Under the pieces are notes generated by a model. The model was not told the origin of the DNA and ran no database searches. It saw only the letters and a list, made by a program, of their open reading frames with translations. The position numbers and the translations under genes are program-made. A stretch of 64,000 bases of DNA, taken from Croceicoccus estronivorus. Lineage in GTDB: Bacteria; Pseudomonadota; Alphaproteobacteria; Sphingomonadales; Sphingomonadaceae. Positions 1-64,000 of this stretch are shown here, piece after piece (positions within the stretch are counted from its first letter, which is position 1; every line of letters starts with the position of its first letter). The stretch spans positions 62,001 to 126,000 of the forward strand of contig NZ_JRQQ01000003.1 of NCBI RefSeq assembly GCF_001625325.1. The letters run 5' to 3'.

Positions 1-27
1 GTCACACGACGAGGCGTCAGCAGAACA

Positions 28-576
28 TCACTGGGCCAATGCCTTTTCCACGGCGGAAACCAGCATCGGATCATCCGGCGCGACGGTCGGGGCGAAGCGT
101 GCTACGACCGCACCATCCTTGCCGACGAGGAACTTCTCGAAGTTCCACAAGACGTCGGGGTCCTGCGTCGGCGTCATGCCAAAGCCCCGCAGCCGTTCGC
201 GGAAGCTTTCCGCATCGCCTTCCTTGTCAGGCATCGCTTCGGTCAGCGCGGCATAGAGCGGCTGCTTGGCGTCGCCGGTAACGTCGGCTTTGCTGAACAT
301 GGGAAAAGTGACGCCATAGTTTGCAGAACAGAACTGGGCGATTTCCTCGTTCGAGCCGGGTTCCTGGGCGCCGAAGTCGTTCGCCGGGAAGCCCAGCACT
401 TCGAAACCCTTGTCCTTGTACTGGCCGAACAGTTTTTCCAGCCCTTCATATTGGGGCGTAAGGCCGCATTGCGAGGCGACATTCACGACGAGCAGGACCT
501 TGCCCGAATGGTTGGCAAGGCTGTCGCCGCTGCCGTCGAGGCGGGTCAGCGGAATTGCAGTGATATCAGTGGCCAT
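28..576 (-). CDS. glutathione peroxidase family thiol peroxidase
   Basis: This 182-residue protein reduces peroxides with a catalytic cysteine, probably using thioredoxin rather than glutathione. Seen: NVASQCGLTPQ puts the peroxidatic Cys at about residue 37; FCSANYGVTFPMF puts a resolving Cys at about 83, the position of yeast Hyr1 Cys82; WNF supplies the Trp-Asn of the catalytic tetrad at 144-145. The usual NQF motif is NDF here, so the tetrad Gln is an Asp at about 67. The frame is open further upstream to 669, but the ATG at 576 follows a purine-rich GGGAGAGAG and begins the conserved fold. It lies about 30 bases after scoB on the same strand and is probably co-transcribed with scoAB. The family call is firm; the electron donor is inferred. 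Confidence 0.93.
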   Translation of the reverse strand: MATDITAIPLTRLDGSGDSLANHSGKVLLVVNVASQCGLTPQYEGLEKLFGQYKDKGFEVLGFPANDFGAQEPGSNEEIAQFCSANYGVTFPMFSKADVTGDAKQPLYAALTEAMPDKEGDAESFRERLRGFGMTPTQDPDVLWNFEKFLVGKDGAVVARFAPTVAPDDPMLVSAVEKALAQ

Positions 577-607
577 GTTTCTCTCTCCCGATTGATATCT
601 GGCGGCC

Positions 608-1267
608 CTATTCGATGTATTGGGCCGTGGTCTTCTCTCTAACTTCGTCCCTGGTGACGCCGGGTGCAAGCTCGATCAGTTTGAACGGTGCAGTGTGGTC
701 GGGGCGCTGGAAGACGGCGAGGTCAGTCACGATCATGTCGACCACGTTGCGGCCGGTCAGCGGCAGGGTGCAGGCCGGGATGAACTTGGGGTCGCCGTTC
801 TTGGACACATGTTCCATCACCACGATGATTTTCTTGACCCCGGCGACGAGGTCCATCGCCCCGCCCATGCCCTTGATCATCTTGCCCGGAATCATCCAGT
901 TGGCGATGTCGCCGCCCTCCGACACTTCCATTGCGCCCAGCACGGTCAGGTCGATATGCCCACCGCGAATCATGGCGAAGCTCTGTGCGCTGTCGAAATA
1001 GGCCGAATGGGCCAGCTCGCTGATGGTCTGCTTGCCGGCATTGATCAGATCGGCGTCTTCTTCGCCTTCATAGGGGAACGGGCCGATGCCGAGCATCCCG
1101 TTTTCCGACTGCAGCGTGACCTCGATACCTTCCGGCACGTGATTGGCCACTAGCGTCGGAATGCCGATGCCGAGATTGACGTAGAAGCCATCCTGCAGTT
1201 CGCGCGCGGCGCGAGCGGCCATCTGGTCGCGGGTCCAGCCCTTGGCGAGGTGGTCGTGAGCGGTCAT
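608..1267 (-). CDS. scoB: 3-oxoacid CoA-transferase subunit B
   Basis: Beta subunit of a two-subunit CoA transferase that moves CoA between succinyl-CoA (or acetyl-CoA) and an acetoacetate-type acid, used in ketone body, polyhydroxybutyrate or aromatic degradation. Seen: the [11 protein letters not shown] motif contains the catalytic Glu (about residue 55) that forms the glutamyl-CoA intermediate; NLGIGIPT and [15 protein letters not shown] are family signatures; 219 residues is the normal length. Its ATG overlaps the scoA stop by one base (TGATG), so translation is probably coupled. The exact acid substrate cannot be read from sequence; the pair could also be annotated as an acetate or 3-oxoadipate CoA-transferase. 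Confidence 0.95.
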
Positions 1268-1974
1268 CAGGCAGCCTCCCTCGTGCGGGTGGTAACGAAT
1301 TCGATCTTTTTGTCGTAAGGCGCGCCAACGATCATGCGCTGGACATAGACACCCGGCAGGTGGATGCAGTCGGGATCCAGGGAGCCCTTGGGCACGATTT
1401 CTTCCACTTCGACCACACAGGCCTTGCCGCAGGTGGCGGCGGGGAGATTGAAATTGCGCGCCGTCTTGCGGAACACGAGATTGCCGGTTTCATCGGCCTT
1501 CCACGCCTTCACGAGACTGAGGTCGGCGAAAATTCCGCGTTCGAGGATATATTCCTCTCCGTCGAAGACTTTCACTTCCTTGCCTTCGGCCACAGCGGTA
1601 CCGACGCCGGTCTTGGTGTAGAAACCCGGAATGCCCGCCCCGCCGGCGCGCATGCGTTCGGCCAGTGTGCCCTGGGGGCAGAATTCCACTTCGAGTTCGC
1701 CGGAGAGAAACTGGCGTTCGAATTCCTTGTTCTCCCCCACATAGCTGGCGATCATCTTCTTCACCTGGCGTGTGCGCAGCAGCTTGCCGATGCCTTCGTT
1801 GTCGATGCCGGCATTGTTGGAAGCGAAAGTCAGATCCTTCACCCCACTGTCGCGGACTGCGTCGAGCAGGCGTTCGGGGATACCGCACAGACCGAATCCC
1901 CCGGCGGCAATCAACATGCCGTCAGTGAGCAATCCATCCAATGCAGCCTCTGCGCTGGGATAAAGTTTGTTCAT
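1267..1974 (-). CDS. scoA: 3-oxoacid CoA-transferase subunit A
   Basis: Alpha subunit of the CoA transferase, binding CoA and pairing with the scoB product. Seen: a family-typical start [16 protein letters not shown], the [10 protein letters not shown] glycine-rich CoA-binding loop near residue 26, FASNNAG, and a C-terminal [10 protein letters not shown] segment. I use the ATG at 1974 (235 residues) because conserved sequence begins there; an in-frame ATG 36 bases upstream would add 12 unconserved residues. It is the first gene of a scoA-scoB-gpx unit. The 490-base upstream region, shared with a divergent AAA ATPase gene, carries palindromes that may be operators. Confidence 0.94.
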
Positions 1975-2204
1975 CGTATCCTTTCCGATGGAATGGGCGG
2001 GATGTTGCAATGCACATAACCGCTTGGGACGAGGCTGTCATCCTGCGGGAAGGTTTTGGTAAGCCGGGAGGCATTTCGTGCCTGCCACCCAATTGTGCGA
2101 TGCAGCAATTTATACGGCATTTGAGCGCTTATGGTGCGATTCAGGTGTGCAAATGCGAAATGAAATTTAAAAAAATCAATTAGAATCAATGCAAAAAATC
2201 GTAA

Positions 2205-2219
2205 TTGCAAAATTTGCAA
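2205..2219. promoter_or_regulatory. palindrome TTGCAAA-A-TTTGCAA, possible operator
   Basis: A perfect 7-1-7 palindrome in the AT-rich region upstream of scoA. TTTGCAAA-type half-sites have been reported for ScfR-family short-chain acyl-CoA regulators such as PccR and RamB; linking this site to such a regulator is inference. GCAAATGCGAAAT at about 2149-2161 carries related half-sites. Confidence 0.45.
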
Positions 2220-2231
2220 CATTGGATGAGG

Positions 2232-2249
2232 TTTTCGCACTTGCGAAAA
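2232..2249. promoter_or_regulatory. palindrome TTTTCGCA-CT-TGCGAAAA
   Basis: A perfect 8-2-8 inverted repeat, 12 bases downstream of the TTGCAAA palindrome. It overlaps TTGCGA (2241-2246), which with CATAAA (2264-2269) at 17-base spacing forms a plausible sigma-70 promoter for the candidate small RNA. A bound protein here could block that promoter. Confidence 0.4.
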
Positions 2250-2274
2250 AACAAGCTCAGAGCCATAAAGACAG

Positions 2275-2339
2275 TGCCTTTCAGGCATCCTCTCCCAAAA
2301 CTTCCAAGGCCCGGTTGGCAACGACCGGGCCCTTTTTTT
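2275..2339 (+). ncRNA. candidate ~65-nt small RNA
   Basis: Starting about 6 bases after a possible -10 (CATAAA at 2264-2269) there is a small hairpin TGCCT-TTC-AGGCA (2275-2287), a single-stranded pyrimidine stretch CATCCTCTCCC that is complementary to Shine-Dalgarno sequences, then a strong GC hairpin with a T-run. This layout resembles alphaproteobacterial anti-Shine-Dalgarno small RNAs. It is predicted from sequence shape only; no protein gene precedes the terminator on this strand. Confidence 0.4.
2308..2339 (+). terminator. rho-independent terminator
   Basis: GGCCCGGT (2308-2315) pairs perfectly with ACCGGGCC (2324-2331) around an 8-base loop and is followed by seven T. It terminates something transcribed on the plus strand, most simply the candidate small RNA, and insulates the downstream ATPase gene. 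Confidence 0.85.
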
Positions 2340-2465
2340 GCCCTTTCGGCACTTTGCCGCAAGGCACAATTCCGCCCGTGCGCAGAACATCTCCTCCGCC
2401 GTTCGTTTGCAATCCTCCATGTGCGTACCTAGCTTCGCTGAACAACGAGGACAGGAGAACGCGTC

Positions 2466-4772
2466 ATGGCTGATGCGGAAGCGGCGGTTAAGGACAAATC
2501 GGTAAGGCTGCAAGTTGCCGCAGCGCGGCAGGAGGAAAGCGGCCAGGGCATTGCCCGCATGCCGAAATCAGCCTTTGCCGCCCTCGGCATCACCGAAGGC
2601 GATGTTGTCGAAATTTCGGGAAAGCGGTCCACCGCGGCCATTGCAATTCCTGCCTATCAAGAGGACCAGGATCTGGATGTCGTCCGGCTGGATGGCTTGC
2701 AAAGGGGCAACGCCGAAATCGGTTCGGGCGAACACGTCAAGATTCGCAAGGGCGAATCGCGCCCCGCAACACGGGTTGTATTCGCTCCGGCCCAGCGGGA
2801 AATGCGCTTGCAGGGGCCAACCCATGCGTTGAAGCGAAATTTCTTCCGCAAGCCGCTGGTTGCGGGGGACCTTGTCGCGACTACCGGGCAACAGCCGGTC
2901 ACTGACATGCCTCAGGAAGTGCGGCGCATGTTCAATGCCCCCGCCTACGCATTGACGCAGATTCGCCTGCAGGTCGTATCGACTGCCCCGAAGGGCATCG
3001 TTCACATCGACGAAAATACCGAAGTCGAGCTCCGTGCCGAGTTCGAGGAGCCGCGCGACGGGCGTGGAACGGTCAATTACGACGACGTCGGCGGCATGGG
3101 AGAGACGATTCGCCAGTTGCGCGAAATGGTCGAATTGCCGCTGCGCTATCCGGAGCTGTTCACCCGGCTGGGTGTCGATCCGCCGAAGGGCGTTCTGCTG
3201 CATGGCCCGCCAGGCACGGGCAAGACGCGGCTGGCGCAGGCTGTCGCGAATGAAAGCGATGCGGAGTTCTTCACTATCAACGGGCCCGAAATCATGGGTT
3301 CCGGATATGGTGAGAGTGAAAAGCGCCTGCGGGAAGTGTTCGAGGAAGCGGCACGAGTCGCGCCGTCCATCGTCTTCATCGATGAAATCGATTCGATCGC
3401 GCCGAAACGCAGCCAGGTCCCCGGCGAAGCGGAAAAGCGCCTTGTCGCGCAACTGCTCACTTTGATGGACGGGCTCGACGCCCGTACCAATCTGGTCGTG
3501 ATTGCGGCAACCAATCGGCCGGATGCGATTGATGAAGCCTTGCGCCGGCCGGGCCGGTTCGACCGCGAAATCGTGATTGGCGTGCCGGACGAATCCGGCA
3601 GGCGTGAAATTCTTGCGATTCACACGCGTGGCATGCCGCTGGGCGTCGGAGTGGATCTCAAGGAACTGGCGCGCACTACGCACGGCTTCGTCGGGGCCGA
3701 TATTGCGGCCCTGACGCGCGAGGCCGCGATCGATGCGGTGCGGCGAATCATGCCCAAGCTTGACCTGGACGAACGGACCATTCCGCCCGAAGTGCTGGAT
3801 GAACTATGCGTGGAACGGGACGATTTCGTCGCCGCGCTCAAGCGTGTCCAGCCGAGCGCCATGCGCGAGGTGATGGTGGAGGAGCCTCACGTCGGCTGGT
3901 CCGATATTGGCGGACTGGGCGAAGCGCAGGACAAGCTGAAGGAAGGCGTCGAATTGCCGCTGCGCAATCCGCAGGCGTTCCGCCGGCTCGGTATCCGTCC
4001 GGCCAAGGGCTTTCTGCTCTATGGCCCGCCGGGTACGGGCAAGACCCTGCTGGCCAAAGCTGTCGCGAAGGAGGCGGAAGCCAACTTCATTTCGATCAAG
4101 AGTTCCGACCTGCTCAGCAAGTGGTACGGTGAAAGCGAACAGCAGATCAGCCGTCTGTTTGCGCGCGCGCGGCAGGTTGCCCCTTGCGTCGTGTTCATCG
4201 ACGAGATCGACAGCCTCGTTCCGGCGCGTGGTTCGGGCGACGCAGAACCGCAGGTTACGGCTCGCGTCGTCAATACGATCCTTGCCGAAATGGATGGGTT
4301 GGAAGATCTCCAGTCCGTTGTCGTGATTGGTGCCACGAACCGGCCCACTCTGGTCGATCCGGCGTTGCTGCGCCCAGGCCGCTTTGATGAACTGGTCTAT
4401 GTCGGTACGCCGGATGAAGGCGGCCGGGTCCATATCCTCAAGATCCATACGCGCGACATGCCGTTGGCGGACGATGTCGATCTGGCCGCGATTGCCGCGC
4501 AGACGGAACGGTTTACCGGCGCGGATCTGGAAGATGTGGTGCGCCGCGCTGGCCTTGTCGCCATCCGCCGGTCCGGGGAGAATGCCGATACTGTCACGGC
4601 GGGCGATTTCGCCCAGGCGCTGGAGGATTCACGCGCGACTGTGACGGCGGCAATGGAAACCGAATATGCCAAGATGAAAGGCGAATTGAAGAAACGTGCG
4701 GCCGAAGTCCGTCCGATCGGGTTCATCTACGATGGCATGGTCGAACCGACACGGGAAAAGAAGCACGACTGA
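2466..4772 (+). CDS. CDC48/VAT-type AAA+ ATPase
   Basis: A 768-residue double-ring AAA ATPase of the CDC48/p97/VAT family, which unfolds or extracts proteins with ATP; its substrate in bacteria is unknown. Seen: an N-terminal CDC48-N double-psi barrel (about 15-100), then D1 with Walker A GPPGTGKT at about 247 and Walker B IVFIDEID, then D2 with Walker A GPPGTGKT at about 520 and Walker B VVFIDEID. The arginine-finger region (RRPGRFDRE, LRPGRFDE) is present in both rings, and D2 has the KWYGESEQ pore loop. The length matches archaeal VAT. The start has AGGAG 10 bases upstream. It is common in archaea and eukaryotes and patchy in bacteria, so ancient transfer is plausible. It stands alone on its strand. 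Confidence 0.93.
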   Translation: MADAEAAVKDKSVRLQVAAARQEESGQGIARMPKSAFAALGITEGDVVEISGKRSTAAIAIPAYQEDQDLDVVRLDGLQRGNAEIGSGEHVKIRKGESRPATRVVFAPAQREMRLQGPTHALKRNFFRKPLVAGDLVATTGQQPVTDMPQEVRRMFNAPAYALTQIRLQVVSTAPKGIVHIDENTEVELRAEFEEPRDGRGTVNYDDVGGMGETIRQLREMVELPLRYPELFTRLGVDPPKGVLLHGPPGTGKTRLAQAVANESDAEFFTINGPEIMGSGYGESEKRLREVFEEAARVAPSIVFIDEIDSIAPKRSQVPGEAEKRLVAQLLTLMDGLDARTNLVVIAATNRPDAIDEALRRPGRFDREIVIGVPDESGRREILAIHTRGMPLGVGVDLKELARTTHGFVGADIAALTREAAIDAVRRIMPKLDLDERTIPPEVLDELCVERDDFVAALKRVQPSAMREVMVEEPHVGWSDIGGLGEAQDKLKEGVELPLRNPQAFRRLGIRPAKGFLLYGPPGTGKTLLAKAVAKEAEANFISIKSSDLLSKWYGESEQQISRLFARARQVAPCVVFIDEIDSLVPARGSGDAEPQVTARVVNTILAEMDGLEDLQSVVVIGATNRPTLVDPALLRPGRFDELVYVGTPDEGGRVHILKIHTRDMPLADDVDLAAIAAQTERFTGADLEDVVRRAGLVAIRRSGENADTVTAGDFAQALEDSRATVTAAMETEYAKMKGELKKRAAEVRPIGFIYDGMVEPTREKKHD

Positions 4773-4780
4773 CCACTGTT

Positions 4781-4811
4781 CCCACATCCGGGCGATCCAT
4801 CCGGGTGTGGG
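4781..4811. terminator. hairpin between convergent genes
   Basis: CCCACATCCGG (4781-4791) pairs with CCGGGTGTGGG (4801-4811) with one G-U pair. It sits between the ends of the convergent CDC48-type and MscS genes but lacks a T-run, so it is a weak or Rho-assisted terminator at best. Confidence 0.4.
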
Positions 4812-4838
4812 GCAGCCGTCACTATCGGGCAGGGGTGA

Positions 4839-5933
4839 TCAGGCGTCGGTGGCTGGCGTGAGAGCGGGCAGGCCGTTAGCCTCAAACCGCTGACGCACAA
4901 TGGCCCCTGGCTGATTTTCACGCACCCACGCCAGCATGGCTTCGCGAATGTCGCAACGCAGATCGAACGCCTGCGAGGCGTCCTTCGCGCTCATCAACAG
5001 CCGGACTTCGATCGAAGTCGCTGTGGCGTCCGTCACCTGCAATACCTGCACGCGGCCATCCCATAACTCGTGAGCCTTCACCTGCCGCTCGAATTCCGTG
5101 CGCAAGGGGGCGATATCGGTCATCGGATCAAGGTAGAGCAGCACCGGGGCCAGCAAGGCGGCACCTTCCCGGGTCCAGTTCTGGAAAGTTTCTTCGAGGA
5201 ACTTGGGTGTCGGCACGACCAGTCGCCGTTCGTCCCACGTCCGCACGATAACATAAGTTGTGCGAATATCCTCGATCCGGCCCCATTCCCCGTCGATAAT
5301 CACGACGTCGTCGATACTGATCGGCTCGGTCAGGGCCATCTGGAACCCCGCGATCAGCGACTTGAGCGCGGGCTGGGCTGCGGCGCCGACCGCCAGACCG
5401 GCAAGGCCGGCCGACGCCACCAGAGTAACACCGATATCGCGCACGCCCGGTATGGAAAGCAGCATCAGCCCGACGGTGACGAAGATGATCACGAAGCTGG
5501 CAATGCGTGAGAGAATGGCCAGCCGTGTGCGCCGCCTGCGCGCATTACGATTGTCCGGCACGCTGATGTCGTTGTGCAGTTCCACCGTCTTGACCAGCGC
5601 ATGCAGGATCGCGAGCGCGATCCAGCCGACCAATGCAGGCATGATGAACCCGGCGACACGTTGCCAGACGTGTTCGAGGGCCGGCGTCTCGCGCGCGGCA
5701 AGCACGATGGCCAGAGCCACCAGTGCATAGCGCGTGGGGCGTGCCAGTCTGGCAGTAACGATGTCGTCGGCTGCATTGTCGCTGGCCTTGGCGATCCGGC
5801 GCAGGATGCGAAAGACGATCCGGTGGAGCACCAATGCGGCCAGTATGGCAATGGCGAGAGTCACCGCTGCCCACCACAGCATTTCAATGGAGCTGGACAT
5901 TCGCGATGACAATTCGTGGAGAAAATCGGCCAT
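4839..5933 (-). CDS. MscS-family mechanosensitive channel protein
   Basis: Inner-membrane protein of 364 residues in the small-conductance mechanosensitive channel family, which releases solutes on osmotic downshock. Seen: several hydrophobic segments in the first 190 residues, then the MscS pore-lining helix region (GVTLVASAGLAGLAVGAAAQPALKS is split by glycines and alanines as in TM3), then the beta domain signature with IDDVVIIDGEWGRIEDI and a NWTREG element before the C-terminal alpha/beta vestibule. The open frame reaches 6206, but I start at the ATG at 5933 because the upstream part is hydrophilic and overlaps the kinase gene. It lies 47 bases after the sensor kinase on the same strand. 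Confidence 0.88.
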   Translation of the reverse strand: MADFLHELSSRMSSSIEMLWWAAVTLAIAILAALVLHRIVFRILRRIAKASDNAADDIVTARLARPTRYALVALAIVLAARETPALEHVWQRVAGFIMPALVGWIALAILHALVKTVELHNDISVPDNRNARRRRTRLAILSRIASFVIIFVTVGLMLLSIPGVRDIGVTLVASAGLAGLAVGAAAQPALKSLIAGFQMALTEPISIDDVVIIDGEWGRIEDIRTTYVIVRTWDERRLVVPTPKFLEETFQNWTREGAALLAPVLLYLDPMTDIAPLRTEFERQVKAHELWDGRVQVLQVTDATATSIEVRLLMSAKDASQAFDLRCDIREAMLAWVRENQPGAIVRQRFEANGLPALTPATDA

Positions 5934-5980
5934 CGCGAGAGAGTATGGGCCCCAACCTGCAGGTGCAAGGGGCCGAAACG

Positions 5981-7336
5981 TCAGTCCAGAGGGAAAGCAA
6001 TCGAGACCTGGCAACCGTTGGGCGTGAAAGTCCGCTCGATTGATCCCTGCAATTGCCGGGCGGAACTGTCCATCAGCATGCTGCCGAAACCCTTCCGTTC
6101 GCTTGGGGCGCAGCCCTGTGGGCAGTGCTCCTCCCATTCGAGCGAGAGGTGTTGCCCTTGCTCGTCGAGAGTCCATGCGATCTTCAATGTCCCATCCTGG
6201 CTCCACGCGCCGTATTTGACGGCATTGGTGGCCAGTTCGTGGAGGACGAGACCCAGCGGCTGCACCTTGGCGGGCGGCAATGGCACAGTCGGCCCTGCGA
6301 TCGAGCAGCCGGTGTGTTCGGACCGGTGAGGGGCCAGCGTCGTTTCGATCAGATCGGAAAGATCCGCCGCCTTGCGGCTGGTCGTGTTCCCCTGGGTGAC
6401 TTCGTGCGCGATCAGCAGAGCCTGTATGCGATCGGCAATACTCTCGATCACAGGCTTTGCCTGGGGCGCACTGCGAACGCTCAACCTCACGATGGCAAGA
6501 ATGACTGCGAACAGGTTCTTCACCCGATGATTGAGTTCCTTTGCCAGCAGGTCTGCGCGGTCGCGTGCTTCAGCCAGATCGGCGGCATGCGCTTCTGCAG
6601 CCTCAGCTCGCGCGGCCTGAACAGCCTGCCGCCACCCAAGCGCGAGAGCGCCCAGCAGCATTACCAGCAGCAGCAGCAGCATAGGCAGAACGCGGGCCTC
6701 TGCCACGGCTGAGCGGGTCGTTGCCTCTGCCAGCACGTTCTGTTCGATGCGCTCCATCTCACCCAGCGCGCGGCGCAGCCTGTCCATCACCTCCTGACCT
6801 TCGTCGCTCAGGAAGCGGGCCTGTGCGTCGGCCAGTTCTCCACGTTCGATCATCCCGACCGAATCGTCGATCTCCGCGAACTTTGCCGATGTGAGCTGGT
6901 CGATTTCGGTCAGCAGTTCCTTCTGCCGTTCCGTGGCCTGGCCGTCGATCAACTGTCTCAAGCGGTCGAGAGCGGGACGATACTGTTCGTGTCCGAGCCG
7001 GTATGGGGCGAGGTACCGCTTGTCGAGCGTGATGAAATAGCCGCGTTCGCCCGTTTCGGCATTGATCGCGGCGTGGCCGACATTACGCAATTCCAGCAGG
7101 ATCTCGCTGGTCTTGCTGGCCTGCGCGCGTTGGTCACGTTCGGCATCGATGGTCGAGATGATCAGGATGACCGCCGCGACGAGGGAAATCCCGATCAGGG
7201 CGAACAGGACGAGCTGCGGCAGGGGCGCGCTGCCCGGCCGCCCCGACAGCGTCCGAAAAGCTGCGGCGATCCGTTGGCCCACAGTGGCGGGGACGCTGGT
7301 TACAGCGCTGGGTTGAGATGATTCAATGGGCGGCAT
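5981..7336 (-). CDS. CHASE3 sensor histidine kinase, HWE/HisKA_2 type
   Basis: Membrane sensor kinase of 451 residues. Seen: one transmembrane helix at about 41-62, a periplasmic CHASE3-like helical domain (NAETGERGYFIT, about 65-210), a second helix at about 215-235, then a dimerisation region with the phospho-acceptor motif ELNHRVKN (His about 270) and an ATPase domain with the N box LHELATNAVKYGAWS. NHRVKN and the lack of a normal H box are typical of HWE/HisKA_2 kinases, which in alphaproteobacteria often feed the PhyR general stress response. No PhyR or anti-sigma gene is next to it. Its start overlaps the end of polA by 14 bases, so translation is probably coupled. The signal is unknown. 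Confidence 0.9.
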   Translation of the reverse strand: MPPIESSQPSAVTSVPATVGQRIAAAFRTLSGRPGSAPLPQLVLFALIGISLVAAVILIISTIDAERDQRAQASKTSEILLELRNVGHAAINAETGERGYFITLDKRYLAPYRLGHEQYRPALDRLRQLIDGQATERQKELLTEIDQLTSAKFAEIDDSVGMIERGELADAQARFLSDEGQEVMDRLRRALGEMERIEQNVLAEATTRSAVAEARVLPMLLLLLVMLLGALALGWRQAVQAARAEAAEAHAADLAEARDRADLLAKELNHRVKNLFAVILAIVRLSVRSAPQAKPVIESIADRIQALLIAHEVTQGNTTSRKAADLSDLIETTLAPHRSEHTGCSIAGPTVPLPPAKVQPLGLVLHELATNAVKYGAWSQDGTLKIAWTLDEQGQHLSLEWEEHCPQGCAPSERKGFGSMLMDSSARQLQGSIERTFTPNGCQVSIAFPLD

Positions 7337-10163
7337 CCCAGTTTACTCCGGTGCCGATGGCAACGCCCAACGGCACTTCCAGTGTTACAGCCGGCCCGGC
7401 GGCATCGTCCATCACTCGTTCAATTACGGCTGAGGCCGCTTCGACGTCCTTCTCGGGAACTTCGAAGACAAGTTCGTCGTGCACCTGCAGCAGCATGCGG
7501 ACATGGCCAAGGCCTGCCGCATCGAGTTCGGGCATCATGCGAATCATCGCGCGTTTGATGATATCGGCGCAAGCGCCCTGCAGCGGTGCGTTGATCGCAG
7601 CCCGTTCGCTGCCCTGCCTTTCGGCCTGGTTTTTCGAGTTGATGCGGGGAAACCATGTCTTGCGGCCAAAGACCGTTTCCGAATAGCCGCGTTCCCGCAC
7701 CTGTTCCAGCGTGGTCACGATGTAGCGTTGAATGCCGGGAAAGCGTTCGAAATAGCGGTCGATCATCGCTTGCGCTTCGTCGGCATCGACGCCGAGCCTT
7801 CCAGCCAGTCCCCAGCGCGAGATGCCATAGAGGATCGCGAAATTGATCGTCTTGGCCCGCGCGCGCGTGTCGCGATCCACATGGCCGAACATCTCCTCAG
7901 CCGTGCGGGCGTGAATATCCTCACCTTTGGCGAAGGCATCCTTCAATGCCGGGACATTGGCGAGTTCCGCAGCCAGTCGCAATTCGATCTGGCTGTAGTC
8001 TGCGGCAAGCAGGATATTGCCCTCTTCCGCGACGAAAGCCTCCCGTATCCGGCGGCCGATTTCCGTGCGGGCCGGAATGTTCTGCAAATTGGGGTCGGTC
8101 GACGAAAGCCGCCCTGTCTGGGCACCGACCAGACTGTAGCTGGTGTGTACTCGCCCGGTTTGCGGATTGATCGCAGCTTGCAAGGCGTCGGTATAGGTCG
8201 ACTTCAGCTTTGCCAACTGGCGCCAGTCGAGCACTTTGGTGGCGATTTCCGCCCCCTGACCGGCCAGCTTTTCCAGCATCGACTGGTCAGTGGAATATTG
8301 GCCGCTCTTGCCCTTGCGCCCGCCCTTGTAGCCCAGCTTGTCGAACAGGATCTCTCCCAGCTGCTTGGGGCTGCCGATGGTGAATTCCTGGCCGGCAAGG
8401 CCGTGAATCTCCTGTTCCAGTGCGCCGAGGCGGTCGGCAAACTCGGTCGATAGACGCGCGAGCTGTTCGCGATCAACCTTGATTCCGTGCCGCTCCATCT
8501 GGGCGACCACCGGGATCAGCGGGCGGTCGACCCGTTCGTAGATCCGGGTGCCGCCCTCCTGCGCGATCCGGTCACGCAGGATGCGGTGGAGCCGCCAGGT
8601 GATGTCGGCATCTTCGGCAGCGTATTCGGTTGCCTTGTCCAGCTGAACCTCGCCAAAAGGTATCGCAGCCTTGCCGGTTCCACAGACTTCCTTGAACTTG
8701 ATCGTGGTGTGGCCGAGATGCCGTTCGGCAAGTTCGTCCATGCCGTGGCCGCCGATGCCATCTTCCGCACGGCCCGCGTCCAGATCGAAGCTCATCACCA
8801 TGGTGTCGTCGACCGGGCCCATGGCAATGCCATGTCGGGCCAGCACATTGATGTCGTATTTCACATTTTGCCCGATTTTCAGGACGGCCTCGCTTTCGAG
8901 TAGAGGCTTGAGCCTGGCGATAGCCTCATCCAGAGGGACTTGCTGAGGCTTTTCGGCAAACATGTCCGAGCCGCCATGGCCCAAAGGTATATAGCAGGCT
9001 TCGTTCGGCCCGAGAGCAAGGCTCACGCCGACGAGATCGGCCTGAATAGCGTCAAGCGCGCTGGTTTCCGTATCGACAGCGACTGCGCGTGCATTGAATG
9101 CGCGGGAAATCCAGTCTTCAAGGTCGGACAGGGTCTGGACGCAGCGATAAGCCGTTCGATCGACTGGCGGCATTTCCGGCAAGTCCTGCCGGCTGCCTTG
9201 CGACGCGCCGGAGGATGGTTTCCCGGCATTTCCGGTTGCCGCCGAATCGGACTGATTCGAAGAGGGCGCCTTGCCTGCCGTTGTGTCCAGCCGCCGAAGC
9301 AGGCTGGAAAAACCATGGTGCTTGAGAAAGGCCGCGAGCGGATCGGGCGGGATTTCGCCCAATTTGAAGCTCTCCAGCGACAAGGGAAGATCGCAGTCCT
9401 GCCTCAGCTCCACCAGAACGCGGCTGAGACGCGCCATTTCTGCCTCATCGATCAGCCTTTCCCGCATCTTGGAGGGTTTCATGCCTTCCGCCGCGGCCAG
9501 GGTGCTTTCGAGGTCGCCGTATTCCTGGATCAGCTTGGTTGCCGTCTTGGGGCCGATTCCCCGGATGCCGGGAATATTGTCGACCGAATCGCCCATCAGC
9601 GCGAGGACATCGCCGACCTTTTCGGGCGGGACGCCGAATTTCTCCATCACTTCAGGTACGTCGATTCGCTGGTTTTTCATCGTATCCAGCATGTCGATAT
9701 GGCCGCCGCCGTCGCTATCGCCGATGAGCTGCATCAGGTCCTTGTCGGACGACACAATGGTGACATCCCAGCCATTACGGGCGGCTTCGCGCGCGTAGGA
9801 TGCGATCAGATCGTCGGCTTCCAGCCCCTCTTCCTCGATGCAGGGCAGGCTGAATGCCTTGGTCGCATCGCGAATCAGGGGGAACTGCGGAACCAGATCT
9901 TCGGGTGGGGGCGGGCGGTTGGCCTTGTAATGTTCATAAAGTTCGTTGCGGAACGAAGTGCCCGATTTGTCGAGAATCACGGCCAGATGCGTGGGGCCGT
10001 CCGCCTCATGCAGATCCTTCGCCAGTTTCCACAGCATGGACGTGTATCCATAGACCGCACCAACAGGCGTGCCCTCCGGGTTGGTAAGGGGTGGAAGCCG
10101 GTGATAGGCCCGGAAAATGTAGGCGGAACCGTCGATGATGTAGAGATGTTGCTTGTCGGCCAT
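7323..10163 (-). CDS. polA: DNA polymerase I
   Basis: Family A DNA polymerase of about 946 residues that fills gaps after Okazaki primer removal and in excision repair. Seen: an N-terminal 5'-3' exonuclease domain (LYIIDGSAYIFRAY onward, GDVLALMGDSVDNIPG), a 3'-5' proofreading domain with VDTETSALD (the DxE motif), and the polymerase domain with motif A DYSQIELRLAA, motif B with RAKTINFAILYG, and motif C VHDELVF. All three activities look intact. I choose the ATG at 10163 (MADKQHLYIIDG) since similarity begins there; an in-frame ATG at 10190 would add nine residues. The stop lies inside the next gene, the sensor kinase. Confidence 0.97.
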   Translation of the reverse strand: MADKQHLYIIDGSAYIFRAYHRLPPLTNPEGTPVGAVYGYTSMLWKLAKDLHEADGPTHLAVILDKSGTSFRNELYEHYKANRPPPPEDLVPQFPLIRDATKAFSLPCIEEEGLEADDLIASYAREAARNGWDVTIVSSDKDLMQLIGDSDGGGHIDMLDTMKNQRIDVPEVMEKFGVPPEKVGDVLALMGDSVDNIPGIRGIGPKTATKLIQEYGDLESTLAAAEGMKPSKMRERLIDEAEMARLSRVLVELRQDCDLPLSLESFKLGEIPPDPLAAFLKHHGFSSLLRRLDTTAGKAPSSNQSDSAATGNAGKPSSGASQGSRQDLPEMPPVDRTAYRCVQTLSDLEDWISRAFNARAVAVDTETSALDAIQADLVGVSLALGPNEACYIPLGHGGSDMFAEKPQQVPLDEAIARLKPLLESEAVLKIGQNVKYDINVLARHGIAMGPVDDTMVMSFDLDAGRAEDGIGGHGMDELAERHLGHTTIKFKEVCGTGKAAIPFGEVQLDKATEYAAEDADITWRLHRILRDRIAQEGGTRIYERVDRPLIPVVAQMERHGIKVDREQLARLSTEFADRLGALEQEIHGLAGQEFTIGSPKQLGEILFDKLGYKGGRKGKSGQYSTDQSMLEKLAGQGAEIATKVLDWRQLAKLKSTYTDALQAAINPQTGRVHTSYSLVGAQTGRLSSTDPNLQNIPARTEIGRRIREAFVAEEGNILLAADYSQIELRLAAELANVPALKDAFAKGEDIHARTAEEMFGHVDRDTRARAKTINFAILYGISRWGLAGRLGVDADEAQAMIDRYFERFPGIQRYIVTTLEQVRERGYSETVFGRKTWFPRINSKNQAERQGSERAAINAPLQGACADIIKRAMIRMMPELDAAGLGHVRMLLQVHDELVFEVPEKDVEAASAVIERVMDDAAGPAVTLEVPLGVAIGTGVNWDAAH

Positions 10164-10428
10164 GCGGCTTCGTAGCAGCGCCTTGGCCATCGGTCAGCCG
10201 GTTTCAGTTCGTTCGGGATGATGTCATTAAAATGTCGTAATCCTGCGCCAAGGCCATTGGCGAACGAGGCGATGTGGTCCGGTGTGAAAAAGTGCCGTAC
10301 CGCGAACACGCTTGCATCGTCTCTCAATGACGATTATTTGTGCGCGCGAAGTCTGCCCTAGGGGGGAGGCTTTACGTATGGCTCGATAAGGCCTGCGTAT
10401 TCCACTCGCTGTTCAAGGATTGCTATAC

Positions 10429-10677
10429 ATGCGCAAGATCGTTCTCGCTGCCGCCGCTGCCGCTGGTGCTCTGACTCTCGCGGCTTGCTCGGAAAAGACC
10501 GAAGAAGCTGCTGCTGATACCGCTGACTCGGCAATGGCCGACGCGGAAGCTGCTGCTGACACCGCGACCGACGCCGCTGCTGACGCTACTGACGCCGCTG
10601 CTGAAGCCACCGACGCTGCCGCTGACGCTGCTGCTCCGGCTGAAGCTCCGGCTGCTGACGCTCCGGCGGCCGAGTGA
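10429..10677 (+). CDS. small alanine-rich lipoprotein
   Basis: An 82-residue secreted lipoprotein of unknown function. Seen: a signal peptide MRKIVLAAAAAAGALTLAAC with a lipobox ending at Cys 20, after which the mature protein is almost wholly Ala, Asp, Glu, Thr and Pro in imperfect ATDAAAD-like units, ending in a Pro-Ala tail. The composition predicts an acidic, extended or helical surface tether rather than an enzyme. AAGGA lies about 8 bases before the ATG, and a strong terminator follows 26 bases after the stop, so it is a single-gene transcript. The repetitive composition makes similarity searches uninformative. Confidence 0.75.
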   Translation: MRKIVLAAAAAAGALTLAACSEKTEEAAADTADSAMADAEAAADTATDAAADATDAAAEATDAAADAAAPAEAPAADAPAAE

Positions 10678-10703
10678 TCTTCTGATCCATTCGGAAACGG
10701 AAA

Positions 10704-10732
10704 GGGCGCGACCTGATGGTCGCGCCCTTTTT
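10704..10732 (+). terminator. rho-independent terminator
   Basis: GGGCGCGACC (10704-10713) pairs with GGTCGCGCCC (10718-10727) around TGAT and is followed by five T. It ends the transcript of the small lipoprotein. Confidence 0.9.
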
Positions 10733-10864
10733 GTATCTGCCTGATTCGTATCTCTAACACATGGTACCGGTTGCAAGCCGGCTGCTGCGGATCGCGGTCA
10801 CAATCGCCTAACAAACAGGTAGCGGTGACGCGGTAGGACCCGCGAAACCGCTTCTCCTTACCCG

Positions 10865-11878
10865 TCAGTAGCGCGCGTTCACCCAGTGGGTGTTGTCGTT
10901 CGCAGCCAGCTGCGTGTAACCGTCATATATAGCCTTCGCGATTTCTGCGATGCGATGTTCACGAGCGAGGCGGGTCCCTTGCCCCGTGACATAGATGGCG
11001 ACAGCATAGGCCCGCCCGTCCGATGTCTTGATAATACCGATGTCGCTGGATGTGTTGTTCAGCGATCCGGTCTTGTGGGCAACCTGAACGTCTTCCGGCA
11101 ACAGGGCGCGGATGCGCCGCTTGCCGGTAATGCACCGTTCCATCGCCCCGATCAGGACGTCACGGCTTGCCTGGCTCAGCCAGCGGCCCTTGTACAATCC
11201 GCTCAGCAACTGGACCATGGCATGGGGCGTTGCGCTGTCGCGCGGATCGATATGCGATGCGGGATCGAATTCGCCGTCATCGCGGACCAGCGTGGCAATA
11301 TCGCGGTCGATCCGGAAATCCTTGATGCCTGCCTTGCGGACCCAGCGATTGACCGCTTCCGGCCCGCCGATGACGGCCAGCAGTGCGTCTGTCGCATTAT
11401 TGTCGCTCCGCGTGATCATCCGCTCGATCAGATCGTGGGCGGGCAAATAGGCCCCTTTGCGAACCGGGGCGGTTGCGCTTGAAAAGGGTTGAGACCGTAC
11501 CGGGATCAGCAGCGGATATTCGCTTGTCAGGCTCCAGCGCCCGTTGTCCACGCCATCCAGAAAAGTGGCGGCAATCGCGATTTTGCTGGTGCTCGCCATG
11601 GGGAAGCGCTGATCCCCCAGAATGGCAACTTCGTGGCCGTCGGAGAGATCGACTGCCGCGACCCCGATCCTTCCCTGCGCTCCGTTGGCAAGGCGCGCAA
11701 TCTGCGCCTCGAACGGATTTGCATAGCCTTCGTTGAAATCCTTGGGGACGCGGAACTCGGTTCCGAGCACCGCATCGAAGCTGGCGCCATAGTCCTGAGG
11801 GTTTGCCTGCAGCGGCTGGGCGGCCAACATGCCAAGGCCCAGCGCCATTACCAATCGTCCGATTGTCTTGCGCATCAT
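10865..11878 (-). CDS. class A beta-lactamase-like serine hydrolase
   Basis: A 337-residue exported protein of the class A beta-lactamase / penicillin-binding fold. Seen: a signal peptide of about 25 residues; the nucleophile motif STSK (Ser about 96, Lys about 99); SDN at about 158-160; KTG at about 269-271 followed by SLNNTSSDIG. The omega-loop motif ExxLN is not recognisable: where RWEPELN would lie there is an Ile/Ala/Thr-containing stretch and a longer loop before RDSATP. Without the Glu that activates the deacylating water it may hydrolyse beta-lactams slowly or by another route, or be a related peptidase. No ampR-type regulator is adjacent. It may be intrinsic to the genus rather than acquired. 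Confidence 0.8.
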   Translation of the reverse strand: MMRKTIGRLVMALGLGMLAAQPLQANPQDYGASFDAVLGTEFRVPKDFNEGYANPFEAQIARLANGAQGRIGVAAVDLSDGHEVAILGDQRFPMASTSKIAIAATFLDGVDNGRWSLTSEYPLLIPVRSQPFSSATAPVRKGAYLPAHDLIERMITRSDNNATDALLAVIGGPEAVNRWVRKAGIKDFRIDRDIATLVRDDGEFDPASHIDPRDSATPHAMVQLLSGLYKGRWLSQASRDVLIGAMERCITGKRRIRALLPEDVQVAHKTGSLNNTSSDIGIIKTSDGRAYAVAIYVTGQGTRLAREHRIAEIAKAIYDGYTQLAANDNTHWVNARY

Positions 11879-12057
11879 ATGCCTATCCTACCCGTCCTTG
11901 GTTAGCGGAAACATAACGCCAACCGCGTGTTTTAGACAAGCCGGGGCCAATCAGGTGGTCGTGCGAATGCGGTGAACCGAGCGGTATGTCCGTCAGATGT
12001 AACTGATTTCTTGCGGGAATTGAGCCGCTGCGGTCCATCCCTGCCTGTCGGTGCGGG

Positions 12058-12834
12058 CTATCGCGCCCCAATTGCGCGGCGGGCATCCTGCACGAAGCTC
12101 GACATACGGACACCCTGGTAGATCAATTGGCTTGCGAGACGCCCGGCTGGCCGCATGGGGCGCCGAACCTGCAAAAACAGCACGACGCGCAACTGGTCGG
12201 TATCGTTCCACACCTCGTGCGGATAGGTTTCGTCAAAGACCAGCCATTTCCCCTCGCGCCACTGTGCGCCCGTCCCGGCCACTTCGATTTCGCAGCGTTT
12301 ATCGCTGTCAGGTACCATCAGCGGCAGGTGGCAATTAAGCCAGGCTTTAGTGAGGCCCCGGTGTAGGGGGACATGCGTTCCAGGTTCCATGATGGAAAAG
12401 AAAGCCACGACCACTCCGGGAACCCGATCGATCAACTCCGCCGTGTGGGGGCAGCGGGCACAGTTGGCATCCGACCGGAAGCCGTAGCCCTGGAAGAAAA
12501 AGCTCTTCCAGGCGGCTGTGCGGGCAATCCTGCGGTGATCGGGCGAGATTTCGCCAAGTGGCGGGATCACCTCTCTTGTGTCGATCAGGTGCATGGCCTC
12601 AGTCTGGATGACCCGCCAGTGCCGTTGCAAATCGCCAAGGCCCTCGATGGCGGCGGGATCGACGAAGGGGGTATCCGCGATCATGGATTGCTTTGCCAGC
12701 CAACGATTGACGGGCCTGCGCAAAATTTTCCCCATGCGGACTACCGGGGTCTGGCGCTTTCGGGCTTTCGGAGCAGCCCGGTGGGAGACAGGGCGATCAG
12801 GCCCTGCGGAGTCATTTATATGACCGCTTGCCAT
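12058..12834 (-). CDS. aspartyl/asparaginyl beta-hydroxylase family dioxygenase
   Basis: An Fe(II)/2-oxoglutarate dioxygenase of 258 residues or fewer. Seen: a cupin-like core with the iron ligands in HVPLHRG and YPHEVWN, plus WLNCHLPL and the 2-oxoglutarate-binding Arg region LRVVLFLQVRRP. This layout matches the Asp/Asn hydroxylase group that includes lipid A hydroxylase LpxO; the substrate could be lipid A or a protein. FSIMEPGTHVPLHRG is typical of LpxO-like enzymes. The start is uncertain: MGKILRRPVNRWL at 12735 is a good alternative, because the first 33 residues are basic and low in conservation. No lipid A genes are adjacent. Confidence 0.83.
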   Translation of the reverse strand: MASGHINDSAGPDRPVSHRAAPKARKRQTPVVRMGKILRRPVNRWLAKQSMIADTPFVDPAAIEGLGDLQRHWRVIQTEAMHLIDTREVIPPLGEISPDHRRIARTAAWKSFFFQGYGFRSDANCARCPHTAELIDRVPGVVVAFFSIMEPGTHVPLHRGLTKAWLNCHLPLMVPDSDKRCEIEVAGTGAQWREGKWLVFDETYPHEVWNDTDQLRVVLFLQVRRPMRPAGRLASQLIYQGVRMSSFVQDARRAIGAR

Positions 12835-12938
12835 GCACCCTTATTAGCATTTTGCACGGGGCAAGCCCACTGCCTGTAGTTCCAATTGTGCTGCAGGGTG
12901 GGGGGAGTGGGCGGAAAGGCACCTGTGTTGCAGGTATG

Positions 12939-12969
12939 AAAAAGGGCCGGAAGATCGCTCTTCCGGCCC
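12939..12969 (-). terminator. rho-independent terminator of groESL
   Basis: On the minus strand GGGCCGGAAGA pairs with TCTTCCGGCCC around a short loop, and the stem is followed by five T (the A-run at 12939-12943). It lies just beyond the groEL stop. Confidence 0.88.
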
Positions 12970-12997
12970 CGTTTTCGGTATCGTCAGGACGAGGGGT

Positions 12998-14653
<1,656 letters not shown>

Positions 14654-14691
14654 CTAGAAAATTCCTGAATGGGAGAAAGCGTCGGGTGCGA

Positions 14692-14979
14692 TCAGGCGAT
14701 CACGCCCAGAATGTCGCTTTCCTTCATGATCAGCAGGTCTTCGCCATCGACCTTGACCTCGGTGCCGGACCATTTGCCGAACAGCACGCGGTCGCCAGCC
14801 TTGACGTCCAGTGGGGTAACCTTGCCGTCTTCCGAACGGGCGCCCGAACCAACGGCGACGATTTCGCCTTCGCTCGGCTTTTCCTTTGCGCTGTCGGGGA
14901 TGATGATGCCGCCGGCGGTCTTTTCCTCGGCTTCGATGCGACGGACAAGAACGCGGTCGTGCAACGGACGGAATGCCAT
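14692..14979 (-). CDS. groES: co-chaperonin GroES
   Basis: The 95-residue lid of the GroEL chamber. Seen: the start [14 protein letters not shown], the mobile loop [18 protein letters not shown] that contacts GroEL, and the C-terminal [18 protein letters not shown] start at the ATG at 14979, preceded by AGAGG; an in-frame ATG six codons upstream would add MEEVRH, which the family lacks. It is the first gene of the groESL operon and lies just downstream of a CIRCE element. Confidence 0.99.
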
Positions 14980-15013
14980 GTGTCTGACCTCTTCCAATTG
15001 GGTTGATCTGATC

Positions 15014-15040
15014 TTGGCACTCTCGACATGAGAGTGCCAG
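15014..15040 (-). promoter_or_regulatory. CIRCE operator (HrcA binding site)
   Basis: TTGGCACTC (15014-15022), nine spacer bases, then GAGTGCCAG (15032-15040). This is one mismatch per arm from the CIRCE consensus TTAGCACTC-N9-GAGTGCTAA. Its place about 35 bases before groES indicates heat-shock control by the HrcA repressor; hrcA itself is not in the window. Confidence 0.93.
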
Positions 15041-15222
15041 CGGCGGGCATATGGTAGGGGTGCCAGGCAGCGTCAAGAGACGGGCAGCACATTTTTTTGC
15101 GGCATCGTATGTGCCGACCGGGATTGCGGCTCGTCACGCGGTTGGGCTACCGCACGGATGGTCGCAGTGGTCCTGACGGGTTAGGAAGGGCCGCTCCGGT
15201 GCAAATGGAAAGGCAGGATAAC

Positions 15223-15750
15223 ATGAACGTGAGTCGGAACTGGCGTCGGGCGCCCTGGTTGGCCCTTCTTCCTCTCGTGCTGGCTGGCTGCGGAGGTGGG
15301 GAAAGCCGGCAGGAACCGGCAGCTTCCGAAAACGCAGAGCCCACGGCGGATACGGCTACCGCTATTGGCGAAACGGCTGAAGAACCGGCGGACGTGTCCG
15401 CGCAAGCAGGCGGATCGGAGACGGCCTCAGCAGAACAGGCGGCTCCGAAAGTGGCCGCGACTCAACCGCCACCGGCATTCGCGCAATGCCGTAGCTGTCA
15501 CTCGGTGGAACCGGGCAGGCAGATGGTGGGGCCGAGCCTGGCGGGCATCTTCGGGACCAAGGCTGGCGACGTTGCGGGCTACAATTTCAGTGCCGCGATG
15601 AAGGAATCGGGTCTGGTCTGGGACGAGGCCACGCTCGACACGTATCTTCAGGCTCCGCGCGAAACGATCCCCGGCACCAAGATGATCTTTCCGGGTTTGA
15701 AGGACGAAGCGAAGCGCCAGGCGGTGATTGCCTATCTGAAAACGATCTGA
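15223..15750 (+). CDS. cytochrome c family lipoprotein
   Basis: A 175-residue membrane-anchored class I cytochrome c. Seen: a signal peptide with the lipobox LVLAGCGGG (lipid-bearing Cys about 23), a roughly 60-residue Ala/Glu/Pro-rich linker, then the haem motif CRSCH, GPSLAGIFG, and the axial Met in PGTKMIFPG, ending in VIAYLKTI. The cytochrome domain resembles cytochrome c2/c550 electron carriers, tethered to the membrane by the linker. I start at the ATG at 15223, preceded by AGGATAAC; frames further upstream lack a signal peptide. It stands alone; its electron partner cannot be told from the context. Confidence 0.88.
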   Translation: MNVSRNWRRAPWLALLPLVLAGCGGGESRQEPAASENAEPTADTATAIGETAEEPADVSAQAGGSETASAEQAAPKVAATQPPPAFAQCRSCHSVEPGRQMVGPSLAGIFGTKAGDVAGYNFSAAMKESGLVWDEATLDTYLQAPRETIPGTKMIFPGLKDEAKRQAVIAYLKTI

Positions 15751-15767
15751 GTCTTTCTGGCAGACAC

Positions 15768-15805
15768 AAGAAAAGGGCGGCTCCTTGCGGGGCCGCCCTT
15801 CGTTT
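15768..15805. terminator. bidirectional terminator
   Basis: GGGCGGC (15775-15781) pairs with GCCGCCC (15792-15798). It is flanked by AAAA on the left, which is a T-run on the minus strand, and by TTCGTTT on the right. It lies between the convergent cytochrome gene and rplL and can serve both. Confidence 0.8.
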
Positions 15806-15844
15806 GATCTCTCGTAAGAAGATCGAATAATCCGGTGAAGCGGA

Positions 15845-16225
15845 TTACTTGAGCTCGACGGTGCCGCCAGCGGCTTCGATCTTGCCCTTGATTTCTTCGG
15901 CTTCAGCCTTGCTGACGCCTTCCTTGAGCGGCTTCGGCGCGCCTTCGACGAGACCCTTGGCTTCGGTCAGGCCCAGGCCGGTGATGGCGCGGACTTCCTT
16001 GATGACCTGGATCTTCTTGCCGCCGTCACCGGTCAGGATGACGTCGAATTCGGTCTGCTCTTCAGCAGCGGCGCCACCGGCGTCACCACCAGCAGCAGGG
16101 GCGGCCACGGCCACGGCAGCAGCGGCGCTGACGCCCCATGCTTCTTCCAGGGCCTTGGCGAGTTCAGCCGCCTCAAGGACGGTCAGGGCGGAAAGGTCTT
16201 CAACAAGCTTGGCGATATCGGCCAT
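15845..16225 (-). CDS. rplL: ribosomal protein bL12 (L7/L12)
   Basis: The 126-residue stalk protein of the large ribosomal subunit, which recruits translation GTPases. Seen: an N-terminal dimerisation helix ([24 protein letters not shown]), an Ala-rich hinge at about 35-55, and the C-terminal domain [21 protein letters not shown] with [12 protein letters not shown]. It follows rplJ on the same strand with a 78-base gap, as usual. Unusually, rpoB is not downstream of it but lies divergently on the far side of rplJ. Confidence 0.99.
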
Positions 16226-16303
16226 TGTTCAACACTCCAAAAATAACTGGCTGAGGCCCAGAGGGATTCTGGCGCCCCAAAATTCGCGTTTGCGTAAAAC
16301 TGC

Positions 16304-16819
16304 TTACGCCGCTTCCTTGGCGCCATAGGCACCGAAGACGCGGGCGAGCTTTGCTGCGGGTGCATTGACGACCTGAGCGACCTTCGTCGCCGGGGCGTTG
16401 ATCAGACCCACCAGCTTGCCACGCAGCTCGTCGAGCGACGGCATCGAGGCGAGTGCCTTGATTCCGGTTTCGTCGAGCATCTGCCCACCCATGGAACCAC
16501 CGACGATTTCGAGTTTGTCGTTGGTCTTGGTGAATTCCACTGCAGCCTTGGCCGCCGCAACCGGGTCCACCGAATAGGCGAGCGCGGTCGGGCCGAAGAG
16601 GTATTCTTCGAGGCCTTCGTACTGAGTGTCCTTCAGGGCGAGCTTGGCGAGGCTGTTCTTCGCAACCTTGTAGGACGCGCCGGCATCACGCATCTTCGAA
16701 CGCAGGTCGGTGGACTGGGCCACGGACAAGCCGAGGTTACGGGTGACAACCACCACGCCGGCCTCGTTGAAAGTTGCATTGAGCTGGGCGACCGATTCGG
16801 TTTTCTGCGAACGATCCAT
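16304..16819 (-). CDS. rplJ: ribosomal protein uL10
   Basis: The 171-residue base of the ribosomal stalk, which binds 23S rRNA and carries L7/L12 dimers on its C-terminal helix. Seen: MDRSQKTESVAQLNATF, VVVVTRNLGLSVAQSTDLR, the KVAKNSLAKLAL helix and an Ala-rich C-terminus. The ATG at 16819 has GAAGGAG seven bases upstream; a frame extension to 16834 adds residues that the family lacks. In most bacteria rplK and rplA precede this gene and rpoBC follow rplL; here neither is adjacent in that order. L10 usually represses its own operon through the leader RNA. Confidence 0.98.
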   Translation of the reverse strand: MDRSQKTESVAQLNATFNEAGVVVVTRNLGLSVAQSTDLRSKMRDAGASYKVAKNSLAKLALKDTQYEGLEEYLFGPTALAYSVDPVAAAKAAVEFTKTNDKLEIVGGSMGGQMLDETGIKALASMPSLDELRGKLVGLINAPATKVAQVVNAPAAKLARVFGAYGAKEAA

Positions 16820-17229
16820 GCCGTACTCCTTCACTATGGCCGCCCGGATTTCGGGCCGGACGACCGGCTACGTTTGTCCTTGCCGCATCGGCGCAAGCCG
16901 AAAACGACACGGGCGAGTCCGTTGAAGGGGAAGGAGGAGCGCCAACGGCGCGATTACGGGTGCCACCGGGGCAACCCATGAAAATCTCTTTTCCCCGTCT
17001 AGGCCGGAAATTAAGAAGGCCAAATTGCCCTCACCGACTGTCTCGGACGGATGACCGCACGGCGTGTGATGTATCGCACACTGTTCGGTCGGCCGGGCCA
17101 TTGACGTAAACGGCTTGCGAAGTCAAGCATTCCGGGCAGGCGGGCTGGCTATGGATCGCTTCGCCCAGCGACAACTCGTCGGTTGGCTGTTCACCACAAT
17201 TTTATCAAAAGTCGTTAGCGCGCCGGACG
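16820..17229. other. divergent intergenic region, possible L10 leader
   Basis: About 410 bases without a gene between rplJ (-) and the acyltransferase (+). It must hold the rplJL promoter and 5' leader on the minus strand, and the acyltransferase promoter. The minus-strand RNA from about 16985 can form several GC stems (for example the GGGTTGCCCCGGTGGCACCC segment), consistent with an L10-binding leader, but I cannot match the L10 leader consensus with certainty. Confidence 0.45.
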
Positions 17230-18357
17230 ATGAAGCAGATTGATCAACGCATAAGCGAGCGCATGGAGATTTTGCGGACGCTGCTGATTTTCGGCATCGT
17301 CCTGTTGCACGTGCCGCCGGCGCTGATGGCCTCGGATATTGGGCACGACCCCTTCAATCTGTTCAAGTATGGCGTCTCCCGTGGTCTGTTCAGGGCCACG
17401 GTTCCGGTGTTGACCTGCATTTCGGGCTATCTGCTGTTTTGCGATGCGGCCCGGTTCGACTACCGGCGGACAGTGGCAGGCAAGGCCCGGCGTATCCTGT
17501 TTCCTTTCCTGTTGTGGAACGTGCCGCTTGCGGCCCTGCTCTATCTGATTCAGCGTGCGGGGCTTTTAGGCCATGATTTCCGGCTGGAACTGGTTCCATT
17601 CGATCTGAAAGTGTTCGCAGACGCGGCCCTGGCCTTGACGAATGCGCCGGTGAACTATCCGCTGGATTTCTTGCGGGACCTGTTCGTCATCTTCCTGCTC
17701 TCTCCGATCTTCCTCTGGCTGATCCGGAAGGCGCCATGGATCGGCTTGCTGGCAGTCGCGGCGATATTCCTGAACGACTGGGACGGTTTGCTGATCCTGC
17801 GGAGCACAATGCCCGTTTGCTTCTATGTCGGGGGAATGGCTGCCGTGTATCACTGGAAACTCGACCGGATGGACAGATTGTGGCCGCTCGCTCTCTCTGC
17901 CCTGATCGCGGCTTCTGCTGTCATCGCGCTTCGAGGTATCGAAAATGTCGAGTGGTTCCGGCTGCTTTCACCGCCGCTGGTATGGGTGGCCGCCGCCCCG
18001 CTCACGGGCTCTGCAGTCGGCAATTGGCTGAAGCGCCGGGGCAGCGACAGTTTCTTCCTCTTCCTTTCGCATGGGCCGGTTCTTCTCGCGACATATATTG
18101 CCTATCAGATGATGGGCGAACCGTTCCCTTACCCCTTGTACTGGATTGGTGCGCCAATTCTGGTTTGCGCTACGATTCTGACGATCAATCGCGGGTTGAA
18201 GCAGGCAATGCCACGTTTCGCTGCATTCCTGGTCGGAGACTTTGCAAGAATCGGTGTATTACGTGACAAAGACGGCCTTGCGGGCATTTCAGCGCCGGTC
18301 GATAGGCCCGGCGCCGTGAAAGGCGTATTCCTTGACAACCGGAAGGGCGAAGCCTAG
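17230..18357 (+). CDS. acyltransferase family 3 membrane protein
   Basis: A 375-residue integral membrane O-acyltransferase, of the family that acylates surface polysaccharides, glucans or lipids. Seen: about ten hydrophobic helices; an early ERMEILRTLLIFGIVLLHVP segment with the Arg and His typical of the catalytic first helix; and a FLFLSHGPVLL helix late in the protein. It lies between rplJL (-) and rpoB (+), a place where no such gene is normally found. It has no polysaccharide genes around it, so the substrate is unknown. The last 50 residues are hydrophilic. It could be called an OpgC- or OafA-like protein. Confidence 0.8.
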   Translation: MKQIDQRISERMEILRTLLIFGIVLLHVPPALMASDIGHDPFNLFKYGVSRGLFRATVPVLTCISGYLLFCDAARFDYRRTVAGKARRILFPFLLWNVPLAALLYLIQRAGLLGHDFRLELVPFDLKVFADAALALTNAPVNYPLDFLRDLFVIFLLSPIFLWLIRKAPWIGLLAVAAIFLNDWDGLLILRSTMPVCFYVGGMAAVYHWKLDRMDRLWPLALSALIAASAVIALRGIENVEWFRLLSPPLVWVAAAPLTGSAVGNWLKRRGSDSFFLFLSHGPVLLATYIAYQMMGEPFPYPLYWIGAPILVCATILTINRGLKQAMPRFAAFLVGDFARIGVLRDKDGLAGISAPVDRPGAVKGVFLDNRKGEA

Positions 18358-18360
18358 TTG
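18332..18360 (+). promoter_or_regulatory. candidate sigma-70 promoter for rpoBC
   Basis: TTGACA (18332-18337), 17 bases, TAGTTG (18355-18360). It overlaps the end of the acyltransferase gene and lies about 175 bases upstream of rpoB. The -35 is consensus and the -10 is weak, so the call is tentative. Confidence 0.3.
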
Positions 18361-18533
18361 GACAAATCCAACCCTGTCTCCACGGGAAATGGCCAGAAAT
18401 AGCGCGGTTGGCCGGTCGAATAGTGGGAAGGGTAATGAATCAGGCGACGCTGTTAGCCGCGGGATCATGTGATCCTGTGGCTTTTGTCGTTTGATGCGCT
18501 GCTCCAGATATTTGAAGCAAGGCGAGATTATTC

Positions 18534-22712
<4,179 letters not shown>

Positions 22713-22789
22713 GGATCAGCCGGGCGGTCCGCAGATCGCCCGCTTCCTTCTTCACCACGACGATTTCACCCGTTTAGGGATGTGAAAAA

Positions 22790-27103
<4,314 letters not shown>

Positions 27104-27142
27104 GGTTCCCGTCACTTTCGCCAGCTCATAGCTGATATGCAG

Positions 27143-27180
27143 ACCCCGCCGGAAGCATGGCTTTCGGCGGGGTTTCTGTT
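27143..27180 (+). terminator. rho-independent terminator of rpoBC
   Basis: ACCCCGCCG pairs with CGGCGGGGT, extended inward by GAAGC/GCTTT pairing around ATG, and is followed by TTTCTGTT. It starts about 40 bases after the rpoC stop. Confidence 0.85.
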
Positions 27181-27225
27181 AGGCTCGACCGATGTCGCCC
27201 CGGACATACCGGGACCTGGCTTATC

Positions 27226-27795
27226 CTAGATAATTCCGGCAGTTTGCAGGAGCAGCCACAGCCCGATGGCGAGGAACAGCAATGCGGTCACGATTCTGAC
27301 CGTGGTCAGCGGGACACGTTTGATCAGTTCGTTGCCAAGGAACACCGCAGGCACGTTTGCGATCATCATGCCGATGGTGGTTCCCGTCATGACCGCAAGC
27401 ACACTGTGGAACTGCGCACCCAGAGCGATGGTTGCGATCTGCGTCTTGTCGCCCATCTCGATAAAGAAGAATGCGATCAGGGTGGTGACGAAGGCGCCAA
27501 AGCGGGATGGCTTTTGTTCGTCTTCCTTCAGCTTGTCGGGAATCAGTGTCCAGCCTGCCATGAGAATGAAAGAGATCGCCACGAGATAGCGAAACCACTG
27601 GCCATCAATCAGCGATGCCGCCTGCGCACCGACCAGTGCAGCGAGGAAGTGATTGGCCAGTGTCGCGCCGAAGATGCCGAAGATGATGGGCACAGGCCGC
27701 TTGAACCGGGTTGCCAGCACGATGGCCAGCAATTGGGTCTTGTCGCCGATTTCGGCGAGCGCGACCACCGCTGTGGAGGTGAGCAGGGCTTCCAT
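27226..27795 (-). CDS. TMEM165/GDT1 family cation (Mn) exporter
   Basis: A 189-residue inner-membrane protein of the GDT1/UPF0016 family, which exports Mn2+ or exchanges Ca2+/Mn2+ for protons. Seen: two copies of the family motif ExGDKTQ (AEIGDKTQLLAIVLATRF near residue 15 and FIEMGDKTQIATIALGAQF near 113), six hydrophobic helices in two inverted halves, and a hydrophilic central linker with KLKEDEQKPS. The ATG at 27795 is chosen because the hydrophobic start and motif follow it; the frame stays open far upstream but crosses the riboswitch and nadE. Control by the upstream yybP-ykoY riboswitch, which senses Mn2+, strongly supports manganese efflux as its role. Confidence 0.92.
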   Translation of the reverse strand: MEALLTSTAVVALAEIGDKTQLLAIVLATRFKRPVPIIFGIFGATLANHFLAALVGAQAASLIDGQWFRYLVAISFILMAGWTLIPDKLKEDEQKPSRFGAFVTTLIAFFFIEMGDKTQIATIALGAQFHSVLAVMTGTTIGMMIANVPAVFLGNELIKRVPLTTVRIVTALLFLAIGLWLLLQTAGII

Positions 27796-27869
27796 GAAAT
27801 GATACTCCGGGCCGGGCGAACAACAAGACAATGACATCGCCCCTCCCGCCCAGCCAGGCGGAGGTGCAA

Positions 27870-27980
27870 CGCCATTGGTCTCGCCCGAACGGTGTCCCGC
27901 TCCCTGTATGCCATGACCTCTCGGCCAAGTATGTTGACATGCAGGCCCGCCTGTCGGCGGCTGGCTACTCCCCAGATGAC
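27870..27980 (-). ncRNA. yybP-ykoY manganese riboswitch
   Basis: On the minus strand the RNA begins with CTGGGGAGTAGCC (about 27976-27964). It continues through GCATGTCAACATACTTGGCC and ATGGCATACAGGG, and ends with GGGCGAGACC (about 27886-27877). GGGGAGTAGC at the 5' side and GCGAGACC at the 3' side are the signature strands of the yybP-ykoY family, which pair around a Mn2+-binding core. It lies about 80 bases upstream of the GDT1-type exporter start. Downstream stems (CCTCCGCCTGG/GGGCGGGAGG) could form the expression platform. Confidence 0.88.
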
Positions 27981-28116
27981 AGACAGCCTCTCTATGAAAG
28001 TGAAACCGAAACTGCAAGCGGCATGGGCAGCACCCGCAAGCATGGGAATGCCAGGATGATGGCCTGAGCCCCGTTTTTTCCTTCCCCACCGGGGCAGCGC
28101 CTCCTAGACGAGCAGA

Positions 28117-29772
28117 ATGACCGATACACTCTCGATCACGCTCGCCCAGGTAAACCAGTCCGTGGGTGACATTGCTGGCAACGCCAGCGAAATGCTGGCC
28201 ATGCGGGCTCGCGCCGGCAAGGTTGACCTTGTCGCCTTCCCCGAAATGCAATTGATCGGTTATCCGGCGGAGGATCTGATCCTCAAGCCGTCGCTGATCG
28301 AACGGGCGCAGGCCGAACTGGAACAGTTGGCGCAAGTCACCAATGACGGTGGGCCCGGCATGCTGGTGGGCAGCGTGTTCGTACGCGATGGCGCATTGCA
28401 CAATGGGGTGGCAGTGCTGGATGGCGGCAAGGTCACTGCCGTGCGTTTCAAGCACGAACTGCCGAATTACGGTACATTCGATGAAAAGCGCCTGTTCGCT
28501 CCCGGCCCCTTGCCGGAACCGGTGCTGTTCCGCGGTGCGATGCTCGGCCTGCCTATCTGCGAGGATATCTGGCATCCGGACGTATGCCGTCATCTGGCCG
28601 ACTTCGGAGCAGGATTGTTCGTCTGCATCAACGGCAGCCCGTATGAAATCGAAAAGGATGTCCTGCGGATCGAAGGCGTGGCCAAACGCCGGGCTGCGGA
28701 TACCGGTTTGCCGCTCGCCTATCTCAATCGCGTCGGCGGGCAGGACGAACTGGTGTTTGACGGTGCCAGCTTCGTGGTCAATGGAGATGGGCGGCTGGCT
28801 GTCCAACTGGCCGACTGGGAAGTGCGCGAAACGCGCACGAACTGGACCCGCACCGCACGCGGCTGGAACTGTGACCGGGGAACGATTGAACCGCTCGCCG
28901 ACCATCCGGAGGATGTCTATTGCGCGATGGTCCTTTCCCTGCGTGATTACGTCAACAAGAACGGCTTTCCCGGCGTGGTACTCGGCCTGTCGGGCGGGAT
29001 CGATTCGGCGGCCTGCGCGGCCATTGCGGTCGATGCCCTGGGGGCTGACCGCGTGTGGTGCGTCATGTTGCCCAGCCGCTATACGAGCCAGTCGAGCCTG
29101 GACGATGCGAAGGCCTGTGCCGAAGCGCTTGGTTGCCGTTATTCGACTATCCCGATCCAACCTGCGGTGGATGGGTTCGACGCGATGCTGGCGGGCGAGT
29201 TTGCCGAAACGGAAGCGGGGCTTACGGAAGAAAACATTCAATCGCGCATTCGCGGTGTGACTTTGATGGCATTGTCGAACAAGTTCGGGCCGATGCTGAT
29301 GACCACCGGCAACAAGAGCGAGATGAGCGTCGGCTACGCCACGATCTATGGCGATATGGCAGGTGGCTATAACCCGCTGAAGGATGCCTACAAGATGACG
29401 GTGTTTGCCGTTTCCGACTGGCGCAACAAGCACAAGTCAAAGATCGGCATGGGGCCGGGCGGGGAGGTGATTCCCCAGAATATCCTGGATAAACCGCCCA
29501 GCGCCGAATTGCGGCCGGATCAGAAGGATGAGGATTCCCTGCCGCCCTATCCTGTGCTGGACGACATTCTGCTGGGTCTGGTGGATCATGAAAAAAGCGT
29601 GGAACAGATTGTCGCGGAAGGGCATGATCGGGACACGGTGGTGCGGATCGAACGGCTGCTGCATCTTGCTGAATACAAGCGGCGCCAGGCTCCGCCGGGA
29701 GTGAAGCTGGGCGCGCGGAATTTCGGGCGTGACCGGCGTTATCCGATCACGCACAAGTTTCGCAGCGGCTAG
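28117..29772 (+). CDS. nadE: glutamine-dependent NAD+ synthetase
   Basis: A 551-residue enzyme that makes NAD+ from deamido-NAD+ with ATP, using ammonia from glutamine. Seen: an N-terminal nitrilase-fold glutaminase domain (about 1-260) with AFPEMQLIGYPAEDL (Glu), FKHELPNYGTFDEKR (Lys) and LPICEDIWHP (Cys), then the synthetase domain with the ATP-pyrophosphatase loop GLSGGIDSA near 290 and TTGNKSEMSVGYATIYGDMAGG. The two-domain form is the usual one in alphaproteobacteria. It diverges from the riboswitch-controlled exporter, with about 140 bases between its start and the 5' end of the riboswitch. Confidence 0.97.
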   Translation: MTDTLSITLAQVNQSVGDIAGNASEMLAMRARAGKVDLVAFPEMQLIGYPAEDLILKPSLIERAQAELEQLAQVTNDGGPGMLVGSVFVRDGALHNGVAVLDGGKVTAVRFKHELPNYGTFDEKRLFAPGPLPEPVLFRGAMLGLPICEDIWHPDVCRHLADFGAGLFVCINGSPYEIEKDVLRIEGVAKRRAADTGLPLAYLNRVGGQDELVFDGASFVVNGDGRLAVQLADWEVRETRTNWTRTARGWNCDRGTIEPLADHPEDVYCAMVLSLRDYVNKNGFPGVVLGLSGGIDSAACAAIAVDALGADRVWCVMLPSRYTSQSSLDDAKACAEALGCRYSTIPIQPAVDGFDAMLAGEFAETEAGLTEENIQSRIRGVTLMALSNKFGPMLMTTGNKSEMSVGYATIYGDMAGGYNPLKDAYKMTVFAVSDWRNKHKSKIGMGPGGEVIPQNILDKPPSAELRPDQKDEDSLPPYPVLDDILLGLVDHEKSVEQIVAEGHDRDTVVRIERLLHLAEYKRRQAPPGVKLGARNFGRDRRYPITHKFRSG

Positions 29773-29785
29773 GATGCCGTTACAC

Positions 29786-29845
29786 GGCACGGTGGGAAGC
29801 CGTGCCTGGACGAAATGACGGGTGATTGCCGTTTTTGAAAAACGG
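29786..29845. repeat. hairpin and palindrome between nadE and gltX
   Basis: GGCACGG (29786-29792) pairs with CCGTGCC (29800-29806), possibly a weak terminator for nadE. Then CCGTTTTT-G-AAAAACGG (29829-29845) is a perfect 8-1-8 palindrome about 40 bases before gltX and could be a protein-binding site. Function is not known. Confidence 0.45.
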
Positions 29846-29883
29846 GATCCCACTTTTTCACACGATGCTTTAACGGCAGAGCC

Positions 29884-31212
29884 ATGACAGTCATTACCCG
29901 TTTCGCTCCGTCGCCCACCGGGCGGCTCCACGTCGGCAATATTCGTACCGCGCTCCACAACTGGTTGCTTGCGAAAAAGCAGGGCGGGCGTTTCCTCCTG
30001 CGGATCGACGATACCGATAGCGAACGCAGCCGCGAAGAATACGTCGATGCGATCCGCGAAGATCTCGCATGGCTGGGGATCGAGCCGGACGGCGAAGAAC
30101 GGCAGTCGCAACGTTTCACGCATTACGAGGCGGCATTCGCCAGATTGGCCGACGCCGGGCGGATCTATCGCTGTTATGAAACCGCGCAGGAACTGGACCT
30201 CAAACGCAAGATCCTCCTCGGGCGGGGGTTGCCGCCAATTTACGATCGTTCCGCCCTGGCTCTGACGGAAGCGGACCATGCAGAGAAAGCCGCAGAAGGC
30301 GTCGCCCCGCACTGGCGCTTCAAACTGGACCGGGAAGAACCGATCACCTGGGAGGACGGCATTCGCGGCCCGCAGCAATTCGATGCGGCGCAACTGTCCG
30401 ATCCGGTCATCCGCCGGGCCGACGGCTCATGGCTCTACATGTTGCCGAGTGCAGTCGACGATGTCGAAATGGGTGTGACGGATGTCCTCCGCGGCGAAGA
30501 TCACGTCTCGAACACTGCCGTGCAAATCCAGATGTTTACGGCGCTTCAGGCGAAACCTCCCCGCTTCGCGCATGAAGCGTTGCTGGTCGGTAGTGAAGGG
30601 AAGTTGTCGAAACGCCTCGGTGCCCTCGGTGCGCATGCATTGCGCGAACAGGGTATCGAACCGGAAGCACTCGTTGCACTGCTGGCGCGGCTGGGCACGT
30701 CGCAGCCGGTCGAACCTGTCGTCGATCCCACGCTGTTGATTGCGGGCTTCGATCTTTTGACATTCGGACGGGCCCCGGCTCGTTTCGACGAGGCGGAGCT
30801 GGAACGGTTGAATGCCGCAGTGGTCCACCAACTGCCATTTGCCAAAGTGAAAGGCCGCCTTCCCTCGGGGATGGACGAAGCGGGTTGGGAAGCCATCCGT
30901 CCCAACCTGGCCCACGTTGCTGAAGCGGCAGACTGGTGGGAGGTAGTAACCGGTCCGATTGCTCAGCCCGATTTCGACGCCGAAACGCAAGTCTATCTCG
31001 GACAGGCGGCGCAGTCGCTCGCATGGAGCGAAGATCCGTGGCGCAGTTTGACCGGCGCCCTGAAAGAGGCAACGGGGCGCAAGGGCAAGGCCTTGTTCCT
31101 GCCGCTCCGTCAGGCACTTACGGGGCGCGATCACGGGCCCGACATGGCGGCTTTGCTGCCGCTTATAGGGGAGAGCGAAGCCCGCGCCCGGTTGGAACGG
31201 GCGGCGGGCTGA
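29884..31212 (+). CDS. gltX: glutamyl-tRNA synthetase
   Basis: A 442-residue class I aminoacyl-tRNA synthetase that charges tRNA with glutamate. Seen: the HIGH-type motif PSPTGRLHVGNIRTALHNW, the KMSKS-type motif GKLSKRLG at about 240, and FLLRIDDTD. The usual Cys-rich zinc site is absent: only one Cys remains in the RCYETAQELDLKR segment. Many alphaproteobacteria carry two gltX genes, one for tRNA-Glu and one that misacylates tRNA-Gln for the GatCAB route; which type this is cannot be decided here. Its TGA abuts the stop of the convergent pyk gene with no gap. Confidence 0.95.
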   Translation: MTVITRFAPSPTGRLHVGNIRTALHNWLLAKKQGGRFLLRIDDTDSERSREEYVDAIREDLAWLGIEPDGEERQSQRFTHYEAAFARLADAGRIYRCYETAQELDLKRKILLGRGLPPIYDRSALALTEADHAEKAAEGVAPHWRFKLDREEPITWEDGIRGPQQFDAAQLSDPVIRRADGSWLYMLPSAVDDVEMGVTDVLRGEDHVSNTAVQIQMFTALQAKPPRFAHEALLVGSEGKLSKRLGALGAHALREQGIEPEALVALLARLGTSQPVEPVVDPTLLIAGFDLLTFGRAPARFDEAELERLNAAVVHQLPFAKVKGRLPSGMDEAGWEAIRPNLAHVAEAADWWEVVTGPIAQPDFDAETQVYLGQAAQSLAWSEDPWRSLTGALKEATGRKGKALFLPLRQALTGRDHGPDMAALLPLIGESEARARLERAAG

Positions 31213-32667
31213 TCAAGCCTTTTTCCGGTCCAGTTCGTGGCCCGAAAGGGTGACGATATGCAGCAGGTTGGTCGATCCCGGTGTGCCGAAAGGCACGCCG
31301 GCCAGAGCAATCAGTTTCGACCCGGCCTTGCCGAACCCATGACGTAAGGCCATGCGTTTGCCCTTGGCGATCATTTCCTCGAAACTGCCGATATCGCGCG
31401 TGGGTACGGCCTGTGCGCCCCAGACGAGACACATGCGCCGTGCGGTCTCGATCGAGGGTGTCAGCACGAGGACGGGCACGCCGGGGCGTTCGCGGGCCAC
31501 ACGGCGGGCGGTCGAACCCGAACCGGTAAACACGACCACTGCGGTAATGGGCATGTTTTCCGCAATCGTCATGCAGGCATGGCTGAGAGCGTCGGCAGTG
31601 GTGGGATCGGGCATCGTTTCAAGGAAATGCACGCGGGCCTTGTAGCCAGGATCGCGTTCCACTTCGCTGGCGATACGATGCATGATCGCAACGGCTTCCT
31701 CCGGCCAGCTGCCTGCCGCGGTTTCAGCCGAAAGCATCACGGCGTCGGCTCCGTCATAGACGGCGTTGGCCACGTCGGAGACTTCGGCGCGTGTCGGGGC
31801 AGGGCTTTCGATCATCGATTCGAGCATTTGCGTTGCCACGATCACCGGTTTGCCTTGCGTGCGCGCGGCATTGACGATCCGCTTTTGCAGCGGAGGCACT
31901 TCTTCCGGGTTTAGTTCTACGCCCAGATCGCCGCGGGCCACCATCACGGCGTCCGACAATTCGATGATCTCGGAAAGACGCTGCACCGCCTGAGGCTTTT
32001 CGATCTTGGCGCAGAGCGCGCCGTAGCCACCCATCAACCGCCTCGCTTCGGCAAGGTCTTCCGGCCGCTGGACAAACGACAGGGCGATGCAGTCCGCACG
32101 ATGTTGGACTGCAAAGGCCAGGTCTTTGCGGTCCTTTTCCGTCAAGGCAGGGATTGGCACTTCCGCGTCGGGAATGTTCACGCCCTTGCGGTCGGAAATC
32201 ACGCCGCCGACTTCCGCCGAACAGAGGATCGCATCGGAATCGGCCCTGATGACGCGCAGACGGATCTTGCCGTCATTGATCAGCAGCCGTTGCCCCTTGT
32301 CGAGCAACTCGAACAATTCCGGGTGCGGCAGGCAGACGCGATTCTCATCGCCGGGTTCGGGATTGCGGTCGAGCGTGAAATGGGCGCTGTGACGGATTAC
32401 CGCCTGCCCGTCCTTGAATGTTCCGACGCGTAGCTTGGGGCCTTGCAGGTCGCACAGGATTGCGATCGGCCGATGAAATTCCTTTTCCAGCGCGCGGATA
32501 GCGGCAATCGTTTCCGCATGAGTCGCCTGATCGCCGTGGCTCATGTTGATACGAAAGGCGTCAGCCCCGGCGAGCAACAGCTTGCGGAGCATTTCGGGCT
32601 CGCGGCTGGCCGGACCGACCGTTGCGAGAATCTTGACCTTGCGGCCGCGTGGTTCGAGTTTTGCCAT
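31213..32667 (-). CDS. pyk: pyruvate kinase
   Basis: A 484-residue glycolytic enzyme that converts phosphoenolpyruvate and ADP to pyruvate and ATP. Seen: KILATVGPASREPEML, RINMSHG, the Mg/K site with CDLQGPKLRVG, the catalytic KIEKPQAVQRLSEIIELSDAVMVARGDLGVE segment, and TQMLESMIESPAPTRAEVSDVANAVYDGADAVMLS. The C-terminal allosteric domain is complete. In sphingomonads, which mostly use the Entner-Doudoroff route, this enzyme still performs the last step. It is convergent with gltX and stands as a single gene. Confidence 0.97.
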   Translation of the reverse strand: MAKLEPRGRKVKILATVGPASREPEMLRKLLLAGADAFRINMSHGDQATHAETIAAIRALEKEFHRPIAILCDLQGPKLRVGTFKDGQAVIRHSAHFTLDRNPEPGDENRVCLPHPELFELLDKGQRLLINDGKIRLRVIRADSDAILCSAEVGGVISDRKGVNIPDAEVPIPALTEKDRKDLAFAVQHRADCIALSFVQRPEDLAEARRLMGGYGALCAKIEKPQAVQRLSEIIELSDAVMVARGDLGVELNPEEVPPLQKRIVNAARTQGKPVIVATQMLESMIESPAPTRAEVSDVANAVYDGADAVMLSAETAAGSWPEEAVAIMHRIASEVERDPGYKARVHFLETMPDPTTADALSHACMTIAENMPITAVVVFTGSGSTARRVARERPGVPVLVLTPSIETARRMCLVWGAQAVPTRDIGSFEEMIAKGKRMALRHGFGKAGSKLIALAGVPFGTPGSTNLLHIVTLSGHELDRKKA

Positions 32668-32729
32668 GGCCGTGCGCTATGGCACAGCTTTGCGGCAACT
32701 CAAGGACAGAGAGGAATAGGTATAAAATT

Positions 32730-33044
32730 ATGACGAATAAAATCGACCCGCTGGACCAGCTGCCCGATGACGTGGCCGCCACTGCCTTCCGGCACTTGGT
32801 GCGGCATTTGCGTATGCGCCACGATGCGCAGAATATCGACCTGATGGGGCTGGCCGGATTTTGCCGCAATTGCCTGGCCGACTGGATCAACGAAGCGGGA
32901 GCGGGGCTGGACAAGGCAACGGCTCGCGCAGTGATCCACGGCATGCCGGCCGGAGAATGGAAGGACAGATACCAGAGCGAGGCAAGCCCGGAACAGGTCG
33001 CGCGGATGGAGGAAAGCCTGAAGAAGAACGTGGATATGGGATAA
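32730..33044 (+). CDS. DUF1244 family protein
   Basis: A 104-residue conserved alphaproteobacterial protein of unknown function. Seen: FRHLVRHLRMRHDAQNIDLMGLAGFCRNCLADWINEA, which is the family hallmark with two Cys that could bind metal, then KATARAVIHGMPAGEWKDRYQ. The start ATG at 32730 is chosen because conserved sequence begins with its PLDQLPDD segment; AGGAATAGG lies upstream. It precedes the GapR-like gene by about 80 bases on the same strand and may share its transcript. Confidence 0.85.
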   Translation: MTNKIDPLDQLPDDVAATAFRHLVRHLRMRHDAQNIDLMGLAGFCRNCLADWINEAGAGLDKATARAVIHGMPAGEWKDRYQSEASPEQVARMEESLKKNVDMG

Positions 33045-33126
33045 GGCGCGACACCGCCTTCACCAGTGGCGCTGGCATCGCTATCAGCCTGATCTCGTGA
33101 TTCTCAACTGACCGGAGCATTTCCCG

Positions 33127-33363
33127 ATGGCCGAAGCCACCGATGACCGCCTGCGCCTCCTGATCGAGCGCGTCGAACGCCTCGAAGAAGAAAAGAAAGG
33201 CATCGCTGACGATATCCGCGACGTCTATGCCGAGGCGAAGGCCGTTGGCTATGATGTCAAGATCATGCGTCAGATCGTCCGGTTGCGGAAGATGAAGCCC
33301 GATGACCGGGCTGAAATGGAAGCGATCCTCGATACCTACAAGTCAGCGCTCGGCCTCGGCTGA
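33127..33363 (+). CDS. gapR: GapR-family DNA-binding protein (DUF2312)
   Basis: A 78-residue coiled-coil protein of the GapR family, a nucleoid-associated protein that clamps overtwisted DNA ahead of replication and transcription forks in Caulobacter. Seen: [47 protein letters not shown], the family's long helix with Lys/Arg on one face, ending in [11 protein letters not shown]. Length is as expected. The family is nearly confined to alphaproteobacteria. Whether it is essential here, as in Caulobacter, is inferred by family. Confidence 0.92.
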
Positions 33364-33427
33364 TCTTGCCCACCTCCCGGGGACGGGGAGATAGCCCTGT
33401 CCCCCAGACGAAACGGAGCAGCTTGCA

Positions 33428-33778
33428 ATGGCCAATCCCTGGGACAGGAACGGAAGCGAACTGATCGTGACCACGACCCCATCGGTCGAAGGGCGGCCGG
33501 TCAGGCAATATCTCGGTATTGTGACGGGTGAGGTGATCGTCGGCGCCAATCTCTTTCGCGATCTCTTCGCTTCGATAACCGACATCGTCGGTGGGCGTTC
33601 GGGCAAGTATGAGGATGTCCTTGCGCGGGCGAGGGAGCAGGCGATTGGTGAAATGCGCATGAGAACGGCTGAGATGGGTGGCAATGCCGTAATCGGGGTC
33701 GATCTCGATTATGAAGTGCTGGGCCAGAACGGTTCGATGCTGATGGTCAGCGCCAGCGGGACCGCCGTCATCGTGTAA
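33428..33778 (+). CDS. YbjQ/UPF0145 family protein
   Basis: A 116-residue protein of the YbjQ (UPF0145) family, often labelled heavy-metal-binding, whose biochemical role is not established. Seen: [83 protein letters not shown] and the C-terminal SASGTAV. Family members form ring-like oligomers. It lies between gapR and yebC on the same strand. Confidence 0.9.
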
Positions 33779-33895
33779 ATCGCGCCGGGCAACGAAGTCG
33801 ATTCGTGCGCTCTCGCGGCGGCGGTTGCCCTCATGCGCCTGCCCGGTGTAAGGGCGCCCATCGATTTTCCAAAGCTAGAGACAAAGACGAGAGCC

Positions 33896-34639
33896 ATGGC
33901 AGGCCATTCCAAATTCAAGAACATCATGCATCGCAAGGGCGCGCAGGATAAAAAGCGCTCGGCCATGTTTTCCAAGCTCAGCCGCGAAATCACCGTTGCG
34001 GCGAAAATGGGGGCACCCGATCCGGATATGAATCCGCGCCTGCGCCTGGCAGTCAACAATGCCAAGGCGCAATCGATGCCCAAGGACAATATCCAGCGCG
34101 CAATCGACAAGGCGTCTGCCAACGAAGGCGACGATTACGAAGAAGTGCGCTACGAAGGATACGGACCGGGCGGCGTCGCTCTGATTGTCGAGGCACTGAC
34201 GGACAACCGCAATCGCACGGCTACCAATGTTCGTACGGCCTTTTCCAAGAACGGTGGTAATCTCGGGGCATCCGGGGCGGTGAGTCACGGTTTCGAGCGT
34301 AAGGGACTGATCGAATATCCCGTCAGCGCAGGGGATGAGGAGAAAGTCCTCGAAGCGGCCATCGAAGCCGGGGCCGACGATGTGGAAAGCACGGAAGACG
34401 GCCACACGATCTGGACCGAGATGGAAGCTCTTCACGAAGTCGCCAGCGCGTTGGAAAAGGCGCTGGGCGAGGCTGAGAGTGTGAAGCTGGCTTGGAAACC
34501 GAATCTGACAGTCGATGTCGCTGAAAAAGAGGCGCAGACCCTGTTCAAGCTGATCGATGCGCTCGACGACGATGACGATGTGCAGACCGTGTGGGGCAAT
34601 TACGATGTCTCTGACGAAGTGATGGCGAATCTGGGCTAA
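33896..34639 (+). CDS. yebC: YebC/PmpR-type regulator or translation factor
   Basis: A 247-residue member of the YebC family, first described as transcriptional regulators and more recently linked to relief of ribosome stalling at proline-rich sequences. Seen: [32 protein letters not shown], the [14 protein letters not shown] segment, [23 protein letters not shown] and [13 protein letters not shown], all family hallmarks. The ATG at 33896 is the family start. In many genomes this gene lies next to ruvC, as it nearly does here, with only a desaturase gene between. Confidence 0.96.
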
Positions 34640-34719
34640 GCCTGCATCGCGGATACGTGCCCGGCTGGATGGCCGGGGCTGACGTAGGCCGGTTTGCGCC
34701 GATATTTTAACGCTGAATT

Positions 34720-34759
34720 GCAATTGCGCCGGGGGCTTCTGCCTTTCCGGCGCAATTGC
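34720..34759. repeat. 13-bp perfect inverted repeat
   Basis: GCAATTGCGCCGG (34720-34732) pairs perfectly with CCGGCGCAATTGC (34747-34759) around a 14-base loop. There is no T-run after it on the plus strand. It could be a terminator for yebC, a palindromic repeat element or a protein-binding site. Confidence 0.6.
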
Positions 34760-34906
34760 TGTTGGGCCTGACCTGCCTGGCCAGGGCTTGCGCGCACACC
34801 GGAGGGCTCGGCTCGTTAACTATTACACCTTAGGGTTTTAGCCTTTTACCATAGTTAATATTTCGTGTAGCTTTATTGCTTGACCCGGCTCTTGGGGGTG
34901 CAGGCA

Positions 34907-35950
34907 ATGGAAACGAAGCTGATTGATGATCCCGTGCAGGACGCGGTTGGGCGTGCGGATGTGCCGCTCGTTCCCGGCAGGGACGCGGATGTCGTCGCCC
35001 GTCCGGCACGTGGGAAAACCTACGAAGACCTGATTATCGAGCGTTGGCGTTCCGCGGTCCGTTTCGGCGGGCCCGAAGCGGCGGAGCGGCGGCGTGAACA
35101 CCTCGTCTATGCGGCGATCAAGCAAGGGGGGGCATTGGCCGCGCTTGCTTATATCGTGCTTCAGCCGACAAGCTGGGTCGAGTGGTCCGGATTCGCGTTC
35201 TTCTACGTGCTCAATATTCTGGGCATGTCGATCGGCTATCACCGCTATTTCACGCACAAGGCGTTCGAGACGTCGAAGCCGATGCGCTATGCGTTCGGGG
35301 CCCTGGCACAAATGGGTGTGTACGGATCGCTCAAGCGCTGGTGCATGGACCATCGCCGCCACCATACGCTGTCGGATCAGCCCGGTGACATCCACAGCCC
35401 CTATGTGGATGATTATGGCCGCCCGCTTGCGGGGCGGAAAGGTCTCAAGCATGCCCATCTCGGCTGGGCTTACGGCGAAGCGACCACCAATCCCGACATG
35501 TACGGAAAAGGGATCGTCGGCGATCCGGTGATCGAATGGGCGCACAAGACGCGCTACTTCTGGTTCGCGGTGTCGGCCGTCATCGCGCCGGGGCTGTGGG
35601 GTCTGGCGTTCGGTGGACCGGGCGCCGTACTGGGCACGATCATGGTCGCAGGCTTTCTCCGCCTGGCGCTGGCGCTTCACATGATCGCGGCAGTCAACAG
35701 CTTCGGCCACCGTTATGGCTATCAGAACTTCAAGGATCTGGACCAAGCGCGCAACAACCTGTTTCTCGGCTATCTCACGCTGGGCGAGGGGTGGCACAAC
35801 AACCACCACGCCCACCCACGCGGTGTTTCGACCAGTGTCAGGTGGTACGAAATCGATGCCAGCGCATGGGTCATCTATGCCTTGGAAAAACTCGGGCTGG
35901 TCTGGAACGTGCAACGGCCGGATATGCACGCGCGGCCTCACCACCGCTGA
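34907..35950 (+). CDS. acyl-CoA delta-9-type fatty acid desaturase
   Basis: A 347-residue membrane di-iron desaturase that introduces a double bond into acyl chains with O2. Seen: the three histidine boxes HRYFTH, HRRHH and HNNHH with spacing typical of stearoyl-CoA desaturases, preceded by hydrophobic helices and a hydrophilic N-terminus of about 60 residues. Final FGHRYGYQNFK supports the SCD-like group. The ATG at 34907 is preferred over a TTG 27 bases upstream. It stands alone between yebC and ruvC. The real electron donor and chain position are not visible. Confidence 0.93.
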   Translation: METKLIDDPVQDAVGRADVPLVPGRDADVVARPARGKTYEDLIIERWRSAVRFGGPEAAERRREHLVYAAIKQGGALAALAYIVLQPTSWVEWSGFAFFYVLNILGMSIGYHRYFTHKAFETSKPMRYAFGALAQMGVYGSLKRWCMDHRRHHTLSDQPGDIHSPYVDDYGRPLAGRKGLKHAHLGWAYGEATTNPDMYGKGIVGDPVIEWAHKTRYFWFAVSAVIAPGLWGLAFGGPGAVLGTIMVAGFLRLALALHMIAAVNSFGHRYGYQNFKDLDQARNNLFLGYLTLGEGWHNNHHAHPRGVSTSVRWYEIDASAWVIYALEKLGLVWNVQRPDMHARPHHR

Positions 35951-35994
35951 TCGTTTCCCTTTCGCTGCGGGATCTATCCCGCTAGGCCGGGGCG

Positions 35995-36468
35995 ATGATT
36001 ATCCTCGGCCTCGACCCTTCGTTGTCCTGCACCGGCTGGGGTATTATCCGCAGCGAGGGCGCGCGGCTGTCGCACATCGCCAATGGGCAGGTGGCCACCG
36101 ATGCGAAGGCGTCGTTGCCCGAACGCCTGCTGCATCTGTTGGATGCGGTTTACGCGGTGATCGGGCAGTACGAACCAGATCGCGCTGCGGTCGAGGAAGT
36201 CTTCGTCAACAAGAACCCGCAGTCGACACTCAAGCTGGCCCAGGCGCGCGGGGCCGTATTGGCCGCCTGTGGGCGTGCATCCCTGCTTGTGCATGAACAT
36301 TCACCACGCAGCGTGAAGAAATCAGTGGTGGGAACGGGCGCTGCGGAAAAGGCGCAGGTTCAGGCGATGCTGAAAATCCTGTTGCCGGGGGCGGCGATTG
36401 CCGGGGCGGACGCTGCGGATGCCCTTGCCGTCGCGATTGCCGACGCCCATCTCGGAACGGTGAGATAG
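35995..36468 (+). CDS. ruvC: Holliday junction resolvase RuvC
   Basis: A 157-residue endonuclease that cuts Holliday junctions held by RuvAB. Seen: the catalytic acids in IILGLDPSLSCTGWG (Asp 6), AVEEVFVNKN (Glu about 66) and GADAADALAVAIADAH (two late Asp), and the PRSVKKSVVGTGAAEKAQVQAM segment. Slightly shorter than E. coli RuvC (173). ruvA and ruvB, usual neighbours, are not in the window. It is followed after nine bases by an ArsC-like gene that it may carry on the same transcript. Confidence 0.97.
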   Translation: MIILGLDPSLSCTGWGIIRSEGARLSHIANGQVATDAKASLPERLLHLLDAVYAVIGQYEPDRAAVEEVFVNKNPQSTLKLAQARGAVLAACGRASLLVHEHSPRSVKKSVVGTGAAEKAQVQAMLKILLPGAAIAGADAADALAVAIADAHLGTVR

Positions 36469-36477
36469 GAGAACCAG

Positions 36478-36825
36478 GTGAGCATTACCCTTTACGGCAT
36501 TCCCAATTGCGACACAGTGAAAAAGGCGCGCAAATGGCTTGATGAGCAGGGAATCGGTTACCGCTTTCATGACTACAAGAAGGAAGGTGCCGATGCTGGG
36601 AAGCTGGAGGCCTGGGTTGGGGCAAAGGGCTGGGAAGAAATTCTCAATCGCCGGGGAACGACGTTCCGCAAGCTACCGGATGCGGACAAGGAAGGGATCG
36701 ACGCAGACAAGGCCGTGAAGCTGATGGCCGAGCATACGTCTGCCATCAAACGGCCGGTGGTCGAATATCCTGACGGACTGCTGGTCGGTTTCAAGGAAGC
36801 GGAATGGGCGGCTGCCCTGGGTTGA
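36478..36825 (+). CDS. ArsC/Spx family thioredoxin-fold protein
   Basis: A 115-residue protein of the ArsC/YffB family. Seen: ITLYGIPNCDTVKKARKWLDEQGIGYRFHDYKKEG with one N-terminal Cys in PNCDTV, then NRRGTTFRKL and a KRPVVEYPDG segment. Family members include arsenate reductases and proteins of unknown role such as YffB; the context gives no arsenic genes, so arsenate reduction is not claimed. It starts with GTG, with AGGAGAACC just upstream, and follows ruvC closely. Confidence 0.9.
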   Translation: MSITLYGIPNCDTVKKARKWLDEQGIGYRFHDYKKEGADAGKLEAWVGAKGWEEILNRRGTTFRKLPDADKEGIDADKAVKLMAEHTSAIKRPVVEYPDGLLVGFKEAEWAAALG

Positions 36826-37048
36826 TACGCTTCTGCTGTCCCGGCGTGCAGGCGATTGCCTGCCGCCTGCAAATGTGCCAATGGGTGCCGCGATGACTGA
36901 CACCGTAAACACGTTCCGCTCGTTTTATTGGCGTTCCTTTTAAGGAGCGGCAAGTCGTCATCATTCGTGACAAATGCCGCCGTGTTCGGTGCGCATTGTC
37001 ATTTTTCAGCATTGTCACTTGTCACGGCGGCCTCTTGAAGAGACCATC

Positions 37049-37567
37049 ATGACTCATCCTTTCGACGATATACGTACCGCGCGCTGTCGCATCAGCCCTT
37101 TGCAACCGCATCATGCCGGGGCCCTGGCGGCGATAACCGACGCGTCGGTGACTGCCCGGGTCCATTTCCTGCCCGAACCGTTCACATTGGCCGAAGCCGA
37201 AACGCTGATTGCGGGGATGAACCCGGACAATCGCTTTCTTGGCGTGTGGGACAAGGATCTGGCGCGTCTGCACGGCGTGGTCGGCATTCACGCAAGAGGC
37301 GCGCGCGCGGTGGAGATCGGTTACTGGTTTGCCGCTGCGGCACGGGGACAGGGGCTTGCCGACGAGGCCGTTCGTGCGGTCGTAGCCATGCTGGCCCTGC
37401 GTTATCCGGACCGGCTCATCCTGGCGGAATGCCTGCCAGGCAACGTCCGGTCACGGGCGCTGCTTGAACGTCTCGGCTTCCTCGCCGATTCCGGCAGGGC
37501 GCATCGACCGGGAAGGGCACTGTTCCGGTGGCATCCCCATGCGAGCGGCAGGATCGATGTGTGCTGA
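37049..37567 (+). CDS. GNAT family N-acetyltransferase
   Basis: A 172-residue acetyltransferase of the GNAT fold, RimJ/RimL-like subgroup. Seen: RCRISPLQPHHAGALAAITDASV at the N-terminus, VVGIHARGARAVEIGYWFAAAARGQGLADEAVRAVVAML, which contains the acetyl-CoA loop (RGQGLA in place of RGxGxG/A), and NVRSRALLERLGF. Substrate unknown: could be a protein N-terminus or a small amine. The start ATG at 37049 is the first that leaves a compact fold. Confidence 0.82.
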   Translation: MTHPFDDIRTARCRISPLQPHHAGALAAITDASVTARVHFLPEPFTLAEAETLIAGMNPDNRFLGVWDKDLARLHGVVGIHARGARAVEIGYWFAAAARGQGLADEAVRAVVAMLALRYPDRLILAECLPGNVRSRALLERLGFLADSGRAHRPGRALFRWHPHASGRIDVC

Positions 37568-37627
37568 TGGAGGCGTCTCCGGCCCTGCGCGCCCTGAGCG
37601 GGGCGCAAGGCCGGGGGGGCGGATGTG

Positions 37628-39724
37628 CTAGGCAATACGCCGCTGTTCGATCTTCGTTTCGAGTTCGTGGGCAGGCCGGGCTTCGCCGAAGAGATAGCCC
37701 TGACCCTGCGCGCAGCCTTCGTCTCTCAGATAATCGCGGATCGCCTCGTGCTCGATCCCTTCGGCGGTCACTTTCATGCCGAGACTGCTGCCGAGACCGA
37801 TCACTGCCCGGATGACTGCGCGGGAGTTGCTCTCTTCATCGAGGCTCATGATAAAGGACTTGTCGATCTTGATCTTGGTGAAGGGGTAGCTGAGCAGGTA
37901 GCGCAAGGAACTGTATCCCGTGCCGAAATCGTCCATCGACAGCCCGACCCCCAGCATGCGCAGGCTTCGGATGACCGAGAGCGTTTGCGGGTTGCGGTCC
38001 ATGAGGACGGCTTCGGTGATCTCCAGTTCGAGCCGCTCGGCCCTGAGGCCTGAACCGGACAGGGCCTGCAGGACGGAATTGAGCAAGTTGCCGCTACGGA
38101 ATTGCAGGGGGGAAACATTGACTGACAGCAGGATGTCATCGCCCCATTTGGTCGCTTCCATGCAGGCTGTGCGCAGGACGAATTGTCCGAGGTTTTCGAT
38201 CAGCCCGAGGTCTTCCGCCAGCGGGATGAACACTTCCGGCGAAATGGCACCCCATTCGGGATGGGTCCATCTCAGCAAGGCTTCGTATCCTTCCAGCTCT
38301 CCGCCGGACAGATTGATCATCGGCTGGTAGTGAACCTGCAGCGTGCCTTTCTGCACAGCGTCCCGGAAATCGTTTTCCAGCTTGGACCTTTGCTGGGCGG
38401 CCGTGTCCATGGCCAGTTCGAAGCGGCGATAGGTGCCGCGCTTGGTGGCCTTGGCAGCGTAAAGGGCCAGATCGGCATACCGCAGCAGGGTTTCCGGATC
38501 GGCACTGTCGCGCATCGAACTGGCGCTGCCGATGGTGGCCCCGATATGCAGCGAATGATCCCCGATGAAGAACGGGGTCGACAGCGCGGTGATGATGGAT
38601 TTGGCCACCAGTTCGACCTGATCATGGCTGGCGTTGCGGAAGATGATGGCGAATTCATCTCCTCCGATCCGGCAAAGCAGGGCCCGCTTCGGGATCTGGG
38701 CCATCATGCGTCGGGCCGCCTCGGCGAGGAGGGCGTCGCCGACCAGGTGGCCATAAGTATCGTTGACGGCCTTGAAGTGGTCCAGATCGACCAGGGAGAT
38801 CGTGAGATCTTCCGGTTTCTCTTCCTGCACGAGCAGGTCATAGAGCCGTTCCCGGCAATGGGCTCGGTTGGCCAGTCCGGTCAATTCGTCATGCCGGGCC
38901 ATATGGGCCATGCGGGCTTCCACGCGGCGACGCTCCGTCACGTCGAACACGGAAATTATCGTCGCCTTTTCGCCTGAAAGCACGGATTGCCGCGTGAACA
39001 GGACGGATTCCAGACGGCTACCCTCCTTGTTGCGCTGCCGCCAGAAACGATCTTTCTCGGAACAGTTCGTCGCCAGGACCGTCCGTGCTTCCTGCCATTC
39101 GTCGTCCGCGAACAGGCGACTGGCAGGCAGGCCTTCCATTTCGTCCTTCGCATAACCGAAATGTTCGAGCGCGGCGTCATTCGCGGCCTGGATGCACTCG
39201 CGCCGGGGATCATAGACCAGCAGCGGAACGGGATTGCCTTCGAAGAGCAGGCGGAAGGATTCCTCGCGATCCTTGAGGTCGGTTATGTCCACTCTCAGCC
39301 CGATGGTGCCGCCGTCGTGAGTCTTGCGCTCCTCGATCATGATGCAGCGCCCGTTGGACAGCCGCTGTTCGTGGCGCACGCCGGGGTTTTCCATCAGCGA
39401 AAGACGATGGGAAAGCCATTCTTCCTCGCATCCCGCCGCTTCGGGATAGTCGCCGCGTTCCACGCCAATCCGCAGGGTATCCGCCAGTCTGGCGCCAGGT
39501 TCCAGCAGATCCGCGGATTTTGCGTATATTTCCGCGTACTTCTGGTTCCAGAGGATGTAGCGTCCTTCGGGGTCGAGAAACACGATGCCTTCGGGCAGGA
39601 CGTCGATTGCTTCGCGCAGACGCCGTTCGGCACGGTCGGCGGCCTCCTTCGCAGCACGCAGCGTTTCGAGATCTCCAAAGCTCGCAGGCGTGTATGTGAC
39701 CGATGGGGCAGTGTTGGCTGTCAT
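37628..39724 (-). CDS. PAS-PAS-GGDEF-EAL cyclic-di-GMP protein
   Basis: A 698-residue soluble signalling protein that may both make and degrade cyclic di-GMP. Seen: a PAS domain (about 30-140, LPEGIVFLDPEGRYILWNQKYAEIY), a second PAS/PAC (about 150-265), a GGDEF domain with an intact RIGGDEFAII near 353, and an EAL domain beginning EGYEALLRW near 481, with SIDDFGTGYSSL (as SMDDFGTGYSSL) and later KIDKSFI. Both active-site motifs look functional, so it may switch output with ligand. No transmembrane segment is evident. It diverges from an MFS gene; no adjacent receptor suggests the signal. Confidence 0.93.
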   Translation of the reverse strand: MTANTAPSVTYTPASFGDLETLRAAKEAADRAERRLREAIDVLPEGIVFLDPEGRYILWNQKYAEIYAKSADLLEPGARLADTLRIGVERGDYPEAAGCEEEWLSHRLSLMENPGVRHEQRLSNGRCIMIEERKTHDGGTIGLRVDITDLKDREESFRLLFEGNPVPLLVYDPRRECIQAANDAALEHFGYAKDEMEGLPASRLFADDEWQEARTVLATNCSEKDRFWRQRNKEGSRLESVLFTRQSVLSGEKATIISVFDVTERRRVEARMAHMARHDELTGLANRAHCRERLYDLLVQEEKPEDLTISLVDLDHFKAVNDTYGHLVGDALLAEAARRMMAQIPKRALLCRIGGDEFAIIFRNASHDQVELVAKSIITALSTPFFIGDHSLHIGATIGSASSMRDSADPETLLRYADLALYAAKATKRGTYRRFELAMDTAAQQRSKLENDFRDAVQKGTLQVHYQPMINLSGGELEGYEALLRWTHPEWGAISPEVFIPLAEDLGLIENLGQFVLRTACMEATKWGDDILLSVNVSPLQFRSGNLLNSVLQALSGSGLRAERLELEITEAVLMDRNPQTLSVIRSLRMLGVGLSMDDFGTGYSSLRYLLSYPFTKIKIDKSFIMSLDEESNSRAVIRAVIGLGSSLGMKVTAEGIEHEAIRDYLRDEGCAQGQGYLFGEARPAHELETKIEQRRIA

Positions 39725-39888
39725 TCTTCCATCCTCTGGGAGTGTGGAATCTCCATAACGGGATGAGAGTTAATTCTTTGCTGCATTGCAACGCAATCTC
39801 TGAAAACAGCGCATCGTAAGGGTAAACGCACTGATTACACACGCTTTTGCCAGGGTGCCCTTGAGTTGCTTGCGGCAAACTGGTCTAA

Positions 39889-41205
39889 ATGCCGGGCAGC
39901 CAATTCCGGCATATCCATAGTGAAAGGAGTAGCAGGCGCCTTGCGGCGCTGAACCGATTGATGCGTGCTTTGTTTCCCGTTGTTACCTTACTCGTCGCCA
40001 TATTCATGTTCATGTCCGGCAGCGGGGCCCTGCCTGCGGTGCTGGGCGTCCGGCTCGATCACGCTGGTTATGCGACACCGCTGATCGGCCTGGTCGGCAC
40101 CAGCTATTTCGTCGGCCTCACGGTGGGTTCCGTCGTCATTTTGCGGCTGGTGGGCCGTGTTGGGCATATCCGGGCCTTTGCCGTCTTCGTTTCGCTGTTC
40201 TCCGCCAGCGCACTTGCCTATTCGATCGTTCAGGCGATTCCCTTGTGGATCGTGCTCCGCTTCGTCGATGGCTTCTGTGTCGCCGGCGTATTCGTGTGCC
40301 TGGAAAGCTGGCTCAACGATCAGGCGGAAACGGAACGCCGGGGGGGCACTCTCGCTTTCTATATGATGGCGCTGTACGGCGGGCAGGCGCTCAGCCAGCT
40401 ATTGCTCAGCGTGGAAATGGGCAATCCCAGGCTGCCTTTCGTCATCGCCTCGCTGATCCTGTCGCTTACCGTGATTCCGGTCGCGCTGACACGCATGGTC
40501 GCGCCCGCGACGGAGGATCAGCAGCCGTTCGCGCTTCGCCGGTTATATGCGGCCTCGCCATTGGGCCTTGTCGGCGCAATGGCTACCGGGCTCATGCTGG
40601 GGGCATTTTATGCGATGGCAGCCATTCATGCGCAGCGCATAGGCATGTCCAATCTCGCGATTGCCAGCCTGATCGCCAGCGTGATTGCCGGAGGCGTAAT
40701 TCTGCAATGGCCGCTGGGTCGGCTGTCGGACCGGTTCGACCGGCGCATGGTTATCGTCATCTGCTTCGCTCTGACTGCCTTGATATGCGGGGCGATGACC
40801 CTCGTGACTGATCCGGGCATTTTCACGTTTCTTGGCGTGCTGTTCGGCGGCTTTGCCTTTGCGCTCTATCCCTTGTGCGTGGCCCATACGAACGATCACC
40901 TTGCCGCGAATGAACGCACCGGCGCGACCGGGGGACTGATCCTGACATATTCGGCGGGGGCGGCCGTGGGGCCGCTTGCCAGCGCCCTTGCGATGACTGT
41001 CGCCGGTCCGGGTGGGCTCTACCTGTTCATCGGAGCAGTCGCGGCGCTGGCTTTCGCATTTGGTATCTGGCGTCAGTTCGTGGCTCTGCCGGTCCCGGGC
41101 GAGGAGCAGCATTCCTTCCAGATACTACCCCGCACTACGCCGATGATCGCAGCGCTGGACCCTGAACTGCCTGCGGATGACGATCCGGAAGAACGCCGGG
41201 TCTAG
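39889..41205 (+). CDS. MFS transporter, YcaD-like
   Basis: A 438-residue secondary transporter of the major facilitator superfamily with twelve predicted helices. Seen: LVGTSYFVGLTVGSVVILRLVGRVGHIRAF between helices 2 and 3, CLESWLNDQAETERRG (the YcaD-type loop after helix 4), and LQWPLGRLSDRFDRRMV in the second half. The substrate is unknown. An alternative start is the ATG at 39961; the first 24 residues are basic and poorly supported, and no good ribosome site precedes either. Its stop overlaps the ubiG stop by two bases within CTAG. Confidence 0.86.
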   Translation: MPGSQFRHIHSERSSRRLAALNRLMRALFPVVTLLVAIFMFMSGSGALPAVLGVRLDHAGYATPLIGLVGTSYFVGLTVGSVVILRLVGRVGHIRAFAVFVSLFSASALAYSIVQAIPLWIVLRFVDGFCVAGVFVCLESWLNDQAETERRGGTLAFYMMALYGGQALSQLLLSVEMGNPRLPFVIASLILSLTVIPVALTRMVAPATEDQQPFALRRLYAASPLGLVGAMATGLMLGAFYAMAAIHAQRIGMSNLAIASLIASVIAGGVILQWPLGRLSDRFDRRMVIVICFALTALICGAMTLVTDPGIFTFLGVLFGGFAFALYPLCVAHTNDHLAANERTGATGGLILTYSAGAAVGPLASALAMTVAGPGGLYLFIGAVAALAFAFGIWRQFVALPVPGEEQHSFQILPRTTPMIAALDPELPADDDPEERRV

Positions 41206-41960
41206 GCCTGGCGTGCGGTTACGATAAAGTTGAGCGCGAGATTGTTCGACAGGTGCAGGCCTTTCGCAGGTGAATAGGCGATTCCGCACGGATCGCCCAT
41301 TTTCAGCCCGGCATCGGCCAGTAAATCATGCAATTCTGGCGGTGTGATGAAATCGTCCCAGTTGTGCGTGCCCTTGGGAATTGCACCGAGCCCTTCGGCC
41401 AGTTGTACCATCAGCAGGCGTGATTGCGGTGTGCGGTTGGGGCTGGAGAGCAGCATCAGGCCACCGGGCGCAAGGTGACGGGCCAGTCCGTGGATGAAGG
41501 CCTGCTTGTCTGCGACATGTTCGACCACTTCCATCGCGGTGACGAGATCGAATGCCCCGAGACCCAGCGCTTCCAACTCGCCGTCGCGATAGTCGATGGC
41601 AAGGCCCGACCCTGCGGCATGTTCGCGGGCGGCGGCGATGTTTTCCGCTGCTGCATCCACCCCTGTGACGCTTGCCCCCAGCCGAGCGAGCGGTTCCGCC
41701 AGCAGGCCTGCGCCGCAGCCGACGTCGAGTGCGGATTTGCCAGCCAGCGGTTTCAGCGATTGCGGGTCTTTCCCCCAGTGGGCGTTCACTGCATCGCGCA
41801 GGAAGGCAAGCCGAACGGGATTGAGCTTGTGGAGCATGGCGGAAGACCCATCCGGGTCCCACCAGTCGGCAGCCAGCCGCCCGAAGTGGGCGGCTTCTTC
41901 GGGGCGAATAGTTGCCTGGTCTGCGAGGTCGGCATTTGTGCCGGGAGTTGCAATCGTCAT
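41202..41960 (-). CDS. ubiG: ubiquinone biosynthesis O-methyltransferase
   Basis: A 252-residue SAM-dependent methyltransferase that performs both O-methylations in ubiquinone synthesis. Seen: the SAM-binding motif LDVGCGAGLLAEPLARLGASVTGVDAA, ADWWDPDGSSAMLHKLNPVR, TAMEVVEHVAD and FLSSPNRTPQS (as LLSSPNRTPQS), all UbiG signatures. Normal length. The divergent ubiG-lysC arrangement is common in alphaproteobacteria, which supports both names. Confidence 0.96.
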   Translation of the reverse strand: MTIATPGTNADLADQATIRPEEAAHFGRLAADWWDPDGSSAMLHKLNPVRLAFLRDAVNAHWGKDPQSLKPLAGKSALDVGCGAGLLAEPLARLGASVTGVDAAAENIAAAREHAAGSGLAIDYRDGELEALGLGAFDLVTAMEVVEHVADKQAFIHGLARHLAPGGLMLLSSPNRTPQSRLLMVQLAEGLGAIPKGTHNWDDFITPPELHDLLADAGLKMGDPCGIAYSPAKGLHLSNNLALNFIVTARQA

Positions 41961-42013
41961 GCCACACCCCTAACAGCGCGCCGAACCTGATTCCAGCAGC
42001 AGGAGCTTTGAGC

Positions 42014-43279
42014 TTGGCTCGCATTGTAATGAAATTCGGCGGTACTTCGATGGCGGGGACAGAGCGGATCCGCCGTGTCGCCAACATCGTTCGCCGCCAG
42101 CAGGCGGCCGGGCATGAAGTGGCAGTGGTCGTTTCGGCGATGGCCGGGGAAACGGATCGTCTGGTCGGTTTCTGCCGTGAAGCCAACGCTCTTTACGATC
42201 CGGCTGAATACGACGTGGTCGTCGCTGCGGGCGAACAGGTCACGTCGGGCCTTCTGGCGCTGACCCTGCAGGCGATGGGCTGCAAGGCCCGCAGCTGGCT
42301 TGGGTGGCAGTTGCCGATCAAGACGGACGATGCCCATGCGAAGGCGCGGATCGAGGATATCGATTCCGATGCGCTGGTGGCTTCGATGCAGGCAGGCGAA
42401 ATCGCGGTGATCCCGGGGTTCCAGGGTCTGGATCCCGCTGGACGGGTGACGACGCTGGGTCGCGGCGGGTCGGATACGTCGGCAGTTGCCGTCGCGGCGG
42501 CAGTGAAGGCCGACCGGTGCGACATCTACACCGACGTGGACGGGGTTTACACCACCGATCCTCGCATCGTCGCCAAGGCGCGGAAGCTGCCCAGCGTTAC
42601 GTACGAGGAAATGTTGGAGCTGGCCTCGGTCGGCTCAAAGGTTCTGCAGACGCGCTCCGTCAGCCTCGCGATGAAGGAAGGCGTGCGGGTGCAGGTTTTG
42701 TCATCCTTTGTCGACGATGATGCCCCGCTGGCAGACGACCTGCCGGGCACGATGATCGTGAGCGACGAGGAACTGGAAGGACTTGAAATGGAGCACCAGC
42801 TGATCACCGGCATCGCCGCCGACAAGAACGAGGCGAAGGTTACTCTTACACGTGTGGCCGACCGGCCCGGCGCGGTGGCGAGCATTTTCGGTCCGCTGGC
42901 CGCAGCCAACATCAATGTCGACATGATTATCCAGAACGTCGCCAAGGATAAGGGCGAGACGGATGTGACTTTCACGGTCACGCAGGCCGATCTCGACCGG
43001 ACGCAGGCCTTGCTCGAAGAGCAGAAGGAAACCATCGGTTTCTATCGCATGATCACCGACAGCAAGGTGACCAAGATCAGTGTCGTCGGCGTTGGTATGC
43101 GCAGTCATGCGGGCATCGCAGCGACGATGTTCAAGACTCTGGCCGATCGTCGCATCAACATCCAGGCTATCTCGACCAGCGAGATCAAGGTGTCGGTGCT
43201 GATCGACGCCGATGAAACGGAACTGGCCGTTCGCGTGTTGCACACCGCCTATGGGCTGGACGCAACCGACGCAGGCTGA
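42014..43279 (+). CDS. lysC: aspartate kinase
   Basis: A 421-residue kinase for the first step of lysine, threonine and methionine synthesis. Seen: ARIVMKFGGTSMAGTERI, the kinase domain with GRGGSDTSAVAVAAAVKADRCDIYTDVDGVYTTDPR, and two ACT domains (from about 265) that usually bind lysine and threonine. The start is TTG at 42014: the family begins M-ARIVMKFGGTS, and AGGAG lies eight bases upstream; an ATG start would cut into the KFGGTS motif or require a 34-residue unrelated extension. Single gene, divergent from ubiG. Confidence 0.96.
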   Translation: MARIVMKFGGTSMAGTERIRRVANIVRRQQAAGHEVAVVVSAMAGETDRLVGFCREANALYDPAEYDVVVAAGEQVTSGLLALTLQAMGCKARSWLGWQLPIKTDDAHAKARIEDIDSDALVASMQAGEIAVIPGFQGLDPAGRVTTLGRGGSDTSAVAVAAAVKADRCDIYTDVDGVYTTDPRIVAKARKLPSVTYEEMLELASVGSKVLQTRSVSLAMKEGVRVQVLSSFVDDDAPLADDLPGTMIVSDEELEGLEMEHQLITGIAADKNEAKVTLTRVADRPGAVASIFGPLAAANINVDMIIQNVAKDKGETDVTFTVTQADLDRTQALLEEQKETIGFYRMITDSKVTKISVVGVGMRSHAGIAATMFKTLADRRINIQAISTSEIKVSVLIDADETELAVRVLHTAYGLDATDAG

Positions 43280-43341
43280 AACGGACGTACGCCGGGGGTA
43301 TATCTGACCCGATACGGGCGGATCAGAAGTGGAGAGAGAGC

Positions 43342-43782
43342 ATGACTGAACTTCCCGATAGTGCGCGCCAGCAGCTCAAGGAACAGGTTGGCGGCCCCTC
43401 TGCGGACCACATCCGTCGCGTGTTCGAACGCTACGCAGCACTGTTTACGGTGGGCGATACCGATGGGATCGCGGCTCTTTATGCCGAAGACGCGGTGGTT
43501 CGCGATCCGGTTACGTCACCAGCGGTAGAGGGGCGGGAAAACATCCGTGCCTGGTACCAATCCGCCTTCGACTCGATGGGAGGCGGCATGGAAATGAAGC
43601 TGGAAGGCGCGGTGCGCATCGCTGGTCATCTCGCCGCCGGGGCCCTGATCGTGCGCACTCACAATCACGAAACGGTGATGCGGGTCGAAACGCTCGACGT
43701 GATGGAATTTGGTGATGACGGCCTCATCCGCAGGATGGACGCCTATTTCGGCCCTTCGAATTATCACATGGAACAAGGGTGA
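43342..43782 (+). CDS. SnoaL/ketosteroid isomerase-like protein
   Basis: A 146-residue NTF2-fold protein. Seen: FERYAALFTVGDTDGIAALYAEDAVVRDPVTSPAVEGRENIRAWYQSAFDS, the pocket-forming N-terminal half of the SnoaL/KSI family, with Asp residues at the DPVTSP and MDAY positions that may act as acid/base. It could be a steroid delta-isomerase, as many sphingomonads degrade steroids, but no steroid genes are near. A GGAG-type site precedes the ATG. It ends before a strong terminator. Confidence 0.78.
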   Translation: MTELPDSARQQLKEQVGGPSADHIRRVFERYAALFTVGDTDGIAALYAEDAVVRDPVTSPAVEGRENIRAWYQSAFDSMGGGMEMKLEGAVRIAGHLAAGALIVRTHNHETVMRVETLDVMEFGDDGLIRRMDAYFGPSNYHMEQG

Positions 43783-43816
43783 AACCTCCGGGGCTCATGC
43801 CTGACCGATAGATAGC

Positions 43817-43853
43817 AAGGCCTCCCCCTGCCAGTGCAGGGGGAGGCCTTTTC
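43817..43853. terminator. bidirectional terminator
   Basis: AAGGCCTCCCCCTG (43817-43830) pairs with CAGGGGGAGGCCTT (43837-43850) and is followed by TTCG. It lies between the SnoaL-like gene and katG, which converge here. Confidence 0.88.
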
Positions 43854-43877
43854 GTTCGCGGCTTAATTCGCCGGGTT

Positions 43878-46061
<2,184 letters not shown>

Positions 46062-46318
46062 TCAAACGATCCAGTTGAGCCCTGCCTGAGACACTACCCT
46101 TCAAACAAAAATCGTCTAAACCGATTATGTATTTCACTATCATCGAGTTTTGCGATTAAATGAAGCGGGCTATGTGCCTTGGGGTTGTTAAAGAGGATTC
46201 TTTACCGCCGCGTGTACGCCCGCAGAAAAGCGTCATCATGGCGCGGTCGTTGCTTGTCGGGCGGCAGATGGGCATCTAAGGCGTCCTGCCCTGAAAATTG
46301 CCAAGCACCGGAGCCCCG

Positions 46319-47329
46319 ATGAGCGTCCATCCCAAGACTTCCACCCTGATGCGCCGTGGCGCCGAATTCCTCGGCAGCGAACATGCGATCCTTTGCGGCG
46401 CGATGAGTTGGGTCTCGGAACGCAATCTCGTCTCGGCAATTTCCAATGCCGGGGGCTTCGGGGTCATTGCCTGTGGGGCGATGACGCCGGAACTGCTGGA
46501 TGCGGAAATCGCCGGAACGAAAGCGCTGACGGACAAGCCCTTCGGTGTGAATCTCATTACCATGCACCCGCAACTGTTCGATCTGATCGACGTTTGTGCA
46601 AGGCATGCCGTTGGCCATGTCGTGCTGGCAGGCGGTATTCCGCCCAAGGGCAGTGTGGAAGCGATCAAGGCCTTTGGCGCGAAAGTGATCGTGTTCGCGC
46701 CGACGCTGGCGCTGGCGAAGAAATTGCTTCGGTCCGGCGGCGATGCGTTGGTCATCGAAGGGATGGAAGCAGGGGGGCACATCGGCCCGGTTGCGACCAG
46801 TGTGCTGGCGCAGGAATTTCTCCCTGCTTTGGCGGAAGACTATATCGTGTTCGTGGCCGGCGGTATCGGACGGGGTGAGGCGATGGCCGGCTATCTCGAA
46901 ATGGGGGCTGCCGGTGTGCAACTGGGCACTCGCTTCGCCTGCGCGACGGAATCGATTGCCCATCCCGATTTCAAGAAGGCATTTTTTCGCGCCAATGCCC
47001 GCGACGCAGTGGCAAGTGTCCAGGTCGATCCGCGCTTGCCCGTGATCCCCGTAAGGGCGCTCAAGAACAGCGGGACGGAGCTTTTCACTGCCAAGCAACG
47101 CGAAGTTGCCCAATTGCTCGACAGCGGCAAAGTGGAAATGGGTGAGGCGCAGCTGGAGATTGAGCACTATTGGGCCGGAGCGCTGCGACGGGCGGTGATC
47201 GACGGCGATGTCGAGAATGGCTCGCTCATGGCGGGCCAGTCGGTCGGCATGGTGAGCAAGGAAGAACCCGTCGCGGATATTATCGCGCAACTGATGCAGG
47301 AAAGCGAAGCCGCTCTTTCCCGCCGCTAG
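46319..47329 (+). CDS. nitronate monooxygenase family flavoprotein
   Basis: A 336-residue FMN enzyme of the nitronate monooxygenase (2-nitropropane dioxygenase) and FabK-like family. Seen: GAMSWVSERNLVSAISNAGGFG, KPFGVNLITMHPQ, GGIPPKGSVEAIKAFGAKV, DALVIEGMEAGGHIG with the FMN-binding His, and VAGGIGRGEAMAGYLEMGAAGVQLGTRF. The substrate could be a nitronate or, as in FabK, enoyl-ACP; the GGHIGP motif is shared. A TTG seven codons upstream is possible but the ATG at 46319 follows GGAG. Confidence 0.88.
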   Translation: MSVHPKTSTLMRRGAEFLGSEHAILCGAMSWVSERNLVSAISNAGGFGVIACGAMTPELLDAEIAGTKALTDKPFGVNLITMHPQLFDLIDVCARHAVGHVVLAGGIPPKGSVEAIKAFGAKVIVFAPTLALAKKLLRSGGDALVIEGMEAGGHIGPVATSVLAQEFLPALAEDYIVFVAGGIGRGEAMAGYLEMGAAGVQLGTRFACATESIAHPDFKKAFFRANARDAVASVQVDPRLPVIPVRALKNSGTELFTAKQREVAQLLDSGKVEMGEAQLEIEHYWAGALRRAVIDGDVENGSLMAGQSVGMVSKEEPVADIIAQLMQESEAALSRR

Positions 47330-47336
47330 TGTGGCT

Positions 47337-48068
47337 TTAGGCCAGCGATAGCAGCGCTTCCGCCAGCTCTTCGGTTGCGGAATAAAAGGGGCTGTGATCG
47401 GCATCCAGAGTGACGACCTGTGTGCCCGGTGACAGCCCGATCATCGCGCGCTGAAATGCGATGTCGAGCGTCCTGTCGTCCGTACATTCGATATAGGTCC
47501 GCGGAATACGTCCCCAGCGATCTGCCGTTACGGGAACGTTCGATGCCAGCGTGGCCGCAGGTTCCGTGACCAGCTTGCTGACTGCTGCCTCAGCAAGATT
47601 GGCCGGACTCCTGTGGTAGAAGGCTTCAGGCGCGAAGTCGGGTGCAAAGGCAAGTCCGGCGCCATTGGCCTCCGGCTGCATTGCAGCCAGTATATCGTCA
47701 TGCCCCGGTGCCGCTGCGTGAAATGCCTCAAGGCCGTTCTCGTCGGGACACATCAGGGCGGCGATATAGACGAGACCGGACATGGCGTCGGGATATTTTT
47801 CCGCAGTTGCGCTGATGACGAGGCCGCCGCGGCTGTGCCCGGCCAGAATCACGGGCCCATCAGCCCGCGAACGGAGATCACGGCAGAGATCCGCGGTAAA
47901 ATCGGCCCATGCGTCCAGGCTGGCCTCTCGCAAGGCCTGCTCGTCACCGCCCATTCCGGGCAGATCCGGCGCAACGACCTCGTGACCCTGTTCTCGCAGG
48001 ATTTCCACTACTGGGTCGAAGCACCAACCGCCATGGAAGGCACCATGTATCAGGACAAAACTGGCCAC
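47337..48068 (-). CDS. alpha/beta hydrolase
   Basis: A 243-residue alpha/beta hydrolase of the esterase/hydroxynitrile-lyase-like group. Seen: the oxyanion region VLIHGAFHGGWCF, the nucleophile elbow GHSRGG (Ser about 78), a DDR-containing acid region, and the catalytic His in DADHSPFYS. Substrate unknown. Convergent with the nitronate monooxygenase gene, only seven bases apart. Confidence 0.88.
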   Translation of the reverse strand: MASFVLIHGAFHGGWCFDPVVEILREQGHEVVAPDLPGMGGDEQALREASLDAWADFTADLCRDLRSRADGPVILAGHSRGGLVISATAEKYPDAMSGLVYIAALMCPDENGLEAFHAAAPGHDDILAAMQPEANGAGLAFAPDFAPEAFYHRSPANLAEAAVSKLVTEPAATLASNVPVTADRWGRIPRTYIECTDDRTLDIAFQRAMIGLSPGTQVVTLDADHSPFYSATEELAEALLSLA

Positions 48069-48239
48069 TATCTATCCTTCCCTCCGACAGGCGTTTTTCA
48101 GAGGTACAGGGAAATTTCCATAAATTTGCAAGCATTTTGGCCCATGACCGATTTTACTGAATAGTGGTTTCCGGAACTGCAATGCCCGGCTACCATCGGT
48201 TGGTCGCACCGCGGCCTTGATTTTTCTTGGGAGGGCCCG

Positions 48240-49232
48240 ATGGGTGGGTTTCTAGTAGCGCTTGTCTTCGTTGTCGTGATTTTCCTGCTGATGGGCGTGC
48301 GGGTTGTCCGGCAGGGTTACGTTTACACGATCGAGAGGCTCGGCAAGTTCACGCTCGCTGCTCAGCCCGGTCTGCACCTCATTATCCCTTTCATCGACCG
48401 GGTCGGGCAAAAGGTGAACGTGATGGAGCAGGTGCTCGACATCCCCGGCCAGGAAATCATCACCAAGGACAACGCGATGGTCGGTGTCGATGCGGTGGTG
48501 TTCTTCCAGGTGCTCGACGCAGGCAAGGCGGCATACGAAGTACATAATCTCTACGCTTCGATCATGGCGCTCACGACCACGAACCTGCGTACGGTGATGG
48601 GTTCGATGGATCTCGACGAGACGCTGTCCAAGCGTGACGAGATCAATGCCCGGCTGCTTTCGGTGGTCGATCATGCGACCTCGCCCTGGGGCGTCAAGAT
48701 CACGCGTGTCGAAATCAAGGACATTCGCCCCCCGCTGGACATATCCGAAGCGATGGCGCGCCAAATGAAGGCGGAGCGCCTGAAGCGTGCCGAAATCCTT
48801 GAGGCAGAGGGCGAACGCGCCTCGCAAATTCTGCGCGCGGAAGGGTTGAAGCAGTCGCAAATTCTCGCGGCGGAAGGGCGTCGTGAATCTGCCTTCCGCG
48901 ATGCCGAGGCGCGCGAACGTGAAGCCGAAGCGGAAGCGCGTGCGACTGAAATGGTCAGCCACGCGATTGCCGAATCCGGTGCGCAGGCAATCAACTACTT
49001 CGTCGCGCAGAAATACACCGAGGCGGTCGGCAAGTTCGCCACATCGCCGAATGCCAAGACGATCCTCTTCCCGGTCGAAGCAAGCAATCTCATCGGCACG
49101 CTCGGCGGCATCGGAGAGCTGGTCAAGGATGCATTGGGCGATGGCGATGGTAACGGCGGTGCCCGTCCCACGGCTCCGCGCAGGACGGTTACACCCCGGT
49201 CGACCGTGCCGCCCACGGCCGGAGGGCAGTGA
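48240..49232 (+). CDS. SPFH/Band 7 (QmcA-like) membrane protein
   Basis: A 330-residue membrane-anchored SPFH protein related to E. coli QmcA and stomatins, organising membrane microdomains or controlling a protease. Seen: an N-terminal membrane helix (about 3-24), a Band 7 domain (VRVVRQGYVYTIERLGKFTLAAQPGLHLIIPFIDRVGQKVNVMEQVLDIPGQEIITKDNAMV), a long Ala/Glu/Arg coiled coil (about 180-250) and a Pro/Thr tail. Stop and NfeD start overlap (TGATGG), so translation is coupled. The SPFH-NfeD pairing is widely conserved. Confidence 0.94.
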   Translation: MGGFLVALVFVVVIFLLMGVRVVRQGYVYTIERLGKFTLAAQPGLHLIIPFIDRVGQKVNVMEQVLDIPGQEIITKDNAMVGVDAVVFFQVLDAGKAAYEVHNLYASIMALTTTNLRTVMGSMDLDETLSKRDEINARLLSVVDHATSPWGVKITRVEIKDIRPPLDISEAMARQMKAERLKRAEILEAEGERASQILRAEGLKQSQILAAEGRRESAFRDAEAREREAEAEARATEMVSHAIAESGAQAINYFVAQKYTEAVGKFATSPNAKTILFPVEASNLIGTLGGIGELVKDALGDGDGNGGARPTAPRRTVTPRSTVPPTAGGQ

Positions 49233-49678
49233 TGGACGGGCTCGACAACCTCGACCCCCATTGGGCGTGGCTGGCGATTGGCCTGATACTTGCGGCAGCG
49301 GAAATGGCCGTTCCCGGCGTGTTCCTTATCTGGCTTGCCGGGGCGGCGCTCGTCACTGGCGTTGTGGCATGGCTCTTGCCCATCGGGTTGCCGATCCAGA
49401 TCGTGATCTTCGCGCTTTTGGCAATTCTGGCCGTTTTCACCGGGCGCAATTACCTGCGGGCCAATCCGGTGGAAGAAGCCGACCCGAAAATGAACCACCG
49501 CGGTGCGAGGCTGGCCGGAGAAACCGCCGTCGTGACACAGGCTATCGTCGGCGGAAGCGGCCGGATTCGCCATGGCGACAGCGAGTGGCTGGCTCGCGGT
49601 CCGGATGCGGCCCCTGGCGTGCGGGTCCGCATCACTGGCAGTGACGGGGCGGTGTTGCTGGTCGAACCGGTCGAATAA
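49232..49678 (+). CDS. NfeD family membrane protein
   Basis: A 148-residue NfeD partner of the SPFH protein. Seen: three hydrophobic helices (about 12-75), then the OB-fold NfeD domain with MNHRGARLAGETAVVTQAIVGGSGRIRHGDSEWLARGPDAAPGVRVRITGSDGAVLLV. It lacks the serine-protease domain of long NfeD proteins, so it is the short form. An in-frame GTG at 49229 is an alternative start, but the ATG at 49232 overlaps the upstream stop in the typical way. GGAGGG lies just upstream. Confidence 0.93.
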   Translation: MDGLDNLDPHWAWLAIGLILAAAEMAVPGVFLIWLAGAALVTGVVAWLLPIGLPIQIVIFALLAILAVFTGRNYLRANPVEEADPKMNHRGARLAGETAVVTQAIVGGSGRIRHGDSEWLARGPDAAPGVRVRITGSDGAVLLVEPVE

Positions 49679-49683
49679 CCGGA

Positions 49684-50643
49684 TCAGGCGGCGTTGGTGC
49701 TGGTTCCGAAGCGACCGTGCTTGCGGTAGCGTAGCATCCAGCGATCAAGGAACAATTCCAGCGGGCGCGGGGCAATGCCCAGCGCCTGCAGGCCTGGCAA
49801 CTGGCCTGACGGTACATTCCCGGCCTTCAGCAGCTTCCACTGATCGGTACTCAGCGGTGCGCCTGGCAGCCAGCCGGTCAACGCCGCGATTGCGCCTGAC
49901 ACGGCATCGGGCAATTCCATGAACATGCGTTCGCGCCCTTGTGAGGACGCGATCATCCGGTTCAGCTTCGCCATATCATACGCTTCGGGCCCGGCAATTT
50001 CGTAGGTCTTGCTGCCATGTTTGGTCGGATCGACCAGGGCTTCAACTATCGCCCGGGCCGCATCGTCCACATGCAGGGGCTGGATTTTCGCGGTGGGGGC
50101 AAAAACGGGCATGACGGGCAGGGCCGCAATCAATCCGGCGAACATGTTGATGAAATGATCGTCCTCCCCGAACAGGATGGAAGGACGCAGGATGGTTGCC
50201 TTGGGGAAGGCCGCGCGCACGGCCTTTTCGCCATCGGCTTTGGTCCGGGCATAGCGGACGTCCGATTCGCCATCCGCACCGATCGCCGAAATATGAACGA
50301 ATGCGCCTGCACCGGCTTGCGCTGCCGCTTGTGCTGCGTTTCCTGCACCATGAGCGTGAACGGCGTCGAGATCGCCGTCAAAAGTGCCTGCCAGGTAAAC
50401 GGCGGCGTCTGCTCCGTTCATTAGCGGGAAGATGCTGGCCGGTTTGGCCACATCGCACCGGACAAATTGAATCTGTCCCAGCTTGGCGAGAGGTTTCAGG
50501 CGGAAACCGCGTTCGGGATGGCGTGAAGCGATGCGCAGCCTTGCGCCACGAGCCAACAGTTCTTGAGCGACATGCGAACCGAGCATGCCGCTGCCACCCA
50601 GAAGCACTACCAGTTTGCCGTCCAGCGGGTCCGTCTTTGCCAT
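49684..50643 (-). CDS. NDUFA9-like NAD(P)-binding reductase
   Basis: A 319-residue atypical short-chain dehydrogenase of the complex I NDUFA9 group, which in alphaproteobacteria is thought to serve as an electron-carrying or assembly-associated subunit. Seen: the nucleotide-binding LVVLLGGSGMLGSHVAQELLARG, the ARTKADGEKAVRAAFPKATILRPSILFGEDD segment with the family's YxxxK shifted (RYARTKADGE), and a C-terminal LELFLDRWMLRYRKHGRF. No nuo genes are near. The ATG at 50643 begins conserved sequence; upstream codons are unlikely. Confidence 0.85.
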   Translation of the reverse strand: MAKTDPLDGKLVVLLGGSGMLGSHVAQELLARGARLRIASRHPERGFRLKPLAKLGQIQFVRCDVAKPASIFPLMNGADAAVYLAGTFDGDLDAVHAHGAGNAAQAAAQAGAGAFVHISAIGADGESDVRYARTKADGEKAVRAAFPKATILRPSILFGEDDHFINMFAGLIAALPVMPVFAPTAKIQPLHVDDAARAIVEALVDPTKHGSKTYEIAGPEAYDMAKLNRMIASSQGRERMFMELPDAVSGAIAALTGWLPGAPLSTDQWKLLKAGNVPSGQLPGLQALGIAPRPLELFLDRWMLRYRKHGRFGTSTNAA

Positions 50644-50835
50644 AGTTATGCAGGTCCAGCCTGTGATCGAAGTTGTAGAGTAGGGCACCGCCATGCCGCA
50701 AGCTGCGGCACATCGCAAGGCGTGCCTTGCACAGTGTTTTCGCCTTGCGTGCGAGAAGCGTTGACAAGCGTACCGGATGGGCGCTATCGGCCCGCCCCTA
50801 CCCGCCGCACAGCATCCGATGACTGCGCGGCCCGT

Positions 50836-50922
50836 GCCCAGATGGCGGAATTGGTAGACGCACCAGCTTCAGGTGCTGGCGCTCGCAAGGGCGTGGAGGT
50901 TCGAGTCCTCTTCTGGGCACCA
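50836..50922 (+). tRNA. tRNA-Leu (CAG anticodon)
   Basis: Acceptor arms GCCCAGA (50836-50842) and TCTGGGC (50912-50918) pair. The D-loop contains GGAATTGGTAGACGC. The anticodon loop CTTCAGGT gives CAG. A long variable arm, as expected for tRNA-Leu, precedes the T-arm GGAGGTTCGAGTCCTC, and CCA is encoded. It is the apparent integration site of the downstream element. Confidence 0.95.
50895..50922. other. probable attachment site (attL) in tRNA-Leu 3' end
   Basis: The T-arm and acceptor end of tRNA-Leu, directly before a P4-type integrase. Such elements integrate into tRNA 3' ends and recreate the tRNA. The far copy of this repeat would lie beyond the window, so the exact att core is inferred. 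Confidence 0.55.
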
Positions 50923-50927
50923 CTACT

Positions 50928-50955
50928 GTCTCTGGCGACGTCCAGAGACGTCCAG
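50928..50955. repeat. inverted and direct repeats beside the att site
   Basis: GTCTCTGG (50928-50935) and CCAGAGAC (50942-50949) form a perfect inverted repeat, and GACGTCCAG occurs twice (50937-50945 and 50947-50955). Repeats of this kind next to an att core can be arm-type binding sites for the integrase or excisionase; this use is inferred. Confidence 0.5.
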
Positions 50956-51099
50956 TAAGCGGCTGGTTTTACAGCATTTCTTGACCCAGAATCGCCAGAC
51001 ACCGTCCGGCGAAATCCGGCTAAGGGCAACAGCAGCGACCACAAATTGTTGCTCTTTTTGTTGCCCTCGGATCGACCCGGCCTTGCTGGGAAAACGACC

Positions 51100-52329
51100 A
51101 TGCTGACCTACATCCAGATCAATGCCGCCAAGCCGAAAGCGAAGGCTTGGAACCTTTCCGATTCTCAGGGCCTCTACCTCGTCATCCAGCCCAACGGCTC
51201 GAAGCTATGGCGCTTCAACTACCGTTTTCTGGACAAACAGAAGAAGCTTCATCTCGGAGGGTGGCCAACCATAAGCCTCGCGGAGGCGCGTGTACGGCGC
51301 GACGAAGCCAAGAAGAAGATTGCTGAGGGGATTGATCCTGCGCTTGAAAAGAAGCGCGCGCGGATCGCTGCCAAATATGCTGCGGCAAATACCTTCGAGG
51401 CGGTCGCGCAGGAATGGCTCGTCAAATGCGAGCGGGACGGCCTCGCGCCGGTGACCGTCGACAAGATCCGCTGGCTGCTCGCCAAGGCGTACCCAGTGAT
51501 CGGCACCATCCCCATCGCGCAAATCACACCGCATGAAGCGCTCGCCGTCTTGCGCAAGGTCGAGGCTACCGGAGCCTATGAAAGCGCTCGGCGCATGCGG
51601 AGCGTCCTGAGCCGCGTCTTCCGCTATGGCGTCGCGACAGTGCGATGCGACAAGGATGTCGCAGCCGATTTGCGGGGGGCAATCGCCGCGCCGAAGGTCA
51701 AGCACTTCGCCGCCATCACCAAGCCCTCCGAAGTGGGGGCCCTATTGCGGGCCATCGACGGATATACCGGGCACAAGGTGACGGTAATGGCCATGCGCCT
51801 GTCTCCGCACGTTCTACTGCGCCCTGGCGAGCTCAGGCAGGCCGAATGGTCCGACATCGACTTCGATGAAGCCATCTGGTTCATCCCCGCCGAACGGATG
51901 AAAATGCGCAGGCCCCACCGTGTGCCACTGTCACGACAGGTGATCGCGATGCTGAAGGAACTGCACGAGCACACGCATTGGTGGAAATATCTTTTCCCCT
52001 GCCTGGGCAGGCCACGAAAGGCGATGTCCGAGAATGCGGTAAACCAAGGTTTGCGTCGGCTCGGCTACACCACAAACGAGATGACGGCGCATGGCTTCCG
52101 GGCAATGGCCGCCACCCTTCTCAATGAGATGGGCGAATGGAACCCCGACGCGATCGAGCGGCAACTCGCGCATGTCGATACCAACCAAGTGCGGCGGGCC
52201 TACGCCCGCGGTGAATATTGGGACGAGCGTGTGCAGATGATGCAGCGCTGGTCGGACTATCTCGACGAACTGCGCGACGGCGGCAAAATTCTCCGGCCCA
52301 CCTTCCCGGCGGCACGACGCGCGTCCTAA
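51100..52329 (+). CDS. P4-type tyrosine integrase
   Basis: A 409-residue site-specific recombinase that integrates and excises the element. Seen: an N-terminal DUF4102-type domain (WNLSDSQGLYLVIQPNGSKLWRFNYRF, about 1-90), a core-binding domain, and the catalytic domain with Arg in LLRPGELRQAEW, HGFR (HxxR), and His-Tyr in RQLAHVDTNQVRRAYAR. The ATG at 51100 begins conserved sequence; upstream in-frame codons are unlikely. It lies about 180 bases after the tRNA-Leu gene, with the direction typical of such islands, and is followed by a hairpin. Codon use is slightly less GC-rich than the backbone genes, by eye. Confidence 0.94.
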   Translation: MLTYIQINAAKPKAKAWNLSDSQGLYLVIQPNGSKLWRFNYRFLDKQKKLHLGGWPTISLAEARVRRDEAKKKIAEGIDPALEKKRARIAAKYAAANTFEAVAQEWLVKCERDGLAPVTVDKIRWLLAKAYPVIGTIPIAQITPHEALAVLRKVEATGAYESARRMRSVLSRVFRYGVATVRCDKDVAADLRGAIAAPKVKHFAAITKPSEVGALLRAIDGYTGHKVTVMAMRLSPHVLLRPGELRQAEWSDIDFDEAIWFIPAERMKMRRPHRVPLSRQVIAMLKELHEHTHWWKYLFPCLGRPRKAMSENAVNQGLRRLGYTTNEMTAHGFRAMAATLLNEMGEWNPDAIERQLAHVDTNQVRRAYARGEYWDERVQMMQRWSDYLDELRDGGKILRPTFPAARRAS

Positions 52330-52342
52330 ATCACACACCGCC

Positions 52343-52373
52343 ACGCGCTGGCGGTCGCTGACCGCCAGCGCGT
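52343..52373. terminator. 14-bp stem hairpin after the integrase
   Basis: ACGCGCTGGCGGTC (52343-52356) pairs perfectly with GACCGCCAGCGCGT (52360-52373) around GCT. No T-run follows, only TTC. It probably ends or slows integrase transcription. Confidence 0.55.
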
Positions 52374-52411
52374 TCAATGGTCCGCATCAAGGCTAACGAC
52401 TGATTGTGGGA

Positions 52412-53981
52412 CAGGCCGTGTAAAAACGTGTTTGCGGAATATGCCACAGGATTTTGGAGCGACGCGAAGGTTGGGTGTTAACTCTCAGGCCCTGATTGCC
52501 GCGATCATCGCCGGGACGCCGAGGATGGCGACCAGTCTTTTGAAGTTATAAGCGAGGATATGGAGGCTGGCCTCCGTTCTGACGTGCTTGAGTGTCTTCA
52601 TTTGAAAGTGCGTCGAGCCCATCCAGGATTTCAGCGTGCCGAACGGATGCTCCACCGTCTGTCGACGGATCCGCATCGCCTCTGGCGCACGATCCAGGCG
52701 CCGCTCCATCGCTTCGACGACTGCTTCATGTTCCCATCTTCTGACCCGCCGTTCCTTGCCGGTCGTGCATTGGTCATGGAGCGCGCACGTCTGGCAGTTC
52801 GAGCTCCAGTAACTATGTGTCGTCAGGCCGTCCTCGATCGACGTGTAACGATAGGTCAGATCTTCGCCAGCGGGGCATCGATAGGCGTTTTCCTGCTCCA
52901 GATAGATGAAGTCCGGTTTGCCAAAGCGGCCTTGTGCCTTTGCCCCGGAGGTCAGCGGTCTGGGCACAAAGGCGGTGACGCCTATGCTCTCGCAGGTCCG
53001 GATATCCTCGCCCTTAAAATAGCCTTTGTCGGCAATGGCATCCAAAGCCTCGACGCCCATAGCTGTCTTAGCTTGCGCCGCCATGGAGGAAAGCTGGCCG
53101 CGGTCATTGCCGATGTTCAGCAGTTCGTGCGCGACAATGAGGTGGTGCTCGGCATCGACGGCCGCCTGCAGATTATAGCCGACAATGCTCGTGCCGCGGC
53201 CCGCACTCGTCATGGCGCGTGCGTCGGGATCGGTCAGCGACACCTGCTGATCCGGCGCATTGCGAACTTCCTCTTCACGCGCGGCAAGATCGCGCATTTG
53301 CGCACGCAGCCGGGCGATCTTCTCCGTCAATCGCTTCGCCTTCGGCTCGGCAATGTCGCTTTCCTCGCGATCGGTACGATCAAGCGCGTCGAGATACCGA
53401 TCGATATTGTCCTGCACCTGCTTCATCCGCGAGGCGACCTTTGCAGCGGTGTAATTCTTGTCGCGGTTGTTGAACGCCTTCATCTTGCTGCCGTCGATCG
53501 CGACAACCGCCCGCGTGAACAGTCCCAATTGCCGGCACAAAACAATGAACTGGCTACACACGCCCCGGATCGCAGCGCCATTGGCCTGGCGGAAGTTGGC
53601 GATCGTTTTGAAGTCGGGCGCCAATCGCCCGGTCAGCCACATCAATTCCACGTTGCGCTGTGCTTCACGCTCGAGCCGCCGGCTCGACTGGGTCCGATTC
53701 AGATAGCCATAAAGGTAGATTTTGAGCATCGTCGCCGGATGGTAGGCGGGACGGCCGGTCTCGGCCGGCGTCATTCCCCCGAACTCCAGCGCCTTCAGAT
53801 CCAGCGCATCGATGAACGCCTCGACCGCTCGAACCGGGTTATCTGCCGACACGTAATCATCGAGCGATGCAGGCAGCAGATAATCCTGCCGGCGGTCTTC
53901 ACCTTGGATGAAACGACCCATTCCAAAGCCTCCCGAAACGCGAGAGAACCATAGCATATTCCGGCGTTTTTACACAGCCTC
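52412..53981 (-). mobile_element. IS1182-type insertion sequence
   Basis: The ends share the inverted repeat AGGC[C/T]GTGTAAAAACG (left from 52413; right, read inward on the minus strand, from about 53980), followed on both sides by CGGAATATGC-like sequence. A transposase gene fills the interior. GGGA at 52408-52411 and 53982-53985 could be a 4-base target duplication; this is tentative because the outermost base of the ends differs. Confidence 0.8.
52485..53921 (-). CDS. IS1182 family transposase
   Basis: A 478-residue DDE transposase. Seen: FIQGEDRRQDYLLPASLDDYVSADNPVRAVEAFIDALDL, the first catalytic region with VVAIDGSKMKAFNNRDKNY (Asp), the second with LDAIADKGYFKGEDI (Asp), and a C-terminal QTVEHPFGTLKSWMG (Glu), plus a Cys-rich insert (CQTCALHDQCTTG). 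All catalytic residues appear present, so it may be active. The ATG at 53921 gives the family start MGRFIQG; the frame extends 12 codons further. It reads away from the reverse transcriptase gene. Confidence 0.95.
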   Translation of the reverse strand: MGRFIQGEDRRQDYLLPASLDDYVSADNPVRAVEAFIDALDLKALEFGGMTPAETGRPAYHPATMLKIYLYGYLNRTQSSRRLEREAQRNVELMWLTGRLAPDFKTIANFRQANGAAIRGVCSQFIVLCRQLGLFTRAVVAIDGSKMKAFNNRDKNYTAAKVASRMKQVQDNIDRYLDALDRTDREESDIAEPKAKRLTEKIARLRAQMRDLAAREEEVRNAPDQQVSLTDPDARAMTSAGRGTSIVGYNLQAAVDAEHHLIVAHELLNIGNDRGQLSSMAAQAKTAMGVEALDAIADKGYFKGEDIRTCESIGVTAFVPRPLTSGAKAQGRFGKPDFIYLEQENAYRCPAGEDLTYRYTSIEDGLTTHSYWSSNCQTCALHDQCTTGKERRVRRWEHEAVVEAMERRLDRAPEAMRIRRQTVEHPFGTLKSWMGSTHFQMKTLKHVRTEASLHILAYNFKRLVAILGVPAMIAAIRA

Positions 53982-54138
53982 GGGACAAAGCCGTCGTTCT
54001 CGGCGAGCGACAACTATTTGCAACTTGTCGACACAAACGCTCGCCTCGCGGTTCGGCGCGATATACCACGGTAAGAGGTGCTGGTCCGACCAGTGAACCC
54101 TCACGCTGGGGCGCGCAGGGCATAGAACAGGTGAGCAA

Positions 54139-57100
54139 GTGCAACGGCTGATCCCAACGCTGGACCAGGTTTCCCAAGAATACGTGCTCGTTCAGGCATG
54201 GAAGAAGACCGCGTCGTACATCAGGTACCACAACTGGTTCTCCGATACTCTGGAGTTGGACCGCACAGCTGCCGATCTTCCGAGGTTCATCTCTCGACTC
54301 TCGCAGCGATTGCGTTCGGGTCAATATGAAACCGAGGAACTGAAGCTAGTTCCCGCGCCGAAGAGCCAACGCTGGCAAGTTGACGCCGAAGGGCTCTGGA
54401 GGCCTGAAAAATCGGGCCCCACCAAGATCCGACCGCTTGCTCACGTCGCTCTATCCGATCAGGTCGCGGCCACGGCTCTCATGCTCTGCCTCAGCGAAAG
54501 AGTCGAAAGTGCGCAAGGCGACCCAACTGGCAGCTTCGAATCCCCCGATGTGCGCAGGTCGGTCATGTCCTACGGAAACCGTCTCTTCTGCGATAGGGCT
54601 GGAGAAGGAGGCGGTCTCATCCACCGCTGGGGCTCCTCCAAACTTTACCGAGCCTATTTCCAAGATTATCGGTCCTTTCTCCAACGGCCAGAGGCAGTCT
54701 CCGCAGCACTTAGCGCGGATGACCGAGTCTTAATCGTTCAGACTGACCTCAAACAGTTCTACGACCGAGTGACACCAGACTTGCTCCTCTCCAAGGTGCG
54801 CTTACTCCAGACGCCCGATGACGACGGGGCGTTCTTCGACCTAGCAGGCAATGTTCTCAATTGGTCCTGGGAGGAAAAGGACGAGCGTCAATTCGCCCGC
54901 TTCAAGCAGCGTGCAGGCATTCCCGAGTTCGATGGCGTCGCTCTTCCCCAAGGCTTGGTTGCAGCAGGCTTCTTTTCGAACGTCGTGTTGCTGGATTTTG
55001 ATCGGACCGTCATTAGCCAGATCGGCCGAGAGGTCACCAATGGTGTGTGGCTCCGGGATGCCTGTCGATACGTCGATGACATCAGGCTGACCATCACCAC
55101 GGCACCAGGGGTTGATCCGAAAGAAGCTCAGGCGCGCGTAATGGCGTGGCTTGGGCAAGTCCTGACGGGGATCTGTCCGGGCTTGGAATTTGCTCCGGAG
55201 AAGACGTCGACCGCGTCCGTGGGCGGCGAGCAGATGCCGCTAGTCCGCCAATCCCGAAAAATGGAGCGAATCCAGACTGCGATTTCCGGCGGGTTCGATG
55301 CGGGCGGTGGCGAGGAGGTGATCCAGGCGATCGAAGCTCTCGTCCGGTCCCAGCTAACGATCAACGAGGCCGAAGGAACATCGACCCCTCCGGGCCTAAG
55401 AGCGGTGCCTGATGTCAAGGACGAGACTGTCGGTCGTTTCGCTGCTGGTCGATTCAGAAAAACCTTTCGCTCACTCAGGCCGCTCCTCGACGATCGACCT
55501 TACATGGAAATCGCTGAATTCGGGGAGGAAACCTTTCGTCGCACCCGGCTCTCGCAGTCGGAACTGGACGAAGAAGCACGTGCCTTCGCGCTCGTCTTAA
55601 TCGAGCGGTGGATACGCGATCCTTCCAACGTGCGGCTACTGCGCGTCGCGCTCGACCTCTGGCCGTCCCGCCAACTGCTCGAGGAGGTACTGAAGCTCTT
55701 CGAGCCCTATCTTTGCGGTCAAATCAGGGCGGTGACCAGCCGACAAGTCGCGTACTACTGCCTCGCCGAGATATTTCGAGCCGGGGCGACCGAGACGGGC
55801 TTCATCGACGATCCAGAGTGCCTTCCCGCTGGGATCAACCTCACGGCCTACAGATCTCTGCTTCTGGATGCTGCGATCCGAGTGGCCACGGGCGCGGCCG
55901 AACGCGTCCCGTGGTATCTCGCGCAACAGGCACTGCTATACATCGCGGTCCATGACCCCCGGGCTATCCAAGCCCAAGGGGCTCCACGGACCAATCGATC
56001 CTATTGGCGCTTTCTTTCATTTCTGACAGGAGAGCGCGACATCTCGTCTGACCGTGAATTTGCAATAGCCGCGGTGGTTAGCCGTAGGTCGTTTCTTTCG
56101 AAGGACCAAGCCGTGAACCTAGTCGGTCGGATGCTGACGCCAGAGCGGTTCGCGGAGGTGGCTGCTCGAGACATCGAATTCGCCCGCGACCTCTTTCGCG
56201 CGGTCGACCGAAAACTCACCGTTCCGGCGGGCATCGCGGAGGATCTGGGGATCGCCGAATGGTCTAACTCGACGGAAATGCACTCACTACAATCCTATGT
56301 ACAGGACAAGGGCCCCCTGAATCCGCTGCGAAATGAGATTGGCGTCCTTAGCTTCGCAGAGAAATTCATCGCGCATATCGAGCAAGGGAATTTGCCTGAA
56401 GTCGTGACGCCTTCGACGACGCAGATAGCTGTGCGGCAGGTAGGAAACTATGTCCGCGTCGAGCAGGTAATCTTCAGAGCGGCACAGACCACGCCGACCT
56501 ACCGCTCTATTTATACCGCCCCCTCTTGGGCGCCGGAATCTCAACGCTGGCGCTTTCAGCTCGGTTATCTCCTTCGCTTCATCCTCACGGCCAGAATAGA
56601 CTTCAGCCTCCCGGTCAGGTCGCCATCTTGGAAGGAAGGCGAGCCCATCTACCGGCCCACGAGGGGTCACTGGTTTCAGCGGCAATACGGCTTCTACAAT
56701 GGGCATGAGGCCTTCGGGGACGACTGGCTTCCTATCTCGCAGTCCACTCAGGATCTCCTCTTCGATCTGCTCATCTGGCCCGGCTGCCGTACAAGCAGCC
56801 CGGATGTTGACCAATTGTCGCTAGCTGAAACGGCCGCTCGAATCCGCGCTGCGCTCGTCGAAGCCGACGCGGCAATCGGCCCGGCAACAGGCACCTTGAT
56901 GCTCAAGGTTGATGCGCCGATACCAGGCACCACATCAAAGGGCCGCCCGCTTCGGGCGTGCGTCGTCCAGTCGGTCATGCCAGAAGCCGAGGATTTCTCG
57001 GCCGCCGATCTGGAGATGAACTCGCCGGCGCTTCGACGAAAACACCGTAAACATCTGTCCACTGCGTTGGCCGCGGTCGAGAAGATGCTGGATCTACGCG

Positions 57101-57834
57101 AGACCCATAAACCAGCAAGCAAGCGTCTCGACTGGCTTATCTTGCCGGAACTGTCTGTCCACCCAGATGACGTTGCCACCCACCTCGTGCCGTTCGCGCG
57201 GGCGTTCAAGACCGCGATTCTGGTCGGCATGGCCTATGAACAAGTCGTCCCGGGACAGCCGCTGATCAATTCGGCCCTATGGATTATCCCGAGGATGGTG
57301 CAAGGTATGGGCCTGCAAACGGTGATTAGGCGGCAGGGAAAGCAGCACCTCTCCCCAATGGAGCAGAAATACGTCAAACCGGTCGAACTGATCACCGGAT
57401 TCCGCCCGTGCCAGTGGCTCGTGGGGTATGAATGGTCAAACAATCCGGCGAATGACGCGCTGTGGCTAACGGCGTCCATCTGTTACGACGCAACTGACCT
57501 GAAGTTAGCGAGCGATCTTCGTGATCGCTCGGACGTGTTTGCAATCCCAGCGCTGAACCTGGACGTCGGCACCTTCGATCAGATGGCTCAGGCGCTACAC
57601 TATCACATGTTCCAGCTAGTGCTGATCGCGAACAACGGAGCTTATGGGGGCAGCAATGCCCACGTACCGAAGGGGGAAGCCTATCAACGCCAAGTGTTCC
57701 ACACCCATGGTCAGCCCCAGGCAACAATTTCCTTTTTCGAGATCGACGACATCGAAGGCATGAAGCAACGGCACCAGCTGGGCGCTGGGAAGGAAGATGG
57801 GTGGAAGTATCCGCCTGCCGGCTGTCAGATTTGA
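54139..57834 (+). CDS. reverse transcriptase-nitrilase fusion (DRT type 1-like)
   Basis: A 1231-residue protein with an N-terminal reverse transcriptase and a C-terminal nitrilase-superfamily domain, the layout of UG1 / defence-associated reverse transcriptase type 1, reported to protect E. coli against phage. Seen: RT motif A QTDLKQFYD (Asp about 203), the LPQG motif B segment (GVALPQGLVAAGFFSN), and motif C YVDD at about 311-314; a middle region of about 600 residues without recognisable motifs; then nitrilase motifs LPELS (Glu about 1004), GKQHLSP (Lys about 1068) and SICYDA (Cys about 1115). Both active sites look intact. It begins with GTG after AGGTGAG. It is not a group II intron RT: no maturase domain or intron RNA is evident. 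It sits between an IS and the conjugation genes as cargo. Confidence 0.88.
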   Translation: MQRLIPTLDQVSQEYVLVQAWKKTASYIRYHNWFSDTLELDRTAADLPRFISRLSQRLRSGQYETEELKLVPAPKSQRWQVDAEGLWRPEKSGPTKIRPLAHVALSDQVAATALMLCLSERVESAQGDPTGSFESPDVRRSVMSYGNRLFCDRAGEGGGLIHRWGSSKLYRAYFQDYRSFLQRPEAVSAALSADDRVLIVQTDLKQFYDRVTPDLLLSKVRLLQTPDDDGAFFDLAGNVLNWSWEEKDERQFARFKQRAGIPEFDGVALPQGLVAAGFFSNVVLLDFDRTVISQIGREVTNGVWLRDACRYVDDIRLTITTAPGVDPKEAQARVMAWLGQVLTGICPGLEFAPEKTSTASVGGEQMPLVRQSRKMERIQTAISGGFDAGGGEEVIQAIEALVRSQLTINEAEGTSTPPGLRAVPDVKDETVGRFAAGRFRKTFRSLRPLLDDRPYMEIAEFGEETFRRTRLSQSELDEEARAFALVLIERWIRDPSNVRLLRVALDLWPSRQLLEEVLKLFEPYLCGQIRAVTSRQVAYYCLAEIFRAGATETGFIDDPECLPAGINLTAYRSLLLDAAIRVATGAAERVPWYLAQQALLYIAVHDPRAIQAQGAPRTNRSYWRFLSFLTGERDISSDREFAIAAVVSRRSFLSKDQAVNLVGRMLTPERFAEVAARDIEFARDLFRAVDRKLTVPAGIAEDLGIAEWSNSTEMHSLQSYVQDKGPLNPLRNEIGVLSFAEKFIAHIEQGNLPEVVTPSTTQIAVRQVGNYVRVEQVIFRAAQTTPTYRSIYTAPSWAPESQRWRFQLGYLLRFILTARIDFSLPVRSPSWKEGEPIYRPTRGHWFQRQYGFYNGHEAFGDDWLPISQSTQDLLFDLLIWPGCRTSSPDVDQLSLAETAARIRAALVEADAAIGPATGTLMLKVDAPIPGTTSKGRPLRACVVQSVMPEAEDFSAADLEMNSPALRRKHRKHLSTALAAVEKMLDLRETHKPASKRLDWLILPELSVHPDDVATHLVPFARAFKTAILVGMAYEQVVPGQPLINSALWIIPRMVQGMGLQTVIRRQGKQHLSPMEQKYVKPVELITGFRPCQWLVGYEWSNNPANDALWLTASICYDATDLKLASDLRDRSDVFAIPALNLDVGTFDQMAQALHYHMFQLVLIANNGAYGGSNAHVPKGEAYQRQVFHTHGQPQATISFFEIDDIEGMKQRHQLGAGKEDGWKYPPAGCQI

Positions 57835-58166
57835 GTATTCTCCGGCATAAGCACGGCACGTTCTGTCACATCTCCATCAAATGACATCCGCGGCGTCATG
57901 CCGGACAGGACTTTATCCAGAGATGGTACGAACGACCAGCTCTGGTCCATCGCCGTCAGACCTAACGAGGCCAGCATTATCTGCCGATTGCGGCATTCAG
58001 CCTTCCAATCCGATTTCGATAATGCGTGATTTGGCGCGCCTAGGATGGACCAAATGCCGCAGAAGCAAAATTTGGCTGGAGCCGAACACTGCTCATGAGA
58101 CGGATGCCGATCCAACGGCTCAGCGCATAGCATTTGTCGAAGACCAAGGCCCCGTCGCTTCGTCGG
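57835..58166. other. intergenic stretch between RT gene and trb cluster
   Basis: About 330 bases. A minus-strand frame (57825-58133) could encode about 100 residues ending in SFDGDVTERAVLMPENTQI, but it has no motif, a weak start and overlaps the end of the reverse transcriptase gene. I see no terminator after the RT gene and no RNA structure of note. Confidence 0.5.
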
Positions 58167-58355
58167 CTAGGTCTGGGTCAGCTTCCTAAGGCTCTGGAAC
58201 TGGATCAACGTCGCTCGCCCGACCTTGATGGTTTCAAGGTCCCCGGACTGGATCAATTCGTAGATCCGCGAGCGACTGAGACCCGTGATGCGCACCGCCG
58301 TGGCGACACGGACCGTCAGCGGCTGCAATGCCTGCTCTGCCATGTGGTCCATCAT
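58167..58355 (-). CDS. helix-turn-helix (AlpA/excisionase-like) protein
   Basis: A 62-residue DNA-binding protein with an excisionase-type winged helix-turn-helix. Seen: LTVRVATAVRITGLSRSRIYELIQSGDLETIKVGRATLIQFQSLRKL, the DNA-binding helix pair and wing of the family. Its ATG overlaps the stop of the DUF2274 gene (ATGA), so it is coupled to the end of the trb operon, where small HTH genes are common. It may act as an excisionase or a regulator of transfer. Confidence 0.83.
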   Translation of the reverse strand: MMDHMAEQALQPLTVRVATAVRITGLSRSRIYELIQSGDLETIKVGRATLIQFQSLRKLTQT

Positions 58356-58582
58356 GTACGCCCCCTCTGCGCTGCCTCGCGAGCCCGGACGAAAACCCGG
58401 TCGCTCTCGAGGAAGGACGCCAGCATCGCCGGAATCAGCTCGGCGATGGGCTCTTCGCTGCCATAGGCCGCCGCATAGATGGCGGCATATTCACGCAAAG
58501 CGCCTTGCAGGTCGGGCGTGATGGTAATCGCAAGCTTCACCGGCGTGCGGTCCGGCAGTTTGGCAAGCTTCAGTTCGGCCAT
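58352..58582 (-). CDS. DUF2274 family protein
   Basis: A 76-residue protein of the DUF2274 family, which is found almost only at the end of trb conjugation clusters. Seen: LKLAKLPDRTPVKLAITITPDLQGALREYAAIYAAAYGSEEPIAELIPAMLASFLESDRVF, which looks like a ribbon-helix-helix-type fold. Role unknown. It starts two bases after trbI and overlaps the next gene by four bases. Confidence 0.88.
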   Translation of the reverse strand: MAELKLAKLPDRTPVKLAITITPDLQGALREYAAIYAAAYGSEEPIAELIPAMLASFLESDRVFVRAREAAQRGRT

Positions 58583-58584
58583 GG

Positions 58585-59781
58585 CTATCCTCCGATATTG
58601 TCGCGCCAGGGCGCGAGGATGAGGTCCCGGCTCACCAGCAGCCGTACTAGTGCACCAGGGCGGATCGTGATGGTCGGCTGGACGTCGAGGTTTCGGGACG
58701 TCAACTGGTCGCCAGCGCGCGATACGTTCTGATGCGTGGACTCGCGGATCGCCTGGACGAGGTCGCTCTCGCCCTTGATCGACAGTTCCGAACCCACCCC
58801 AAGCAAGGTCGCCATGGCGACGCCCTTGAGCAGTGCCCAGCTATGGAAATCGACCTTGTCCGCGAGACCCGCATAGCCCGACGGATCGGTCGCAGGCATG
58901 TTGTCGAGGCGCAGCGAGCTGCCGTCGGGCAAGATGATCCTTTGCCAGATTACCAGCGCGCGGCGCTGGCCGAAGGCGACGACGCTGTCATACTTGCCGA
59001 CCAGCCGGGCTCCTTGCGGCACCAGCAGGAAACGACCGGTTGCGCTATCGAACACGTTCTGTGTGACCTGGGCAGTGACCAGGCCTGGCAGGTCCGAATT
59101 GATACCCGTGATGAGGCTGGCCGCGATGACGCTTCCCGCGGACAGCATGTAGGGAGAAGCCGGGGCCATCAGCACGTGCGGATTGGCATCGCCCCCCGGG
59201 TCCGCCCGCTCGGCGAATGCCGTCTTGCGATCCTGCGGGGCCGCCGCTGCTGCCGGGACGAGCGGTTGGCCGGCCGAGTTGGCTTCGGTTGCCGATGGCG
59301 CGGAATCGCCAGGCCTCGTCTGGACCATGAGCCCCGACTGACGCGCAGCCTTGAACTCCGCGAGGCGCGCCATCCTCTCTGCCTCGGCAGTGTCGGCGCC
59401 TGTCCGGGCGGTCGCAGCGCCGTCCACCGGCGAGAGCTGTTGCTGCTGCGCGCGCAGGATCGGTCGGCCAAGGTCGCCTGGCAATGGCGGCCCCAGCCTT
59501 GGAGCATCGCCGTAGCTTGACGGCAAGGCCGCAAGTGCGTCGGTCGAGGTCTTGCCCAACGGCTGCGCCAACTCGCTTTCCTGGGCTTGCCGGTGGAAGA
59601 TTTGGGGCTTTAGCGCCATCCAGGCAATGCCCATCAGGCTGGCTGAGCCCAGTGCGGCAATGCCAATGATCGCACCCCGCCGAAACCGGATGGCCCGTGC
59701 GGGACTCGCACGCAGGACCAGCGTCTCGGGATCGACCTTGGCGGCTGGCGTAGCCGGCTGCCCGGCGTTTTCGGCCGTCAT
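58585..59781 (-). CDS. trbI: conjugal transfer protein TrbI (VirB10-like)
   Basis: A 398-residue inner-membrane protein bridging both membranes in the mating-pair apparatus. Seen: a short cytoplasmic N-terminus, one transmembrane helix (about 34-55, GAIIGIAALGSASLMGIAWMAL), a long Pro/Gln/Ala-rich periplasmic linker, and the VirB10 C-terminal domain (SAGSVIAASLITGINSDLPGLVTAQVTQNVFDSATGRFLLVPQGARLVGKYD). ATG overlaps the trbG stop as ATGA. The frame runs further upstream but through trbG. Confidence 0.95.
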   Translation of the reverse strand: MTAENAGQPATPAAKVDPETLVLRASPARAIRFRRGAIIGIAALGSASLMGIAWMALKPQIFHRQAQESELAQPLGKTSTDALAALPSSYGDAPRLGPPLPGDLGRPILRAQQQQLSPVDGAATARTGADTAEAERMARLAEFKAARQSGLMVQTRPGDSAPSATEANSAGQPLVPAAAAAPQDRKTAFAERADPGGDANPHVLMAPASPYMLSAGSVIAASLITGINSDLPGLVTAQVTQNVFDSATGRFLLVPQGARLVGKYDSVVAFGQRRALVIWQRIILPDGSSLRLDNMPATDPSGYAGLADKVDFHSWALLKGVAMATLLGVGSELSIKGESDLVQAIRESTHQNVSRAGDQLTSRNLDVQPTITIRPGALVRLLVSRDLILAPWRDNIGG

Positions 59782-60611
59782 GCGCCCCTCCGATGCTTCG
59801 CCCGGGCCCCGCGGGTGATCCGGACGACCTGCTGCTTCTTGAGACCGAGCCGCAGCTCGGCCGCATCGAACAGTCGGTCGATGATGTAGTAGCGCTCGCG
59901 CACCCGGTAGTTGGCGAGTTCGGCCTTTCCGTCGGCCCCAAGCACGAACAATGGCGGCGCCTCGCCCTGCGACAGGCCGGAGGGAAACTCGATATATGTC
60001 TTCTGTCCGTCGTCGAACGCACGCAGCGGTCGCCATGCAGGACGGTCCCCTGACAAGGCATAGTCGAAGCGCAACTGGTCCACATCGAGGCCCGCTGCGA
60101 CCGGCGTCGCGGACCGGGCAGCTTCCGCCTGCCGCTTGAGCGCAAGCAGTTCGTCCTGGGGATAGGTCCAGCTTATCGCCGCCATTGGCGTTCGTGCCGT
60201 GCTGGCGAGGCGCAGGTGGTACGTCCGCCGGTCGGTGGTAATGACGAGGTTGGTGATGAGCCCAGCGTTGAACGGCTTTACAAGGATGTGCGTTCGCCGG
60301 GTATCGCCGCTCCCGCTGGTCGTATCGCCGATAACCCAGCGCGCCGTGTCACCGCTCGCCACGGCCACGAGGGCCTCGCCCGGCTGCAATGCGATGTCGG
60401 TCACTGCACCTGGCGCGGTGTAGCCTTGGAAGATCATCCCCTCGGAAAAGGCATAGACCTGCGTTGCGTTGATGAATCCCTGCGCCGCCGGTTGCTCGGT
60501 TGCGCTGCGATTGGCGACGGCCACTCGGCGCAGGGGCGATGCACCTTCGTGGGCCTGGGCCGGTACGCAGGCAAGCGCGACAATGGGGAAAAGCATGGAG
60601 CGGATGATCAT
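59778..60611 (-). CDS. trbG: conjugal transfer protein TrbG (VirB9-like)
   Basis: A 277-residue periplasmic or outer-membrane-associated component of the transfer channel. Seen: a signal peptide MIIRSMLFPIVALACVPAQAH, then VirB9-type beta-rich sequence (VYAFSEGMIFQGYTAPGAVTDIALQPGEALVAV, HILVKPFNAGLITNLVITTDRRTYHLRL, FIEFPSGL-like YIEFPSGLSQGEAPPLFVL). The ATG at 60611 overlaps the trbF stop (ATGA). Upstream frame is trbF in another phase. Confidence 0.95.
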   Translation of the reverse strand: MIIRSMLFPIVALACVPAQAHEGASPLRRVAVANRSATEQPAAQGFINATQVYAFSEGMIFQGYTAPGAVTDIALQPGEALVAVASGDTARWVIGDTTSGSGDTRRTHILVKPFNAGLITNLVITTDRRTYHLRLASTARTPMAAISWTYPQDELLALKRQAEAARSATPVAAGLDVDQLRFDYALSGDRPAWRPLRAFDDGQKTYIEFPSGLSQGEAPPLFVLGADGKAELANYRVRERYYIIDRLFDAAELRLGLKKQQVVRITRGARAKHRRGA

Positions 60612-61423
60612 GGCTGGACCTCCTTGGCGTTCTGGGTGGCAGGTGCCGCTAGGCCGGGATCGAGCGGCGAGCCGAGCGGCAGGTTCGAGGCTGGCGTGGC
60701 CATTGGAACTGGCCTCGAAGGTGATGGGGATTGCGGGTCGCCATCGAGCTCGCGGCTCCAGTCGATCGCGTCGACGTAGATGCCGAGCGGATTGCGGCGG
60801 AGCGTGTCGGCATCGACGGGGGGCTTGGCCACGATGGTGAGGATGGCCGTCCAACGGCTGCTCCCGGCCCGTGAACCGCGCTCGAACACGGTCTCGGTCC
60901 ACTTGACCTGGAACGATGTGTCGGAAGCCCGCACGACGCTGGTGACCTGGACCGATACCGTTCGCTCGCCAATACGTGCGAACGGATCATTGCTGCGGGC
61001 GTAGTCGCCCAGGAACTGGGCCCCGCGCCGTGTCGCAAAATCGTAGGCCTCGAGCCAACCCCGCTTCATCAGGACAGGGTCGAGCGACGCCGAGCGTACG
61101 TTCGTGATGAAGCGGCCAAGGTGCCAGGCGATCTGCGGATCGGTTGGCTGGTAGCCGGCCGACGCCTCGCTAACGGCGCGGGCTTCGCCCAGTCGATCGA
61201 CTTCGACCACATAGGGTACCACCCGGCTCTGCAGGGACTGCCAGACAAGTCCGCCCGACAGGCTTGCGGCGAGGCCGAGGCTCACGAAGGCCGCGAGGCG
61301 CCAGTTGCGTGCCTGCACCCGGGCCGAGCCGATCCGGTCATCCCAGACCTGGCCCGCACGCTGGTATGGCGTCTCCGGAATTGGGGTGCGTCCATAGCGC
61401 TGGACGCTGCGCTTGAAGATCAT
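60608..61423 (-). CDS. trbF: conjugal transfer protein TrbF (VirB8-like)
   Basis: A 271-residue inner-membrane assembly protein of the type IV secretion system. Seen: a start with YGRTPIPETPYQRAGQVWDDRIGSARVQARNWR, typical of TrbF, one transmembrane helix (about 43-62), then a VirB8 NTF2-like periplasmic domain with VVPYVVEVDRLGEAR and NPLGIYVDAIDWSREL. It has a Pro-rich tail. It lies three bases after trbL and overlaps trbG. Confidence 0.95.
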   Translation of the reverse strand: MIFKRSVQRYGRTPIPETPYQRAGQVWDDRIGSARVQARNWRLAAFVSLGLAASLSGGLVWQSLQSRVVPYVVEVDRLGEARAVSEASAGYQPTDPQIAWHLGRFITNVRSASLDPVLMKRGWLEAYDFATRRGAQFLGDYARSNDPFARIGERTVSVQVTSVVRASDTSFQVKWTETVFERGSRAGSSRWTAILTIVAKPPVDADTLRRNPLGIYVDAIDWSRELDGDPQSPSPSRPVPMATPASNLPLGSPLDPGLAAPATQNAKEVQP

Positions 61424-61426
61424 GGC

Positions 61427-62734
61427 CTAGTCGTTCCTTTCCTTGATGTCGGGCGTGGCGGCTCCGCCGCCTCGGTCGCCCTGTTGAAGGGCATGAAGGG
61501 CCAGCTGCCGGCGATGCCGCGAGGACTGCTCGGCCCGCATGGCGCGCGCCCAGGCGGGCGCCGCCTCGTTGTCGCCTCCTGCCTGGGCCTGTGCAGGGTT
61601 CGTTTTCGTGTCGTGGAGCGCATTCCAGGCGGCCTGGCGTCCGTTCGACGCAGCTTCGCCGAGGCCCAGTGCATCCGATGCCTTGGCCCGAACTGCATTG
61701 CCTGCGGCTCTCCCTACCCCCGCAAGGCCAGCGCTAACCGAGGAGTTGCCCGCCGCCTCCTGGCCAAGGCCATAGGCCGTGCTTGCTGCCGAACCCATGG
61801 CCGTGCCGGAACGGACCGCTCCCAGCGCTGCCCCGCCGAGCGCGCGCGCACCGCCCACGGCCGCGCCGCCTGCCACCATGGTGATGCCCGCCGCCCCAGC
61901 CGCCGTGCCGAAGGCTGCACCAGCGCCAAGCTGGGGAGCGCCCGAGACAAGGCCGCTTGCGATCGAGGGGCCGAAGATTCCGAGGCCGAACAGGGACAGG
62001 CTCGCCAGCACAAGGCTCATGGCCTGACCAATGTCTGGCTCCTGGCCCTGGAGGGCAGCCGTGAACTCGGCGAAGAAATTGGATCCGATGCCGACGATCA
62101 CCGCGAGCACCATCACCTTGATGCCCGAGGAGACCACGTTGCCGAGAACGCGCTCGGCGAGGAAGCTGGTTCGATTCCAAAGGGCGAACGGCACGAGGAT
62201 GAAGCCAGCAAGGCTCGTCAGCTTGAACTCGATGATCGTGACGAACATCTGCACCGCGAGTATGAAGAAGGCGATGATCACCAGGGCCCACGCGAACAGC
62301 AGCACCATGATCGTCAGGAAATTGTCGAAGAAGGTTGTGAAACCGACCATCTCGCTTGCCTGGTTGAGCAGCGGCCAGGCTGCTTCGAACCCGGTCCCTG
62401 CGAGCCGCCCCGGCTTGAGCAAGTCACCGGCAACGAGCGTGCCCCCGCCAGCGGTGAGCCCTGCCTGCGCGAAAGACCGGAAGATGATGTCGGCGAGCGT
62501 GGAGAAGCTGTTCAGGATGAATGCGAACGTGCCGATGTAGAGGATCTTGCGGAGGAAGCGGCCGATGACATTGTCCTCGCCGCCCATCGCCCAGAACAGC
62601 CCGGCGAGCGTGATATCGATGCCGATGAGCACGGACGTCAGGAAGGCCACGTCCGGGCCGAGCAGCCCGAACCCGCTGTCGATGTAGGTGATGAACGACT
62701 GCATGAAGCGGTCGATGACATTGAGGTCGTTCAC
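61427..62734 (-). CDS. trbL: conjugal transfer protein TrbL (VirB6-like)
   Basis: A 435-residue polytopic inner-membrane protein forming part of the channel. Seen: MNDLNVIDRFMQSFITYIDSGFGLLGPDVAFL, at least six hydrophobic helices in the first 280 residues, a Gly/Ala-rich region (about 285-350), and a hydrophilic C-terminus with many Ala, Arg and Gln, all TrbL traits. It follows trbJ with a gap of about 130 bases that contains a GC hairpin. Confidence 0.94.
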   Translation of the reverse strand: MNDLNVIDRFMQSFITYIDSGFGLLGPDVAFLTSVLIGIDITLAGLFWAMGGEDNVIGRFLRKILYIGTFAFILNSFSTLADIIFRSFAQAGLTAGGGTLVAGDLLKPGRLAGTGFEAAWPLLNQASEMVGFTTFFDNFLTIMVLLFAWALVIIAFFILAVQMFVTIIEFKLTSLAGFILVPFALWNRTSFLAERVLGNVVSSGIKVMVLAVIVGIGSNFFAEFTAALQGQEPDIGQAMSLVLASLSLFGLGIFGPSIASGLVSGAPQLGAGAAFGTAAGAAGITMVAGGAAVGGARALGGAALGAVRSGTAMGSAASTAYGLGQEAAGNSSVSAGLAGVGRAAGNAVRAKASDALGLGEAASNGRQAAWNALHDTKTNPAQAQAGGDNEAAPAWARAMRAEQSSRHRRQLALHALQQGDRGGGAATPDIKERND

Positions 62735-62764
62735 GGGCGTGGTCTTCCTGGATGGATTGGATGC

Positions 62765-62800
62765 CGCGGGGCGTGACTGGGGGTGGCCACGCCCCGCGGG
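62765..62800. repeat. 12-bp GC-rich inverted repeat between trbJ and trbL
   Basis: CCGCGGGGCGTG (62765-62776) pairs perfectly with CACGCCCCGCGG (62789-62800). No T-run follows on either strand. It occupies the place where trbK lies in many trb clusters and may tune expression of the downstream genes. Confidence 0.6.
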
Positions 62801-62863
62801 CGGCGGCAGGCGCGGGAGGCTCGCCTTGCCGCCATGGCCGGGTCGGCTTTCTGCCGCGTGGGG

Positions 62864-63610
62864 CTACTGCGGCGTGTAGGCCGACCCGGAACCGAGGAAC
62901 TTCTTCGTTGCGGCGCGCGCCTCGGCCCCTTGCGTCGCCCGGCGGGCCTGTTCCTGGGCCTCGGCCCGGAACTGGGCGGCCATCATCTGCTGGATCTGGA
63001 ACTGCTGCTTTGCCGTCAGGGCGAGCAACTGGTTAGTCGCCTGCTGCGCCTGCAGTGAGCCCTCGGCGCCCTGGCTCCGCGAGACGATGTCGGCGAGCGC
63101 CTGGGTGTCGTCCCGCACGTTCTCGACGACCTGCGCCTGGACCGTCATCGTCTGGCGAAAGGCATCCATGCTGGCCTCGAGCCGGCCGCGGGCGCCCTGC
63201 ACGCGCTGGTCGGTTCGAAGGGCTGTCGCAAAGTCCTGCGGAAACAGCGATCGGAACCGGTCGTCGAGCTGGTCGACCCGAAAATCGATACCCTGGGCCT
63301 GGCCCATGAGGCGATCGATCTGGGCGAGCTTCTGCTGAAGGGCGTCGAGCTGGGGAAAATCGATCCGGGAGAGGTTCTTGCCCATGTTGACCAGCATCTG
63401 CGCCTCGTTCTGGAGTTGCCTGATCTGCTGGTTGACCTGCTGGAGAGTGCGCGCAGCCGTCAGGATGTTCTGGGCGTAGTTGCTCGGGTCGAAGACCGAG
63501 ATCTGTGCCTGGGCGGGCGCTGCGGGCAGGCCGAGTATGGCGCCCGTGACGGAGACCGATGCCAGGGCAAGGCTGCATGCGACGGCATGGGCGGGGGCAG
63601 GGATTCGCAT
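62864..63610 (-). CDS. trbJ: conjugal transfer protein TrbJ (VirB5-like)
   Basis: A 248-residue secreted minor-pilus-type protein. Seen: a signal peptide of about 35 residues ending near AQAQI, then VFDPSNYAQNILTAARTLQQVNQQIRQLQNEAQMLVNMGKNL, the TrbJ hallmark, and a Gln-rich helical body. ATG overlaps the trbE stop by one base (TGATG). Gene order trbE-trbJ-trbL fits; the small trbK entry-exclusion gene is not found between them. Confidence 0.94.
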   Translation of the reverse strand: MRIPAPAHAVACSLALASVSVTGAILGLPAAPAQAQISVFDPSNYAQNILTAARTLQQVNQQIRQLQNEAQMLVNMGKNLSRIDFPQLDALQQKLAQIDRLMGQAQGIDFRVDQLDDRFRSLFPQDFATALRTDQRVQGARGRLEASMDAFRQTMTVQAQVVENVRDDTQALADIVSRSQGAEGSLQAQQATNQLLALTAKQQFQIQQMMAAQFRAEAQEQARRATQGAEARAATKKFLGSGSAYTPQ

Positions 63611-64000
63611 CAGGATTCTCCTTCTTCGGGGGACAAGGATTCGGGTGCCTGGGCCAGGAGGTCAGCCGCCCAGTCGAGGCCAGCGGTGCGTAGGAAGCGG
63701 GCCGCGAAGTGGTCAGCGCCGCCCGCCTCTAGCAGCGCGTCGATGCGGGCTTGGGTCGCGGGATAAGAGGCAGCGCAGAATGCAAGCGCCACAGGGCCGA
63801 GCCCCAGCTCGAACAGGCGGTTCCCACGGGCAGACTGGAGGTAGTACTGGCGCTTGGGCGTTGCCCTCGCGACCAGCTCGACCTGCCGGTCATTGAGGCC
63901 GAATTGCTCGTAGATGCTCCGGGATTGCGGTTCGATCGCCCGGTCGTTGGGGAGCAGGATGCGTTGCGGGCAGCTTTCGATGATGGCGGGTGCGATCGAC
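63610..64000 (-). CDS. trbE: conjugal transfer ATPase TrbE (VirB4-like), C-terminal part
   Basis: Only the last about 129 codons are in the window; the gene continues past the right edge. Seen: SCPQRILLPNDRAIEPQ, YEQFGLNDRQVELVARATPKRQYYLQSARGNRLFELGLGPVALAFCA, the end of the VirB4/TrbE ATPase domain. The Walker motifs lie outside. It is upstream of trbJ on the same strand, the expected order. Confidence 0.93.
   Translation of the reverse strand, partial: SIAPAIIESCPQRILLPNDRAIEPQSRSIYEQFGLNDRQVELVARATPKRQYYLQSARGNRLFELGLGPVALAFCAASYPATQARIDALLEAGGADHFAARFLRTAGLDWAADLLAQAPESLSPEEGES

What the first reader, a model, noticed from the sequence alone, without database searches (positions are those of the whole stretch)
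54139..57834. Reverse transcriptase-nitrilase fusion, a probable DRT type 1 anti-phage system, inside a conjugative element
One open frame joins RT motifs (QTDLKQFYD, LPQG, YVDD) to a complete nitrilase Glu-Lys-Cys triad after a long uncharacterised middle. Established: UG1-class RTs with C-terminal nitrilase domains are described as defence-associated (DRT type 1). What the nitrilase acts on, and what the RT copies, is not known. The gene sits alone between an IS and a trb cluster, so it appears to move between hosts by conjugation. The middle 600 residues are an open question.
Basis: partly seen in the sequence, partly recalled or inferred. Interest (0 to 1): 0.85.

Follow-up and report, generated by a model that had tools for sequence, protein, structure and literature searches.

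The report
DRT1 antiphage reverse transcriptase, conjugative element
The gene is a recognisable relative of DRT1, a known bacterial suicide-type antivirus protein that joins a DNA-making enzyme to a nitrilase, here carried next to conjugation genes; it is a new example of a known thing, from a branch distant from the protein studied in detail.

Summary
Window 54139-57834 (+) is one 1231-residue frame holding an RT, an all-helical middle and a nitrilase. It is DRT1 (UG1): the PADLOC Drt1a model matches residues 3-1229 at 1291.5 bits, and a profile of its relatives matches PDB 9YFD, the DRT1 cryo-EM structure, almost end to end. The residues behind this are present here: YVDD 311-314, serine 383, E1004/K1068/C1115 and the K1223-x3-A1227 tail, each kept in 36 or 37 of 37 aligned proteins. 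What the nitrilase cuts is still unknown. The gene belongs to a clade deeply split from that of the solved protein; the partner gene drt1b was not found in its 32 loci. It lies between a tRNA-Leu/integrase/IS1182 end and a trb conjugation cluster; no right attachment site was found. Verdict: new member of a known kind; modest interest.

The parts
54139..57834 (+). drt1 gene (UG1 reverse transcriptase - helical repeat - nitrilase), 1231 aa, GTG start
54139..55233 (+). RT domain, about residues 1-365; catalytic YVDD at 55069-55080 (its two Asp equal D324/D325 of 9YFD), LPQG at 54943-54954
   Evidence: domain limits approximate
55285..55287 (+). Ser383, aligned with priming serine S402 of the solved DRT1 once a 2-residue insertion in that protein is allowed; invariant in 37 of 37 relatives
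   Evidence: function from PMC13275509
55234..56895 (+). Priming linker and mostly helical middle, about residues 366-919; alpha-helical repeat domain in the solved relative
   Evidence: PMC13275509
56896..57744 (+). Nitrilase domain, about residues 920-1202: Glu1004 (57148-57150), Lys1068 (57340-57342), Glu1075 (57361-57363), Cys1115 (57481-57483)
57745..57831 (+). C-terminal tail with K1223-x3-A1227 (57805-57819), equivalent of the lid residues K1219/A1223
54079..54138 (+). Leader of about 52-60 bases shared in DNA with relatives L034, L035, L036; holds the probable ribosome site
52485..53957 (-). IS1182-family transposase; probable terminal inverted repeats 52413-52428 / 53965-53980
51046..52329 (+). 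Tyrosine integrase (P4-type by recall) 123 bases beyond tRNA-Leu
50836..50922 (+). tRNA-Leu(CAG), possible integration site
58352..63610 (-). DUF2274, TrbI, CagX/TrbG, VirB8/TrbF, TrbL and a gene with a sub-threshold DUF4141 match (TrbJ by position, recalled); on the same contig past the window follow TrbE, a TrbB-type ATPase and a TraG-type coupling protein

Best explanation
A single-gene DRT1 abortive-infection system carried as cargo beside the integrase end of a probable tRNA-Leu conjugative element. Likely working: the RT domain, using no template, adds an A-rich semirandom DNA strand to Ser383 of its own polypeptide; the DNA-bearing protein forms tetramers through its nitrilase domains, which then stack into filaments; in the filament the C-terminal K-x3-A tail of a neighbour closes the nitrilase pocket, so the enzyme is assembled but asleep; a phage product disturbs the DNA-bound filament, the lid opens, and the nitrilase acts on an essential amide- or amine-bearing molecule and stops the cell before phages are released. 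Shown here: the architecture, the residues and the nitrilase fold of a model. Shown by others for a distant relative: synthesis, filament, need for both active sites. Inferred: that this protein does the same, and (also in that paper) the steps from trigger to cell death. Unknown according to that paper: the nitrilase substrate and the full trigger.
For: Drt1a model 1291.5 bits over residues 3-1229; next different RT families UG5-nitrilase 125.5 (through the nitrilase part) and UG21 37.0. Sequence match to 9YFD in three stretches (E 8.9e-112) and by profile over positions 3-1237 of 1238, 888 bits. S383 aligned with S402; D203, YVDD, S383, E1004, K1068, E1075 and C1115 in 37 of 37, K1223 and A1227 in 36 of 37; the 9YFD tail reads K1219-T-Q-P-A1223. 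AlphaFold2 model: the C-terminal part matches amidases and formamidases at Z about 16, among them a formamidase titled by its Cys-Glu-Lys triad. No Rfam family beside the gene but the tRNA and no flank conserved beyond about 60 bases upstream in the 8-9 relatives aligned, as expected of an RT without an RNA template. Mechanism: PMC13275509 (abstract, main text sections and discussion read).
Against: The studied protein is distant: two members of its clade are 28 and 29% identical to the window protein, and the two clades are about 3.4 changes per column apart. E333, whose change was damaging in the studied protein, falls on Ala322 here (alignment extended by one residue). No sigma-70-type consensus promoter was found at 53900-58300, an IS lies just upstream, and expression is unknown. 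The C-terminal part of the model has only moderate confidence and the tail is below pLDDT 50. No experiment was done.
Confidence: 0.8

Rival explanations
1. A DRT1 protein in family, but with a changed trigger or effector chemistry: the deep clade of the window keeps self-priming and the lid, yet answers to other phage signals or acts on another substrate.
For: Deep split from the clade of the solved protein; no drt1b found in the 32 loci of the window's clade; an inter-tetramer residue (E333) not kept.
Against: The catalytic, priming and tail residues compared are the same in both clades but for one row each at K1223 and A1227; the paper says that most drt1 loci lack drt1b and that its own DRT1 works without it.
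Confidence: 0.2
2. A remnant: the gene is silent or decaying after the IS1182 insertion.
For: The IS1182 gene ends 181 bases before the start codon; no consensus promoter near the gene; a relative on a Sphingopyxis plasmid is split in two.
Against: Full-length open frame with the checked catalytic residues intact; the leader shared with relatives is intact; 89% identity to L034.
Confidence: 0.1
3. Another nitrilase-bearing RT class (UG5) or a group II intron or retron RT.
For: The RT part matches group II intron RTs best in the rows shown from solved structures; TIGR04416 at 35.1 bits.
Against: TIGR04416 needs 300 bits; UG5-nitrilase scores 125.5 against 1291.5 for Drt1a; 9YFD is the only strong sequence match among solved structures.
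Confidence: 0.01

Closest known systems
DRT1 of PDB 9YFD (Neville et al. 2026, PMC13275509)
   Same: Same domain order and near-equal length (1229 and 1231 aa); YVDD, priming serine, nitrilase Glu/Lys/Cys, K-x3-A tail
   Different: Distant in sequence; the window protein lacks a 2-residue insertion before the serine and E333; it sits in the other deep clade (inferred for 9YFD from its kinship with L080), where drt1b was not found
drt1 + drt1b loci on Vibrio, Pseudoalteromonas and Photobacterium plasmids (L070, L071, L080)
   Same: Same drt1 architecture
   Different: They carry drt1b overlapping drt1 by 4 bases (L070, L071) or 16 bases after it (L080); the window does not
Xanthobacter agilis L034 and Mesorhizobium L036 drt1
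   Same: 89% and 80% identical proteins; L036 also matches the window's trb DNA downstream
   Different: L036 has TIR-APAZ and short pAgo genes upstream instead of an IS; L034 shows no matching trb DNA in its 8 kb downstream flank
UG5-nitrilase RTs
   Same: RT with nitrilase
   Different: Much weaker model score; the paper says S402 is not conserved in other class 3 DRTs

Membership tests
DRT1 (UG1) | RT and nitrilase in one polypeptide matching the Drt1a model | tested here: met
   PDLC03745 1291.5 bits, residues 3-1229, model 5-1176 of 1176
DRT1 (UG1) | RT catalytic YxDD | tested here: met
   YVDD 311-314, 37 of 37
DRT1 (UG1) | Conserved priming serine (S402) | tested here: met
   S383, 37 of 37; aligned with S402 by MAFFT. 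The HMM alignment put S402 two columns away, so this rests on a 2-residue gap that the Photobacterium relative L080 shares with 9YFD
DRT1 (UG1) | Nitrilase catalytic Glu, Lys, Cys and nitrilase fold | tested here: met
   E1004, K1068, C1115, 37 of 37; amidase/formamidase fold Z about 16. Distances within the triad were not measured: no coordinates were available
DRT1 (UG1) | C-terminal lid residues K1219 and A1223 | tested here: met
   9YFD reads K1219-T-Q-P-A1223 and aligns without gaps to the tail of L080; L080 is in the alignment where the window has K1223 and A1227, each kept in 36 of 37 rows
[quoted passage not shown] DNA-dependent tetramers and filaments | not testable with these tools
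   needs purified protein
DRT1 (UG1) | Protection from phages | not testable with these tools
   needs plating assays
DRT1 (UG1) | RT falls in UG1 in a tree of all UG/Abi RTs | not tested
   only model scores were compared; the tree holds DRT1 proteins only
UG5-nitrilase DRT | Best match to the UG5 model | tested here: not met
   125.5 bits against 1291.5 for Drt1a
Group II intron RT | Score above the curated cut-off of TIGR04416 | tested here: not met
   35.1 bits, cut-off 300
Integrative and conjugative element | Integrase beside a tRNA gene | tested here: met
Integrative and conjugative element | Type IV secretion genes and coupling protein | tested here: met
   TrbI, CagX, VirB8, TrbL, TrbE, T2SSE, T4SS-DNA_transf
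Integrative and conjugative element | Relaxase | tested here: inconclusive
   a DUF3363 protein is relaxase-like by recall only
Integrative and conjugative element | Direct repeat of the attachment site at the far end | tested here: inconclusive
   No second copy of the 25-base tRNA end with up to 3 mismatches in the 25-contig assembly; none downstream with 24-mers and 5 mismatches; a shorter or other core is not excluded

The most novel reading that the evidence does not exclude
The window protein stands for a deep lineage of DRT1, distant from the solved one, that lacks the membrane partner Drt1b and keeps the self-primed DNA adduct and the lid, but senses other phage signals or attacks another metabolite; comparing the two lineages would separate the core switch (DNA adduct plus lid) from lineage-specific sensing.
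Probability: 0.2. Interest if true: 0.45.

Novelty: new member of a known kind. Interest (0 to 1): 0.25.

Why it matters
The DRT1 switch residues (priming serine, both active sites, C-terminal tail) are kept across a very deep split, including loci where no drt1b was found. That supports the published mechanism as ancestral and gives a distant second protein for finding the still unknown nitrilase substrate. It also adds a DRT1 carried beside conjugation genes, with other defence genes further along the same contig.

Tried and rejected
An RNA partner or template: no Rfam match but the tRNA in 50500-64000; alignments of upstream flanks (9 loci) and downstream flanks (8 loci) show no block conserved in all beyond the coding ends. 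Rejected as a feature.

A helicase partner: in L040, L041 and L059 a RecD-like helicase of about 1250 residues starts right after drt1, and L058 has a remnant. Tempting because PMC13275509 links DRT1 to the phage helicase Dda. But the protein is PADLOC's single-gene candidate PDC-S68; the 8 plasmid records that hold at least 80% of it are none of the 7 records in which drt1 was found; and no relative was found in the window. Treated as a defence-island neighbour, not as part of the system.

Attachment site: exact 13-mers gave two scattered hits, mismatch searches none apart from the tRNA itself. Host name: a 16S search found none in the assembly, so the host was not identified. DRT1 in phage or virus collections: none by tblastn or by the pattern search, which sees close relatives only. 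The middle domain alone gave no significant solved-structure match (0 of 446 at E 0.001; the best rows, many of them HEAT/armadillo proteins, have E about 0.1 and above). 9YFD is not among the rows shown by the fold search, whose library goes to 8 April 2026; I did not see its release date.

Choice of rows. Of 31 distinct full-length proteins then in hand A1 used 25, A3 (structure job) 22 and A6 (middle job) 20, window included. Left out of the 37-protein counts: L060 (split frame), L061 (cut by contig end), L069 (split gene), L006 (same match figures as L035, taken as a duplicate), L005 (the window itself), L085-L088 (fragments). In the 32/8 division of loci L060, L061 and L069, absent from the tree, were put with the window's clade by identity (47-80%). 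The drt1b model was built from the same three loci that it finds, so those hits are by construction; the test is that it finds no others in 40 loci, some with short flanks (L045 and L061 end near the gene; L004 and L081-L084 hold 1.5 kb on each side).
Full report
What is there. The frame 54139-57834 (+) codes for 1231 residues from a GTG with a ribosome-site-like AGGTGAG before it; three orthologues use ATG at the same codon. Pfam sees only the RT, but PADLOC's Drt1a model covers residues 3-1229 at 1291.5 bits; the next different RT families score 125.5 (UG5-nitrilase) and 37.0 (UG21). A single-sequence search of the PDB finds 9YFD, 'Defense-associated reverse transcriptase 1', at E 8.9e-112 in three stretches; a profile of 25 DRT1 proteins, window included, finds it at 888 bits over profile positions 3-1237 of 1238.

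What is known of that protein. I read the abstract, the main text up to the viral section, the discussion and passages found by term in PMC13275509. It reports that DRT1 makes DNA without a template, primed by serine S402, mostly A; that RT (D324/D325), priming-serine (S402A) and nitrilase (C1116) mutants lose immunity; that the DNA drives tetramers into filaments; that the last 19 residues are swapped between tetramers and close the nitrilase pocket, with K1219 and A1223 essential; that T4 escapers carry mutations in the helicase gene dda, which is needed but not enough to trigger DRT1; and that the nitrilase substrate is unknown. It also says that about 18% of drt1 genes have a drt1b neighbour and that its DRT1 works without one. 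Passages of PMC7699616 give the earlier naming DRT type 1 = UG1 and say that the nitrilase domain is key for defence; [quoted passage not shown]

Test of the residues. In a 37-protein alignment (window included; eight rows from the distant clade) D203, F207, Y311-D314, K355, S383, E1004, K1068, E1075, C1115 and P1226 are in 37 of 37, and K1223 and A1227 in 36 of 37. S383 falls on S402 of 9YFD when the solved protein's two extra residues, shared by the Photobacterium relative L080, are gapped; the HMM alignment set them two columns apart, so this assignment is likely but rests on that gap. The tail of 9YFD reads K1219-T-Q-P-A1223 and aligns without gaps to that of L080, so the K-x3-A of the window is its counterpart. 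E333 of the solved protein, damaging when changed, falls on Ala322 (extended by one residue).

Fold. AlphaFold2 on residues 41-1231 with 22 sequences gave mean pLDDT 73.9 and pTM 0.72; the nitrilase part is mostly at 55-80 and the tail under 50. In the second-look alignment the N-terminal part matches RTs (best Z 17.4, a group II intron RT) and the C-terminal part amidases, formamidases and nitrilases (Z 16.5 and below), including a formamidase titled by its Cys-Glu-Lys triad. Foldseek's best rows are UG15, AbiA, AbiK and DRT4 together with group II and retron RTs, at low whole-chain TM-scores. The middle alone is nearly all helix with one strand pair and has no significant match; many of its best rows are HEAT and armadillo repeats, in line with the alpha-helical repeat domain of the cryo-EM structure.

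Distribution. In a sample of 385 genomes of the class, 49 match the model at E 0.001 or better, but only 3 (own included) over its full length, with E printed as 0; the other rows cover the RT part. In 398 genomes of the phylum, 8 (own included) match at E 1e-60 or better; none of the 18 same-family genomes listed does (370 further genomes without a match are not listed). One genome scan gave 29 loci, the plasmid collection 7 records, 3 of them over at least 80% of the query, phages none. The tree of 37 proteins falls into 29 rows with the window and 8 rows with the Vibrio, Pseudoalteromonas and Photobacterium proteins, 3.4 changes per column apart (the tool flags long branches). 9YFD was not in the tree; its fragment is 50.5% identical to the Photobacterium protein, so I place it in the second group.

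Partners. Drt1b is confirmed by PADLOC in L070, L071 and L080. A model built from those three finds no other copy in 40 loci: 3 of 8 in the second group, 0 of 32 in the window's group (limits of flanks and grouping are told under Tried and rejected). L046 has an RT-associated SbcB gene upstream by PADLOC, and L055 and L056 its close relatives. The window has neither.

The carrier. From the left: tRNA-Leu 50836-50922, integrase 51046-52329, IS1182, drt1, then trb genes on the minus strand running out of the window, followed on the same contig by TrbE, a TrbB-type ATPase, a TraG-type coupling protein, an autoinducer synthase, ArdC and a DUF3363 protein, an RM/defence stretch and a second integrase with an in-frame stop. 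No right attachment site was found. DNA matching drt1 begins 52-60 bases upstream of the start codon in L034-L036 and ends within 50 bases of the stop codon; of 31 loci compared only L036 also matches in the trb genes, at 66-71%. So drt1 looks like a portable single-gene cassette, and this element is one carrier.

Conclusion. For this lineage I tested sequence and a predicted model only. The most likely mechanism is the published one, with the steps marked in Best explanation as shown, shown elsewhere or inferred.

Noticed in passing
L067:5778-7454 (-) (G000:C22): A second defence RT in the same genome, 558 aa, best PADLOC model Drt6 at 508.7 bits, next to an integrase gene at L067:7759-9324.
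   Followed up: partly
L064:3725-16266: Same contig, past the conjugation genes: MzaC (289.5 bits), a weak MzaD match (26.9 bits), a C5 methylase, Vsr, HNH and AbiEi genes, a probable second defence/RM stretch.
   Followed up: partly
L065:2144-3160: Second integrase, 47-48% identical to the first, with an in-frame stop.
   Followed up: partly
L063:9990-10634: LuxI-type autoinducer synthase inside the conjugative region.
   Followed up: no
L041:11761-15522, L059:7992-11753, L040:about 11753-15493: PDC-S68 RecD-like helicase directly after drt1 in three metagenome genomes, remnant in L058; interesting because DRT1 escape in T4 maps to a helicase gene.
   Followed up: partly
L036:4955-7821: TIR-APAZ and short pAgo pair just upstream of drt1 on the Mesorhizobium contig with trb genes.
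   Followed up: no
L081:479-1483 (-): Abi_2 family gene whose frame overlaps the end of a distant drt1 by 4 bases.
   Followed up: no
L069:12001-14394 and L069:21897-23231: On a Sphingopyxis plasmid drt1 is split in two pieces about 7.5 kb apart, with IS genes between.
   Followed up: no
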